DNA from: Mucilaginibacter sp.
Lineage (GTDB): Bacteria; Bacteroidota; Bacteroidia; Sphingobacteriales; Sphingobacteriaceae
DNA length: 64,000 nt
Direction: 5' to 3'
Assembly: GCF_028288225.1 (NCBI RefSeq)
Contig: NZ_JAQBOC010000061.1
Location: forward strand, 1-64,000
In this document: piece after piece, positions 1-64,000 of the stretch
Numbering within the stretch: the stretch's first letter is position 1
How the letters are laid out: each line of letters begins with the position of its first letter
Notes under the pieces: model-generated
Told to the model about the DNA's origin: nothing
The model's input: the letters and a program-made list of their open reading frames with translations, nothing else
Databases searched by the model: none
Position numbers and translations under genes: made by a program

Positions 1-566
1 AGCGAGACCTGGGCGAACCTAAAATAAAAGGACTTGAACTTAAGATAAACGGCGGCCGCGTGCAAAGCAATGTCCGGGATACCAGCATTCAAGTATTTGA
101 TCTTATACCTTATACGAGTTATTTGATCGAACTAAATCCCAACAGTTTTGACAATATTGCATGGCAGCTGAAAAAAAGTATGTTTAAACTTACTATTGAT
201 CCTAATAAAGTGAAGCTGCTTGAAATACCCGTTAAGGTAAGCGGAGAAGCTTCAGGAATGGTTTATGGATGTTCTCGTGACTTGATCGGACAGGATCGAA
301 TTGTTATTGATTTTTACCAGGGTTCCAGACTTGTTGGAAAAACTATTACAGAAAGTGATGGTAACTTTAGTTTTCTCGGTCTTCTTCCGGGAACCTATAC
401 CGCATGCGTTGACCCGGAACAATTAAACAAATTAAAGATGAGAGCATTTCCATCTTCAGTACCCTTTAAGGTTAAAGTAAAAACAGATGGTGACGTGGTG
501 AATAACATTAATTTTAAGCTTGAGCGATTAGTGGATAGAAGTGCAACACCAGCAATAAGTAAATGA
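1..566 (+). CDS. C-terminal part of a large surface/usher-like protein with a CnaB/SdrD-type carboxypeptidase-regulatory-like beta-sandwich; 5' end outside the window
   Basis: Frame is open upstream of the GTG listed at 60 back to position 3 (RDLGEPKIKGLELKINGGRV...). Contains GKTITESDGNFSFLGLLPGTYTACVDPEQL, typical of carboxypeptidase regulatory-like/SdrD-B folds. Confidence 0.7.
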   Translation, partial: RDLGEPKIKGLELKINGGRVQSNVRDTSIQVFDLIPYTSYLIELNPNSFDNIAWQLKKSMFKLTIDPNKVKLLEIPVKVSGEASGMVYGCSRDLIGQDRIVIDFYQGSRLVGKTITESDGNFSFLGLLPGTYTACVDPEQLNKLKMRAFPSSVPFKVKVKTDGDVVNNINFKLERLVDRSATPAISK

Positions 567-1468
567 AAGTACGCTTGCCTACGCTCTTATTCGAGTTGTT
601 CAAACCATAATTATATTCTAAAAAGGTGTAACCTACAACGACGTTTTACGTACTATTGGTTAATTTTCGCCAATTTAATAACTATAATTTAAATAACTAA
701 TTTTAGTGCAAATCATGGAGTTGACTATGGCTATCTCTTCGCCACCGGCATTTGAGTTTTTTGTTGAACCGTTTTTATTCAGGTTCGCTCCTTCTCCAAC
801 AACCACTCAGCTGGACCTTTCCGTGACTTTGTTTTTAGCGGAGGCGGGGCTCCAATGTTGCAGCTTTTTTCTTTCGCCGCCGTCTTCTCAATTTAATTTA
901 AGTGATTGCAAAAGTAAAATTTCCAGTCCGGAGTGGCCCTGCGGATACAGTATGTCGGGTCCCATTTGGGTGGTTTTTGGTGCAGATGGAAAGAATAACG
1001 TTATTTACGGTAATGATATAATATTCAAAAAAGATGGATACCAAACGCCACCTTTCAGCGGGATAATGGGTAGTTGGTCCTGGTAGATTCTTGACAGGTA
1101 AGTAATAATATTAGACATTTCAGAGCCATTAAGCAACATGTTCCGGAATTGGAAACAAATTGTTCCGGAACACTGTGACCATGCCAATAGTCTTAAATGC
1201 CGAATTTATCAATGATATACCTTACACAATTGACTAAACTTAGGGATGGAATCATATGGTCCAGTGTACCGAAATAGCCACTTTTAAAAAGCCGGTAGTC
1301 TTAAATCAGTTAAAAAGGAGTCGAAAAGTTTCCCATATGAGCTCATACACAACAAACATTTCCATCATTAAAAGAAAAGCCATACTGCCTAACTAACAAT
1401 CCTCAAAACAGTATGGTTAGTTGTTGGTTCTTACAAGGTTTTTTTTATGTCTTCCAAGCGCTCATAAT

Positions 1469-4400
1469 TTAAACTCCCCATGTTGTAATATCGTTTATAT
1501 TAAGGTATAAATAGCGCATTGTTAGCAGCGGCATTTTGTTGCCGTTTATTCCTGAATAAACAGAAATATCAAAGAAAAACTTCTTGTTAAACCCTTGCGG
1601 CATATAAGCATCATTCCATATTTTCATAGCTCCTGTTATTTCTTTTGCGATGGCAGCAAAATTGGTATCCTGGTTTGGGGGGATAGGTATTGATGGGGCA
1701 AGGAAAACAGGCAGGCTGATGTCAATACTATCCGGAGCATTTTGCAATGTATAGTTGTAAGAGATCTCGATTTTCATAGTGATGTCAAAAGGAATCTTTT
1801 GTCCCAGCAGGCCAATGAACATACCAGATATTTGCAGTTGCAAATCCTGCGGTTGTCTCGCTATATTATAATTATATTTCGGATCACTGTAATCCAATAA
1901 TGGAATTAACTTATTACCAAAGCTGATAAGTGGTGTCTGGTATACGAAATCATCGGCTGTTCTTATCCATTTGCCTGCCTTATCTTTTACTAAATTTTCA
2001 TTTCGTTTTACCTTAATGAATGAAAGCGCATTCTGGAAATTGATCACATCTACTTTAGACATAGAAACAGTTCGTTTAGTTATCACTTTTGATTCTTCTA
2101 CCGTCAGGTATTTGGTCGGGTCAACAAGTGATTGATAAGCGTATCTGTAGTCTCTGAGATCATTTACCAGCTTTAAATTATCCTGGGTAATTGTTTTGTA
2201 ACCTTCAATTTCAATAAGTGGAGGCACTAAGCCCGGTGTTTGATTATCCGCGGCAGATAAGGTTATGATCAGCTTTTGCTTATCTATTGGTTCCTCATTC
2301 TTTTCAGGACGTTCTATTACACTGAACAGGTAGTTGCCGCTATATATTTCTTTCAGACTGTTTGAGAAAAGCCTGAATCCTCCCTGCCATGCGTGGGCTA
2401 CTTTTTCTGTTATTTCTTGGAAAGACCTTAAGGCCGCTGCAGCTACCTTGTACTCAGGTGCGGCCCTGTCTGTTTTGGTAGTAACCGTTGTAAGCGATGC
2501 TATCAGGTCTTTGTGTATATCAGGATAGGTTGATATAAACTGTGCAAGGGTAGCGAATAAAGCTGCATTCACAGCCATAAAATTGACCGGCCCCGGGCGT
2601 AAATTAAACCTCATCTCAGAGTGTATCGTATCCTGCTGTGCATAGTGCTGGGTGTAATCGTAATCAAAGTCCCATTGCCTTGCAGTAGGTATCGTTACAG
2701 TATCATCCGAATTCGATTTTACACCTACCTGTGCTGTAAGTGAAGGTGGAGTAGGGTAGGCCCTTAGCACAATAGGCAGGTTTAATGCTTCAGTAGGAGT
2801 TAGGTTATTTACAGCCGGAACAATAACAAAATTCAGCCAGTCAGATGCTTCATATTCCTGTATCCCGTCTACTTGTGTTATATTATGCTCCAGGTGTGTT
2901 ACCTGGTATTGCAGATCTAATGGTATGAATGTTTGATTTTTCGGATTCTTTACTGTAAAGATGAAATTCAGATAAGAAGGCAACTTGTTGTCGTTAGTCA
3001 GCACAATCTTGCTGTTAGACAGGCTAAACCCATCATTTTTAGGCGTATCTCCTGACAGGCCCGCGTTAATTGCTCTTGTACCCTTCATGCTGCCATATAA
3101 TCTCGGATAACTTATTGCATTTTGCTCCTGGTTGGTCCAATCTACCGATACATCGATCGGATATTGAACTACTGCTGATACCGCATAAAAATCAGATAAG
3201 CGTATCAGCATTTGTTGTTTGAATTTATCTCTTGCTGTTGTATTATCTCCGGTATATCCAAAGAGAACGGGCTCTAAGTAATTAGCCAGCGATCCTGCTA
3301 ATGATTTTTTGCTATTGATAATTGATAACAGCAAGTCTTCTTTTTTAGGATTTTGCGGATCATCTTTGTACAATTTTGATATCCAGAATGTAGCGTTGAC
3401 ATAAGCCGGGTTCAGTAAGTCATCTATAGAAAGCAGGAATTGTCTGCCCCATGCATCCATATCTATGCCAGAGAACGTTTTCTTAGCTACATTAGGGTCG
3501 TTCCAGTCAATTCCCTGCGCGGTTACGTATGGATAAATGTTTATGTTCGGGTACCCTTCTAATTGTGTAGAGATAGGCCTGGCAGCATATACGGTTGCAT
3601 TCTTGTCGTCTTTTTTATAGAATATACCTTTAGCCCCTTCTTTCAGCGCCCATCTTACTATCCATATTCCTTTGCTATCGCGTTTGTATTCATTAGGATT
3701 TGCGCCCGAAGCAGTAGCTATTTTCAATACCAGGTCATCATACTTGAAGATGGTTTCGAATATACCCGCAAATACTTGCAGATTCATTGCGTCATCTGTA
3801 GATGAAGATTGAGGATTAATACTGCAAATAGCTTCATATACAGCATTATCGTCAAGAAAATCATCGTGCACACGTACAATATCCCTGTATATACCTACTG
3901 ATACCAGCAATTCAAAAATGTTATTCATGTTCAGGGTAGCGCAGATCGCTTTAGATAACGGCGCTTTTATAACAGGTTTCTGATTAGCATCCCATTTTAT
4001 GGTGCCGGCAATTAATTGATCAAGGTAAATATAAATATCGCTTATAAAGACCAATATACGCTGCACCTGTGCGTCCGGCAGCATATTATCCGTATCGGTG
4101 GTTAATGTGGTAGAAAGTGTGAACCGAACGTCACTTTTCTTCTGGCCTGGATTTGCAGGTTCAGGAGCATATAATTGGTTCAACTGGTAATATACTTTCT
4201 GGTATACCTCTCTGTCGCCGATCGCATTTTGTTTCCAGATAGGCGTGCTATCCGTTGTGCCCGGGCGAACCATGCTTAGTGAAGGGTCGTAGCGCGAATT
4301 ATCAAAAACAACGTCTACCAATAATTGACGGTTATTAGATGAGTTGTCAAAACGATAGTTGGTGGTAATACCCGGCCATTGGTCTATGCCCAATAAAGTA

Positions 4401-7400
4401 TCAGTATATCCTACTTGTATAGGTTGTTTATTTAAGGTGACGGTCGGGTCAATATCAGGATCAGTAAATGTATTTTGGATACGGTTACCATAAGTATCCT
4501 GCCAGTCAAGGAATAATTGGGCATAACCACTGATACCTGCATAAGGATTATTGGCAGCAGCAGGGAGGTTAGGCTTATCAACTATCGGGTTGTATTTGGC
4601 ATAGCTATGTATCTTTACCACCTGTTCATAAGGCCAAATGCCAGGGTCATCATTACTTGTTTTTGCTCCAGCATTTTGGTCGGTTTTGTTGCTCTTTAAT
4701 GGTCCTACAGGCAAGCCGAAATCTGACAGCTTAAAGTCTGCATTGTCGCTGGACGCGTAAGTAAGCAATTGATATTCATTTTGCAACGATTTTTCTGCAT
4801 AGTCTGGTGGTAACGGCTGCCCCGCAGTGATAGCTGGTACAACGCCCGGATAATTTCTATTTAACTTAAAACCAATATTGCCCTGCGGTACTACTTCTTT
4901 ATAATCAAGTACCTGATCTCTTACCGTTATATTGCCAGTCTTGAAGATATTGGCTTTACGGTCATTATAAAATGCCAAAGCCTCAATGGTAACGAAATAG
5001 TAGCCGGCAATGTTTTGCATTGTATTTCCTTGCGCTGCAGTATCGGATATTACATATTGAAGATTTGGTATGCGAAGCAATGTCCAGATGGCCAGGTTAT
5101 CAAAATTTGGCACTTCCGGGTTGAACGCCTTGACGGCATCAGGTGTTACGCCAAAGTAACTGGCAATGGTTGCTAATGTTTTTCCCGGTTTCCTTTGTTC
5201 AGGACGCACCTCATACCTGATATTCTTAATATCGAGCGTAACACCATTTGATAATAGCGCAGTCGCATTTACCAATGCAATTTCGCTTATTGCTGCGTTG
5301 TATTTGTTACTTATTGATAGGATTGTATCATCGGCCTTTACCGGGTAGCTGATATCGTTTTCTTCAGAGCGTGACGCAACAATATCTGCCGACGGATCTA
5401 TTTGATCGCCGGTCACCACACTGTTCATATAATTATATAGCGGTATCTCAGTGTTTTTGATCGTATTTGCCTTATAGGTTATTAAGATAGAGATCGTTGC
5501 ATTACCATCACGGTCAAACAGTACATCAGCCAGCGCATTATTATTTACTTTCTCCTGGTAATATAAATAATAACCACCTGAGCGCACCACGCTGCATTCC
5601 CATAGTAATTTGATGAAATCATATTTACTATTAATAACACCGCTCGGATGTTCTATGGCCGCAGCTTTTAGCAATGGCTTCGCAAACTGTACCGGGTTAG
5701 TATCTGTTGAAAGGTTAACCTGTGTAAGGAACATATTCACATTATCAGGACCGTCGGTTAGGTAGCCTTTTGCATCAGCAGCAGTTGGGTTAGGCTGGTA
5801 CAGCAGACTTATCTGGTCTATTATATTATCATTGCCAGTTGGCATAGCCGAGAGCAGTTTTTCAAGCAATGCAGTTCCGGCTTCGTCACTGCCTATGACT
5901 TCATAGGTATTGGCTCTCATGGCTGAAGCAGCTTTTTCTGCTGCAGGCACTCTCTTTATGCTCACATCAATTACGGTGGAATAACCATAGAAATTGCCTG
6001 GGGTAAATTCAAGCATATTTTTTCCTGCACTGAATTTTCCGATTTGTAAACTCATTAGCGGAGCCGCTGAAATTTTTTGTGCTAATAAACTTAACAGTGC
6101 AGGTGTAAAGGTCCATATGATAGGCGAAGGACTGGCCAGTTTTTGCTGGTCAGAACGTTTATCATAAGGTAATACAAAAGGATTGCTGGCGGTTCGTAAT
6201 TGGTAATAATTCTGGAATGAATAACTGCCTGACAGTTTATCTACCGGCGAAATAATGCTCAGGTCTTTTATGGAAGGCCTAAGTTTGGTATTTCTGGCAA
6301 AGGCAGCTACTGCATTTACTACATCTATATCTACAGGTTTCAATATCGCAGCAAGGTCATCTCCGCCACCAAACGATATATAAGTACAGCCATTTCTTTT
6401 CAGCGTTATTTTATAAGCATCCGTATTCTTCATATCAGGCAGCGGGAATTGCTGTCCTGTTATACTCCACATAGAGCAATCTTTCGCTGTTCCGGTCACC
6501 CATTGTGGTGTAACTGAATCTGCAAATGAGATACCGCTAAGCGGCAAACGCAGTCCGTGCATCTGATACCTGGCTATCATACCGGCAATTTGTGCACTTT
6601 TGCCCTGCGATGATAACATACCGAAGATATCCTCAGTGCCGATGGTTTGCAGCGCTGTTATTACAAGGTATTTATCATCTTCTTTGCCGGCAACAAAAAT
6701 ATTTTCGATAGATGTATTCTTAGGCTCGTTGGCTAATGTGTCCACATCCGTATTATAGAGGGACAATATTTTTTGGAAATTATCATTCTCTTTGAGTTTA
6801 TAACTCACTGTAGGAATACTGATAGTAGCAAGCGGCCGAAGAATATTGTTTAATTTCTGGAAATCTGCATTGTTAGCCAGGGTATTTATATCGGTTTTCA
6901 AACTTCCAGCCAAACTGGTCAAAGTATCTGCCGAAACAATGGTCCACTCATTACCCAACAACTGTACTTTCACTCCGGCGGCTAAAATATTATGGACTGT
7001 GGCGTTTAATAAAACAACAGCGCTTGGTGTTAATGCATACAATGGTTGAGTTGCGATGGAATTAAAGGAGTCATTTACTTTTATGTTGTATGATTGACTG
7101 TTAACGGTGATAATCTTATCTTTAGTAAGCGCATGTGTTTTATTGGCACTGATCACCTGGCTGGCAGTTAAATTACCCGGTTGAATAGCGTTTGCCCAAG
7201 TTAAAATTGTCTGGATGTCCTCACCGCCTTTTAATTCATAGCGGTAGTTTTGTGCAGCGTCGATGCTGTCTTGTATTACCTGCCTGGCCGTGAGCAGGAA
7301 ATAGTCCTGGAAGATGTATTGGCTCAATGGGGTTTTATCAAGCGTACCTCTTATTGCCTTAGCTTTAGGTGCATTGCCTGTTTCTTTTTGTACCTGTACC

Positions 7401-10400
7401 GCTAATTGATTAAAATAATCTGAGAGTGCCTTCAGGTAATTATCATCAGCAAATGAATAATTATTAAAGGTTACTGCATACTGTGGTGCATCATTTAGCG
7501 AAGTATCCAGGCCAAATACCGGCGGCATCGGGAACACGGTTGCATTAATATTTCCGGATAACGGGAATGCAGTAATAGTTAATTGGTTTTGGAGAAAATC
7601 CGAGAGATCCGTATAAGGTATCGTATATCCCTTTACCGATAGTGCTGCGTAAATTGCTTTTAGGGTTTGAACGGGTATCCTTGCAAAATCAGGTATGTTA
7701 GATTCTGGTGTTGCAGCAGTAATTAACCACTTAAATAGATTCTCAATGATATTGTCAAACGACGTTTTCCCAACATCGGTGGCTCTACTATCTCCCTTAA
7801 TGATTACCGGGCTATCTACAAACATCATGGAAACATAGGAAGCTTGTACAGTATTGGTATTGTTTTCACTATTTACAGCCAGATGAGGCGTGAAATATAT
7901 TTTTACGGCATTATTAGCCTGCTTCGGAAATGGTCTGAACTTGAGTTGTATTTGTTGTGCAGACAAGTTGGCATTTGCGCGCAACATATGTTTAGGAGCT
8001 GCAAGGCAACTCCATGGTGCATCCTGAGTATGATCGCTGCCCAATTGGAATGTTTCATTTATAGTGGTGCTGAATGAGAAATCGATGGATATAGAGAACA
8101 ATCCAAAATCAATAGAAATAGAAACTGCAACAGATACACCCGCAGAGATAGCAAATATGATGGCTTTATAAGATTCATAAGTGATGCGTGCCATTACATA
8201 TACAGTAAGGCTCACAGAAGCTTTTACAATTGCAAAATCTACGGTGCCGTATAGTTTACCAAGGATGCCTAATGTTCCCTGTAATTTAAAATAGTAAGAC
8301 TTTTGAACATCTGAGGGATTATCCCCAGGGCCTATGGCATTAGTATAGGGTAGCCATGTGGCTATCACACCTTCTACGATCCCTACGACAGTTACACTAA
8401 AGCCCGCTTTCAAAATCCCCTTATCAATATAGCGGCCTATACCTAACTGCATACCGATACCGAATATCAGCACAGGATCAAACTGACCACAGTTTGCATT
8501 AGGCACATCGTTTGATGTTGCGCTGCTTAGCTTGCCAAAATACAATCCGCCCGACCCCATCACGGGCACACCAAGAATAATTCCCTGTACAGTAAATGAA
8601 CGGGAGAAATCCATATTGTAAGGGAACCCTATATCTACTTTAAAGTCGCCGTTGGTATAAATCTGCAAAGCTACCACAGGCAATACCACAGACACCGCGC
8701 CAAAATCCAAATAACGCATCGCATTTGGTAGTGTCAGTTCCATTTGGTACACACCGACCGAATCAGATATTTTGCGATATAGGATTTCAAATTTTAGTCC
8801 GGCAAATATTTTTGCTTTCTCACCATTCATTTCTATACGCAATCCGTATAGCTCAGGGTCTGCAAATACAACGGACAGATCAATAGTATATTGGTCTCCT
8901 ACCTTCAATATACCAAAGTTGGTAGCAAAGAGCCAGCCATTATCAGCTTTAAAAGTCGGTTGCCCAGGCCCGCCAATAGGTATGGCATCACCAACTGGTG
9001 TGTTCAGCGTTTTTATTGCTTTTATTACTTCAGGTATGGTTTTAAATTTATCTGCTCCTATTGATACCCTTTGTCCTAATGCCAAAGCACGCAGGTCAAA
9101 ATAGGCATTGCCCCGTCCCGGCACCTTTGGCATGTTCTGCACATCCTGCGGTTTATTCTTCCCAAATCGATCATTATCCCCTATCTCCTTGCCCAGGAAT
9201 CTGCCTTTTATAGACAGTGTCATTTTTTTGTCTTTATTATTATTACCAAGCTCTAATGTAGTAATGGTGATAAAGCCAAGATTTATTTCGCTCGGTAGTG
9301 TATAGGTTACGCCAACACTCTTCGTGTCAAGGTCAAATGTGATACCGAATCCTTTTAGACTAATGTCGTTCAATATCGTCCATGGCGCCTCCAGTTTAAA
9401 ATTGTGCACACCGATCACATTCATAATATTGATCAGCAATTCGCCTAGAGTCAGATCTCCGATCTTCAAGCTTATTTCCCGCTTCTTTTCTGTTATCGAA
9501 TATTCAGCAATAAATTTTTCCCAGAATATGAAGTTGAGTATTTTATTATCCTTATCAAACCTGTATTGAATACCTACTTTTAGGTTAGAGAAGCCCGGAA
9601 ATTCAAACACACCCTTTATTGATCCCGAGAAGGTGCTGGATTGGTATTTTATATCTACCGCTGCTGTTACATTTACTTTTGGCAAAGGCCCAAACTGAAA
9701 GGTCCATTTTCCGTCTGTACGTGCGGCAAAAGAATAACTCGTCGTATTATCAGACTTATCAATGGTGAATCCTATATCCGTTACACCAAGATTTGACGGG
9801 AATATTTCTGTAGGCATTACCACATTCAATGGCTTCAGTAATTGATTTACGATTGCCTTCAGGTCAATTACAGCTCCCGGTTGTGTCGCTGCAACAAATT
9901 TCCAGCCGGTAGCGTCTTCCTCTTTTGTTGCCGACAGATCAAAAGGTAGGCTAACAAGGGTGACCTTACCTTTTATCTCACCAAAAATAAAACGGTTGGA
10001 GTTTAAGGGATTTTTAATGGTCAGGTCAATAGCTGGATTGGATATTTCTAAAACATCTTTTAGAATCGTCCATTCTAATTCTGCCTGCACATTCACTTTT
10101 ATAAAGGAGACAGTTCGGTTAGATGGATTAAATGATACTGTAAATTCTTCAAGGTTGAGGCTTTTGAAATCAAAGACATCTTTTGGTAAACCTATTGCCT
10201 GGGTATTGAGCCCGCCTGGTATATTAGTGTTATCTAAGGCTGCTATATCATTTATACTCGCATCAGTAGTGCCGGCCGAAACAGATAATTGCCAATCATT
10301 ATTTCCCGGCGGAATTATAACATCTACTCCAAAATTCAGTGCGTTAGAAAAAACATAATGTCCTGTTATCAGCGTATTAATAAGGCGTTTGTTGTTCTGC

Positions 10401-11317
10401 CAGCTTATATTAAATGTTATACCTGTATTAATTATTTTGAATTTTCCGGGCACCACATCCCATGGTTCTACCGAACCGAGATCTAAAAATAAGGAACTGA
10501 TTTTAGCCTGGGTAGGATCAAATACTACCTGCAATTGTTTTACACTAAATAGGTTGCCGATCTTTACCACAGCATCAGGTAATATCGAGAAGAGATTTAC
10601 ACCTAAGAATAATTTCACAAGGTCTGCAAGGCCCTGCACCAAGGGCGTAGAGGAGCCAAATGTAAGTATCCATATATTCTTAGTGCTTTGTGTGCTTACC
10701 GGCACTACTAGCTCAACAGTAAGATTTGTTTTTCCTAATGCAAGTGTTCCTATTAACTGAAACTGTACATCTTGATTAGTTACCCCTGGAATCTGCGTGA
10801 TGATAAGACCAAAACCGAGATTAGTAAGCGACAGGCCAAATGCCGATATTAGACTTATATTCAGATCAGAACTGTCGCACAGCATGTTCAGTGTGAATGT
10901 GCTCGTATCTACTTTAAGATTTGTATTATTAAATAATCCTTTCGGGAATATAGCAGGATCAGAAACTTTGTCCAGGGCTATCAGTCCCTGGTTTACGAGC
11001 ATAACTATAGAAATATTATTTAATTTCCCTGAAAAGGCGGACTGGTATTTATCTGTTCCGATTTCAGTAAATGTCCATTGAATGGTACTATCGGCATCAA
11101 ATAACGAAGTCTGTGCATCTGCTATATTTATAGTATTGCCTGTTACCGTTACTTTGTCCGCGCTAAGCCCTCTCAGCCTAATAGACGACAGCTTCACATA
11201 GCCTAATGCGATGCCAATACTTTCGCATTTGATGGGAAAATCGTCAGGAAAATTAAGCACACCACCCTGGGCTGTAATGGTATCTTTTAGTTTCTGTGCA
11301 ATGCTGTTAATATCCAT
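1469..11317 (-). CDS. Giant (3282 aa) beta-strand-rich protein with repeated amphipathic modules in the N-terminal third and several LysM-like modules mid/C-terminally
   Basis: Single uninterrupted ORF of 9.8 kb. LysM-like segments such as YPVKADDTILSISNKYNAAISEIALVNATALL and TLATIASYFGVTPDAVKAFNPEVPNFDNLAIWTLLRIP. Possibly DUF6603-like, not verified. Confidence 0.9.
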   Translation of the reverse strand: MDINSIAQKLKDTITAQGGVLNFPDDFPIKCESIGIALGYVKLSSIRLRGLSADKVTVTGNTINIADAQTSLFDADSTIQWTFTEIGTDKYQSAFSGKLNNISIVMLVNQGLIALDKVSDPAIFPKGLFNNTNLKVDTSTFTLNMLCDSSDLNISLISAFGLSLTNLGFGLIITQIPGVTNQDVQFQLIGTLALGKTNLTVELVVPVSTQSTKNIWILTFGSSTPLVQGLADLVKLFLGVNLFSILPDAVVKIGNLFSVKQLQVVFDPTQAKISSLFLDLGSVEPWDVVPGKFKIINTGITFNISWQNNKRLINTLITGHYVFSNALNFGVDVIIPPGNNDWQLSVSAGTTDASINDIAALDNTNIPGGLNTQAIGLPKDVFDFKSLNLEEFTVSFNPSNRTVSFIKVNVQAELEWTILKDVLEISNPAIDLTIKNPLNSNRFIFGEIKGKVTLVSLPFDLSATKEEDATGWKFVAATQPGAVIDLKAIVNQLLKPLNVVMPTEIFPSNLGVTDIGFTIDKSDNTTSYSFAARTDGKWTFQFGPLPKVNVTAAVDIKYQSSTFSGSIKGVFEFPGFSNLKVGIQYRFDKDNKILNFIFWEKFIAEYSITEKKREISLKIGDLTLGELLINIMNVIGVHNFKLEAPWTILNDISLKGFGITFDLDTKSVGVTYTLPSEINLGFITITTLELGNNNKDKKMTLSIKGRFLGKEIGDNDRFGKNKPQDVQNMPKVPGRGNAYFDLRALALGQRVSIGADKFKTIPEVIKAIKTLNTPVGDAIPIGGPGQPTFKADNGWLFATNFGILKVGDQYTIDLSVVFADPELYGLRIEMNGEKAKIFAGLKFEILYRKISDSVGVYQMELTLPNAMRYLDFGAVSVVLPVVALQIYTNGDFKVDIGFPYNMDFSRSFTVQGIILGVPVMGSGGLYFGKLSSATSNDVPNANCGQFDPVLIFGIGMQLGIGRYIDKGILKAGFSVTVVGIVEGVIATWLPYTNAIGPGDNPSDVQKSYYFKLQGTLGILGKLYGTVDFAIVKASVSLTVYVMARITYESYKAIIFAISAGVSVAVSISIDFGLFSISIDFSFSTTINETFQLGSDHTQDAPWSCLAAPKHMLRANANLSAQQIQLKFRPFPKQANNAVKIYFTPHLAVNSENNTNTVQASYVSMMFVDSPVIIKGDSRATDVGKTSFDNIIENLFKWLITAATPESNIPDFARIPVQTLKAIYAALSVKGYTIPYTDLSDFLQNQLTITAFPLSGNINATVFPMPPVFGLDTSLNDAPQYAVTFNNYSFADDNYLKALSDYFNQLAVQVQKETGNAPKAKAIRGTLDKTPLSQYIFQDYFLLTARQVIQDSIDAAQNYRYELKGGEDIQTILTWANAIQPGNLTASQVISANKTHALTKDKIITVNSQSYNIKVNDSFNSIATQPLYALTPSAVVLLNATVHNILAAGVKVQLLGNEWTIVSADTLTSLAGSLKTDINTLANNADFQKLNNILRPLATISIPTVSYKLKENDNFQKILSLYNTDVDTLANEPKNTSIENIFVAGKEDDKYLVITALQTIGTEDIFGMLSSQGKSAQIAGMIARYQMHGLRLPLSGISFADSVTPQWVTGTAKDCSMWSITGQQFPLPDMKNTDAYKITLKRNGCTYISFGGGDDLAAILKPVDIDVVNAVAAFARNTKLRPSIKDLSIISPVDKLSGSYSFQNYYQLRTASNPFVLPYDKRSDQQKLASPSPIIWTFTPALLSLLAQKISAAPLMSLQIGKFSAGKNMLEFTPGNFYGYSTVIDVSIKRVPAAEKAASAMRANTYEVIGSDEAGTALLEKLLSAMPTGNDNIIDQISLLYQPNPTAADAKGYLTDGPDNVNMFLTQVNLSTDTNPVQFAKPLLKAAAIEHPSGVINSKYDFIKLLWECSVVRSGGYYLYYQEKVNNNALADVLFDRDGNATISILITYKANTIKNTEIPLYNYMNSVVTGDQIDPSADIVASRSEENDISYPVKADDTILSISNKYNAAISEIALVNATALLSNGVTLDIKNIRYEVRPEQRKPGKTLATIASYFGVTPDAVKAFNPEVPNFDNLAIWTLLRIPNLQYVISDTAAQGNTMQNIAGYYFVTIEALAFYNDRKANIFKTGNITVRDQVLDYKEVVPQGNIGFKLNRNYPGVVPAITAGQPLPPDYAEKSLQNEYQLLTYASSDNADFKLSDFGLPVGPLKSNKTDQNAGAKTSNDDPGIWPYEQVVKIHSYAKYNPIVDKPNLPAAANNPYAGISGYAQLFLDWQDTYGNRIQNTFTDPDIDPTVTLNKQPIQVGYTDTLLGIDQWPGITTNYRFDNSSNNRQLLVDVVFDNSRYDPSLSMVRPGTTDSTPIWKQNAIGDREVYQKVYYQLNQLYAPEPANPGQKKSDVRFTLSTTLTTDTDNMLPDAQVQRILVFISDIYIYLDQLIAGTIKWDANQKPVIKAPLSKAICATLNMNNIFELLVSVGIYRDIVRVHDDFLDDNAVYEAICSINPQSSSTDDAMNLQVFAGIFETIFKYDDLVLKIATASGANPNEYKRDSKGIWIVRWALKEGAKGIFYKKDDKNATVYAARPISTQLEGYPNINIYPYVTAQGIDWNDPNVAKKTFSGIDMDAWGRQFLLSIDDLLNPAYVNATFWISKLYKDDPQNPKKEDLLLSIINSKKSLAGSLANYLEPVLFGYTGDNTTARDKFKQQMLIRLSDFYAVSAVVQYPIDVSVDWTNQEQNAISYPRLYGSMKGTRAINAGLSGDTPKNDGFSLSNSKIVLTNDNKLPSYLNFIFTVKNPKNQTFIPLDLQYQVTHLEHNITQVDGIQEYEASDWLNFVIVPAVNNLTPTEALNLPIVLRAYPTPPSLTAQVGVKSNSDDTVTIPTARQWDFDYDYTQHYAQQDTIHSEMRFNLRPGPVNFMAVNAALFATLAQFISTYPDIHKDLIASLTTVTTKTDRAAPEYKVAAAALRSFQEITEKVAHAWQGGFRLFSNSLKEIYSGNYLFSVIERPEKNEEPIDKQKLIITLSAADNQTPGLVPPLIEIEGYKTITQDNLKLVNDLRDYRYAYQSLVDPTKYLTVEESKVITKRTVSMSKVDVINFQNALSFIKVKRNENLVKDKAGKWIRTADDFVYQTPLISFGNKLIPLLDYSDPKYNYNIARQPQDLQLQISGMFIGLLGQKIPFDITMKIEISYNYTLQNAPDSIDISLPVFLAPSIPIPPNQDTNFAAIAKEITGAMKIWNDAYMPQGFNKKFFFDISVYSGINGNKMPLLTMRYLYLNINDITTWGV

Positions 11318-11350
11318 GGATTGTTTTTTATCACAAACTGATTTTGTGTT

Positions 11351-12715
11351 CTATTGATGGCATTCATATCGTGCAAGAAATGTATGCTTTGATATATTAT
11401 TAGTATAATTAAAGGGGCAGTTTACTCGCCATACCTGGAAATCGCTATAGTTTGCTATGTTTTGTGGCGGCACTATTATCAGGTAACTACCGTTGGTGTT
11501 AATATTATTATTTCCATAGTCATAACTTGTATTTGCCCGTGCAGCGAAAAGTGTATTAGCATAGGTAAGGCTAGCCTGCCCGGTAAAATTATAGAGATTG
11601 GTAAAATAATACCCTTGGCTGTATATCCCCAGGGTTGGGTTGCCATTGTTTGATAAAGGTGCTACCTGGCTCATGTTATAGAGCGTGTTTAATCTCGGAA
11701 GTTTATGATGGTTATCGCTGCCGGCAGAGGTAAAGATGGCCGCAGGTCTGAGCGTATTAAGCCACATTATATTATTGCTGCAGGCGCTTCCGTGATGGCT
11801 TATTTTTATGGCACATATATGCCCTGCCACATTAGTGCCCCCTCCTTTTGGTTGTGCATTGGGCAATAATGTCTGTAGTCCGGCAGCTATTGACGTTTCC
11901 TGGTCAGTATATGAAGCGCAGTTGCCCGTCACGGTAAGTGTGCCGGTACCATAAGGTATATTTTGGGTGTATTTAGCGTTGTGACCGCCGATATCTCCGG
12001 CAGTATAATATCTGAATTTACCATATACCAACAACCACCCGAGGCTGAAATTATTCTGGTTATTTCTACGTGCCGCAATATTATTTACTACTGCACCTCC
12101 TGTACCTACATTAGATCCATTTCCGGCAATGCATATCAGGTACACGTTAACGCCCTTTATACTTCCAAGAGTGAGGGTGTCGCGTATCTGGTTTGGTAAA
12201 TTAGTTAACCCTGCTGGTCTTCTTGCTGCAGTATTAACGTTGTTCCCATAGGCCGAAACATTTGTTTCCCAGACGCCCGCTGCGCGTGGAGGGGGAAAAG
12301 TTATATTAGGAGGCGCTAATGCAGGATTGTGTGCTCCTGCAAGTATGGTATAGTTACCGCCATCGATTATATAATTGGCCCGTATTGTACCGTTACCAAG
12401 TGCCAGTAAGCCATTATAATGGTCGTTATGAAAATGGGACAAGATGAGATAATCGAAATTAGCATTACCTCCGAATTCCTGGTTGATATATGGGATCAGA
12501 TAAGTTGTAGCGCTAGACTTACCGCCGTCTATTATTGTCTTTGCTACTACGGCGCCTGCATTATCAGTAATAGCGATGATCGTACAATCTCCATTTCCAA
12601 TATTTACCTGGTGTATCTGTAACTCATTCTGCGCCTGAATAGTCAGCGGAATAGCCAATACTATCCATTGTAGAAGGAGAAAAGTTTTTATATAACCATT
12701 GTTTTTTGTTTTCAT
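11351..12715 (-). CDS. Secreted metallo-beta-lactamase-fold hydrolase (ComEC/Rec2 C-terminal-like)
   Basis: N-terminal signal peptide; VNIGNGDCTIIAI...TIIDGGK and the metal-binding motif LSHFHNDHYNGL; later ISHHGS. Confidence 0.85.
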   Translation of the reverse strand: MKTKNNGYIKTFLLLQWIVLAIPLTIQAQNELQIHQVNIGNGDCTIIAITDNAGAVVAKTIIDGGKSSATTYLIPYINQEFGGNANFDYLILSHFHNDHYNGLLALGNGTIRANYIIDGGNYTILAGAHNPALAPPNITFPPPRAAGVWETNVSAYGNNVNTAARRPAGLTNLPNQIRDTLTLGSIKGVNVYLICIAGNGSNVGTGGAVVNNIAARRNNQNNFSLGWLLVYGKFRYYTAGDIGGHNAKYTQNIPYGTGTLTVTGNCASYTDQETSIAAGLQTLLPNAQPKGGGTNVAGHICAIKISHHGSACSNNIMWLNTLRPAAIFTSAGSDNHHKLPRLNTLYNMSQVAPLSNNGNPTLGIYSQGYYFTNLYNFTGQASLTYANTLFAARANTSYDYGNNNINTNGSYLIIVPPQNIANYSDFQVWRVNCPFNYTNNISKHTFLARYECHQ

Positions 12716-12782
12716 CTTTTCAGGTTAGGTTTTATTGATGGCATACATAGTTACAAATAGCAGGTAAGTAAATGTGTTAGAA

Positions 12783-12950
12783 TTACCCCCCGTCAATTAT
12801 TATTTCAGCTATAACAGCATAGTTATTATTCTTATGGCTATGATCGGTAAAGTCGCGATTACCAATATTTAACTCATGGATTTTGGACTGTTGTGCATTT
12901 ACCAGCGGAATAATAAGCACGATCTATAAAAAAGAAAAAAGTTTTCTCAT
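12783..12950 (-). pseudogene. N-terminal remnant of a second copy of the adjacent MBL-fold gene
   Basis: Manual translation: MRKLFSFL*IVLIIPLVNAQQSKIHELNIGNRDFTDHSHKNNNYAVIAEIIIDGG*. Aligns with IVLAIPLTIQAQNELQIHQVNIGNGDCTIIAITDNAGAVVAKTIIDGG of the 11351-12715 product. Confidence 0.8.
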
Positions 12951-12953
12951 GTA

Positions 12954-15900
12954 CTATTTAGTTTTCTCGGTTTCAGGTTTAGCAATTCTTTTTTTAGGCG
13001 CAGGCTCCGACGCTATTTTAGAAGCGTTATCATCTTTTACATACGCGGCATACCAGCCAAGCGTATCCTTCGATGTATCGGGCGAAGGATTGCCGAATAA
13101 ATAGAAAGAGATAGTAGCCCCCGGTGGCAGCTTCGCTATACCCAGGAATTTTACGCCGATATCTACCAGTTTCAGAAGAAATGATTGTTGTTTGGGAGCA
13201 TACAGCAAGTTAATATCCGCTATGCTCACTTTTAGAACCCCTTGAAGGCTCAATAGTTTAGCGTCGCCACCTGTGCCCGGAAGTTTCATTCCCACCATCA
13301 GGTTATAGTTGGAGTCGGTAGCCTTGCTTCCCGGAGCCCAGGCAAGCAATAAATTAGAATTAAAACCCACAGCCGATGCCAATGCGCCCGGAGTACCAAG
13401 ATTTAAAGAACAATCCAGTCCGTACCAATCTCCGTCAGGCAAACTGTTGCTAAGTTGAGTGGTTGCCTCCAGGTAGCCAAGAGACATAGGTTTTTTATCC
13501 TTATTGCCGCTTATCAGTCCATTTAGTTGCAATGCAAAATTAGGGTATAAACTATCCTTTCTGCTCGTAGATTGTTTTAAGTCAAAAGCAACATGCGACG
13601 TGTCAAAGCTGAAAGTGCGAACCGTAGGCGTAGTGACATCAAAATCCATTTCTATAGCCAGGTTCGAGATGCTTAAACCTATCAATGTTGTATTCGGCGT
13701 TACATTGCCAAAAGAGAACAAATCAAGATTAACCGTGTTCTCGCCATCGATATAGGTAGGTATGTCAAAACTCAAATATCCCCAGAAGCTAAATCTTGAT
13801 TTTACAAGACCCGTATTTGTTTTGCCCTGGTTAACAACCGTATTGAATTGAGATTTTATTACCTCTACATAATTCAATACATTGCTGTCAAACAGAAATT
13901 GATTATCGCCTACCTGATCAAATATATAAATAGGTTTTGCATCTCCTTGCTTCTGATAGCTGCCGTTGTAGACAATGGTATTGTTACTATTCACGCCGCT
14001 GTTAGTTCTGATACCTATCACTTTGTCAGAGAAAAGGCGATTCATTGTAAGCTGTGCCTTGCTGCTAAAATCTTTTACAGCGGCATTTTCAAAAAGCACC
14101 TGTAATTTCAATACCTTAAAGTCATAATCCACACCCGTAGGGGCCTGGACAGGCGTATTGGGATCTCCGCCCTGGTTTAATTGTGCCTCATAGGCCCTAT
14201 CAAAATAATTGATCAGCCCAAACATCGACGATGTGCTCGATATATCTACTGTAGCAGCGCTCAGCGGGTTAACGCGTGTTCCAAAATGGTGCGCGTTGAA
14301 TCTTGATATATCAATGCCGCCTATCAGGCCCTGCAATTCGGAAGGAAAAGTTTTAAGGTTGATATCAGTCTTTAAAGCCAGTACACCATTCCAGGTAGGA
14401 TCAGTAACAATATTTACAAAATTTTGAAAAAATGTATCCTTATGAACATTCAGCTGTGATTTTGCATCAGCAATATAATCCTGTATCCATTGCGATACGG
14501 CAGTCAATTCCAATTGTGCAGCGTCAGGCGTTTCCTGCGAGGCGTTAAAATCCTTAGCCTGTGTCCATTTCTGCGGATTTCTCACCCTTTCCTCAAGCGT
14601 GCCCTCACAAAATTTGAAAATAAGCACATTGGTATAATCACCGAACTGTTTTTTTAAACCTGTATTTATTATAAAAGGCCATGCCTCTAAATTCATTTGG
14701 TTATAAAAAGCAATCCCAGGTGCCAGATCATTTGGATTAAGCGTAGAAGTGAGTGTACCTAAATTTTTATTTTCAGTAATTACTAAAAATTGCTGGCTCA
14801 CCTGGAATGCCTGGAATAACGTAGCATTAGGGTAGGTAAATTTGATGTCTTGTTGCGCCGGTTGAAAATTACGTGCAATTAAAAGTTCTGCCCAGCTACC
14901 GTCACTTGTGTTCACAGTTGCAATAAGCCCCTGTGGTGTAGTAGCCTTTTTAGTTTCCCCTGAGCCCGATAACTGGTATAAATGTGCTGTGCCGGAAGGA
15001 GGTGGTATAATTTTACTTTTTCTGTGCGGGTTCAATATTTCAGCTTCAAAAGTTACCGCATCAAAATTTCCTTTCACAATACCTGTGTAGGCTACTAAAG
15101 GGAAGGCAACAGATTGGGCATTTTTTATGACAACGGGAGAAGAAAACCCGCCCAGGAATTCTGCATATGTTTTATTTATCAGCGCATCCTTATTATACAG
15201 GGAAGAGCCTTTAGGTTGGGTACTATATTTAGGTTGTACCGCGTCTTGTTCAATCGGATAGATGCTCACCCACGATGTCAAACAGTGGCCATCTAAAAGC
15301 AGTTTTTCCTTGCCATCACCTGTATCATATAATGATACATTTTTCATGGGAAAAGCAGGTGAGAAAGCGCTTTGGCCGGGTATGAAAGCTATCTGGTCTC
15401 CCTTGGTATTATCCCACGGTTGAAAATTGATTATTTCAGTTCCCGAAATACCGCACAATAAGTTTTGCCTGGAAGTAATACTGGTGTTATCTAATGCAAG
15501 CGTATGTATACCACCCGGCGCCAGATAAAAATTCCCATTCTCCGGGTGATCAGTCTGGGCATTATAAAACAGCATAATAGCGGTGGTACTAAGCGGTTGT
15601 CCGGTAACGGGGTCTATGCCGGGATGAGGTTTTAGGTTGATTTGGTAAGCAGTGTCAGTTTGCAGCCAGGTGCCTAATTGCGTATTGGTACCGTCTGAAT
15701 TCTGCCCCGTAAAAGCAAACCACGTTCTTAATGGATTTATTTTGTTTAAAATATCTGTCGGGTCGAGGTTTGATTTAAACACAACAGAGATACCTTTGTT
15801 CGAGGGTTTAATGATCGGGTAATCTTGCGAGATCAATTGATTATCCTTATTATAGAAATAAGAAAATTGAAAATTAATATGATCAAAATCACATAAGCCC

Positions 15901-16517
15901 ATTTGATCCCGTTGTGTTTGAAAATTTGCCTGATACCCAAAAGAGCCTCTCAGATTTCCCGTCAAAGGTAAGTTTGCAAAATTGGGGCTTATGTTACCCC
16001 TTATTTGGTATAATTGCGAAACCAGGCTGATATTACTGCCGCCGGCAGAACCAAATACAAAATCATTCTCCGACAGTTTTATAACACAACCGCTTGTTAT
16101 AGAATAAGTCAGGTCATTTGTCATTTGAATATTCAGATCCCCAAATGTCGTAAAAGTACTACCTGTAGAAATGCCGAAATTAAACGATGTTATATTTTTT
16201 GAAGTTAATTCTGCTGCATTTGGATCAAGCAACCACATCATTATCCGCCCATTGAACTGATTGCCATAATTTTTGCTGATATAGTCCCTTGTATTTGAAA
16301 CAAAGTCATCAGTTTTTTGCGGAGTGCTCAGGTCAGGCCCTTGTCCGCTATAGATGTACGATCCATCATATTTATTCCATGAGTTATCTATGGAAAAAGC
16401 ATCTTTGGGTGGGGTACGCGTTGTACTAAATAAGTAGCCCACCCAACTTTTATCACCCCCATTTAACGGGGTGAGGAATAAAAATGGATTTGCACTTGGG
16501 AAAAAATATTCAGCCAT
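12954..16517 (-). CDS. Large (1187 aa) uncharacterised beta-rich protein, partner of the giant protein
   Basis: Long intact ORF; begins MAEYFFPSANPFLFLTPLNGGDKSWVGYLF; same strand and short gaps to its neighbours. Confidence 0.85.
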   Translation of the reverse strand: MAEYFFPSANPFLFLTPLNGGDKSWVGYLFSTTRTPPKDAFSIDNSWNKYDGSYIYSGQGPDLSTPQKTDDFVSNTRDYISKNYGNQFNGRIMMWLLDPNAAELTSKNITSFNFGISTGSTFTTFGDLNIQMTNDLTYSITSGCVIKLSENDFVFGSAGGSNISLVSQLYQIRGNISPNFANLPLTGNLRGSFGYQANFQTQRDQMGLCDFDHINFQFSYFYNKDNQLISQDYPIIKPSNKGISVVFKSNLDPTDILNKINPLRTWFAFTGQNSDGTNTQLGTWLQTDTAYQINLKPHPGIDPVTGQPLSTTAIMLFYNAQTDHPENGNFYLAPGGIHTLALDNTSITSRQNLLCGISGTEIINFQPWDNTKGDQIAFIPGQSAFSPAFPMKNVSLYDTGDGKEKLLLDGHCLTSWVSIYPIEQDAVQPKYSTQPKGSSLYNKDALINKTYAEFLGGFSSPVVIKNAQSVAFPLVAYTGIVKGNFDAVTFEAEILNPHRKSKIIPPPSGTAHLYQLSGSGETKKATTPQGLIATVNTSDGSWAELLIARNFQPAQQDIKFTYPNATLFQAFQVSQQFLVITENKNLGTLTSTLNPNDLAPGIAFYNQMNLEAWPFIINTGLKKQFGDYTNVLIFKFCEGTLEERVRNPQKWTQAKDFNASQETPDAAQLELTAVSQWIQDYIADAKSQLNVHKDTFFQNFVNIVTDPTWNGVLALKTDINLKTFPSELQGLIGGIDISRFNAHHFGTRVNPLSAATVDISSTSSMFGLINYFDRAYEAQLNQGGDPNTPVQAPTGVDYDFKVLKLQVLFENAAVKDFSSKAQLTMNRLFSDKVIGIRTNSGVNSNNTIVYNGSYQKQGDAKPIYIFDQVGDNQFLFDSNVLNYVEVIKSQFNTVVNQGKTNTGLVKSRFSFWGYLSFDIPTYIDGENTVNLDLFSFGNVTPNTTLIGLSISNLAIEMDFDVTTPTVRTFSFDTSHVAFDLKQSTSRKDSLYPNFALQLNGLISGNKDKKPMSLGYLEATTQLSNSLPDGDWYGLDCSLNLGTPGALASAVGFNSNLLLAWAPGSKATDSNYNLMVGMKLPGTGGDAKLLSLQGVLKVSIADINLLYAPKQQSFLLKLVDIGVKFLGIAKLPPGATISFYLFGNPSPDTSKDTLGWYAAYVKDDNASKIASEPAPKKRIAKPETEKTK

Positions 16518-16529
16518 AATAACTAATAT

Positions 16530-17264
16530 TTAATGATCAAATATTGATGGGCTCAGGTCCCAACTTGCAACCTGTGCACTAAACTTTGCTGGGTCATGGT
16601 CATCACTTGTTATAGTGCAGGAAAGCTGTATATAACCCTTCTGTAATTTAGAAGGAACCTGCATTACTATTTTTGCACCTTTTGCAATTGTCAATCGTCC
16701 TATTGTAAGATCGTTAGGTATAGTAGCTGAAGGAGTGACAGGGGTCAGGGTTATGTTATACATAGGTGTATTCACATAATAAAAAATAATGGTTGTAATG
16801 TCTTGATTGTCTCCACTGATCGTAGTTTTTATCGAACATACAGTCCCCAGGTCATAGCTTTGCTGGCTTCCTGTCTGGTCGGTAGTGTTCCAGCCGGCCA
16901 GCTGCCCTACAAATTGGTTATTGTCACCGGGTTCGGTAAGCTTTAGGTTAGCATCGAGCGTACTTATTTGGTGATTACGACCAACCTTTAGCTTTATAGT
17001 TCCCGTTATACTACCGGTATTCCAACGGCTATCGATAGCTGTTACCGAGTCAGTCGCAGTTAAAGTATGCGTTACAATAGCTTGCTCTTTATAAGCGAGC
17101 ACAAGTTCCACATACTTACCTGACTGGCTTGGTTTTATTTTTGCTGAAAAACTACTGCCCAGCTGCTTTTGATAGTATTTTCCGTTCTCTATTACCTGCG
17201 ATCGCCCCACGTACGGTAACAATAGCAACAACAAGAACGACGAACATAATCTCATTGTTTTCAT
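16530..17264 (-). CDS. Secreted 244-aa protein; C-terminal half paralogous to the 17348-17683 product
   Basis: Signal peptide MKTMRLCSSFLLLLLLPYVGRSQ; C-terminal SYDLGTVCSIKTTISGDNQD...FSAQVASWDLS. Confidence 0.8.
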   Translation of the reverse strand: MKTMRLCSSFLLLLLLPYVGRSQVIENGKYYQKQLGSSFSAKIKPSQSGKYVELVLAYKEQAIVTHTLTATDSVTAIDSRWNTGSITGTIKLKVGRNHQISTLDANLKLTEPGDNNQFVGQLAGWNTTDQTGSQQSYDLGTVCSIKTTISGDNQDITTIIFYYVNTPMYNITLTPVTPSATIPNDLTIGRLTIAKGAKIVMQVPSKLQKGYIQLSCTITSDDHDPAKFSAQVASWDLSPSIFDH

Positions 17265-17295
17265 CGCTGCTTGGTATTAGGATAGATCACAGAGA

Positions 17296-17327
17296 ATAAA
17301 TGTGCTTTCCTTGAAAAGCACATTTAT
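17296..17327 (-). terminator. Hairpin between two cluster genes (terminator or attenuator)
   Basis: Perfect 13-bp inverted repeat ATAAATGTGCTTT / AAAGCACATTTAT with 6-nt loop between the stop of the 111-aa gene and the start of the 244-aa gene. Confidence 0.65.
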
Positions 17328-17347
17328 ATAATTAGCTTGTTAAAACT

Positions 17348-17683
17348 CTAAGAGCTTAAAGGCCACTGTGCTACCATTGCCGAAAAAGGAGCTGGGTCAT
17401 TATCACCGGATTTGAGCATGCAATTTAAAAACACGCTTCCTGGCTGAAAATTTGACGGAACGGTAAGTGAAAGCGTGGCACCTTTCAAGATCGTTAGCGA
17501 TCCAATAATAAGGTCATGCTTAGTTGTTGCATCTAACTGAAGGGCATTCAGTGTTGTGGTATAAACCTGTGTGTTGACTTTAAATATCGCTATTGAAGCG
17601 ACATCTCTGTCATCGCCTGTAACTGTAGTAACAATTTTGCCTTCGTTACCAAGAGTGTAACTCTTAACGATTGGATTTCCCAT
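17348..17683 (-). CDS. Small (111 aa) protein, single-domain paralogue of the 16530-17264 C-terminus
   Basis: Likely start MGNPIVKSYTLG at 17683 rather than the 158-aa ORF start. VKSYTLGNEGKIVTTVTGDDRD...FSAMVAQWPLSS aligns along its length with the neighbour. Confidence 0.75.
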   Translation of the reverse strand: MGNPIVKSYTLGNEGKIVTTVTGDDRDVASIAIFKVNTQVYTTTLNALQLDATTKHDLIIGSLTILKGATLSLTVPSNFQPGSVFLNCMLKSGDNDPAPFSAMVAQWPLSS

Positions 17684-17805
17684 AATGATTTTTTTGTTTG
17701 AATGATAAGGTTTAAAAATGATAAGGTTCGAATTATAAGGATTAATTATAAAGCAATTCAAACTTATAGAAATATTTTCTAAATACAAATTATAAAGTGA
17801 TTTTT

Positions 17806-18060
17806 TTAAAAAAGAGTAATACACGCTATTCTTATGCCTATAATTTTATTATCGTTTTGGGAACTTATCATCGCCCGGCTATTTTCTAAAGCCATGTTCA
17901 ATTTGGTTTGCGGATGGATCTGCTTTAACAGGAAATGAATATATTGAATTAAAACAGAGCATTCCTGTTTATCCAAAGGAGGAGATAATTCCATGGGATT
18001 GGACTGGAGTAAATTTAAGTAGAGAAGCTCATTAATCGTAATGCGCATGTAGATGGACAT
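17806..18060 (-). CDS. Hypothetical 84-aa protein
   Basis: Short ORF, helical composition, upstream of the cluster on the same strand. Confidence 0.35.
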   Translation of the reverse strand: MSIYMRITINELLYLNLLQSNPMELSPPLDKQECSVLIQYIHFLLKQIHPQTKLNMALENSRAMISSQNDNKIIGIRIACITLF

Positions 18061-18217
18061 TGCCCCCCTTTGTAGTTTTTTTGCTTTCTGATGTAAAAAA
18101 GCAGATGGAAATTACTTTTCATAATTACAAGCTTAAAAGTAAAACAAAAGTAAGTTTGTAGCCTGCTTTTATCAAGATGTTTAATATTTGAATATGTTGA
18201 TAATCAATTAATTATAA

Positions 18218-18263
18218 GTAATTCGGTGCGTAGTGTTTTTCCATGTGTTACGCACCGAATTAC
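18218..18263. repeat. 15-bp perfect inverted repeat around a 16-nt spacer
   Basis: GTAATTCGGTGCGTA (18218-18232) and TACGCACCGAATTAC (18249-18263). Confidence 0.8.
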
Positions 18264-18314
18264 GCTCATTTTTGTTGCGATTTGGTGCATATTAGGGTGT
18301 TTTGATATCAACAA

Positions 18315-18347
18315 AAAACCCTGCAAACTTTGGATTTGCAGGGTTTT
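18315..18347. terminator. Bidirectional rho-independent-like hairpin
   Basis: AAAACCCTGCAAA (18315-18327), 7-nt loop, TTTGCAGGGTTTT (18335-18347); A-tract on one side, T-tract on the other. Confidence 0.65.
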
Positions 18348-18835
18348 AGCATCTTTTGGTATTGTTTTTTGTAGCCCCAAGGGGAAATTTTTCGAACCCC
18401 TTTTACAGGATTTAAGACTATTGGCCGCTTCCTAATAAGTGGCAAATATCTGACATTGAGAACCTTAAGAAAGTTTGTAAGTTTTCATGTTTAAAATTTA
18501 CTTAACATAATATTCGGGAGAGCGTCCAAATACTCGGTCTAATTTTCTTTGAGGCGCTTGAAGAAAAGAAGTCGCCGCTAGCTCTCATTTATTTTTTGGT
18601 TTCACCAAGCCAAAGTTATTTTAGCAAATAAAGAGCGTGGATTTAACAAGACACTTCCATAAGTAACGATGAGGTTAATGCGCAGAATTATTTCATATAT
18701 CAAATCCTCCATAAATTTTTCAGGGATTATGAGCGTACTTCTGAGGCATAAATTAGTGTTTACATTTCGGACACCTTCCGTTAACGAGAAAATTGTCATA
18801 CCAATGATTTAAAAAACGAAGGTAATCAAAATGAA

Positions 18836-19198
18836 ATGTTGCTCGAATCAAAAATCGAAATGGAGATTATTCCAAATGATACAACAAAACCGTATTTCAA
18901 ACGGATCGAAGACGAAAACCGCAAACTTTTTCCAATAATTATTGCTCCAGGAGAGTATAAGACAATCAATCTAATTGGGGATAACAAACATTATTCAAAA
19001 GGTATGCTCGAATATACCCCATACGGTCCAAAGTTTAGAGAAATCACCAGATTTGATTCTTTACATCTGGTCAAACCGGGGGACCAAACAATTAAGGTTT
19101 TTGCAAACATTAAAAAATGCGTTTCCAAAACGCTCCCCCGGAATATTGCAAAAATAGCGCTATTTGGAATAAATGTCATCCTCCGTCAGGCGAGATAA
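18836..19198 (+). CDS. Hypothetical 120-aa protein
   Basis: ORF with plausible composition (GMLEYTPYGPKFREITRFDSLHLV); no recognisable family. Confidence 0.35.
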   Translation: MLLESKIEMEIIPNDTTKPYFKRIEDENRKLFPIIIAPGEYKTINLIGDNKHYSKGMLEYTPYGPKFREITRFDSLHLVKPGDQTIKVFANIKKCVSKTLPRNIAKIALFGINVILRQAR

Positions 19199-19806
19199 AA
19201 ACCGTAAAAATGGATCTGTTGTGGTAGTTGCCAAATTAAAAAACTCTTTAATCCAATTCATTTGGCCTGTTGTTATTGAATATACATTATTATATCATAC
19301 TAAAAAACTGCTGGTCTTTTAATCTGCGATTTGACCTTCTGTGCCGTATGGAGAAAATTGGAACGCAGCCTTTTGGACGCAGAAAAGGCAACTGAAAAAC
19401 ACTGCGAGTATAAGCATTGGATTTTTCATGAGTTAAGGTCTTTAGACGAGTAATTTACAAAGATAGTTTGAAACTTGCCATTGTAGAAGATAGTAAATAT
19501 CCCGGGTGGTTGATACCCATTTCACGGGATCAGCTAAAACGACCATTAGGGACGTGCCACCGTCGGAATGGCAGCAGAAGCCTTTAAACGGAAATGGATC
19601 ATGAAGCAGGAATTCTCAGCCTTTTTCACTTATCAGCTAATTGGGGTTGTTTGATTTCGACCACGCCGATCATTCCTGATCCAAGTAGGTTCACCCATAA
19701 TTTGCCAGCTTTAGTATTTAAATGGCAACAAATAGGCTTTGAAGTCATGTGCGACTATCGCAGGCTCTCAATGCTGCAAATAATATAATAAGCTTTGACC
19801 ATTTTT

Positions 19807-20853
19807 TTAATTTGATTGAACTATAGTTATTTTACGGATTTTATTACCGGCAGCGTCCGATATAAAAATATTACCGGATGTATTGATTACTATTCCGAAT
19901 GGGCCAAAAAAGGATGATGTTAGCCCGACGCCATTTGTTTCAGCCGGCATCCCATTACCTGCAATGGTTTGAACAATGGCCTCTGGCGATATCAACCTGA
20001 TCAGGCTATTACCAGAGTCGGTTACATAAATGTTGGACTTAGAATCGACCGCCACTCCAGATGGGTGTTGAAAAGAAGCTGAGGTTCCTTTTCCGTCGAC
20101 GTTTCCAACAAGGCCACTCCCCGCTACAATACTTACTTCAGCTTGTTGATTTATTTTTAAGATATTATTGCCGGCATTATCAGCGACATATAAATTTCCG
20201 GTTTGATCAATTGTTATTCCTGTCAATGTCTTAAACGAAGGGTCTTTTGAAAATGTACTTACGACCCCTTGATTAGTTATTTTACGAATCGCATTCAAGT
20301 CAGTAACGAATAGAGTCCCTTCTGAATTTATCGTTATACCGTAGATCCCTTGAAACGAAGCTGCCGCTCCTGTGCCATTTGACTGGCCTATGTAGCCGCT
20401 GCCGGCAAATATGCTTACCATCCCATCCGGGGTGATTTTTTTGATCAATAGGTCTGATTGATCGCTGACAAAAATATTCCCATTAGCATCACAGGCGATT
20501 GCGGTTGGATAATAAAAAGTTGATGTTGCTGCTGGTCCAATATCATTACCTTTTTTGCCAGTTCCCGCATAAATAGTTACCGTACCATCCGGTGTGATTT
20601 TTCTAATAACACAATTGTCATGATCTGCAACATACAAATTATTGTTTTTGTCCAGAGCAATGCCCATAGGATAGCCAAACGATGCGGCTGTGCCTATACC
20701 GTTGCCAGAACCGACACTTCCGCTTCCCGCAAAGCTACTTACTGTAAACGTTGAATTTGATTGAGCCGGGACTAAAGATGATTTTTTTGAACAACCAGAT
20801 AAAAGTCCGGCAAAAAAAATGACTAGTATGAGAATTGATAAGGGCAGTTTCAT
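19807..20853 (-). CDS. NHL-repeat lipoprotein
   Basis: Lipobox LLSGCSKK; repeated [PS]xGIALDxNNNLYVADxxNxxIRKITPDGTVTIYAG units. Confidence 0.9.
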   Translation of the reverse strand: MKLPLSILILVIFFAGLLSGCSKKSSLVPAQSNSTFTVSSFAGSGSVGSGNGIGTAASFGYPMGIALDKNNNLYVADHDNCVIRKITPDGTVTIYAGTGKKGNDIGPAATSTFYYPTAIACDANGNIFVSDQSDLLIKKITPDGMVSIFAGSGYIGQSNGTGAAASFQGIYGITINSEGTLFVTDLNAIRKITNQGVVSTFSKDPSFKTLTGITIDQTGNLYVADNAGNNILKINQQAEVSIVAGSGLVGNVDGKGTSASFQHPSGVAVDSKSNIYVTDSGNSLIRLISPEAIVQTIAGNGMPAETNGVGLTSSFFGPFGIVINTSGNIFISDAAGNKIRKITIVQSN

Positions 20854-21099
20854 GATGAGTGAATAAAATTAAGATTGTTCACAAGATATCTCATTTTAAA
20901 TAGTTTTCATAATTTAAAGCGTGTTCTCAACATTTATCGCCATTCCGGCCGCCGGAACACAGTATAGAGAGCCATCAGTTATATATTTCGGCAACGTGGC
21001 AATAAGTTGTCGAAATTCGATGACTGTTAAATACTTTAAGTTTTAAATCCCAGGAGACTGGAAAATGATGATTAAATATAATTAATAGCAAATCTTATG

Positions 21100-21149
21100 G
21101 GAATTCGAACCTTGGCAATAAAAAAACCGTGCAAAATGGTTCGAATTCC
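21100..21149. repeat. 12-bp perfect inverted repeat with tRNA T-arm-like sequence
   Basis: GGAATTCGAACC (21100-21111) and GGTTCGAATTCC (21138-21149), 26-nt spacer. Confidence 0.75.
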
Positions 21150-21184
21150 GCACCTGCCGATGTAAATTAGGCTGTATTTTATAT

Positions 21185-21212
21185 ATGTTTAAACATGTAA
21201 ATGTTAAAACAT
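21185..21212. promoter_or_regulatory. Candidate AbiEi-type operator pair
   Basis: Perfect palindrome ATGTTTAAACAT (21185-21196) followed at 16-bp pitch by ATGTTAAAACAT (21201-21212), upstream of the antitoxin gene. Confidence 0.5.
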
Positions 21213-21269
21213 AGTCCGACAATAATTAGTTATTTTACGACAATCTGCATGAATTTTGGATAAATAACC

Positions 21270-21300
21270 TTGCAGCTTTCGCCATTTTTATTTATCTTTG
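21270..21300 (+). promoter_or_regulatory. Bacteroidota-type promoter (TTG-N20-TATCTTTG)
   Basis: TTG at 21270-21272 and TATCTTTG (TAnnTTTG) at 21293-21300, 6 nt before ATG 21307. Confidence 0.55.
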
Positions 21301-21306
21301 CGTATT

Positions 21307-21894
21307 ATGGCAATGACAAAAGTAGATGAGCTCCGCCGCCATTTAAAGCGGGGGAAGGTTTATAGGAGAAGCGATCTTGAAGTGTATTCCACTGCGGTTG
21401 ACCGGCATTTGGGTATGCTGGTCAAAGAGGGTGCGCTGCAGAAAATAGCACCAGGTATGTATTATCATCCCAGGGAAACTGTATATGGTGCTGTTCCGCC
21501 TGATGAAGAGACTTTGGTTAAAAGTTTCCTAAAGGACGACCGTTTTCTGGTGACGTCTCCAAATGTTTACAATAGTCTGGGTGTTGGCACCACGCAGTTA
21601 TATAATAAACGGGTAGTGTATAATCACAAGCGGCATGGAGAATATACGTTGGGCAATAAGCACTTTACGTTTTTAAAAAAGCCGCATTTTCCAAAACAGG
21701 TTACACCTGAATTTTTGGTGGTTGACCTGGTAAATAATGTAGATACGCTTGCCGAAGATAAAACAATGGTATTGGGTAAAGTAGCAGATAAAGTGCGACA
21801 GATGGATCATAAAAAGCTGGCCAAAGCTGTAAGGGAATATGGCAGCGTCAGGACACGAAAATTATTCGACAATGGCCGCTGGCTTTCTGCATAA
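21307..21894 (+). CDS. Type IV TA system AbiEi-like antitoxin (DUF6088-like)
   Basis: MAMTKVDELRRHLKRGKVYRRSDLEVYSTAVDRHLGMLVKEGALQKIAPGMYYHPRETVYGAVP (wHTH); partner of an AbiEii nucleotidyltransferase downstream. Confidence 0.75.
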   Translation: MAMTKVDELRRHLKRGKVYRRSDLEVYSTAVDRHLGMLVKEGALQKIAPGMYYHPRETVYGAVPPDEETLVKSFLKDDRFLVTSPNVYNSLGVGTTQLYNKRVVYNHKRHGEYTLGNKHFTFLKKPHFPKQVTPEFLVVDLVNNVDTLAEDKTMVLGKVADKVRQMDHKKLAKAVREYGSVRTRKLFDNGRWLSA

Positions 21895-22825
21895 CCGCAA
21901 GGATTTCCCTGAGTTGATCAGGGTGATCGAGGGTGAAACAAATATTTTAGCCGGTCTGATCGAAAAGGATTACTGGATCATGCATGCCCTTTTTGGCCTG
22001 AAGTAATCAGGGCATGATTTCGAGTTGAAAGGCGGCACCTCGCTATCGAAAGCCTATAAAATCATCCACCGTTTTTCTGAAGATATCGATATTCATATCA
22101 ACCCGCCTGCCGGGATGAAGATCAATGAAAACCCTAACAATACCAAAACTGCAACTGTCGCCGCACGTAAGGCTTTTTATGACTGGCTTGCTGAAAATAT
22201 CAAAATTGATGGTATTGAAAAGATTGAACGTGATCTGAATTTTGACAATGATTCGGGGACAAGCGGAGGTATCAGGCTATTTTATAAATCACATTTTCCG
22301 GCTATAGCCGGAGTTAAGGAAGGGATCTTACTGGAAGCCGGTTTTGATACAGTAAGCCCAAATTCAACGCTTACGATCAGTTCATGGGCGTATGATAGAG
22401 CCGCAGAAAACAAGAGGATCGGGATCGTTGATAATCGTGCGGTTGATATCAAGTGCTATGATCACCGCTACACGTTTGTAGAAAAATTGCAGACCATTGC
22501 CACTAAGTTCCGGAAAGAACAGGAGTCAGGTGTCGAAACGCAGAACTTTATGCGGCAATATTATGATATATATTCTTTGCTGGCTGACGGGCAGGTCCAG
22601 GAATTTCTGGGAACTGCACCTTATTTGGAGCATAAAAAAAAGCGTTTTCCGGCAACGGATTTCGTCATCCCGGTAGGCGAAAACCAGGCTTTTCTTTTAG
22701 AAGACGAAAAGTTGCGCGCAAGATATAAGGTACGATATGAAGCGACTGCAGCGCTGTATTACAATGGCCAACCTGATTTTGAAGGGGTAATGGGACGCAT
22801 TAGGGCGTTTGTGGCAAAGATGTAG
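21872..22825 (+). pseudogene. AbiEii-like nucleotidyltransferase toxin interrupted by an in-frame TAA
   Basis: MAAGFLHNRKDFPELIRVIEGETNILAGLIEKDYWIMHALFGLK* (TAA 22004-22006) SGHDFELKGGTSLSKAYKIIHRFSEDIDIHI... in one frame; GGTSLSK plus SEDIDI is the nucleotidyltransferase signature. Confidence 0.8.
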
Positions 22826-22984
22826 GTGTTTCGTTTTTTATGCAATTTAATTAGTAACGACAAGTAAAATCAGGACGAGACATTAAGTTGGAAATATGGG
22901 GCCGTTGACCACCGGATTCTGGAATGTGAAGCAGGTTATCCAGTAACACTTTGACCATAGTAATTTATTGACTGGTTATTGCGA

Positions 22985-23227
22985 TTATTTAGCATGTTCT
23001 TTCAAAATTGCGTCAAACAAACGCTCATGAACTAAATAAAAGCCCTCGACGCTGTGTGTAATAGGCGGCTTGTTAACGTCCCACATCTTTACTGATTTGT
23101 CCATATTAGCCAATACATCATCTGCTTTGTCCTTATGTTGATGTGCGGTTGTAGCCCATATATTGGGTTGAATTACCTGTTTATTCTCACAGATGAAATA
23201 CATCTTTCTAAAACGATACTTTGGCAT
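22985..23227 (-). CDS. Hypothetical 80-aa protein
   Basis: ORF MPKYRFRKMYFICENKQVIQPNIWATTAHQHKDKADDVLANM...; no family assigned. Confidence 0.4.
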   Translation of the reverse strand: MPKYRFRKMYFICENKQVIQPNIWATTAHQHKDKADDVLANMDKSVKMWDVNKPPITHSVEGFYLVHERLFDAILKEHAK

Positions 23228-23286
23228 ATTACAAAGCTATGCTAAAATTATTAGCAAACGTGAGCGTGTTGAAAATTTAATCCACA

Positions 23287-23529
23287 GGGAGGACTGCACT
23301 TACCAAGATACTCGGAACTTCTAACCTACCACAGGAACAACAGTTTTCTATAGCTTCACTCGATAAGGCAGCAAGCGAAGCAAAGTTTTTGGTGTTAAAT
23401 GGAAAGCCATTGAATGAACCTGCAATACATAAAGGCCCATTTGTAATGAACACTGCAGAGGAAATAGATCAAGCATTCGAAGATTTAAATTCTGGAAAGT
23501 TTGGCTATCTCGAAGAAGAGAAAGTATGA
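23287..23529 (+). pseudogene. C-terminal fragment of a pirin-family gene
   Basis: Frame without a suitable start: RTALTKILGTSNLPQEQQFSIASLDKAASEAKFLVLNGKPLNEPAIHKGPFVMNTAEEIDQAFEDLNSGKFGYLEEEKV*; PFVMNTxEEIxQAFxDxxxGKFG is the pirin C-terminal signature. Confidence 0.8.
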
Positions 23530-23811
23530 GTTTAATTACTAATTATAGCACTCGCAAGGCTTAATTGTTAGTAATATCGAACTCTTGTTGAATTACTGTA
23601 GCCTGAACACCCTTTGCACTTTACAAAGATATTCAAAGCAAATACAGGAAAATCGCCAAGCGAGTATAGACACTTGAATTAAATCGCTACTAATTCCTTC
23701 TGCTGAAGACCGAGTAAAAGAAATTCTTTCGGAGCACATTCATTGGCGGAAAATGGATCCTGATTATAATAACCTTCCGCGCTAAGCTCCTTAATTGAAC
23801 TTTAACCAAGG

Positions 23812-24951
23812 TTAATCATTCATAAATTTAACCAGGGGATTAAATAAACCCTGCTTTTTTAAGTCTTCCGTGTATTCCCAAAACATTACCCCCGCTAAAT
23901 TATTCTTTTTCACATATCTGGTCTTATATTTAAATGACCTTACGTCATTATAAGTAACAAACGTGTGGACTTTACTGTTCCACAAGTAGGGTACTTTCGA
24001 TTTTTTGTCCCAAAATCTTTCAAAACCATTCTTGTTGATGTACGAATTTTCCAGAGAATCATAAGGTAAAGAAAAATGATGGCCAGCAGAAGGCTGATAT
24101 AATCCCCGATCCTGATCATTTACCATGGTCCAGCCGCGGCCATAAAAAGGTAAGCCCATCACTATTTTATTTGCAGGCACTCCTGCTTTTATAAAGTTTT
24201 GGATCGCATCAGCAGCGCTAACCCTGACTTGATGTCCATATTTTGATTGATAAAGATTACTTTGATGACCTGTTACTTTATCATTACCGTTATAAATATC
24301 GTAAGTCATTATATTTACATAATCAAGGTACCTACTAACGGGGCCTACTTCTGTATGGTTCATATAAGCAGTATCTACTCCCATAGCTGCTGTTAACAGG
24401 TAGTTTTGATGATGGCCTGAAGCAGCCTGTTCATCAAGCGCTGCACGAAACTCTTTCATCAGCAGAGTGAAATTTTGCTTGTCTTCCGGCCTGTATATAT
24501 TACCTGCTCCTATTTGGGCAGGGTATTCCCAGTCAATGTCAATCCCGTCAAGTTTAAATTTCTCAATGAATGCTAATGCGCTTGCAATAAATTTCGCCCT
24601 GGATTCGGCAGTTAAAGAAGCATCCGAAAAATATTTACATCCGCCCCAACCCCCAACTGAAATCAAAATCTTAAGCGCTTTATTTTCGTCTTTAGTCGTA
24701 TTTAATATAGCGAGGTTTGTTGAGTCTTTTACAGAAGCTGGTGCTAAAACTCCGTTCTGGGTCAGATTTGCAAAAGCATAAATGATATGAGTCATTTTTG
24801 TAGCAAGGATATCTTCTTTGGTCCAGTTTTTACTACCAATGTAACCCATTATCACGTATTTGCTGCTCCCGGTGCTATGGGACTGGGCAAATAAACAATG
24901 GCTTTGTATTAAAAGCATAATAGCCGCAAGGGAAACAAAAGTGCGCTTCAT
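23812..24951 (-). CDS. Secreted GH18 family chitinase
   Basis: Signal peptide; catalytic motif LDGIDIDWEYP; MGLPFYGRGW; GVMFWEYTED. Confidence 0.95.
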   Translation of the reverse strand: MKRTFVSLAAIMLLIQSHCLFAQSHSTGSSKYVIMGYIGSKNWTKEDILATKMTHIIYAFANLTQNGVLAPASVKDSTNLAILNTTKDENKALKILISVGGWGGCKYFSDASLTAESRAKFIASALAFIEKFKLDGIDIDWEYPAQIGAGNIYRPEDKQNFTLLMKEFRAALDEQAASGHHQNYLLTAAMGVDTAYMNHTEVGPVSRYLDYVNIMTYDIYNGNDKVTGHQSNLYQSKYGHQVRVSAADAIQNFIKAGVPANKIVMGLPFYGRGWTMVNDQDRGLYQPSAGHHFSLPYDSLENSYINKNGFERFWDKKSKVPYLWNSKVHTFVTYNDVRSFKYKTRYVKKNNLAGVMFWEYTEDLKKQGLFNPLVKFMND

Positions 24952-25720
24952 GAAATTTTGATTAAAAAATTAGAACCAATAGCTGTAAGATGATGTACTG
25001 AATAATTTAAAAAACGATAAAAAACTGGCATAAGTGGATATTGCCCTTTTATGAAATCATTAAACTATTCACAATTCAAACCTAATTAAAAGCCGCAATA
25101 CTTTTTAAATTTTTTTAATAAGTAAGTATATTTGTTACAGTCAATACCGTAAAGTTTGTCGTTTCGCTTCATAATAAACGGTCAATTTAGGGTATCTATC
25201 GGTTGTTCCCTCCCTCTCCGCACATTTCGGTGGTAACATCAAATAGATTGAAAATCAAACAATTGTAAGTTTTTGTATTTTGCTCGAAACCCCTATTTAT
25301 CCACCTATCCCTGACAGAAAAGGGCGTGATTAGGTGAGTAGTTTATCGCCTGCTACCTCAGTATTACGCTTGAAAGTGTCTGGTTAGAAAAGAGCCGGAC
25401 CCCCATTTTTAAATCTCATCCATAATCATTTCTTACCATACATCAATGCACAGTGTCCGGTTTCGCTATAGTTTTGTTTTATCATTCAGCAGATCGTAAA
25501 ACAAAATATCAAAGCAAACAAACACTCATATATTCATAAAGAAGGAAATGTACGGGCAGGTTTTGATCCAGGCAAATGAGAGTGGGGCAATCGCTGATCG
25601 ATTTGCAATTGCCTCTTTTTTACATTAAAAAGTTGTTTTATGAAAACTTATTCATTACAGAACAGCAGCATTACCGAACTTTTCGATGTCGGTCATTAAG
25701 TAGCTAATATATGTAAAGGA

Positions 25721-26200
25721 ATGAAACAAATCAGTTCGAAATTATACGCAGAAATTGATGCGATGAAGGGCAGGAGCATAGGGGATGATTACTACCAGGC
25801 GCATATAGGAATCATAGAGGAGCGCATTGAAAAGGCGGGAATTAGGTTAGCGGGCGTATTGAATGAGGTATTTAAAGGAGGGCCGGTTAACGGCGCTATG
25901 ATCCCGCCACCGGCAATGGCGCAAAACCAGGGCGCCCAAACTGCACAACAAACTGTTTGCGATCAGGTGTATACGACCAGGTTGATAGATGGTTCCCAAA
26001 TGACGCTGCTCAGCCTGGGGGGAGCTTATCCTAATCAAAAAATCACGATTATGATTAAAGGAAGTGACCGTTCGAAATTTACCGTTGCTCCGGAAGAAGC
26101 GTTTAAAGACAAGAAAATCTGCGTTACAGGTATTGTTGTTGCGTATAAAGGCAAGCCGGAAATTATGGTAACAGATCCGAAACAGATCACCGTCCAGTAA
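25721..26200 (+). pseudogene. Truncated S1/P1-nuclease C-terminus fused to an OB-fold domain
   Basis: YYQAHIGIIEERIEKAGIRLAGVLNEVFK resembles the S1/P1 nuclease C-terminal helix; VCDQVYTTRLIDGSQMTLLSLGGAYPNQKITIMIKGSDRSKF...ICVTGIVVAYKGKPEIMVTDPKQITV is OB-fold-like; the catalytic N-terminal domain is absent. Confidence 0.6.
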
Positions 26201-26385
26201 CGGGGGACTCAAACAGACCCATAAGCTATCCAATCCGGGCGCATGCATTCGAATCAGCTAAGCGCCTGTTCCGGTAAATGAGCCAGGCTCTTTGCCCCGC
26301 CGGACATGAAAACCTTGGCCTCTTTATGCGCTTTCTTCGCAATTGGCACAGCAGCTTCTTCCAGAATTTTTATAATGATATGAAT

Positions 26386-26465
26386 TATTTCACTACTTAT
26401 GAAATAGTACAAATTATTTCACTATTTATGAAATAATTATAAATGTTTCATTATATTTGAAACAT
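26386..26465. promoter_or_regulatory. Three phased palindromic operator-like sites upstream of and overlapping the satD-like start codon
   Basis: TATTTCA-ctactta-TGAAATA, ATTATTTCA-ctattta-TGAAATAAT and ATGTTTCA-ttatatt-TGAAACAT, centred at about 26396, 26425 and 26454 (29-bp pitch). Confidence 0.75.
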
Positions 26466-27105
26466 GAAAGAATACATCATTATAATGGCCGATGTAATCG
26501 GCAGCCGTGATGAAGATCAGGCGCTGCTCATGGCAGATTTCAAGGAGCTGGTAAGCGGGGTAAATGTGTCAAGAAAAAATACCCTGGTTTCACCGCTAAC
26601 GATCACACTGGGGGATGAGTTTCAGGGGGTGCTGGATAATATTAAGGATGCGGTGAATGTAGTATTAGATTTGGAAGAAGCCATTGTGCGGAATGGTAAA
26701 GACTTTAAGTTAAGGTACGTTATTGTGGAGGGTTTGATTGAAACACCTGTCAATACGGAGATCGCTTACGGCATGCTGGGTGATGGATTAACAAGGGCGC
26801 GGAAATACCTGGAAAATTTGAAAAAAGACGATTTGCGCTTTTTCTTTTGGCTGAAGGACCAGCCGCAGAAGAACGCGTTAGGTAATGTATTCACTGCTTT
26901 ACAGGATATCATTGACGACTGGAACCCGGAGCGGGATTTTTACCTGGTTACGGCTTTTTTAGAGTTTAAGGACTACAAAAGGGTGGCGATGGCGTTGCAG
27001 AAGGAGCGCTCTTTGATGTGGAAACGGAAAAAGAACTTAAAAATAAATGCTTACTTTGCTTTAAAAGAAGTAGCCAGTTATATAGGAGGAATCCAACATG
27101 CCTGA
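26464..27105 (+). CDS. SatD-family protein
   Basis: MKEYIIIMADVIGSRDED...LTITLGDEFQGVLDNIKDAV...; overlaps the next membrane protein gene. Confidence 0.75.
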   Translation: MKEYIIIMADVIGSRDEDQALLMADFKELVSGVNVSRKNTLVSPLTITLGDEFQGVLDNIKDAVNVVLDLEEAIVRNGKDFKLRYVIVEGLIETPVNTEIAYGMLGDGLTRARKYLENLKKDDLRFFFWLKDQPQKNALGNVFTALQDIIDDWNPERDFYLVTAFLEFKDYKRVAMALQKERSLMWKRKKNLKINAYFALKEVASYIGGIQHA

Positions 27106-27469
27106 ATTTTTGATCTTAAGCCTGCTATTTGTTATTACGGAGGTTTTTATCGCTTTTATTTTTGCTGCGATTGCGCAGATTTTCTATCACCAGATCGGCC
27201 TTAATTTTAAGGCGATTTTCAAAGGGATAGCCGAACGGGTGTTTTTATTTGTTACGCTGACGAATGGCTACACCCAGGCATTGACCTTTTTCAGCGCCCT
27301 TAAACTGGCGACCAGGCTGAAACATGAGGAACCTAAAGCTGATTTGGACGGGTTCAATGATTATTACCTGATCGGCAACCTGCTATCTGTAGTGGTCGCG
27401 ATCGCCTATGTGTATACTTACCAGCATTTCAGCGAGATCCATTTGTTTCAATTACTGAGTGGCAAATAA
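27098..27469 (+). CDS. Small membrane protein co-transcribed with the SatD-family gene
   Basis: Overlaps 26464-27105 by 8 nt; hydrophobic segments. Confidence 0.65.
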   Translation: MPEFLILSLLFVITEVFIAFIFAAIAQIFYHQIGLNFKAIFKGIAERVFLFVTLTNGYTQALTFFSALKLATRLKHEEPKADLDGFNDYYLIGNLLSVVVAIAYVYTYQHFSEIHLFQLLSGK

Positions 27470-27471
27470 AC

Positions 27472-27792
27472 ATGGCTAAATCTTTGAATAGCTTTGCATT
27501 TGAAGATTTTTTTATCCGTTTTAAGGAAGCCGCGACCAATGTTGGCATCCCTGGGCTGCCGAAAGATGTGCACCTTTCTATTTCACATCATCCGAACAGC
27601 CCGGACATTAATCTTTCAGGTTGTACAGACCTGGTAAATCAGCCCTCTGTGCAATGGCGCTTATGGCAGGCCAACCAGGAATTTGCGCGGCATCAGGCCG
27701 GGCCGCCGCAAGCGGGTTTATTGGCTTCACCAAACGCCTTTTTTGTGTATTACTCACTTCAGCAGGCTGTTTTCGACAGAAAACAGACGTAA
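27472..27792 (+). CDS. Hypothetical 106-aa protein
   Basis: Follows the previous gene by 2 nt on the same strand. Confidence 0.5.
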   Translation: MAKSLNSFAFEDFFIRFKEAATNVGIPGLPKDVHLSISHHPNSPDINLSGCTDLVNQPSVQWRLWQANQEFARHQAGPPQAGLLASPNAFFVYYSLQQAVFDRKQT

Positions 27793-27985
27793 GTCACGAT
27801 TTATTTTTCTGGTTCATTCTTTGAGCGGCGTATTAATCGCATCCGGTTTAAAATGTTAATCGCTATTCGCCGGGTATCCTCGGCGTCTAACCGTCATGAA
27901 ATTGCTATTTATTAATTGAAAAGATCACTAAGGTCGCTAATCAGATTAGTCGTCATAAATAATCGAAATACCGGTAACTTCCATC

Positions 27986-29536
27986 ATGGAAAAGATACCA
28001 GTATCTAAGATCAATCGTATCCGGGAGGATTTTCTGGCTGGCGGCATACATCGCACCAATTTAGCTAAAGAATTAAAGTTAAACCGGCGCACGGTGGGAA
28101 AGTATGTGCGCGAATTCAAGCAAATCGCCCAACTATATCCCGGTAAGGAAAAAGACTTCAATTTTCGGCTGCCCAGGAAGCGTCGCGCTCAAACACAGTT
28201 ATTTAAAGATCTCTCGGCGATTCTGCCCGTTTTAATAGAACGTGCGAAGACCCCGCGCTTACAACTCATTCATTTGTGGGCAGACTACCGGACGGTTTAT
28301 CCGGGAGGCTATGGCTTATTCTGGTTCGAATTTCATTATAATAATTGGCGAAATGAAAATCAGGTTTGTCCTTATTGGAACCGGCGGATACGGCAGATCG
28401 ATCCCTTCGATGAGGCTGTGCTCCTCAAGTGGAAAAATACCGGTAGCCGGGAGGAATGGAAAAAGGCGACGGTGATCTTAGGGTCTTATCATGGCAGGCC
28501 TTTAGCAGAAATGCTGCTGCAGGTTGAAAAAGCACGGGAAACGGTTTTGCTGTGGATCGATAACTTCAAAACCGGCGGTATTCCCAAGCTGGACAAACAA
28601 CCTTATACCACCTGTCCTGCCTTATTGGAAAAGGTCAAGATCAAGCAGGAAAACCTGACCAAATTATTGCACCAGGCACCTCAGATACACGGGCTCAACC
28701 GTGCCTCCTGGCGGGTAGAAGACCTTTGTATTATTTATGAGCAGTTCTACGGGCAGGCGATCAGCCGCAGTTGCGTCCAGGAAAATTTGCATAAAATGGG
28801 ATTGGGTTATTACCGGTCCCGCGAACTGCTGACCAGCCCTGACCCGGATTTTAGGCCAAAGCTGGATCATATTAAGCAGATTCTGGCCAACCTCGGTGAA
28901 CGTGAACGGTTCTTCTCCGTAGATGAATACGGCCCCTTCGCCATTAAAATGAAGGTCGGCCGTAGTTTTACACCCAGCGGCCAAATGAAAACCGTGCCCC
29001 AGGTACAGAAGAGCAAAGGTTGCATCGTCGTGACCGCCGCGCTGGAGCTTTCCCGCAACCAGGTCAGCCACTTTTACTCGTATAAAAAGAATACCGACGA
29101 AATGATCAAGCTACTGGAATTATTACTGGTAGAATATCAGGACACCGATAAGCTGTATTTTTCCTGGGACGCCGCCAGCTGGCATGCTTCCAAAAAACTC
29201 TATGACAGGATCATTGAGCTCAATAGTGACGCCTACCGCACCCGGTACCACACACCATTGGTGGAACTCGCGCCTTTGCCTGTTTCCGCCCAGTTCCTGA
29301 ACGTGATCGAATCGGTTTTCAGCGGCCTGGCCAAAGGTGTTATTCATAACAGCGATTACGAATCTGCAGAAGCCTGCCGTAACGCCATCGACCGGCATTT
29401 TCGCGACCGCAACTTACACTTTCAACAGCATCCAAAAAGAGCCGGGCATAAAATATGGGGCCAAGAAACGGTACCTCCTGAATTCAACGAAGGCCGGCAC
29501 ACCAAGAACCTGACGACTATGCGTGGCGCAAAGTAA
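27986..29536 (+). mobile_element. IS630-type DDE transposase (516 aa)
   Basis: N-terminal HTH (HRTNLAKELKLNRRTVGKYVREF); DDE-like residues in FFSVDEYGPF, LYFSWDAASWH and LNVIESVFSGLAKGVIHNSDY. Element ends not resolved. Confidence 0.8.
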
Positions 29537-29853
29537 GGGTGTAAACTAGCTATTGCCGTTCCATCCCTCAAATCCCTGTGTCGTGATCAAGGCTCGTGAA
29601 TGGTTACCGAATTCAGTTTGCCATTGCGATAGGCTGATTCACCATAAATACCGTTTGACTTGACCTCAGCCACCTGGCTTAAATTGGGGTTACCTGCTAT
29701 CCAAAAATTTTCGCTAACAGAACCCGGTGAAACTAAAAGCGGCCGCCAATGCGGCGGGCACTGGTGTGAAGGCTGTGGAAGCATGGTTAATAAAGACGTA
29801 ATAAATAAATCAGATCTGGCGGTTTGTAGCCGGCCGAAGCCTTTGACCGGGTT

Positions 29854-30167
29854 TTAAAAAAGCGATGCAACAGGCCGAACATCCCCGGCCGCAAATGCCT
29901 GCTGGTAACGCATCCTGTACTTTGCAGCTGCTGCTGTTTTATGCTGTGCTTTCAGGCTGTTGTACAAACCCAGCAGCGACCAGCCGTCGCTTGATTCATT
30001 TTTAACAGGCAATTACCCAGGTACTGCCGCGCAGGCAGGAGCCACTCCTGCGGTTCGCGGTAGATCAGTTGTTCCCCGGCGCTGACCGTACTTTCACTCA
30101 AGTGTGCACATCCGGTCATTGTTATCACCGACAAAAGAATATCAACCGAATATTCCGGCTGGAACAA
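29854..30167 (-). pseudogene. Frameshifted C-terminal remnant of a TPR-containing protein
   Basis: REPQEWLLPARQYLGNCLLKMNQAT then, in another frame, DGWSLLGLYNSLKAQHKTAAAAKYRMRYQQAFAAGDVRPVASLF*; typical of TPR protein C-termini with part of a repeat missing. Confidence 0.7.
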
Positions 30168-30313
30168 ACGTAGTAGAGGGCATTAGAATCTTGTTGTTGA
30201 CCAACAAGGGCAGAAAAGAAATAATGTAACAAAATCCGCTATAAGGCATCTGACAATAAACGTTCTGTATTCCTTGCAGATTTTTATAATACGTCAATTA
30301 AACCTCCTATAAC

Positions 30314-31021
30314 ATGGTCATCGACGAATCACAAGCCAAAGCAGGTAAAGTTGTTGGCTTCACTTACCTTTTCGCGCTGGTCCCGGCCATCTTCGCCGAG
30401 TTCTATGTCCGCGCCAATCTAATCGTCTTCGACAATGCCGCGCAAACCGCATTGAACATTGTGGGGCACCAAAGGCTCTTTCGCCTTGGCACCGCCAGCA
30501 ATCTCATCGTCTTCGCTGTCGATGTGGCCCTTATCACCGCACTGTATGTGGTCCTAAAGCCGGTCAATAGCCGGCTTGCCTTGCTGGCTGCAGCCTGGGG
30601 GCTGATCGAGACCACCATCCTGGTCGTCGTTACGCTGAACGACCTCGACGTACTGCGGATCCTGGGCGGCGCGCACTATTTGCAGGCATTCCAGGTAAGC
30701 CAATTGCAGGCCTTGGCGAGGCTGTCGGTCAGCGCGCACGATACTACGTATAACGTCGCATTGGTATTCGCGGGACTTCGAAGCACCACCTTCTGCTATT
30801 TATGGTTCCGGTCGGGCTACATCCCGCGGGTATTGGCAGCCTGGGGAGTGCTCGCTTCCTTCCTGATGGGCGCGTTCGCCTTTTCGTTCATCATTTTTCC
30901 CGGGCTTGCCAGGGCCGTTCCTGTGGAGATCTACGGAGGGCCAATTTTTGTTTTCGAGCTTACAATGGGCTTTTGGCTGCTGTTTAAGCGGCTGCGGCCA
31001 TCCGGTGTCACCGGGAGATAA
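30314..31021 (+). CDS. DUF4386-like integral membrane protein
   Basis: Six or so TM segments; GFTYLFALVPAIFAEFYVRANLIV; tandem with a relative downstream. Confidence 0.75.
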   Translation: MVIDESQAKAGKVVGFTYLFALVPAIFAEFYVRANLIVFDNAAQTALNIVGHQRLFRLGTASNLIVFAVDVALITALYVVLKPVNSRLALLAAAWGLIETTILVVVTLNDLDVLRILGGAHYLQAFQVSQLQALARLSVSAHDTTYNVALVFAGLRSTTFCYLWFRSGYIPRVLAAWGVLASFLMGAFAFSFIIFPGLARAVPVEIYGGPIFVFELTMGFWLLFKRLRPSGVTGR

Positions 31022-31154
31022 ATACCCTCCCGCACCGGCGGGCAAAGTGATCATTGTAACAAAACCCGTTGTAATTCATCTGATTATTAACGCTTCCCGC
31101 CAAAAACGTTTTGCGCGAATGGTCCATCCCGAGACATTTTAAACGATATTAACC

Positions 31155-31844
31155 ATGGAAAAACCAACTACTGAAACTTCCCGGCAGTTTTACGCGAAGG
31201 TCGCCGGCTTCACCATCCTTTTTTACATCGCGGTGGGCCTTACCAGTGTTACTTTGTATAGCCGGGCAACCGGCGCCGAAGGGACTAACGCCATTCTCGC
31301 CGACATCGCCAGCCATGCGACCGCCGTGGGCATGACCGTTATACTGGAGCTGCTCGAATGTTTCTCGGCCCTCGTGCTGGCCGTCACGCTGTACCGGCTC
31401 ACACGCGACGAGAGCCAGGAACTTGCTATGCTGGGTATGGTATGCCGCGTTTGCGAAAGCGTGCTGGCTGCCATCGGTATCCGCACCACACTGGGACTGC
31501 TGTGGCTCGCGGCAGGCGGCCATGCCCCTGCCAACGGCGCGCTCGGCACCTTCTTATTGATGCCCATCCCGGCCGCGATGGTCGGTTCGCCATTTTTCGC
31601 CCTGGGGAGCATGATCTTCTCGTATCTCATGCTGCGCTCCCGCATCGTCCCGGTCCCGCTCGCGGGGTTCGGCGTCGTCGCGTCGGCATTGCTCGTGGTG
31701 TGCGTGCCCCTGCAGCTCGCCGGGTTCTTAAAGGGGCCGGTCACTACGTGGATATGGATACCGATGTTCGCGTTCCAATTCCTGCTCGGGCTTTGGCTGC
31801 TTATCAAAGGAGTCGCCACGCCCGCGTCGCGGCAACCGGCATGA
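31155..31844 (+). CDS. DUF4386-like integral membrane protein (second copy)
   Basis: KVAGFTILFYIAVGLTSVTLYSRATGAEG...; same organisation as the upstream protein. Confidence 0.75.
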   Translation: MEKPTTETSRQFYAKVAGFTILFYIAVGLTSVTLYSRATGAEGTNAILADIASHATAVGMTVILELLECFSALVLAVTLYRLTRDESQELAMLGMVCRVCESVLAAIGIRTTLGLLWLAAGGHAPANGALGTFLLMPIPAAMVGSPFFALGSMIFSYLMLRSRIVPVPLAGFGVVASALLVVCVPLQLAGFLKGPVTTWIWIPMFAFQFLLGLWLLIKGVATPASRQPA

Positions 31845-31908
31845 TCGCGCTGCATTCCCGTGCGCTTAAGCGGAAAATCCTATTTAATCAAATCTTAAAT
31901 TCAATAAA

Positions 31909-32337
31909 ATGAACCATACCAATAAGTTAGAAGATCTGAAAATAAATGTAAAAATTAAATTAGCAGTATTATGGACATCCGTAATGTAATGATAAATATA
32001 TGAAGACTATTTTGAATTATATGTTCCAAAAAAGGTTGAGCGTATAATTAGTGGAGAAAATTTTTTATCTACACCGATGACCTTGTTTTATGGGGCATTG
32101 CTATTGATAATACCTGCATTGATGATTTCTTTGTCAATATTATTACGACCTAAATTAAGCCGTTTGTTCAATATAATATTTGGTACATTATACACCGCAT
32201 TAATGTTGTGGATCGCATCAAACTACTCATTGGATAAATGGCTAACATTTGCTGTGTTCTTTGCAATTGTTGAAAGTATAATTACCGCGAACATTGTTTG
32301 GTATGCATGGAAATGGCCGAGGCAGTTAAACCTATAA
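31909..32337 (+). pseudogene. DUF6326-like membrane protein gene interrupted by three consecutive stop codons
   Basis: One frame: MNHTNKLEDLKINVKIKLAVLWTSVM-TAA-TGA-TAA-IYEDYFELYVPKKVERIISGENFLSTPMTLFYGALLLIIPALMISLSILLRPKLSRLFNIIFG...WYAWKWPRQLNL*. Confidence 0.75.
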
Positions 32338-32404
32338 TATCATTTTATTTCCCGCCTTTGTTGGTGTTATCAACAACAAACCGAATATTCCAGCCGGAAC
32401 AAAC

Positions 32405-32517
32405 GTAAATGGCGAATGGCAGTTACGCAAGCGTTCAAATAATAATTATATTGAACATGAAATTGTAAGCAGGGTTACCGCAAATGTTTGATGTTTAGTT
32501 GTGCACATCGGTTCTAT
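32405..32517. repeat. Direct repeat copy A (about 113 bp)
   Basis: gtaaatggcgaatggcagttacgcaagcgttcaaat...gatgtttagttgtgcacatcggttctat; high identity to 32840-32952. Confidence 0.85.
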
Positions 32518-32596
32518 ACGGCGTGATCCCTATATAAAGACCATTGCTAATGGTACTCGGGCAAAGACAATTTACTTAAATTACCTATGTGTTAAT

Positions 32597-32771
32597 ATGA
32601 AACTAAAAATCAGCTTGTTGTTAGCTATAACATTGTCTTTTGCTCAACATATTCGTTATTCAGGCACACACCATACTTATAGCCATGGCGGGCATTATGC
32701 TGGTGGGCATGGCCGTTCACATAGAGGGTGGACATTATCGAAATGTCAGGACACATAATGAGCAGGAATAA
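32597..32771 (+). pseudogene. Small secreted Gly/His-rich protein gene with a 1-nt frameshift
   Basis: MKLKISLLLAITLSFAQHIRYSGTHHTYSHGGHYAGGHGRSHR / frameshift near 32725 / GGHYRNVRTHNEQE*. Confidence 0.6.
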
Positions 32772-32839
32772 AGCATAAGGCTCATGCTTAAGTATACAAG
32801 TTGTCTCATCTGTGATCAGGGAATAGTCTTCGGTGCGAA

Positions 32840-32952
32840 GGTAAATGGCGAATGGTAGGTACACAAGCGTTCAAACAGCAATTATATGGAACATAAAATT
32901 GTCAGCAGGGTACTGCAAATACTTGATGTTTAGCTGTGCACATCGGTTCTAT
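32840..32952. repeat. Direct repeat copy B (about 113 bp)
   Basis: gtaaatggcgaatggtaggtacacaagcgttcaaac...gatgtttagctgtgcacatcggttctat; pairs with 32405-32517. Confidence 0.85.
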
Positions 32953-33461
32953 TGGGTAATCCTCAAGGCGATACCAATAAGACCGGTGAACTGCTCTAAA
33001 TAATATTGAATGGTCTTGAGCTTAAAATCTTCCCAATAAGGTGCCATTGGTGCCAATAAATCGTATTTGGCCATCACCGCGTCAAGTACAAACCCATTAG
33101 CATCTTGCTGTTGATCCGCAGCTAACCTTAAATCTTCTTCATGAATGACCCCTGGGAATTTGGATAAGAATAAAAGCTGTATGGCTGCTTTGTCTTCCAA
33201 ATTCAAACGGGGTAGCTCAACGATTCTGGAAGCCTCCGAATCAATCTGTTCCAGCTGCACTAAAAGTGTCTTAAATTCGTTGCCTGCAATACGCAAACCG
33301 ATCATATCCAGCAGCATCATTTCATCCGGATCCGATGGTGATGGCTTAGTGTAAAAGAACTTTTTAGTGCTGCCATCATAGTAATATCGCTCATCACACC
33401 TTGCCGGTGCTGTCATTGCATGGCATAGCCACAGTAGATTAAACTTTTCGATGTCTGTCAT
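32949..33461 (-). CDS. Hypothetical protein (MTDIEKFNLLW...)
   Basis: Start at MTDIEKF (33461) preferred over the ORF start at 33500; a short copy of its 5' region occurs near 25.7 kb. Confidence 0.6.
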   Translation of the reverse strand: MTDIEKFNLLWLCHAMTAPARCDERYYYDGSTKKFFYTKPSPSDPDEMMLLDMIGLRIAGNEFKTLLVQLEQIDSEASRIVELPRLNLEDKAAIQLLFLSKFPGVIHEEDLRLAADQQQDANGFVLDAVMAKYDLLAPMAPYWEDFKLKTIQYYLEQFTGLIGIALRITQ

Positions 33462-34449
33462 TGAGTAGCTAATATAACGTAAGTAAATGAAAAGAGCCAA
33501 CTGATTTAGTTAGCGCTTGGTAATTGGCAGCAAGCAAATGAGTTTGCGAAGCCTGTCTAAAATCTATTGATGTATTAATAGCGCCCGGCAGGTTCTGTTC
33601 TATCAGCCAGAGCTGTAACTTTTTACATCAAGCCATTGTCAATAGCATTAATAGCGTTAGAATCCGGGAGATCGATTTGGATTTTACTATCAGGCCAACA
33701 ATACAGCAGCGGGATTTTAGGCTATTAAAATAGCCGGTTATCAGGGACGGCACCGATTTATTTTATAGATGATGGCCTGATTTGCTATGATCAACGACGA
33801 GTTAAAATTTTGCAAGTTTGCTGATGATCATTGTAAAAATAATATTATTTGCGTAGTGCGAATGCTTATTCGTTAAATATAATATTAGTCAAAGAGATGA
33901 TTCGCCAACTAAATATCTCCGGGTTCAAAAATCATTTCACTATTGACGCAAACCAATGACGTCAGATGCCCGGGGGACTATTATGGCAACTGATTTGGCA
34001 AAGCAGCATTATCAATGCTCAGCTGCGTTCAACCCTCGTTAGGTATCCCCAAGGCATAAGGCTGCGCCCATGACGGTTTACAAAGTTTACAATTTGGTAT
34101 ACAGTTATCTAAAACGGCTAATTTATGCAAAACATGCGCTAAATTTACTTGCCTGATACGAAAGATGCTATTAATTAATAATTTAAACCTTTATTCATGA
34201 AAATAAGATCCAAGTTAACCGACCGCAACTTCAGCCCCAGCAGCCCCGGGCATTTTGCCCTGTTTAGATGTCCTGCCTATGTTGTTCTCCAGGGTATATA
34301 ATTTATAAAAAAAACCAGTAGCCGTTATTTAATGGTGAATTTTAATTTTTCGCAGCTAAATTAATTGACTTTAAAATACAAAAATCACCCCCATACAATT
34401 ATTATAATACCTGTATTTTTTGATCGTATAGCATTCATACTATAAATAA

Positions 34450-34788
34450 ATGAAAACCATATTCATTGTTGTACTATTCATTTTATCTTTTTGTAAGAAT
34501 GTAGCTGCTACTAATTTGAGAGGACAAATAGTGCGCTACAACCCTGATTACGGGCGATTTTTTCCTCTGCCAGGTGTAAGAGTTGATTTAATGGTATGGA
34601 ACGGGACACAATGGATAGATTTAGCCTATTCAGTAACAGGCAATGATGGATTTTATTATTTTGCAAACCTGCAACCCGGAGGCACCTTTCAAATAGCTGT
34701 ATTTGGGCAGTTTAAGCTTAGTCAACCAATGGTTATCGGACAAGTTAACCCGCCTTACTTTGAGGATATACCGGTAATAAATACTTAG
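34450..34788 (+). CDS. Secreted small beta-sandwich (prealbumin/CnaB-like) protein, first gene of the candidate defence operon
   Basis: Signal peptide MKTIFIVVLFILSFCKNVAA; GVRVDLMVWNGTQWIDLAYSVTGNDGFYYFANLQPGGTFQIAV. Confidence 0.65.
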   Translation: MKTIFIVVLFILSFCKNVAATNLRGQIVRYNPDYGRFFPLPGVRVDLMVWNGTQWIDLAYSVTGNDGFYYFANLQPGGTFQIAVFGQFKLSQPMVIGQVNPPYFEDIPVINT

Positions 34789-34801
34789 AAAAAAAATCAT
34801 T

Positions 34802-35554
34802 ATGAGTCTGCCTCAAAAATATTATCTCGAACACATGTTCAAAAACACAGGATACCGGGCAAACTGGCTGCCTGACCACCCTTTGCGTATTGGTGATATC
34901 GGTAAACTGGAAGACGGTCTTTTTACGCTGTATACTACGCTCGAACAGCAACAAATAGGATACTCATTAAGAGAAGGCAATTCCGAATTGGACGTGGATT
35001 ATTCTTCAAAAAATTCAGTTAACATAGAAACAAGCGTATCCACCGGCGATGCATTAAACCTGTCATTGAGCACACCTGTAAACGGACGGGTGATCATCAA
35101 TTTCACTGAAAGCAATGGTATTGTGTTTCAAATGACAGGCGCCAAAAAAAAGGTAATCGAAAACCTGGCAGAAGTTGAAAATACTGTTCTGAATAAATAT
35201 AGGTCCGGGGAGTGGCCAAAGGAATGGGTCGTTATTAGCGAAGTGGTCGTCACCGATCATGCGACGATAATAATCTCTACCAGCAGCAATAATAAAATTG
35301 AACTGGGTTGTAATGCGCAGCTTGGCATTGCTCAAGGTAAACTGGCAGATCCAAAATTAAACCTGACGCTGATAAGTGAGAAAGGCAGTAGTACCAAAAT
35401 TTTTGGCGCCAATAACTTAACACCCTTTTACCAGGTGAAGGGCATCTATAAACCATTTTTAAGAAAACCGCAATTTAGGAAAAGAGCGGATATAACCGAT
35501 GAACTTGAGACGTCAGAAGTGACGGATTTAGGGTTTGACTTAAGAGAATTATAA
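34802..35554 (+). CDS. Conserved-looking beta-rich 250-aa protein of unknown function (candidate effector)
   Basis: No signal peptide; WVVISEVVVTDHATIIISTSSNNKIELGCNAQ and NNLTPFYQVKGIYKPF segments; 13-nt gap to both neighbours (before 14 nt after). Confidence 0.75.
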   Translation: MSLPQKYYLEHMFKNTGYRANWLPDHPLRIGDIGKLEDGLFTLYTTLEQQQIGYSLREGNSELDVDYSSKNSVNIETSVSTGDALNLSLSTPVNGRVIINFTESNGIVFQMTGAKKKVIENLAEVENTVLNKYRSGEWPKEWVVISEVVVTDHATIIISTSSNNKIELGCNAQLGIAQGKLADPKLNLTLISEKGSSTKIFGANNLTPFYQVKGIYKPFLRKPQFRKRADITDELETSEVTDLGFDLREL

Positions 35555-35568
35555 TTAAACAGTAAAGA

Positions 35569-36816
35569 ATGCCGGAAACCAATATCCATGAGATAGAATA
35601 TTTTGAGGAAAGAGCCAGAAGTTTATCCGATATCGCTTCGAATATTAAAACAGGCAACTGTGTATTGGTATTGGGGCCGATGTTTGGTATTAATAAGGGG
35701 CAAAGGCCGATCTATGAAGATATCAAAAACTTCCTGCGTGAGGAGGACGGGTCTCTAATGCTCGATAACGAGTTTCAAAATCTTTACCTCGTTGAAAAGA
35801 TGGATTCCTACGATCAGACAGAAATAGAAGAAATGATATTTCGGTCGTATGAAAGGTTTTCTGCGGATAATATATATAAGTTTCCAAAGGCCGGTAATGA
35901 CGAATCAGAAGAGGATATCTATACAACGATCGCTAAAATAAAATTCAGTGCGTTCATAAATTTTTCACAGGATATTTTTTTAAATAATGCTTTTGATCGT
36001 AATGAGAACTTGAAATATCAATTTACCTATCTTTCAATTTATCAGACACAGGTAGAATTTGAAAAACTTTCAAATGATCCTGAATATAAAAATGCCCCTT
36101 TCATTTACAACCTTTTTGGCCATTATCAGCATAAACAGTCACTTATTTACAGCTATGACCGTTTTTATAAGTTTTTCTTCAAAACCCTTGGAGAAAGCAA
36201 TGAAAACAATGTGTATCCTCCGGAAATAGTAAAAAGGCTTTCTGATGCCAGGATATTCATCTTACTGGGGTTTGATCTGAAAAAATGGTATGTGCCTATT
36301 TTTATTGCCAAACTTTGTAGAATAGGCAGGGAAAATAAAGAAGACAGGCCCATGGTTTTAACAGCGCTGAATAACACAAATTTAGATAACCTTACCTATG
36401 TGGGCTGGCTGACACGCTATCCCCTTAAGTTAAAGTTTATAAAGGATACTTATGATTTCATCAATCAACTATCAAAGATTCCCGGAGTTATAAATGAGCC
36501 AAAAGTGCCTTTGGGTCATGAACCATCTAATAATGAGGAGGAAGAAGTTTTAAGCGATCGCTTGTCTGAAGAAGAGCGGAATGATTTTTATGACAGAATT
36601 TCTGATGTAGGTGATGACGATGAATTACTTAATTTGATAAATGAACTTAAGTCAATCTATGAAAATAAGAAGAATAACGGAGCAGTAAAATTTATGACTA
36701 ATACAAGATCCGATACTAAAATTTTAAAAGTTTCTAAAAGAAGTAACAAAATAAACCGTGACGATTATAAGGTGGAATTTGCCCAAATAAGAGACAGGAT
36801 TTTAGATTATATATAG
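35569..36816 (+). CDS. Divergent SIR2-like protein with C-terminal EAD-like module
   Basis: GNCVLVLGPMFG; INFSQDIFLNNAF; FIYNLFGHYQHKQSLIYSYDRFYKFF; RIFILLGFDLKKWYVPIFIAKLCRI follow the SIR2_2-like order; C-terminus INRDDYKVEFAQIRDRILDYI. Confidence 0.65.
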   Translation: MPETNIHEIEYFEERARSLSDIASNIKTGNCVLVLGPMFGINKGQRPIYEDIKNFLREEDGSLMLDNEFQNLYLVEKMDSYDQTEIEEMIFRSYERFSADNIYKFPKAGNDESEEDIYTTIAKIKFSAFINFSQDIFLNNAFDRNENLKYQFTYLSIYQTQVEFEKLSNDPEYKNAPFIYNLFGHYQHKQSLIYSYDRFYKFFFKTLGESNENNVYPPEIVKRLSDARIFILLGFDLKKWYVPIFIAKLCRIGRENKEDRPMVLTALNNTNLDNLTYVGWLTRYPLKLKFIKDTYDFINQLSKIPGVINEPKVPLGHEPSNNEEEEVLSDRLSEEERNDFYDRISDVGDDDELLNLINELKSIYENKKNNGAVKFMTNTRSDTKILKVSKRSNKINRDDYKVEFAQIRDRILDYI

Positions 36817-36844
36817 GTTCAGATCACTTACCTTATGACAAATC

Positions 36845-39784
36845 ATGAGTAAATATAGATATCCCGGCCCCAAACCTTTTACAGATAAGGATAAAGACCT
36901 TTTTTTTGGCAGGGAAAAAGAGCGGGAAATCTTAATTAACTTAATTAAAACCAAAGGGCTCAGTATACTTTTCGGAAGATCCGGAAATGGAAAATCATCT
37001 TTAATTCACGCGGGTTTAATTCCATATTTTGAAGCTGAACAATATAAAATTGTTGAAATAAGGTTGCAGCCATTCAAAAGCTATGAATCGGAACAGTTCT
37101 TATTAAAAAACCAGATCATTACTGAGTTAAAAAAAAATCAGGATTCTGATAAGATCTATTTGAATGAAATATTGCCGGAGAATAATGAAAGCAGTCTGTG
37201 GCAATACTTCAAAACCTTGCAATGGGATGCCAATAAAAAGGGATTTGAGGGAATCATATTTATTATTGACCAGTTTGAAGAATTATTCAATTTCCCGGCA
37301 GACCAATACAAACAGTTTGCAAAAGAGTTCTCGGAAGTTATTTATAACAGAATTCCCTATAAATTTCAGGAAACTTTAAATGAAAAGATCAAATCAGAAA
37401 GTAGCTTTATATCGGAGAATAAATATAAAATTGATTTTCTGAGAGGTGAATTATTTTCCAGTTTCTTAATAGGAATAAGGTCGGACAGGTTATATTTATT
37501 AGATGAGCTGGGAGATGTAATTCCTATCATTTTTAATAACAGATTTAGGCTTGATCACCTGGATTCAACTAAAATTGATGAAGCAATAACCAAGCCTGCC
37601 GGCCTCAAAGGAGATTTCTTGTCGCCACCGTTTGAAATTGCTCCCGAAGTAATAAACGAAATTAAAAAATATTTGTTTGAAGACAATGCTGCAACCCAAA
37701 TGGGCTACATCGAAACATTCCAGCTTCAAATTATCTGCGAGTTTATCGAGCACAAGGCTATGGAAGTTGAACCGGCAGAGGGGAAGATCGTTATCACAAA
37801 AAATATGCTAAGCAAACAGGTCAGCGATATTATAAAGGAATATTATGAAAATATTATAAAAAATATCGATACTGATAGTGCCAGCGATGTTCAGTCATTA
37901 TTTATACGCTTTTTAATTGAGAAGAAACTTATCGATATAAAAACCAACAGCCGCATTTGCCTGGATAAAACTTCAATTTACCCGCTTGGAATCAATGATA
38001 AACTCTTGGCTAAATTAATTGATAGCAAAATAATCCGCAAGGAAATTAATACCGTAAGCGGCGAGAGTTTTGAAATAAGCCATGATAGTTTGGTAAAGCC
38101 TATTTTGGAAGCCGCAAAATCAAAAGTATTAGGGAATCTCGAGTCTCAATTGTATAATTATTATTCAAACAACATCAAGAACCTTGATGACAGAGCGAAA
38201 CGGGATTATAAGCATATTTTATTATCAAAACTGCTCGACAAAGAAGGTAACCTGAGTGCTTTTAAAATTAAAGATGTTTCACAGCAGGAAAGATCAGTTG
38301 AATCAAAGCCAAATGAATATATGGAAGCCGGAGAAACCATATTTGAATCATTCAATGAATCAACGGAGTCCATTGAAATACTTGAAGCGTCTGATAAATT
38401 AAAAGCATCTATCGATCTGTTTGAAAAATGGAATATTATAGAGAAGGTAAGAGGAAATAAAAAAAATAAAGACTTTTATATAATTAATGAAGCCTTCCGT
38501 GACGCTATCATTAAAAAGCAAAACATAGACAACCTGAAAAAGCAGAAAATTATTAATTCAGGTATCGTTGCTTTGTGTATCATTCTGGCTTTTTTCATCG
38601 GCTTACACCTTATAAATAGAAGACAGCATAAAATAGATTATGCGAAAATTTACTTATTTAGTCATACTTCATTTTTCGGCCCCCCTACAGATAACAAAGC
38701 TGATACCGTTAGGTCTGTCAGAAAACTAATACTCTTATCAGAATTATATAAAATTATTAAGCCTGCTGATCCTGCATCGGAATTAATAGTTAAAAATGTA
38801 TTTACCACCTTTTTTAATTCCTATGACTTTTTAGGAAAGAGAATTTCTGTTCATAATTTATATCCTTATTCTTTAAAGCGTAATAGCCGAAACCAATTAT
38901 TGGTTTTCTATAAATCCGCTAAGGATATTAGTCAGAATTCTCCGATGTCGGCATATCTGTACGATCAAAAAGGGAATAGCCTTGATGTTTATAAAAACAT
39001 TCGGGATGCGGCTTTTGCCGGTGTTTCCGAATTAGTAGTTTTGCTAAATGATTCGCTAATTATACGCACAGATAAGGAAGTTAAAAAAGTCAAATTAAAG
39101 CCTGGCAATATAAATCTGAAAAATGCTTTAATTCATATAGACTCTATTAAAGGTGACAATATATTTCTCCAAGTCCGTCTTATTGCCAAAAGCATTAATA
39201 ATAAAAGTTATCGCCCAATGCCGCATTCCATTTTTAATGCTAAGATAGGCTACGATGGCAATATCAGCGAAGTTAAGCCGCAATTACCATACATGACGAA
39301 TTATAGTAATGCATATGCTTCAATAAATGAGCTTAATCAAAAAGGAATTACCAAATTTTTTAAACACTTTACCTTGAGTTATTCTTATTTAGGTCATATC
39401 TTGTCTTTAAAATCAGATAGCGACAGGTCCAAAAGCGTGTCTTTGGTCTATCCTGTTTTGGATGCTTCATTTTCCTCATCGGGAGATACTATTTTTGTAC
39501 GTGACGGGCAATATTTAAATATATTTGATAAATCACTGAAAATACACTCCAAATACAGGAACAGTTCGGCCAATTATGGCGAACTAAAAAGCGCCTCTCC
39601 CTCCATTGCTTATATTCAACCAGGCTACGTAGTTTTAGTTAATTTTCAAGACCCTGTAATAAAATCTGTCAATACAATTGATCCGAATGATATAATTAAA
39701 TATATCGACAAAAAGAAAAGTATAAAACCCTGGCAACCTTTAAGTGCTGCCGAGAAAAAGAACTTTGGTTACGATAACCCTTAA
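36845..39784 (+). CDS. STAND-type P-loop NTPase (nSTAND1-like) with TM helix and C-terminal beta-rich sensor-like region
   Basis: YPGPKPFTDKDKDLFFGREKEREIL; Walker A GRSGNGKSS; Walker B IIFIIDQFEELF; TM IINSGIVALCIILAFFIGLHLI. Confidence 0.85.
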   Translation: MSKYRYPGPKPFTDKDKDLFFGREKEREILINLIKTKGLSILFGRSGNGKSSLIHAGLIPYFEAEQYKIVEIRLQPFKSYESEQFLLKNQIITELKKNQDSDKIYLNEILPENNESSLWQYFKTLQWDANKKGFEGIIFIIDQFEELFNFPADQYKQFAKEFSEVIYNRIPYKFQETLNEKIKSESSFISENKYKIDFLRGELFSSFLIGIRSDRLYLLDELGDVIPIIFNNRFRLDHLDSTKIDEAITKPAGLKGDFLSPPFEIAPEVINEIKKYLFEDNAATQMGYIETFQLQIICEFIEHKAMEVEPAEGKIVITKNMLSKQVSDIIKEYYENIIKNIDTDSASDVQSLFIRFLIEKKLIDIKTNSRICLDKTSIYPLGINDKLLAKLIDSKIIRKEINTVSGESFEISHDSLVKPILEAAKSKVLGNLESQLYNYYSNNIKNLDDRAKRDYKHILLSKLLDKEGNLSAFKIKDVSQQERSVESKPNEYMEAGETIFESFNESTESIEILEASDKLKASIDLFEKWNIIEKVRGNKKNKDFYIINEAFRDAIIKKQNIDNLKKQKIINSGIVALCIILAFFIGLHLINRRQHKIDYAKIYLFSHTSFFGPPTDNKADTVRSVRKLILLSELYKIIKPADPASELIVKNVFTTFFNSYDFLGKRISVHNLYPYSLKRNSRNQLLVFYKSAKDISQNSPMSAYLYDQKGNSLDVYKNIRDAAFAGVSELVVLLNDSLIIRTDKEVKKVKLKPGNINLKNALIHIDSIKGDNIFLQVRLIAKSINNKSYRPMPHSIFNAKIGYDGNISEVKPQLPYMTNYSNAYASINELNQKGITKFFKHFTLSYSYLGHILSLKSDSDRSKSVSLVYPVLDASFSSSGDTIFVRDGQYLNIFDKSLKIHSKYRNSSANYGELKSASPSIAYIQPGYVVLVNFQDPVIKSVNTIDPNDIIKYIDKKKSIKPWQPLSAAEKKNFGYDNP

Positions 39785-39796
39785 AATAGTATTGAA

Positions 39797-40672
39797 ATGT
39801 TAGATTTAAAAACTGAACTATTAAGCAAGTTTACAGATATTTCCATTCATGAAGCGATTTTTGGGGTATATGCTGCTCTGCCATCAAATAAGTTTATGAT
39901 AGGATTAAAAGCTCAGTCTAAAACACTTGAAAAAGATTATAAGTCAAAATTAATTACGCGTGACGTTTATATCGTTGAATCGGAAAATTTACGGAGTTCA
40001 CTATTTTTCCTGATAGATGAATTAAACGACGCCGACCTGAAAAAGGTTTTTATTCAGGTCGTGAAAAATGTCGACGGAGGAAATCCATCAAATGAAAATA
40101 AATCCATATTATTTATCGCCGCCTCACCAAAAGACCTGGATAATCTTCAAATTGCATTCGAATATGCCGCAATTAAAAATGTCCTTGTTTCTTCTATTGA
40201 CAGAGATAAATTCCTTTTTGAAGATCCGGTTTTAGCTGCCACAATTGATGCCATGGTTGATGCCATAAATATATCAAAGCCGGCAATCATACATTTTTCA
40301 GGCCATGCGGGTAAAAAAGGCATCATATTAAGTGATCGCGACAATAATGCCGAGTTGATACCCACAGGAATATTGGATAACTATTTTGGTACATTTCATA
40401 ATGGAATTGATTGTGTGTTCTTAAATGCATGTTATTCTGTTGAACAGGCAACAGCAATTTCTAAACACGTTAAATATGTTGTCGGTATGAACTGCCCGAT
40501 AGGAGATGATGCTGCAATAATATTTTCGGAAGCTTTTTATCGTTGCCTTTTTAATGACAATGACCTGAATTATAAAAAAGCGTTTAAGCAAGCCTGTATA
40601 AAACTACAATTAAAGGCAGTTGAAGAATGCACTACTCCTGACTTATGGGGAAACGGAGAGAAAATAGTATAA
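39797..40672 (+). CDS. CHAT (caspase-like) protease with N-terminal EAD-like module
   Basis: SILFIAASPKDLDNLQIAFE; catalytic His IIHFSGHAGKKG; catalytic Cys DCVFLNACYSVEQA; N-terminal ITRDVYIVESENLRSSLFFLIDEL. Confidence 0.85.
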   Translation: MLDLKTELLSKFTDISIHEAIFGVYAALPSNKFMIGLKAQSKTLEKDYKSKLITRDVYIVESENLRSSLFFLIDELNDADLKKVFIQVVKNVDGGNPSNENKSILFIAASPKDLDNLQIAFEYAAIKNVLVSSIDRDKFLFEDPVLAATIDAMVDAINISKPAIIHFSGHAGKKGIILSDRDNNAELIPTGILDNYFGTFHNGIDCVFLNACYSVEQATAISKHVKYVVGMNCPIGDDAAIIFSEAFYRCLFNDNDLNYKKAFKQACIKLQLKAVEECTTPDLWGNGEKIV

Positions 40673-40948
40673 GATTATTTGGAAATTCAGAGAGGCTTGA
40701 CCATCTCGTTCCGTGCCACAAGTTCCTTCAATTGTGCGGGTGTCAGCGTGCATATGGATAATGCCGGTGGAATTTATAACACCATGCTGGTACTGCAAAA
40801 CAGGGGTGGCCGGGTTTTAAAAATAAACAGCAGGATATCCGGGTTTTTTGACGCAGGTGGATCGGTATGAAAAATAGGGATACAACAACAAAAATGTTAG
40901 CGCAATTTTGCAAGTGAAGCTTGTAAAATCGGGACTTCGGAATTACTG

Positions 40949-42508
40949 TTATTTAATATTATCTAAGGTTGCTGCCGGTTTACCTTCCATTCCCCGTGTT
41001 ACCAGGTCAGCTAAAAATATAGCAAACGGCGCAATATTACCGGTTACACTGGCAATTTCCAGGCATTTCATATATTCAGCTCGTTTTTCCACTGGTATTA
41101 CAGTCCAGGGGTATCCGCCTGAAGATAACATAACATTCATCATAAACCTGCCCATTCTGCCGTTCCCGTCCATGTAAGGATGAATGTTTACAAAAACGAA
41201 GTGTCCCAGTACAGCCCGTACAGACGCGTCGGGTTCGTTGGAAAGCAATTCAAAAAGCAGTGGCATGGCATCTCTTAATGCAGCGACATTTAGTGGCACG
41301 TGCTTAGAGCCACCAATGTATACCTGGTGGGTACGGTACCCGGCAAGATCACCAGCCTTTAGTATACCGGCAGTTACACCAGGGCTAAATAGTTCCCTGT
41401 ACCAGTCCTGATGCTCCTCATCGGCAATCACACCGGCATTTGCACCATCCAATATTTTATTAATGCTTTCTTTTACCACCTGGAACGCCTGCCAGTAGCC
41501 GCGTGCCGCCATCGCATCTTTCTGTTGACGGTCATCCTTGTTTCCTTCACTGTCCCATTGTCCGCTTCGAACCCTTTCGATCAGGTCGGGTGTAACCCGG
41601 TATCGCTCGATGGAAAGGGAATGGTAAGCATCGGTTACGTAAACCTCCTCGACGGCTTTAAGATAGGCATCTTTAACTTGAGGTATACCTGGTGCCTTTG
41701 GAAATACGTCGATCACCGCTTTTTGCATCGTGTTCCACGTTAACCTTATCCTGTTCGCATAAGGCGATCGTTCTTTGAAAGATAGGCCAACCTCTATTTT
41801 TGTTTCGAAAGGGTCTGTTTCCCGTATATCATAATCAGCAGCCTTCATGGCTTTTAAAATATCATTAGCGATCCTTTCACGGCCTATATTCCGGAAAGCG
41901 CCGCATAACCTGCCGGCAATAGTGGTGTGTCCGCCGTTCAACAGGATGGTCAAAACTTCGGCTGAGTCACCTATCAAAGCCAATGCAGTCCGTGCGTCTG
42001 TCGGGCTTTGGATAAATATGGATTGACTACAAAACACCAACGCAGCTGGCAGTGTATACAGCATAATACCGTTTTGCTTTTCTCTCAGGTCGTCTGCCGG
42101 CAGCTCACCTCTCATATGGAACAGTGAGGTGTGGTGAGCTAAGTCTGTTTTAAAGTTGGATGCTTCAGGTGCACGGATCACTAATTGAGTGGGCACTGTT
42201 TGATTTCCGGAATGGAGCTGTAAAGATTGATCAGCCGAAACGGTATACCTATCGCCATACTTTTCGCTAATATACCCGCTGCAAAAATCCCAGTAATTAG
42301 CGTACCATGATGTACTATCCCCGGGTAATTCATCCGGACGTGATGGTATATACCAACCCTTGAGTACTTCTTTGAGGAAACCGTTTTTTGTTAACCGTTG
42401 TCTGTAAACCGTACTGATATCGTCGGTATGAATCGCTATCATACCCTTGTTTTGCAAGGCGTGCAACGTGTCTAAAGCGTCCGCCAATTTCTCTGCCGGT
42501 GTTGCCAT
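40949..42508 (-). CDS. Fic-domain protein with N-terminal AbiEi-like antitoxin module
   Basis: Fic motif HPYMDGNGRMGRF; N-terminal STVYRQRLTKNGFLKEVLKGWYIPSRPDELPGDSTSWYANYWDFCSGYISEKYGDRYTVSADQSLQLHSG is AbiEi/wHTH-like. Confidence 0.85.
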   Translation of the reverse strand: MATPAEKLADALDTLHALQNKGMIAIHTDDISTVYRQRLTKNGFLKEVLKGWYIPSRPDELPGDSTSWYANYWDFCSGYISEKYGDRYTVSADQSLQLHSGNQTVPTQLVIRAPEASNFKTDLAHHTSLFHMRGELPADDLREKQNGIMLYTLPAALVFCSQSIFIQSPTDARTALALIGDSAEVLTILLNGGHTTIAGRLCGAFRNIGRERIANDILKAMKAADYDIRETDPFETKIEVGLSFKERSPYANRIRLTWNTMQKAVIDVFPKAPGIPQVKDAYLKAVEEVYVTDAYHSLSIERYRVTPDLIERVRSGQWDSEGNKDDRQQKDAMAARGYWQAFQVVKESINKILDGANAGVIADEEHQDWYRELFSPGVTAGILKAGDLAGYRTHQVYIGGSKHVPLNVAALRDAMPLLFELLSNEPDASVRAVLGHFVFVNIHPYMDGNGRMGRFMMNVMLSSGGYPWTVIPVEKRAEYMKCLEIASVTGNIAPFAIFLADLVTRGMEGKPAATLDNIK

Positions 42509-42564
42509 ATCTGTGATTAATTAATTCTTAAGCCGGATTTAGCATGAAGACATCCGTGTTATTT

Positions 42565-42645
42565 TTATAGTTATCAACTGTGTTAAAATTATAATTATCA
42601 AATGTACTAAAATTATAATTATCGAACGCGTTAAAATTATAATAA
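42565..42645. repeat. 24-bp tandem repeat (about 3.3 units) upstream of the Fic gene
   Basis: Units start at 42565, 42589, 42613 and 42637 (partial): TTATAGTTATCAACTGTGTTAAAA / TTATAATTATCAAATGTACTAAAA / TTATAATTATCGAACGCGTTAAAA / TTATAATAA... Confidence 0.85.
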
Positions 42646-43118
42646 ATGAATGTAACGATTCTCAAATAACCTTATGGAATCAAAAACCGCTTATTTAACT
42701 TATCGATAAATAGCTATTTATAACTATTGTTGTATCGGATCTGCCCACATACCTCTCACAACTCAAATTAACCGAACTTGTCATGAACAAGCCATCAGTC
42801 CGAAAATATTTTTTTGCATCCGTTCACTTTGGTGAGCCTCTGGCCATTGGTTTTTTCCGGTTGATGTACGACCTGGTTTCTTCTTATCCGGATGCAGTAT
42901 TTTATTTGAATCATAGCCACTATAGCCTTCTCTGTAGTAATTAATGGCGACTAGACACTTTGGGGGCTATAAACTAAGCAGCCCCTTATTTTACTGGTTC
43001 TGTTCTCTCCGATTGATAAGGAATTGGGTAAATTTGAACCGGAATCGAAAATTGCGGAGAGGAAACCCGGATTTAATTATGGGGCCCGCAGTAAAAAATA
43101 AAGAAGCAACAACTGTCT

Positions 43119-43808
43119 ATGATAAACTATAAAATGGAAGCGGCTAAAGCCTGTTTGGGCTTCATAGAGCCTGGCCTGGTAGTCGGGCTGGGTGCAGGGA
43201 CTACAATTTCTTATCTGGTAGACTGGATTAGTGAGCAAACGGATCTGGCAAAGCAGCTTACTTTTGTATCGTCTTCATTCAAAACACGCCTCTTTTTGAA
43301 GGAAAAGGGCCTCATTCAGAAATTATCATCGCAAATCAATAGGCTGGACGTTTATTTTGATGGTTGTGACTGTTTCGACAATGAATTAAATGCCCTGAAA
43401 AGTGGCGGTGGAATCCATACGCATGAAAAGATTTTGGCATCAATGGCAAATAATTTTATTTTGGTAGGGGACGAAAGTAAATTGATCCCCGACTTGGGTA
43501 CCAGCTATCCGCTGGTAATTGAAATTCTGCCGGAAGCTTTGCTCTTTGTAGAAAATTTTATTAAGTCAAACTATCCGGAAGCTTTTTTTGATTTGCGTAT
43601 GAGCCAGCAGAAAGATGGCGCGGTCATTTCCGAAAATGGAAACTTTCTTGCCGATATCAGGTTCCGCAAATTTCCTGACTTAGGAACATTGAATATAAAT
43701 ATAAAAATGATCCCGGGCGTTGTAGAACATTCCTTGTTTTATCGAATGGCTTCGAAAGCCATCATTGCAGGAGAGAAAGGAGTGCAGGTAATCTGTGCTG
43801 ACCGGTAG
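43119..43808 (+). CDS. rpiA: Ribose-5-phosphate isomerase A
   Basis: VVGLGAGTTISYLVDWI; DVYFDGCDCFDNELNALKSGGGIHTHEKILASMA; IKMIPGVVEHSLFYRMA. Confidence 0.85.
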   Translation: MINYKMEAAKACLGFIEPGLVVGLGAGTTISYLVDWISEQTDLAKQLTFVSSSFKTRLFLKEKGLIQKLSSQINRLDVYFDGCDCFDNELNALKSGGGIHTHEKILASMANNFILVGDESKLIPDLGTSYPLVIEILPEALLFVENFIKSNYPEAFFDLRMSQQKDGAVISENGNFLADIRFRKFPDLGTLNINIKMIPGVVEHSLFYRMASKAIIAGEKGVQVICADR

Positions 43809-44125
43809 AACCAGCAGTATATCCTGATTTAATATCCCCTTTTGGCCGGCCGGGCCGTTATTATGGCTGGTCTGCAATTTGTCTTATTAGAGCCACCCAC
43901 ACCCGAAATCTGCCAAAGCAGGGCAGCGTATGCCTATCATTCCCATGAGTGCCGGGGGCTATCACGCTGCACCCATGGGCATTGCAAAGATTCCCAAGGC
44001 CCAGGCAATCAACAAGGGTACAAGGCCTGCAGGATTTGCTACCGGTAGGAGGGCCCTGCCGACCGTGAAGACTATTATCTAAAAAATACAAATAACGCAT
44101 ATAAGCGTCTATAAAAAACAATCAT

Positions 44126-44358
44126 ATGGCTGAATTTCGGTTTTTTACCAAACATCCAAAAAATGATCAGGTTAAAGGCTTTGGTATAAGGCCAAAAACT
44201 TTGAAAATGGATGGAGATTTGTCACGGGAGCACTGGCAAGCCTGACAGGAATTCCGCCTTCCCGGGTTAGTAAAATTGAAAGGGAAGATATCAAATCCGG
44301 CCTTAAGTGCCATGTATGCTTGGCAACTGGCTTTAATATGTTTTTGTTAGCATTTTAA
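44126..44358 (+). pseudogene. Frameshifted HTH (XRE-like) regulator remnant
   Basis: MAEFRFFTKHPKNDQVKGFGIRPKTLKMDGDLSREHWQA* overlapping a second frame ALASLTGIPPSRVSKIEREDIKSGLKCHVCLATGFNMFLLAF*. Confidence 0.5.
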
Positions 44359-44470
44359 CCGGTTTTTAAACTTACGATAAATAATAGTTGCAACTCACCG
44401 TTCTTTATAAGACCATGATTAACAGATCATGAAATAACAGGGAAGCCGGGTTGGCATCCCTGTTACCCGA

Positions 44471-44803
44471 TCATTGCCCGCCATTTTTAGGCTGCAGGTA
44501 AGGGAGACCGAAGCGTTCACTGTGAAAGATCATCTCCCGCCACTCCCAAAACCGCCAGGGTTTAATCGTAAATGTCCGGTAGAGCTTATTGTCGCCATGG
44601 TCTTTTTCCGGGTGCTGGCAAAGGAAATAGCCATACAAACGCTGACAACCAGAAAAAGATTTGCCTTTACCCGCTTCCTCGTTATAGATAAAACTACTGT
44701 CAGCATTACTATAAGCGTAATTTTCTTCAAATAAAAAGCTGATAAATGGCACGTTACTGAATAGGATGAATGCCGTTGTGGCTATAATATATATTTTTTT
44801 CAT
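44471..44803 (-). CDS. Small membrane/secreted protein following the papain/NlpC-like lipoprotein
   Basis: N-terminal hydrophobic segment; KPWRFWEWREMIFHSERFGLPYLQPK; 6-nt gap to the upstream gene. Confidence 0.6.
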   Translation of the reverse strand: MKKIYIIATTAFILFSNVPFISFLFEENYAYSNADSSFIYNEEAGKGKSFSGCQRLYGYFLCQHPEKDHGDNKLYRTFTIKPWRFWEWREMIFHSERFGLPYLQPKNGGQ

Positions 44804-44809
44804 TTTTAT

Positions 44810-46165
44810 CTAGTTACAAGGTCCCTTACTATTAGGCGTTATTCCACCTGTCGTATTAACATTATTTTGGCCTTTTAGCTTCTCAATACTATTGCCAAGA
44901 CCTGCCGGCGTCATCGCGGTAACCGGCAAAAGCCCTACCGTAGAAAATGGATCAGGCAGCGTAACCCCACCGGCTTCGCAGGCATTATACACAAAATTAG
45001 TGCAGTTAAAGTCTGTCAGGTCGTAGTGAGTCGGCGGGTTTGAAATATAACTGGTAATTTGGTTAAATTGACCTGCGCTGACAGTATAGCTAATGCTTAC
45101 GTTGTATTCAAGATCACCACCATTGTTGACTACTTTAGAAGGTGCATGTATTTTATCGAGCCCGGAAGCGTTTGGGTAATACCCGACAATCTGGGTCACC
45201 GAATTGTTGCCGTTTGTTTTGGTCAGGCCGATGGCAACATGACCGACACTGTTAGGCCCGATATTGAAGGAGGTGCCGGGAAATGGTTCCTGGACATAAA
45301 CGGTGACCTTCATGGCCGCACCTGCACTGGGGACATTTCCGAAACAATCCATCAGGCTTTTTGGGTTGATTGCCGGACCAAGCTCCCCCGGGAGATTGGA
45401 AGCGGGTGGGGTGCCTGCGGAATCGCCGTTCCCGCCATCGCCGCTGCCTGCATAGTTCCCGCTGCCGCCGTCAAAGCCATCGCCCGTACCATCACTGCCA
45501 CTAATGGATAGGGTGCAGATCCTTTCGGAATAAACGACCAGCATACCATCCGAGTTGATATAGTTGTTATCATACCACTCACAATCTTCCGTTACTGCCA
45601 TGCTATCCGTGCGTACCAGGGAAGAGGTGCCGGAAGCATGAGCGGAGGGTCTTATTTGCCCGGCAAGCTTTCCGTTTGCTCTCAGCTCGCCGCCCAGCAA
45701 ATGATAGGCCTGGTCATAAATAAAGATCCGGCCCGTATAATCGGCAGTGGTTACTTTTCGTTTTCGCTGGAAATACAAGCCGTCCGGAATGAACTCCAGT
45801 ATCCGCGCCTGGATTGTCCCGTCAGCATCACGCAAAAATGCCAGCTTCCGGTAGCCTTGTTTTGTTTTTTGAAAAATTGGCGCGCCACTTAACGGGACCA
45901 GCCAGTAATTGCCGCTTTTGTTGGCAAATGAACGGGCATTATTCCACGGGACCGCCAATTTTGAAAGACTGAAAGATTGCCCGGTACTTTCAGCGGTAAG
46001 ATTTGAGCTGGCCGTTTGTTTGCTGTAGAACTGTTTTACCCTGTCAAGTGTGAGGGAATCGGTTTTACTTGCCGCTGCCGCATTGTTCGGCAGCACTTGC
46101 TGTTCTTTCCTGCAGGCAGCCAGGCTGCTTAAAAGCAGGAATACATAGGTAATTCTTCTTTTCAT
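44810..46165 (-). CDS. Lipoprotein with C-terminal papain/NlpC-like cysteine hydrolase-type domain
   Basis: Lipobox LLSSLAACRKE (start MKRRITY at 46165); SVGHVAIGL and HYDLTDFNCTNFVYNACEAGG His/Cys arrangement. Confidence 0.65.
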   Translation of the reverse strand: MKRRITYVFLLLSSLAACRKEQQVLPNNAAAASKTDSLTLDRVKQFYSKQTASSNLTAESTGQSFSLSKLAVPWNNARSFANKSGNYWLVPLSGAPIFQKTKQGYRKLAFLRDADGTIQARILEFIPDGLYFQRKRKVTTADYTGRIFIYDQAYHLLGGELRANGKLAGQIRPSAHASGTSSLVRTDSMAVTEDCEWYDNNYINSDGMLVVYSERICTLSISGSDGTGDGFDGGSGNYAGSGDGGNGDSAGTPPASNLPGELGPAINPKSLMDCFGNVPSAGAAMKVTVYVQEPFPGTSFNIGPNSVGHVAIGLTKTNGNNSVTQIVGYYPNASGLDKIHAPSKVVNNGGDLEYNVSISYTVSAGQFNQITSYISNPPTHYDLTDFNCTNFVYNACEAGGVTLPDPFSTVGLLPVTAMTPAGLGNSIEKLKGQNNVNTTGGITPNSKGPCN

Positions 46166-46215
46166 TGCTTTTTTTAGGAACAAAATTGGAAAATCCAAAG
46201 TGCCGTTTTCTTGAT

Positions 46216-46821
46216 TTAAATCAAATTCGACTTTTGTGCGCGGATCCGGCTTAGCGTTTCCTGCGTTATGCCCAGGAAGGATGCGATCTGCCGGAGCGAT
46301 GCTTTTTGAAGGATCCCCGGGTGGCTTTGGAGCAGCCGCTGGTAACGCTCCGCAGGTTTTTTTGTACGGAGCAATATGGCGCGTTCCTCGGATTGTATAT
46401 AATACTTCTCCGTGAGCAGCCGGCCATGGTAGTTGAATTCGGGATGTTCCGCATAGATGGTGTGCACCTGGTCCCAGGTCAGCGATAAAAGCATACTGTC
46501 CTCCAGCAATTCAATGTTTTCAGCGGAGGGCTGTTGTGTATAAAAGCTATAAACAGAGATCATGATATCGTGCATGCCCATGAACCAGCTTGTATGTTCA
46601 TTACCTTCTTTATCATGAAAAAAGGACCGGGCAAACCCCTTCCTGATAAAAAAGATTTTCCGGGCAATTTCGCCCTGCCGCAACAAGAGGTGTTTTTTGG
46701 GGTGGTTTTCCTGTTTTAGGTAACCGCCCATCCGTTCCTGCAATGCCGCAGAAAGCGGGGCGATAAAAGTAAGGACCTGGAACAAATGTTCCGCCGCCTC
46801 GAGTTCATTCCATTCGGCCAT
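46216..46821 (-). CDS. Crp/Fnr-family transcriptional regulator
   Basis: cNMP-binding-like fold with C-terminal HTH KASLRQIASFLGITQETLSRIRAQ. Confidence 0.9.
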   Translation of the reverse strand: MAEWNELEAAEHLFQVLTFIAPLSAALQERMGGYLKQENHPKKHLLLRQGEIARKIFFIRKGFARSFFHDKEGNEHTSWFMGMHDIMISVYSFYTQQPSAENIELLEDSMLLSLTWDQVHTIYAEHPEFNYHGRLLTEKYYIQSEERAILLRTKKPAERYQRLLQSHPGILQKASLRQIASFLGITQETLSRIRAQKSNLI

Positions 46822-47258
46822 ATGATTTTGATTTAGATCAAAACTGCCGGGCTTTACAAGACATTAACTTTGGATTAACAGATCGTAATTAAAGATTAAA
46901 CAAGTCAGTAAATAAAAAGTTTTTTTACTTATTTTTTTTCAACAGTTAATGGCCCGAATTATACTGAGCCGCAAGTTTTACGAGGTGTTTTGGCAAGCTT
47001 TTAAAGCGGGGCCTAAAGATAATTTGAAAAGAATAATTCTTATAAAGAGGAAGACCACACTTTTTTCACCATTAAAACACCTGAAGAGAAGCACAATTTT
47101 TGCATCTTTTCCCGGTCAGCAAAATGGAATGAACTTTTTAAACAACATCCACGCTGTTACCGGTCGCCCGGCGAATAACAGGAGGAACTGATTTTAACCC
47201 GGGAGGTTAAGTGACCTGCTAAAAGAAGATCTGGAAACCTTAATATGCAGTTAAAGCG

Positions 47259-47948
47259 ATGAGCAAATGTCTACTCAGCAAACAAACCTATCCGTTTACC
47301 TGGCTAGAGGAAGTGGTCGAAGTGACCTTAAACCCGGATCAAACCAACATAGCGCAATTACCGGCAGCTCAAATTGAACTGATCCGGTCACAATTAAAAA
47401 CAGAAAACCGTAATATCCTTTACAGCCTTAAAACCCAAACCTTTTTTTTGTGTTCGCAAAAAAAGCAAAAAATACTGCTCCGGCAGTATGCCCGGGCACT
47501 GGAATTTCTAAAGGATCAGGCCATGGTTAACTTTTCAGCCTATCCGGGAAACAGCCCGCTTTTCGAAACGGGTGAGCGGATCATTATGGAACTCGAGCAA
47601 CTGCAAAATCAACTTGTCAAAAGATATGGCCGGCATATTTCGGACGAGGATGGAAAAGACAGGATGCTGCGGTCAAAAAATAGTTCTGCAGGCTTTAAAG
47701 TGCTGTGCAAACTGAGCGTCGACCAGATGGGCCTCATCCTGAAAGCTGCTGACGATACCCGGCTCATCATGTCGCGTTCCATCAGCCTCGTCTTCCGCTC
47801 CATTGTGCCCTTCCTGTCCACTTCCCAAAAAAAGGACATCTCCTGGAACAGCATGCGCAGCAGCACCTACCACCCCGAAGAAGCCGATAAAGCCATCGCC
47901 ATTGACGCACTCGAAAAACTCATCCGCAAGATCAGGGAATATAAATAA
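47259..47948 (+). CDS. Hypothetical protein at the left edge of the conjugation module
   Basis: Intact 229-aa ORF followed by a hairpin; same strand as tra genes. Confidence 0.6.
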   Translation: MSKCLLSKQTYPFTWLEEVVEVTLNPDQTNIAQLPAAQIELIRSQLKTENRNILYSLKTQTFFLCSQKKQKILLRQYARALEFLKDQAMVNFSAYPGNSPLFETGERIIMELEQLQNQLVKRYGRHISDEDGKDRMLRSKNSSAGFKVLCKLSVDQMGLILKAADDTRLIMSRSISLVFRSIVPFLSTSQKKDISWNSMRSSTYHPEEADKAIAIDALEKLIRKIREYK

Positions 47949-47972
47949 ACACCAGCGTGAGAAACCCGTTCC

Positions 47973-47993
47973 GCCCGCGGATAGCGGGCCTTT
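47973..47993 (+). terminator. GC-rich hairpin with T-tract
   Basis: GCCCGC-ggata-GCGGGC followed by CTTTT, 24 nt after the stop codon. Confidence 0.65.
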
Positions 47994-48300
47994 TCCGGCC
48001 AAAAACCAACAACCCTGAATTTTTTTCCGCCCGCCTTTAATCCCTCCATCGCATAGCCTGAACCGTCCTTCCCGGTTTCCTTCCTTCCACCAAATCTTAA
48101 GCTTATTGTTTTTTTCTTTCATCAGCAAAATATATCACGCTCATTATCAATCGGATTCAAGGATGCAGCTGCGGGTTCAGCCGGAACTTGAACTTGTAGC
48201 GCGAAGCCGGATAAAGTTCTTTTGTACTGGCAAACAGGCAGCCATCTTAGTGCTGCCGGCAAAATAAAAGCATCCAAATTAACCAAAGAGGAAGAAAGAA

Positions 48301-48789
48301 ATGAGCTTACTACACCGCATTACCTGGACCAGCTACCTGGAATTTATCACCTTCCTGCTGGTCATTTATTACATCATGCTGGGCATCAGATTTTTTGCAG
48401 GCGACATCAGTCAGCTGTACAACCGGATCTGCGGCAACAAACCCGTTGCAGGCAATGCTTTACCCGCTGCCTTAATGTACGGGGAACCTGAAGCGGCAGC
48501 TGCTGCGCCAGCTCCTGCCAATAGCAATTATGATGGACTGCCGGATGATTCCATGGCTGAAGCAGATGAACTGATCGGGAAGATCAAGCAAATTATACTG
48601 GCTGCGGCTGACAAGCCCTTTGCGCCTGCGGTGCTCATCCCGCAGCTCAAAAAACTATTCCGCGGTCATGTTTCGCTTAAGACCTCACCGCATCGGCCGG
48701 CCATCAATGAACTGGTGGTTTCGGAATGTGAAAGGACAGGCGTTGCCGGACTGACCGAAGATGAGGCAGATGAGTGGTGGAGCGGTTAG
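48301..48789 (+). CDS. Hypothetical membrane-anchored protein of the conjugation module
   Basis: N-terminal TM (FITFLLVIYYIMLGIRFF), low-complexity linker, globular C-terminus. Confidence 0.65.
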   Translation: MSLLHRITWTSYLEFITFLLVIYYIMLGIRFFAGDISQLYNRICGNKPVAGNALPAALMYGEPEAAAAAPAPANSNYDGLPDDSMAEADELIGKIKQIILAAADKPFAPAVLIPQLKKLFRGHVSLKTSPHRPAINELVVSECERTGVAGLTEDEADEWWSG

Positions 48790-49032
48790 CAGGCAGCGCG
48801 GCTCCCGGCCCCGGCCAGCTCAAGAGTTGGCCGGGATAACCGGAAGCAGCCAAAAAGACCAGGCAGCAATTTCCTGCTGTCCGCCTGACCCTGCTGCTGA
48901 CGACGCGGTGATAAACCGGGAGCGCAGGAAAGTTATTGGCCCGGATGATTACCAAACGGCGAAGCGCGCGAGCGCAATTGAAAAAGAATTTTTAACCGAA
49001 AAAAGATAAGTGAAGATGGACCCACCAGTCCG

Positions 49033-49410
49033 GTGAATATCAGGCTGGCAGCCCCATCGCCTTTAAAAACAATGAAGAAGATGAAAACGTGGAGTGGAAA
49101 ATTCAGGGGTAAACCCCTTAAAACAGGCAGCACCCTCATACTGCTGCTAATCATGAGCATGGCTGCCCGAAGCCAGGACGGCAATGCGGGTATCAACCAG
49201 GCGAACACGCAGGTCAGAAGTTATTTTGATTCCGGCACCAACCTGATGTACGGCATCGGGGCAATCGTCGGCCTGATCGGGGCCGTCAAGGTATACCAGA
49301 AGTGGAACAGCGGGGACCAGGATACCAGTAAGGTTGCGGCAGCCTGGTTCGGCTCCTGTATCTTCCTGGTCGTGGTGGCCACCATCATCAAATCATTTTT
49401 CGGGATGTAA
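49033..49410 (+). CDS. traE: Conjugative transposon protein TraE (DUF4134-like)
   Basis: GINQANTQVRSYFDSGTNLMYGIGAIVGLIGAVKVYQKWNSGDQDTSKVAAAWFGSCIFLVVVATIIKSFFG. Confidence 0.85.
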   Translation: MNIRLAAPSPLKTMKKMKTWSGKFRGKPLKTGSTLILLLIMSMAARSQDGNAGINQANTQVRSYFDSGTNLMYGIGAIVGLIGAVKVYQKWNSGDQDTSKVAAAWFGSCIFLVVVATIIKSFFGM

Positions 49411-49411
49411 A

Positions 49412-49432
49412 CCCCCTGGCTCCTGAAGGGGG
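49412..49432. repeat. CCCCCT...AGGGGG hairpin, copy 1
   Basis: CCCCCTGGCTCCTGAAGGGGG. Confidence 0.7.
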
Positions 49433-49458
49433 AGCATAGAAACCCAATCGATACCGTC

Positions 49459-49890
49459 ATGAAAGAACTACTTATGAATAAGCTGCACAGCTACCTGGTT
49501 CAAAACCACCTGGACCTGCTGATCTCCCTGCAGGAAGATCACCGGCTGCCCCACTACCTCGAACACAAGGTCGACTCAGTAATGGACCTTTGCGAAGCAT
49601 TGCAGGCAGAGAACCGCCCGCCCTATGTCATTGAAGCCCTGTGCATGGAAGAACTGACCAGGGATCTCAGGCCATCACGCTTCGAATATATGCGGAGCTT
49701 GCTGGAGGAAGAGTTTGAGGTAGATTACCGGCGCATGAGCACGAGCGGCATCCTGACCTACGAGCTCATCAACCTGACCGGTGCCTGCGAGCCCATTTTC
49801 GAAGTGTTCGGTTTCGGGGAGGAAAACGAGGATAGCAGGGAATTGAAATATGCGGTCATGGGTATGATCGCAGAATACCTTGAACGGTAA
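49459..49890 (+). CDS. DUF1896-like protein
   Basis: [70 protein letters not shown]. Confidence 0.75.
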
Positions 49891-49928
49891 GCAAAGAAGG
49901 AAATAGTCAGAAAGATAAGTGCGGAACA

Positions 49929-52900
49929 ATGGCTTACAATCAGTTTCAAAAACTAAGGGATAATATCACCGCGATTAAAATCGCGCTGGCGCACCGGAAC
50001 GGGCAAACCGCCCATCCTGAAGACCAGGCGGCTTTGCAGGCTTATGCCGGTTTCGGCGGACTGAAAGCGGTGCTGTTTCCTGCCGGGGAAAAGCAGGGCT
50101 GGATTGACCGGAATGCTTCCCGGCAGGATCTGCGCCTGTACCCGTCCATGATGGAACTGCACGAGTTGCTTAAGGACGGTTTGCCGGAAGCGGATTACAA
50201 GGCCGCTGTACAATCCATTCGTGACAGCATCCTGACCGCCTATTACACACCGGCAGTTGTTCCGCAAACGCTGTATGCAGTCTTGAAGGAAAACGGCATC
50301 GACCCTAAACATCCCTATGAACCGAGCAGCGGCGCGGGTATTTTCATCACTGAACTGATCAAGGCCTTCCCAAACACTGAACAGATCACCGCGGTCGAAA
50401 AAGACATCGTTACAGGTATGGTGTTGCGAGCACTGGCAGCGACCTTACCGGCGCCAGTTAATGTGCAGGTCAAAGGGCTGGAAGAAACGGCCGATACAGA
50501 AAATGGGCAGCATGACCTGATCGTCAGCAATATCCCATTCGGCAGTTTCCAGGTTTATGACCCGGCTTTCCCGGATAAGGATATCAGTGGCAAGATCCAC
50601 AATTATTTTTTCGCCAAAGGGCTGGATAAGCTGGCCGACGGTGGCATTATGGCATTCATCACCACAGATGCTTTTCTTAATAATCCGTCTAACCGCGCAG
50701 CCAGGGAATACCTTTTTCACCACGCTGATTTTATCAGCCTCACCGTCATGCCGGATAACCTGATGAAGGATACCGGTAACACCGAAGCGCCCAGCCATTT
50801 ACTGGTTGTGCAAAAGAACAGCAGTAAAACGGAACTGAACGCTGATGAAGAGATGCTGCTGGAAACCGCGCATAAGGCAAATGAGTTCGGCAGGTACCAT
50901 GTCAACGAATTTATCGACACCGAACGGGAACGGATCATCGCCGCAGACACCATCAGGGCGGGTAAGAATCAGTATGGGCAGGCGCACGAGGTCACCTGGC
51001 AGCAGGGCGACATTGCTGCGGTTACAGGCGTTCTCCGGGAGAACCTCCGCGATGGTTTGCAGGCTCATTTCCGGCCTGAAGCTTTCAAGCTGGCGCAAAG
51101 CCCGTTAAATGAAGCGCAAAAAGCAGCACAAAAGCCATTGCTTAACTACCTGCCGATGCCTGAAAATACGGCCGCACAAGTCAGCGTTCAGCTGGGCCTT
51201 TTTGACAGCGCACCCGCCGAAAACGGTAACCGGGCGATGGATTATATAAAGGAATCGGACGAAAATACGGTACAGAAGATCAGCGCCCGGCTCATCGGCA
51301 CCATCCGCACGAAGGATAACCCGGAGCACGAAAGCGTGGTGCTGCTGACCGCCCGCTATCAGGGGGGCAAACAATTCGGGTACAAACTGGTAGCCAACGT
51401 AGAAGGGATCGTTGTGCCTTTTCATTGGCTCAATGGTAACTTGCTCAGCCAGGAGCTGCCACGGCTGGTGGCCGCGCTCCAAAAATATAACCATGATTTT
51501 TACGTCGAAGGCGACCAGAGCCTGAAGGGATTTTTCAATTTCGGCCAGAATGCCGAAATTTATTACCGTGCACTGAACGCCTTTCACCAGGAAGGCAGCC
51601 TGGTCAGCCTGAACGGGCAGACCGGAACGATCCACCGGATCAACGATACGCGCAGCCAGGCCGTCTTTCAGCCGCTGGCCGATCAAAAGGACGCCTTGTT
51701 TTATGAGCGGTATATCACCGTAAGGGATCATTACCTCGCACTATATGCAACTGAAGCCGCCGCGCAAACCGAATACCCGGCCTTCCGCCGCGAACTGGAG
51801 GAGGCTTATAACCAATTTGTGCAGCAATACGGCGAACTCAATCGTCCGGCTAACCGAAGGCTGGTCCTGGCCGATGAAAAGGAGGGCTTTAAACTGCTGT
51901 CCTCTATCGAAGTAAAAAACGGTAACGATTTTCAGCCTGCCGATATCCTGACGGCGCCGGTGTTCCGGAACCGGGAGGACTTTAAAACCGATGACCCGGT
52001 ATCGGCGCTGGCCCGCTGTCTGAATGAAAAAGGTGCGGTCGACCTGAGCTTTATCGGCGCTGTGACGGGGCTTTCTGCAGATGAGGTAACCATCAGCCTG
52101 CAAAGCCATATCTGCCTGAACCCTCAAACCCGGGAATGGGAAACGGTCGACCAGTACCTATCGGGTAACGTGGTGCAGAAGCTGGAAATCGCGCAACAAC
52201 GGGCGGAACAAAACCCGCAGGATGCACATCTGCAACACAGTTTGCAGGCGATCAGCAGGGTGCAACCCGAACCGATCCCTTTTGAGCTGCTGGACTTTAA
52301 CCTTGGTGAGCGCTGGTTCCCGCTGGCTTATTACGAACGGTTCGCCAGTGATTTCTTTGAACTGCCTGTGCATATCGCCTACCTGCATTCCGGCGATAAC
52401 TTTAAAGTCAGTACCAAGGGCAGCAATCTGAAGATCAGCCGGGAATTTGCCATCACGCCAAAAGAAAGCAGCCGCCGGACTTACGGCTATACCTTATTGG
52501 AACACGCAATGGAAAATACCAGCCCTTACTTTAGCTACGAGGTTTCTCTGGGCAGCGGCAAAACTAAAAGATACCCCGATAATGAAGCCATCCAGCTGGC
52601 TCATCAAAAGATCGAAAGCATTCGTTCCGGCTTTGTGGGCTGGTTACAGGAGCTGCCTGCCGAGGAAAAGAAATACCTCGAAAAGCTGTACAACGATACC
52701 TTTAACTGCTATGTACTGCGCGCGTATCAGGGCGATCACCTGAGTTTCCCGGGCCTGGATAAAAAAGCGCTGGGCATCGAAGACCTTTATAGTTCGCAGA
52801 AAAATGCCGCCTGGCGGATTGTGCAGAACCGGGGTGCACTGATCGACCACGAGGTGGGTTTGGGCAAAACGCTGACGATGATCGTGGCAGCGCAGGAAAT

Positions 52901-55529
52901 GAAGCGCCTCGGCATCGTGCATAAACCCATGATCCTGGCGCTTAAGGCAAATGTCAACCAGATCGCTGAAACGTACCGGAAAGCCTATCCCAATGCCCGT
53001 ATCCTAGCGCCCGGAGAAAACGATTTTACGCCCGACAAGCGCCTGCGCCTTTTCCACGAGATCAAAAACAATAACTGGGACTGTATCATCCTGACGCATG
53101 ACCAGTTTGGCAAGATCCCGCAGTCCCCGGAGATCCAGCGGCGCATTTTCCAAACCGAGCTGGATCATACCGAACGTGACCTGGACACGCTGCAGGACGA
53201 AGGCGGCGATATTTCGCGCCGTATGCTCAAGGGGCTGGAAGTCCGCAAAAAGAATTTAACAGCTAAGCTCAAAACGCTCCAGCATGAGATCGAGGGCAAA
53301 AAGGACAAGGGCATCGACTTTAAGGAGATGGCCATCGACCACCTCTTCGTGGACGAATCCCATAAGTTCAAAAACCTGACGTTCACCACCCGGCACGACC
53401 GGGTGGCGGGCCTGGGCAATACCGAAGGCAGCCAGAAGGCGCTTAATATGCTTTTCGCGGTGCGCACACTGCAGGAAAAGTTTGACGCCGATCTCTGTGT
53501 GACTTTTCTGAGCGGCACGCCGATCTCCAACAGCCTGACCGAAATGTACCTGATCTTTAAATACCTGCGGCCAAAGGAAATGGAACGGCAGCGCATTGAG
53601 AACTTTGACGGCTGGGCGGCAGTTTTCGCCAAAAAGACGACCGACTTCGAGTTCTCAGTTACCAATGAAATTATCGCCAAGGAACGCTTCCGGCATTTTA
53701 TCAAAGTACCCGAACTGGCGCTGTTCTATAACGAGATCACCGATTACAAAACTGCTAAACATATCTCCCTGGATAAACCGGCGCTGGACGAACGGCTGGT
53801 CAATATTCCGCCGACCCCCGAGCAGGCTGATTTTATCAAACGGCTGATGCAATTCGCCAAAACCGGCGATGCGACCCTGATCGGGCGTCCCCCTTTGAGC
53901 GATGACGAGGATAAAGGCCGGATGCTGATCGCCACCAATTACGCGAAAAAGATGGCGGCGGATCTACGGCTCATTGACCCGGTTAAATACGAGGATCACC
54001 CGGACTTTAAGGTGAATGTCTGCGCCAGGAAACTGGCCGAATTATACCGGGGCAGTCAAAAGGAACGCGGCACCCAGATCGTGTTTTGCGATATCGGTAC
54101 GCCCAAGCCCGATGCCTTTAATATCTATGATGCCTTGAAGCAAAAGCTGGTCCGGGATATGGCGATCCCGGCAGGTCACATCACTTTTATCCACGACTGG
54201 ACGGATAAGCAGAAACCCGACCTGTTCAAAAAGATGAACCGCGGCGATATCCGCATACTCATCGGCAGTACCGAAAAAGCCGGTACCGGCCTGAACGTGC
54301 AGGAACGGGTGATCGCCATGCACCACCTCGACATCCCCTGGAAACCCAGCGAGCTGGAACAGCGCAATGGGCGCGGCGCGAGGCAGGGCAATAAACTGGC
54401 CAAATCAGGTTACGATAACAAAGTGCAGAACTTTATCTACGCCGTAGAGCAATCCCTTGACAACTATAAGTTTAACCTGCTCAAAAACAAACAGACCTTT
54501 ATCTCGCAGATGAAGAACTGCGAGCTCAACGTGCGCACCATCGATGAGGGTTCCATGGATGAAAAGAGCGGCATGAATTTCTCGGAATACATCGCTATTC
54601 TCTCGGGAGATACGACCCTGCTGGAAAAGACCAAGCTGGAGAAAAGGATCGCGGTCACCGAAAGCCTGAAAACGGCTCACTTCCGGGAGATCGTCCGTAT
54701 CCGCTACCAACTGGAAAATCTGGAATGGGAAAAGGAGCGGAACATACAGATGCTGAAAGTGCTCGAAAATGACCAGGCAGTTTACCATAAGCAGCTGAAA
54801 CTGGAAAAGGACGGCTCGAAAGCCAACCCCATCCGCCTGAAAGAACTGGAAAGTGCTGACAGCAAAGCCATCGGAAACTACCTGATCCGGCTTTACCGGA
54901 CGTGGAAGCCCAAAAGCGCGGCTGATAATCCAAAGGAACTAGGTAGCCTCTACGGTTTTAAACTGTACATCCGGAACGAACAGGAACTGACCAATCTTGA
55001 TGGCAAGCCACTGACCAGGGAGTACAATACCCTGTTTGCTGAGCGGCCGGGCAGCAGTGTCCGCTATACCTTCAGCTCAGGCACGCCCAATACGGATAAT
55101 CCCAAGCTGGCGGCCCGCTATTTCCTGAACGCCATTGACAAGGTGGACGGCCTGGTGGAAAAGCAGGGAAGGGAGCTCCGGGAAATGGAAGAACAGCTGC
55201 CCCAATTGCAAAGCCTGCTGGGCAAACCTTTTGAAAAAGAAACCGAACTGCAGCAGATGAAAGGTGAATTATCCCGGCTGGAAAGGGAGATCGCGCAAAA
55301 GATCCTGGAAAAACAAGCGGCACAAAACCAGCAGGAGGGATCCGAAGAAATGCTTGCAGATGAGAAAAAAAACGGGATCAACCAGGCGGAAGCAAAGGTT
55401 ATTGCCATGCCCGGCCAGCAAAAACAAAACGACCCCGAGAAATGGGTAACGCAGGCCGTAGTCAATGGGAGCGCGCTGCGCGGGGAGATATCGCTGCGTG
55501 GCAAAAAGACGAAAGGTTTAAAATTATGA
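49929..55529 (+). CDS. Giant N6-adenine methylase / SNF2-type helicase fusion typical of Bacteroidota conjugative elements
   Basis: Methylase-like [16 protein letters not shown]; helicase [89 protein letters not shown]. Confidence 0.9.
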
Positions 55530-55716
55530 ATGCCCCGACCTTTCAACATATCCGTTGTCCGCTGCACCGTTACATTTTTTCGATCGCTGCTATCCGCCAT
55601 CGGGTAGAACAGCACTATGAAGGCCGCATGCTCAATTTATTCGCCCGGCAAACGAAACGCGCGGCAGGTGACTCAGGAATGACCCCGACCCAACCAAATA
55701 CAGCAAATATAAGACC

Positions 55717-56037
55717 ATGAGCAACAGTATATATCACATCAATAAAGGCATTAATAAGAGTATTGAGTTCCGGGGGCTTAAAGCGCAATATATCTGGTAT
55801 TTCGGCGGCATGGTGATCGCGCTGATGATCTTTTTTGCCGTCCTGTACATCGCGGGAGCGGGAACAGTCATGTGTTTTGCGGTAATCGGCGGAAGCGGTG
55901 CTTACATGAGCATCAGACTCTTTGCCATGAGCAGGAAATACGGTGAATACGGCATGATGAAAGCCCTTGCTAAACGGCGTGTACCCCAGGTGCTGAAATC
56001 CTATAGCCGCAAATTATTTCGGTATTTATCAAGATAA
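55717..56037 (+). CDS. traF: Conjugative transposon protein TraF (DUF4133-like)
   Basis: YHINKGINKSIEFRGLKAQYIWYFGGMVIALMIFFAVLYIAG. Confidence 0.85.
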   Translation: MSNSIYHINKGINKSIEFRGLKAQYIWYFGGMVIALMIFFAVLYIAGAGTVMCFAVIGGSGAYMSIRLFAMSRKYGEYGMMKALAKRRVPQVLKSYSRKLFRYLSR

Positions 56038-56043
56038 GGAGGA

Positions 56044-56853
56044 ATGAAAATGAAAAAGCTAAGGCCAGTGCCGTTATTCACGATTGAGGGAACCAGCTTC
56101 CTGGTTGATATCGAAAAGCAGGTATTACGGCAAACCAATGACCATGCCAATGAAATATCCTTTATCAACGATATGCAGGATCACGGCGCTTTTTACCGTT
56201 TGCTCTATGATCCGGATGAATTGCGGGCGGCGAAAGATCTTTTTGATCAGAACCGGGTAAAAGTTATCGATGTTCCCCAAATGACCGACCTCGACCGCGA
56301 GGGAATGGCAGCCAGGTATGGCCTGCCGCCGGAGCTGGTGATGGGTAAATCGGACTTCGAGCTTATCGTTGACCAGGAAGCATTGGACTTGCGCCTGAAA
56401 GGCGCACTGCCCAGGATCGATATCGCCGGTGAGGGATTTATCATAGACCTCCGCCTGCAGGAACTGCGGCACGCCAAAAACTTTCACCCGGTCATCAGTT
56501 TAAAATCATTCGGCCTTAGCGGCGACGGCTCAAAGTATGAGGCTTTCTACCACCCGCTCCTAAAACAGGTGGTGAAGATCGACCCCAAACTGACGGAATT
56601 CCCGGGCAGCGTGGTCAGGATCCAGATACCCAACGGGACCGGCCTCGACCCGGTGGCCGCTGCCCGTCAGTATGGTATGGAGGAAAGGGAGCTGCTCCGC
56701 CGCTACCCGATCCAAAAAGAGCTGAAAGCAGCGGTCATCCCGCTCAGCGAAACCCATATTCCCGCGCTTATCCGGCGCAACCGCGAACAATTGCGGCGGG
56801 AGCACCAGGAAATAGTACGGCAAATGAAGCCCAAAAACAGGCCACGCTTTTAA
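56044..56853 (+). CDS. Conjugation-module protein with two internal repeats
   Basis: FLVDIEKQVLRQTNDHANEISF...LDREGMAARYGLPPELV and FIIDLRLQELRHAKNFHPVISL...LDPVAAARQYGMEERELL. Confidence 0.65.
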   Translation: MKMKKLRPVPLFTIEGTSFLVDIEKQVLRQTNDHANEISFINDMQDHGAFYRLLYDPDELRAAKDLFDQNRVKVIDVPQMTDLDREGMAARYGLPPELVMGKSDFELIVDQEALDLRLKGALPRIDIAGEGFIIDLRLQELRHAKNFHPVISLKSFGLSGDGSKYEAFYHPLLKQVVKIDPKLTEFPGSVVRIQIPNGTGLDPVAAARQYGMEERELLRRYPIQKELKAAVIPLSETHIPALIRRNREQLRREHQEIVRQMKPKNRPRF

Positions 56854-56905
56854 AGCAGCCTCAGTTAGAGAGGGGCTTAAAAAAAACAGAGAAGAATAAA
56901 CGGAG

Positions 56906-59359
56906 ATGGAAAAAGAGTTGAAGGATATATTACCGATTATGGGCGTGGAGCATGACTGCATCCTGTCCACGCAAGGGGAATTTACCGTGGTGTTCAAAGC
57001 CACGCTGCCGGAAGTGTTTACGCTATCGGACGAGGATTACGAAAACCTGCACCAGGCCTGGCTGAAAGCGGTTAAAGTGCTGCCCAAAAACAGCGTGCTG
57101 CACAAGCAGGACTGGTTCGTCCGGCGCAACTACCAGGCCGCTGAACAAAAAAAGCAGCGCAGCTTTTTAAACGAAAGCAGTGCGCGCTATTTCAGCGGCA
57201 GGCCGTATCTGCAGCATGACTGCTATATCCTGCTGACGAAAAGACCGGCAGGCCGGAAACCGGGCAATTCCGTTTTTTCCAACCTGCTCCGGCCGTCCCT
57301 CGTTCCCAGCGAGACACTGAAGCCGCAGGCTTTGAGAGAATTCCTGGACCTGGCCGGGCAGTTTAAACGCCTGCTGGAAGACGGCCGCCTGGTCAAACTG
57401 ACCCAGCTGAAAGCGGCTGACCTGCAAAGCCTGCCCCGAAAAACCGGACTGATCGAGCGGTATTGCTGCCTGCCGGAACAGGATGAGCAGCAGGTATACA
57501 AAGACATTCAATTTCAGGATACTATCCGCATCGGGGACCAGCAGCTGGCGATCTATACCTTAGGCGATGCGGAAGACCTGCCCGGTCTTTGCGGTTCGCG
57601 GATCACCTATGATGCTTATTCTACGGATAAAACCAAATTCCCGGTCAGCTTCGCCGCCGGCCTGGGATTACTGCTGCCCTGCAACCATATCTATAACCAG
57701 TTCATCCTGGTCGGCGACGCACAGGATACGCTCCGGCAACTGGAGAAAAAGCGCCTGCGGCTGCAATCCCTGTCCGCTTATTCCCGTGAAAATGCAATTT
57801 CCCTGGAGGCGACCAACGACTTTTTAAACGAGGCGATCAGCCAGCAAAGGCTCCCGGTCAAGGCGCATTTCAACGTGATGGTCTGGTCGGACAACCCGGA
57901 AGAGCTGAAGGACATGAAAAACCAGGTCGCCTCGGCACTGGCCGGGATGGATGCCGCTGCCAAACCCGAAACGGCGGGTGCCGCGCAGATCTGGTGGGCG
58001 GGCATCCCCGGCAACGCGGCGGATTTCCCGGTCAATGACACCTTTGATACCTTCGCGGAACAGGCCTGCTGTTTCCTGAACCTGGAAAGTAACTATAAGA
58101 GCGCGGCACCGGATGAGGGCATCCGTTTTTGTGACCGTTCCGGCAGGCCGGTGTTTGTGGACCTGTTTGACGGGCCGCGCAGGGAAGGCATTTCTTCCAA
58201 TATGGGGGTGCTTTGTTGCGGGACCTCCGGTGGCGGTAAATCGATGACCGTCAATCATATCCTCCGTTCCCTGTATGACCAGGGGGCGCATTGCGTAACG
58301 GTAGACATCGGCGGCAGCTACCTGGGTTTGTGCGAGCTGGTTGGCGGCTATTATTTCACCTATACGGAAGAAAACCCTATCCGTTTTAACCCTTTTTATA
58401 TCAAAGCCGGGGAAATCCCGGATACGGAAAAAAAGGAAAGCCTGAAAGCCTTGCTGGTCGCCTTGTGGAAGCAGGAAAACGAAGGGTTTAACCGCTCGGA
58501 ATACGTCGCGCTGTCCAATGCGCTGCAGGGATTTTACCGGTACCTGGAAAAGGACAAGAGCCTGTTTCCCTGCTTCAATACTTTTTACGAGTACCTCGAA
58601 ACGCATTATGTGGACGTATTGAAGGGGCAGCGGGTAAAGGACCGCGATTTCGACGTCGATAATTTTTTATACGTGCTCAGGCCCTATTACGAAGGCGGGG
58701 AGTTCGATTACCTGCTCAACGGCAAAGAGAACCTGGACCTGTTAGACCAACCCTTTATTGTCATAGAGCTGGACAACATCAAAGACCACCCGATCCTGTT
58801 CCCGGTGGTAACGCTCATTATCATGGAGCTGTTCATCAGCAAGATGCGCAAGCTGAAAGGCGTAAGAAAAGTTTTGACCATTGACGAAGCCTGGAAAGCC
58901 ATTGCCAAATCCGGTATGGCGGAATTCCTGAAATATGCCTTTAAGACGATCCGCAAGTTTAACGGCATTCCCATTGTCATCACCCAGGAACTGGAAGACC
59001 TGGTCTCATCGCCGATCATCAAGGACGCCATCATCAATAACGCCGATATCAAAATATTGATGGACATGCGGAAATTCCAGGGCAGGATCGAAAAGCTGCA
59101 GGATGTACTGGGGCTGCCGGAAAAAGGCAAGACCATATTACTATCGGTCAACAAGGATAACCACGAGATCTTCATTGACATCGGGGGACAACAGCTGAAA
59201 GTATATAAAAATGAGCTGTGCCCGGAAGAATATTATGCCTACACCACGGAAGGAACCGAAAGGGTGAAAGTCATGGAACTGGCCGCCAGGCACGGCAGCG
59301 TTCAAAAGGGCATTGAAGCCATGGTAAAGGAAATGCAGCAACCCAAATTATTAGCGTGA
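56906..59359 (+). CDS. traG: TraG-family (VirB4-like) conjugation ATPase
   Basis: VLCCGTSGGGKSMTVNHILRSL; VLTIDEAWKAIAKSGMAEFLKYAFKTIRKFNG; VITQELEDLVSSPIIKDAIINNADIKILMDMR. Confidence 0.95.
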   Translation: MEKELKDILPIMGVEHDCILSTQGEFTVVFKATLPEVFTLSDEDYENLHQAWLKAVKVLPKNSVLHKQDWFVRRNYQAAEQKKQRSFLNESSARYFSGRPYLQHDCYILLTKRPAGRKPGNSVFSNLLRPSLVPSETLKPQALREFLDLAGQFKRLLEDGRLVKLTQLKAADLQSLPRKTGLIERYCCLPEQDEQQVYKDIQFQDTIRIGDQQLAIYTLGDAEDLPGLCGSRITYDAYSTDKTKFPVSFAAGLGLLLPCNHIYNQFILVGDAQDTLRQLEKKRLRLQSLSAYSRENAISLEATNDFLNEAISQQRLPVKAHFNVMVWSDNPEELKDMKNQVASALAGMDAAAKPETAGAAQIWWAGIPGNAADFPVNDTFDTFAEQACCFLNLESNYKSAAPDEGIRFCDRSGRPVFVDLFDGPRREGISSNMGVLCCGTSGGGKSMTVNHILRSLYDQGAHCVTVDIGGSYLGLCELVGGYYFTYTEENPIRFNPFYIKAGEIPDTEKKESLKALLVALWKQENEGFNRSEYVALSNALQGFYRYLEKDKSLFPCFNTFYEYLETHYVDVLKGQRVKDRDFDVDNFLYVLRPYYEGGEFDYLLNGKENLDLLDQPFIVIELDNIKDHPILFPVVTLIIMELFISKMRKLKGVRKVLTIDEAWKAIAKSGMAEFLKYAFKTIRKFNGIPIVITQELEDLVSSPIIKDAIINNADIKILMDMRKFQGRIEKLQDVLGLPEKGKTILLSVNKDNHEIFIDIGGQQLKVYKNELCPEEYYAYTTEGTERVKVMELAARHGSVQKGIEAMVKEMQQPKLLA

Positions 59360-60042
59360 TCATGAAAAAAATAATATTTACTATCGGCGTTATGGTGGCG
59401 CTCACAATCGCCCGGCCCGAAAGATCACAGGCCCAGGTCCCCATCGTGGGCTTGTTCACCTCAGCGCTCAAAAAGATCATCACGGCTATCGACCTGAAGG
59501 TACAACGACTGCAAAACCAGACGATTGCGCTGCAAAATGCGGAACAACAACTGGAAAACAACATGTCGCTGGGTAGGCTGAACGATATCTCCGGCTGGCT
59601 GAACAAGGAAAAGAATTTATACCAGGGGTATTACCAGGAACTGGCGCAGGTCAAAACCATTATTGCAGATTATGACGTGGTAAAACGGATCATCAGCCAG
59701 CAAAAGCAATTGCTCAGCGAGTACCAAAGCGCCAATGCGCTTTTTCACCGGGACAAGCATTTTTCAGCCGGAGAAATCAGCTACATGGGGAATATCTATG
59801 CCGGTATCCTGCAGGAAAGCCTGCGTAACCTGGACGAGGTGCTCTTAGCGGTCAACTCCTTCATCACCCAGATGGATGACGCGGGGAGGCTGCAAAGGAT
59901 ACATCAGGCCTCCAGTGGCATGCAGGCCAATTTGGACCACCTCCGGCAGTTCAACCAGCAGAACGTGATGCTCAGCCTGGCCCGTGTTAGGGACGAACAG
60001 GACAGGTTAGCAGTAAAACAGCTTTATGGCATTACCCCCTAA
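59356..60042 (+). CDS. traI: TraI-like (DUF4141-like) conjugation protein, paralogue 1
   Basis: Signal peptide; ALKKIITAIDLKVQRLQNQTIALQNAEQQLENNMSLGRLNDISGWLNKEKNLYQGYYQEL. Confidence 0.85.
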   Translation: MIMKKIIFTIGVMVALTIARPERSQAQVPIVGLFTSALKKIITAIDLKVQRLQNQTIALQNAEQQLENNMSLGRLNDISGWLNKEKNLYQGYYQELAQVKTIIADYDVVKRIISQQKQLLSEYQSANALFHRDKHFSAGEISYMGNIYAGILQESLRNLDEVLLAVNSFITQMDDAGRLQRIHQASSGMQANLDHLRQFNQQNVMLSLARVRDEQDRLAVKQLYGITP

Positions 60043-60056
60043 GCCCCTGAAGGGGG
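60035..60056. repeat. CCCCCT...AGGGGG hairpin, copy 2 (overlaps the TraI-like stop codon)
   Basis: CCCCCTAAGCCCCTGAAGGGGG. Confidence 0.7.
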
Positions 60057-60099
60057 ATAAAAGCAGCAGCATCAGCATATAAACAAAAAATAGAGTTTT

Positions 60100-60753
60100 A
60101 TGAAACGGATAAAAAAGACCGGGTTATTTTTTCTTTTCACCAGCCTTACCTTAATGCAGGTGAAAGCACAGTTCTTAGGCGGCTTTTTCAGCCAGCAATC
60201 CCAAAAAGAGCAGTTAATGGCAGTGCAGATCGCTGACCTGGAGATCTGCCTGCAGGCCATCAAAGGCGGCTACCGCATTGCTGAAAACGGGTTAAGTACG
60301 GCACATGAGCTCAAAAACGGCACCTTCGGTTTACATACCGCCTATTTTAATTCCCTTTGGCAGGTCAAACCGGTGGTACAAAACAATCTCCAAGGTAAGG
60401 CCATCGCCGGTTTGCAACAGCAAATTATCCATGTGTTTTCCGGTGAGATCAGCTGGCAGCAACAGCAAAAACTATTGCAGCCTAACGAGCTGGCCTATCT
60501 GCAAAATGTTTATGACAATATCATAGCAGCATGCAAAAAGGACCTGGACGAATTGACGCTGGTACTGACACCCGGCAAGTTGCAGCTGACCGACCAGCAA
60601 AGGCTGGAACGGTTGGATCATTTGTATAATGCTATGAAGGATAAGTACGCCTTTACCGGGTATTTCACTGCGAAATGCCGGAAGCTGGCTACCGGCCGGT
60701 TACAGGCCCAAAGAGAAAAGCAACAGCTTAAAAAATTATACGGGATCAATTGA
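60100..60753 (+). CDS. TraI-like paralogue 2
   Basis: Signal peptide; LANEYLQN-type helical segment; C-terminal QQLKKLYGIN shared with neighbours. Confidence 0.7.
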   Translation: MKRIKKTGLFFLFTSLTLMQVKAQFLGGFFSQQSQKEQLMAVQIADLEICLQAIKGGYRIAENGLSTAHELKNGTFGLHTAYFNSLWQVKPVVQNNLQGKAIAGLQQQIIHVFSGEISWQQQQKLLQPNELAYLQNVYDNIIAACKKDLDELTLVLTPGKLQLTDQQRLERLDHLYNAMKDKYAFTGYFTAKCRKLATGRLQAQREKQQLKKLYGIN

Positions 60754-60784
60754 GATAAAAACAGAAAGGGTCAAGGTAAAAAAT

Positions 60785-61429
60785 ATGAAAAGCGTGTTTA
60801 AAATGGGATTTGTCTTACTGGTGACGGTATGTTTTTCTTCAGAGATAAGTCGGGCGCAGTCCGTTGCCCAATGCCTCGAGCAGCTCAGCCTGGACTACCG
60901 GAAGCTTGCCGGGCTGAAAAGCATTTTACAGCAAATGTACAAAGGTTATGAGGTGCTCAATAAAAGCTATAACGCCGTAAAGGCTGTATCACAGGGAAAC
61001 TTCAGCTTGCACGAAGCATTTCTCGACGGCCTGATGCTTGTCAGCCCTGCTGTCCGGAAGTACCCCAGGATAGCGGACATCATTAATGATCAGGCTGCGC
61101 TAGTCGGTGAATATAAAGCCGCCTGCACGACTTTCCGGCGCGATCCGCATTTTGACCCGGACGAGACCGGCTACATGATGGCTGTTTATGATCACCTGGT
61201 CAGCGCCAGCCTGAAAAACCTGGATGATCTGACCATGGTGGTGACGGACAGCCAACTGCGGATGAGTGATGCGGAGCGGCTGACAGCGATTGACCGGATC
61301 TATACAGACAGCCATAGCCAGCTGAGTTTTTTAAGAAGATTTAACGATCAGGCGTATAAAACCGCCTTGCAAAGATCAAGGGATGTAAACGACCGCCGGA
61401 CACTCAAAAAGCTGTATGGCATAAACTAA
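60785..61429 (+). CDS. TraI-like paralogue 3
   Basis: Signal peptide; FRRDPHFDPDETGYMMAVYDHLVSASLKNLDDLTMVV; C-terminal RRTLKKLYGIN. Confidence 0.75.
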   Translation: MKSVFKMGFVLLVTVCFSSEISRAQSVAQCLEQLSLDYRKLAGLKSILQQMYKGYEVLNKSYNAVKAVSQGNFSLHEAFLDGLMLVSPAVRKYPRIADIINDQAALVGEYKAACTTFRRDPHFDPDETGYMMAVYDHLVSASLKNLDDLTMVVTDSQLRMSDAERLTAIDRIYTDSHSQLSFLRRFNDQAYKTALQRSRDVNDRRTLKKLYGIN

Positions 61430-61432
61430 CGG

Positions 61433-62554
61433 ATGATGAAAAAAAGGATTTCAAAGGTTGCCATGCTGGCAACATTAGCCACGCTTTCGCCTTTACTCTC
61501 CCGCGCGGAAGGCGTGGCGGACGACCTGCATAGTTTACAAGGGATACTCCAGCAGCTGTATAATCAAATGTTGCCGCTGTGCAGCGGAATGATTGGCGTA
61601 GCCAGGGGCATCGCCGGGTTTGCTGCCTTGTGGTATATCGCTGCCAGGGTATGGAAACATCTAGCCGCGGCTGAGGCAATTGATATCTATCCCCTGCTGC
61701 GTCCTTTTGCACTGGGTTTCTGTATCATGTTTTTTCCAATGGTGTTGTCGCTGGTCAACGGCGTTTTGCAGCCGGTGGTTACCGCCACACAAAATATGGT
61801 GATGAATGCTAACCAGGCGATCGCAACAATGCTGGCGGACAAACCGGAGGATGCAAACGGAGAACAAGAACCAAATTCAACGAATAACGACCCGGATAAA
61901 TGGTATCAGTACAGCCATCCCGGTAATTCAGGTGTAAACGCTGCGAATGCCAATCCTATTGCTGATGCATTTTCAGGCTGGAGCGTCAAGAATATGGCCA
62001 GAAAGTGGATCGCCGAATTATTGAACGTATTGTTCCAGGCAGCAGCCCTTTGTTTAGATACGATACGGACGTTCAAGCTGATCGTGCTGGCCATTCTCGG
62101 CCCGCTCTGTTTCGGGCTGAGCATTTTTGATGGTTTCCAGCATACGCTAAAACAATGGATAGCCCGGTACGTCAATGTGTTCATGTGGCTGCCTGTTGCC
62201 AATATATTCGGGGCCATCATCGCCAAAATCCAGGAAAATATGATTATCGCACAGCAAACGGGCAACCTGCCCGGTACGGAATTCGGCAATAGTAACACGG
62301 CCTACCTGATCTTCCTGCTTATCGGCATTGTGGGTTACTTTACAGTTCCCAGTGTCGCCAATTACATTATGAATGTCGGCGGCCATGCATTGTTTGCCAA
62401 AACCAGTGCACTATCGTCTATGGCCTTGTCGTACGCCGGGGGAGCTATTATGCAAAACATTTTTAAAAGTAGTTCGGCGAAGACCGGTATGCCAAAAACA
62501 GACCCCGGCGGCGTAAACGGACACACCAGGAGCAAGCTTTCAGGCAAGACCTGA
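61433..62554 (+). CDS. traJ: TraJ (VirB6-like) conjugation membrane protein
   Basis: Multiple TM segments; LILGPLCFGLSIFDGFQHTLKQWIARYVNVFMWLPVANIFGAIIAKIQ-type region. Confidence 0.9.
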   Translation: MMKKRISKVAMLATLATLSPLLSRAEGVADDLHSLQGILQQLYNQMLPLCSGMIGVARGIAGFAALWYIAARVWKHLAAAEAIDIYPLLRPFALGFCIMFFPMVLSLVNGVLQPVVTATQNMVMNANQAIATMLADKPEDANGEQEPNSTNNDPDKWYQYSHPGNSGVNAANANPIADAFSGWSVKNMARKWIAELLNVLFQAAALCLDTIRTFKLIVLAILGPLCFGLSIFDGFQHTLKQWIARYVNVFMWLPVANIFGAIIAKIQENMIIAQQTGNLPGTEFGNSNTAYLIFLLIGIVGYFTVPSVANYIMNVGGHALFAKTSALSSMALSYAGGAIMQNIFKSSSAKTGMPKTDPGGVNGHTRSKLSGKT

Positions 62555-62609
62555 TAACAATCTATCAGCTAAACAAGGAAGTGTGTAAGAAAGAAAGAGG
62601 AAAAAAACC

Positions 62610-63227
62610 ATGTTTAAAAAAATGCGAAATATCGAAACCGCCTTTCAGCATGTGCGCGGTTTTACCATCCTGCTAACGATAGGTTATTTTATAACCATTG
62701 GCTATGTCGAATACCAGCATAACGCGCTGGTAGCCATGATACAGCGCCGGCTTTATATTCTTTACAACGGGAAGGTACTGGAAGCCATTGCCACTGACCG
62801 GAAAGATAATGTAGGGGTGGAGGCCAGGGATCATGTGAAGACCTTTCACCAGCTCTTTTTTACGCTGGCGCCCGATGACAAGGTCATCCAGGCCAACCTG
62901 ACCAAAGCGCTTTACCTGGCGGATGAATCTGCTAAAAAGGAATATGATAACCTTTCTGAAAATGGTTATTACGCTGGTATCATTGCCGGGAATATCAGCC
63001 AGCAGATCCGGGTGGACAGCGTTGCGGTCGACCTGCGCAGCTATCCCTATCATTTCCGGTGCTACGGTACCCAAAGTATCATCCGCACCACCAGTACTGT
63101 TACCCGGAGCCTGGTCACGGAAGGGGAGCTGCGTAATGTATCCAGGAGTGACAATAACCCGCATGGCTTCCTGATCCAGCGCTGGAGTACCCTGGAAAAC
63201 ACGGATTTAAAAATCATCAATCGTTAA
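62610..63227 (+). CDS. traK: TraK (VirB8-like) conjugation protein
   Basis: MFKKMRNIETAFQHVRGFTILLTIGYFITIGYVEYQHN; KTFHQLFFTLAPDDKVIQANLTKALYLAD. Confidence 0.9.
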   Translation: MFKKMRNIETAFQHVRGFTILLTIGYFITIGYVEYQHNALVAMIQRRLYILYNGKVLEAIATDRKDNVGVEARDHVKTFHQLFFTLAPDDKVIQANLTKALYLADESAKKEYDNLSENGYYAGIIAGNISQQIRVDSVAVDLRSYPYHFRCYGTQSIIRTTSTVTRSLVTEGELRNVSRSDNNPHGFLIQRWSTLENTDLKIINR

Positions 63228-63279
63228 CGGCACCGCGTTTCAGGATGCCTCAACTCATAAACAAGAAAAAATCAATAGT

Positions 63280-64000
63280 ATGGAAACAACAACATTAACC
63301 CTTAAAGAGCGCCGTCAGCGCAAATCCCTGCTGGTGCTTCCGGTGATCGTCTTTTCGTTCACCACGCTACTGTTTTGGGCGTTTGGTGGCGGTAGACCTG
63401 ACAGTGCTCGGGCCGAAATCCACCAGCGCGAAGGCTTGAGCACAAAACTGCCGGATGCCAAACTGAAAGATGACCACGGTTTGAACAAAATGAGCTATTA
63501 CGACAAAGCGGCGTCCGATTCCGTGAGGTTGAAGCAACAAATGAAAACCGATCCTTATTACCGGCAAAATAACGGGTCCGATACTGCCGGCCTTCATTTT
63601 CCGGTTCATACGAAACCTGTATGGACTAACGAAACGGGCGCCGGTAATCCATCCGGATTAACCGGTACCGGCAAGCAACCGGCGGAAGTTGATGAGGTTT
63701 ATCAAAAATTGGCCCGGCTGCAAACCGCACTGAACAAACCGGCACAACCCGTCAAGGTCAGTCCCGATCTTTTGTCAACCGGAAATACAACAGTAAATAG
63801 GCGGGAGCAGCTTAGCCCGCAAAGCGATGAGGACCCGGAACTGAAACAAATGAACGGCCTGCTCGAAAAAATACTGGACATCCAGCATCCGGAGAGGCTA
63901 AGGGAAAAAACAGCGCCGCAAGTTTCAGCGACAAATAATGAACGGTTCAAGGCCATCCCTGCGGTTATTGACGGCAAACAAAAGATCACCGAGGGTACGG
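63280..64000 (+). CDS. traM: TraM (VirB10-like) conjugation protein, 3' end outside the window
   Basis: Manual translation METTTLTLKERRQRKSLLVLPVIVFSFTTLLFWAFGGGRPDSARAEIHQREGLSTKLPDAKLKDDHGLNKMSYYDKAASDS...; order after TraK. Missing from the supplied ORF list because it has no stop in the window. Confidence 0.85.
   Translation, partial: METTTLTLKERRQRKSLLVLPVIVFSFTTLLFWAFGGGRPDSARAEIHQREGLSTKLPDAKLKDDHGLNKMSYYDKAASDSVRLKQQMKTDPYYRQNNGSDTAGLHFPVHTKPVWTNETGAGNPSGLTGTGKQPAEVDEVYQKLARLQTALNKPAQPVKVSPDLLSTGNTTVNRREQLSPQSDEDPELKQMNGLLEKILDIQHPERLREKTAPQVSATNNERFKAIPAVIDGKQKITEGT

Follow-up and report, generated by a model that had tools for sequence, protein, structure and literature searches.

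The 64,000-nucleotide window analysed here, the whole stretch of Mucilaginibacter sp. DNA under study, carries an operon of four genes in the order gasdermin-like, SIR2-like/EAD11, nSTAND1-TM-sensor and CHAT protease (Table 1). The genes are separated by 12 to 28 bases, with the SIR2-like gene lying 28 bases upstream of the STAND gene and the CHAT gene 12 bases downstream. Sequence analysis is the basis for what follows on the architecture, the helix and the charge bias of its flanks across the family, and likewise for the conserved operon, the homology to gasdermins and the dyad of the protease.

Table 1. Genes and protein regions of the operon and of the gene upstream of it, with positions in the window
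Feature	Position	Strand	Basis or remark
Small exported beta-domain protein, co-directional	34450..34788	+	weak Pfam CarboxypepD_reg 0.05
Divergent bacterial gasdermin homologue, 250 aa, predicted pore-forming effector	34802..35554	+	family profile against PDB, reciprocal test, hhalign, protease neighbours
C-terminal tail of the gasdermin-like protein, aa 216-250	35447..35551	+	alignment; candidate autoinhibitory/cleavable segment
SIR2-like domain (aa 135-255) with C-terminal EAD11-like domain, catalytic His to Phe	35569..36816	+	Pfam SIR2_2 1.7e-6
EAD11-like C-terminus, aa 386-415 of the SIR2-like protein	36724..36813	+	Pfam E=0.0056, below cut-off; relatives support
nSTAND1 NTPase - TM helix - C-terminal region, predicted trans-membrane sensor/trigger	36845..39784	+	979 aa, ATG start
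nSTAND1 NTPase and winged-helix module, aa 6-417	36860..38095	+	Pfam, motifs
Single transmembrane helix, aa 569-590	38549..38614	+	hydropathy, flank charge, position conserved in relatives
C-terminal 389-aa region, putative periplasmic sensor, fold unproven	38615..39781	+	comparative topology
EAD11-like (weak) - CHAT caspase-fold protease, dyad H170/C212	39797..40672	+	Pfam CHAT 5e-5

An initial annotation of the STAND gene had described an open reading frame with an NTPase and a winged-helix-like part, and our analysis agrees with it on both: the reading frame matches, and the Pfam nSTAND1 model (PF20703) covers the module with an E-value of 1e-25 and 91.6 bits, against a curated cut-off of 27.1. 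The P-loop motifs are intact (Walker A GRSGNGKS at 44, Walker B FIIDQFEE at 139) and are accompanied by IRSDR at 211 and SHD at 412. The gene is single-copy within its own genome, and PADLOC returned no match for the protein. Relatives of the STAND were absent from a degenerate-pattern scan of genome contigs, and also from viral contigs and a phage collection; they were gathered by whole-genome searches instead of the pattern scan.

Regarding the CHAT protein, a profile built from a pair of sequences found the solved CHAT structure 8tl0 in the PDB (2e-16), with H170 (in SGHA) and C212 (in NAC) aligned. Its EAD11-like segment is weak, with values of 0.17 in the window and 0.019 in Flavihumibacter soli (locus L025), while relatives of the SIR2-like protein carry EAD11 at 4e-15 and 8e-7. 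No EAD was found in the STAND itself. When the SIR2-like profile was aligned to KomC, H146 of KomC fell on the Phe of the NLFG motif of the window protein (P0004), and three of three relatives also have Phe at this position. Because the catalytic His is replaced, normal NADase activity is doubtful, and the protein is probably not a normal NADase. The same replacement, NxFG instead of the HG motif of NADases, was seen in SIR2_2 proteins tied to nSTAND1-TM genes (window 35569-36816, L025:4683-5855, L024:732-1802 and L026:8576-9640), which could represent a pseudoenzyme lineage.

The small exported protein encoded just upstream had been put forward as a periplasmic partner of the STAND. We rejected it as a conserved partner: a homologue is absent from F. 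soli, the sole relative with the same operon, and its close homologues in three further genomes of the genus (L086:8214-9234, L087:8459-9507 and L088:3108-4085) have no STAND nearby, with a gene for a small membrane protein upstream instead. Judging by these neighbourhoods, the homologues and the small membrane protein are an unrelated two-gene cassette.

Conservation, probable import and proposed role of the operon

In F. soli (L025/L040), the four genes occur in identical order, with identities of 45, 31, 33 and 33%. The whole operon was seen in these two genomes only. Its GC content is 34.9%, whereas the flanking DNA has 43.3% and 49.7%; at 16 kb downstream there is a gene for the conjugation protein TraG. 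The low GC together with the nearby conjugation gene suggests that the operon was imported by horizontal transfer. In a search for promoters and terminators at the operon, nothing stood out. Among the surroundings, a Fic/DOC family protein (Pfam 2e-11; 40949-42508, minus strand) is convergent with the operon, and further downstream the window encodes a large helicase/Eco57I-type methylase protein (49929-55529) and the TraG conjugation ATPase (56906-59359); the latter two appear to mark a mobile conjugative element with further defence cargo.

With genes for a caspase-like protease and for a gasdermin relative as well, the operon looks like a self-destruct device watching the envelope. The STAND would probably be a switch that spans the inner membrane of this soil-type bacterium, the motor being on the inside and the sensor outside, and its gasdermin-like, SIR2-like and CHAT neighbours probably define what it controls. 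We propose that the four genes form a horizontally acquired, trans-membrane inflammasome-like cell-death system, to which we assign a probability of about 0.6.

One could argue that a system built in this way serves kin recognition, development or a general envelope-stress death, with a trigger coming from self or from a neighbour. Multicellular bacteria are indeed enriched for nSTAND and EAD systems, for which roles not directed at phage have been suggested (PMC7159879, PMC10907252). Besides, four sister systems have a TonB-dependent receptor gene after the STAND gene and two others have homologous genes there, which would fit envelope physiology. However, the operon is low in GC, rare, patchy and close to conjugation genes, as is typical of imported defence cargo, and the gasdermin operon of Lysobacter, when tested, defends against phage (PMC9079055). 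We consider such a role unlikely and keep a defensive, inflammasome-like cell death as our reading of the operon.

A divergent family of gasdermin-like proteins

Gasdermin pore proteins kill infected animal cells. Their known bacterial homologues are cut by neighbouring caspase-like proteases, and some of their operons contain NLR/NACHT genes (PMC9612521, PMC9079055); the protease neighbourhood is a hallmark of bacterial gasdermins (PMC9612521). From the size, the strand pattern and the protease neighbours of the 250-aa protein, we set down the hypothesis that it is a gasdermin before testing it. The protein has no match in Pfam, NCBIfam or PADLOC. The silence of Pfam means little, because the solved gasdermin 7n51 reaches only 2.4e-4 with the Pfam Gasdermin model, below that model's cut-off.

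The relatives that we gathered come from Bacteroidota and from Embleya, Gemmatirosa, Mesorhizobium and Streptomyces plasmids. Searching the whole PDB with a ten-member family profile gave a single candidate, the bacterial gasdermin 7n50 (E=0.0037). With sixteen members, 7n50 was the sole significant match at 3.3e-5, the next one being at 0.69. An approximate gasdermin query was used solely to retrieve the true PDB sequences. A set that included 537 ORFs of the loci retrieved served for a reciprocal test: outside the family itself, the three solved gasdermins were the top matches of the family profile, and in the reverse direction family members were the top matches of a gasdermin profile. Profile-profile alignment by hhalign gave a probability of 83% and a score of 44.2 (shuffled maximum 20.8), colinear over aa 14-206; an earlier comparison of this kind with four gasdermins failed, and success came only after both families had been enlarged. 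The window protein by itself scores 2 bits against known gasdermins, so that it is linked to them only through its relatives. From these profile comparisons, we conclude that it is a distant homologue of bacterial gasdermins, in a previously unrecognised family.

A CHAT or C14 protease is encoded near 12 of 17 loci of the family, across several phyla, and none was found nearby at the other five. A Cys near the N-terminus, the usual palmitoyl site, is absent from the alignment of the window protein and its relatives; such a palmitoylated Cys is reported for the majority of bacterial gasdermins only (PMC9612521). After the last conserved core motif, the alignment ends in a variable tail of around 35 residues, and autoinhibition of bacterial gasdermins by a C-terminal tail has been described (PMC9612521). 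In the window protein, aa 216-250 would be the candidate for such a segment. The AlphaFold2 model was uninformative (pLDDT 31). Plasmids yielded no relatives of 7n50, and viral contigs yielded no relatives of the gasdermin-like gene.

The weak similarity of the window protein taken alone, the five loci with no protease found and the missing palmitoyl cysteine would also suit a protein that forms no pore, namely a protease substrate or adaptor resembling gasdermins over part of its length. We find this quite unlikely, given that the PDB-wide, reciprocal and profile-profile tests concur and cover most of the fold, and that the hypothesis predates all homology tests. We thus retain a gasdermin-type pore former as the predicted effector. 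In another arrangement of the family (L078:652-8094 and 8175-11669), the gasdermin-like gene lies between a TIR-nSTAND1-TM-LRR gene and genes for a DUF7379/LCAT-type hydrolase and a TIR-caspase.

Membrane topology and C-terminal region of the STAND protein

The one clear transmembrane helix reported by the initial annotation proved to be real. Residues 569-590 are TM-like on three scales (Kyte-Doolittle 2.59, octanol scale 9.8, Hessa dG -1.7), and all 21 STAND relatives examined have a predicted helix after the NTPase module, its position being kept and its sequence not. An independent Bacteroidota sample was drawn with the Pfam nSTAND1 model rather than by similarity to the window protein; of its ten proteins above cut-off, eight have a helix, one lacks it and one could be read either way. 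Four cyanobacterial homologues and one from Persicobacter have it too. Taken together, the relatives, the Pfam-drawn sample and these distant homologues put the helix far beyond chance, and such a predicted helix is a common trait of the nSTAND1 family, not peculiar to the window protein.

Summed over the relatives, the flank of the helix on the NTPase side holds 129 K/R residues vs 69 on the C-terminal side, and this excess points to an N-in/C-out orientation for the family. The best argument for the side of the sensor is gene fission. In three relatives (Haliscomenobacter, L024; L031; L039), the STAND ends 67-98 residues past the helix, and the gene that follows it codes for a protein of its own that, as judged by inspection, starts with a Sec signal peptide; two of these exported proteins contain WD40 repeats and the third, P0008, is weakly propeller-like (0.0034). 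Since the C-terminal part of these split relatives is made from its own gene and carries a signal peptide, the sensor probably faces the periplasm, with the STAND oriented N-in/C-out. A membrane STAND with its sensor beyond the cytoplasm, as originally suggested for this gene, is supported by the family charge bias and by the split relatives.

It could still be that the STAND is anchored in the membrane while its C-terminal part is cytoplasmic or lies on the membrane surface, sensing inside the cell as Avs proteins do. The flanks of the window protein itself are almost balanced (5 K/R on the N side vs 4 on the C side), its tail has no proven fold, and WD40 sensors are often cytosolic. Nevertheless, the bias across the family and the exported propeller proteins adjoining the truncated relatives make this distinctly improbable, and we favour the periplasmic placement. 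Most improbable is the objection that the initial annotation had raised against itself, a soluble STAND with the hydrophobic segment buried in a globular domain: the helix of the window protein is a single hydropathy window, but the segment is conserved in position and not in sequence, has basic flanks, occurs in 21 of 21 relatives and, in three of them, closes the NTPase half of the protein.

The beta-propeller-like spacing noted earlier in the 389-aa tail could not be confirmed. The tail had no match in Pfam or in the PDB, its profile-profile scores with the propellers of relatives did not exceed those of shuffled controls, and its best period, 45 aa, was not significant (shuffle p=0.11). 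AlphaFold2, run on an alignment with one relative, was uninformative (pLDDT 35). In fused relatives, the region past the helix contains WD40/propeller repeats (L030, 1.8e-22; L029, 1.5e-18) or LRRs (L037). As relatives carry WD40/propeller domains at the same position, a propeller in the tail of the window STAND is plausible.

We also found, directly 3' of nSTAND1-TM-WD40 genes, TonB-dependent receptor genes that are separated from them by a few bases or overlap them (L029:10368-13001, L030:10965-13718, L032:10429-13068 and L036:2402-5032). The systems at these four loci are TIR-nSTAND1-TM-WD40 or close relatives, several of them with a TIR gene upstream, and at L034 and L035 the genes that follow the STAND are homologous to those for TonB-dependent receptors. 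A TonB-dependent receptor might be an outer-membrane partner of a periplasmic STAND sensor.

Predicted mechanism and comparison with known systems

In the mechanism that we propose, the STAND would be an inner-membrane protein whose NTPase lies on the cytoplasmic side and whose C-terminal region is periplasmic. A cue on the envelope side, for which phage adsorption or DNA entry, envelope attack and loss of a ligand of the cell itself are candidates, would act on the periplasmic part, and the signal would cross the helix. The NTPase would then swap its nucleotide and cluster, and the clustered STAND would gather the CHAT protease and the SIR2-like protein via EAD11-type adaptor domains. Once activated, CHAT (H170/C212) would clip the C-terminal tail off the gasdermin-like protein, which would form pores in the inner membrane, so that the cell would be killed or arrested. 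We infer the cue, the clustering, the cleavage, the pore formation and the defence role of the operon.

To our knowledge, characterised bacterial NLR-like proteins detect invaders inside the cell. If the STAND sensor does face the periplasm, the decision to die could be taken before phage DNA is expressed, in direct parallel to surface receptors. Tentatively, nSTAND1 proteins could make up a broad class of trans-envelope immune receptors, with periplasmic sensing and cytoplasmic effectors that include a CHAT-cut, cross-phylum gasdermin family. If so, the class would be the bacterial counterpart of a surface receptor wired directly to an inflammasome, and in some cases sensing would take place beside a dedicated TonB-dependent receptor.

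Bacterial gasdermin operons (Johnson et al. 2022; reviewed in PMC9079055 and PMC9612521) resemble the present one in that a short gasdermin homologue adjoins a CHAT caspase-fold protease with an NLR-type STAND in the operon, and an outline of such operons, with their NLR genes and CHAT proteases, has been published (PMC9612521). Here, in contrast, the gasdermin comes from a divergent family that neither Pfam nor PADLOC recognises and that lacks the N-terminal Cys, the STAND is membrane-spanning and the operon has a SIR2-like protein in addition. A search of the literature, covering openly accessible journal papers, found no description of membrane-spanning nSTAND1 receptors as a class, or of this gasdermin family. 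The new family adds to the gasdermins that escape the present Pfam and PADLOC profiles. A review leaves open what switches bacterial gasdermins on (PMC9612521), and the present operon, which brings together a homologue, the protease that probably cuts it and a trigger spanning the membrane, makes this question testable with four genes.

Like other nSTAND1 (PF20703) proteins of Bacteroidota and cyanobacteria, the window STAND has an NTPase scoring above cut-off followed by a TM helix. Relatives in this family end in WD40, propeller or LRR domains, whereas the tail of the window protein has no recognisable repeat, and its operon partners differ from those of most relatives examined. With Avs it shares a STAND NTPase, a large C-terminal sensor-like region and effectors of the NADase or protease type. 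Avs proteins have an N-terminal effector fusion and a cytosolic sensor, unlike the window STAND, in which the NTPase starts at aa 6, the effectors are separate genes, a TM helix is present at 569-590 and the sensor probably lies outside the cytoplasm. A STAND system sensing in the periplasm has also been predicted for a Thiohalocapsa NACHT locus with a putative periplasmic CLec target (PMC10907252); there, the sensing domains are C-type lectins diversified by a DGR, while here the STAND, the helix and the sensor are fused directly and this fusion is conserved across the family.

Finally, the EAD conflict systems (Kaur et al. 2020, PMC7159879) have in common with this operon the EAD11 on a SIR2-like protein, which is clear in relatives, a CHAT effector and a STAND core. 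They differ in that no EAD was found in the window STAND and that the EAD scores of the window proteins are below cut-off. A sister system at L026 encodes in one operon an EAD1-trypsin (9645-10658), an EAD1-SIR2_2 (8576-9640) and an nSTAND1-TM-tail protein (5261-8566), that is, the same chassis as the window operon with another adaptor and another protease.
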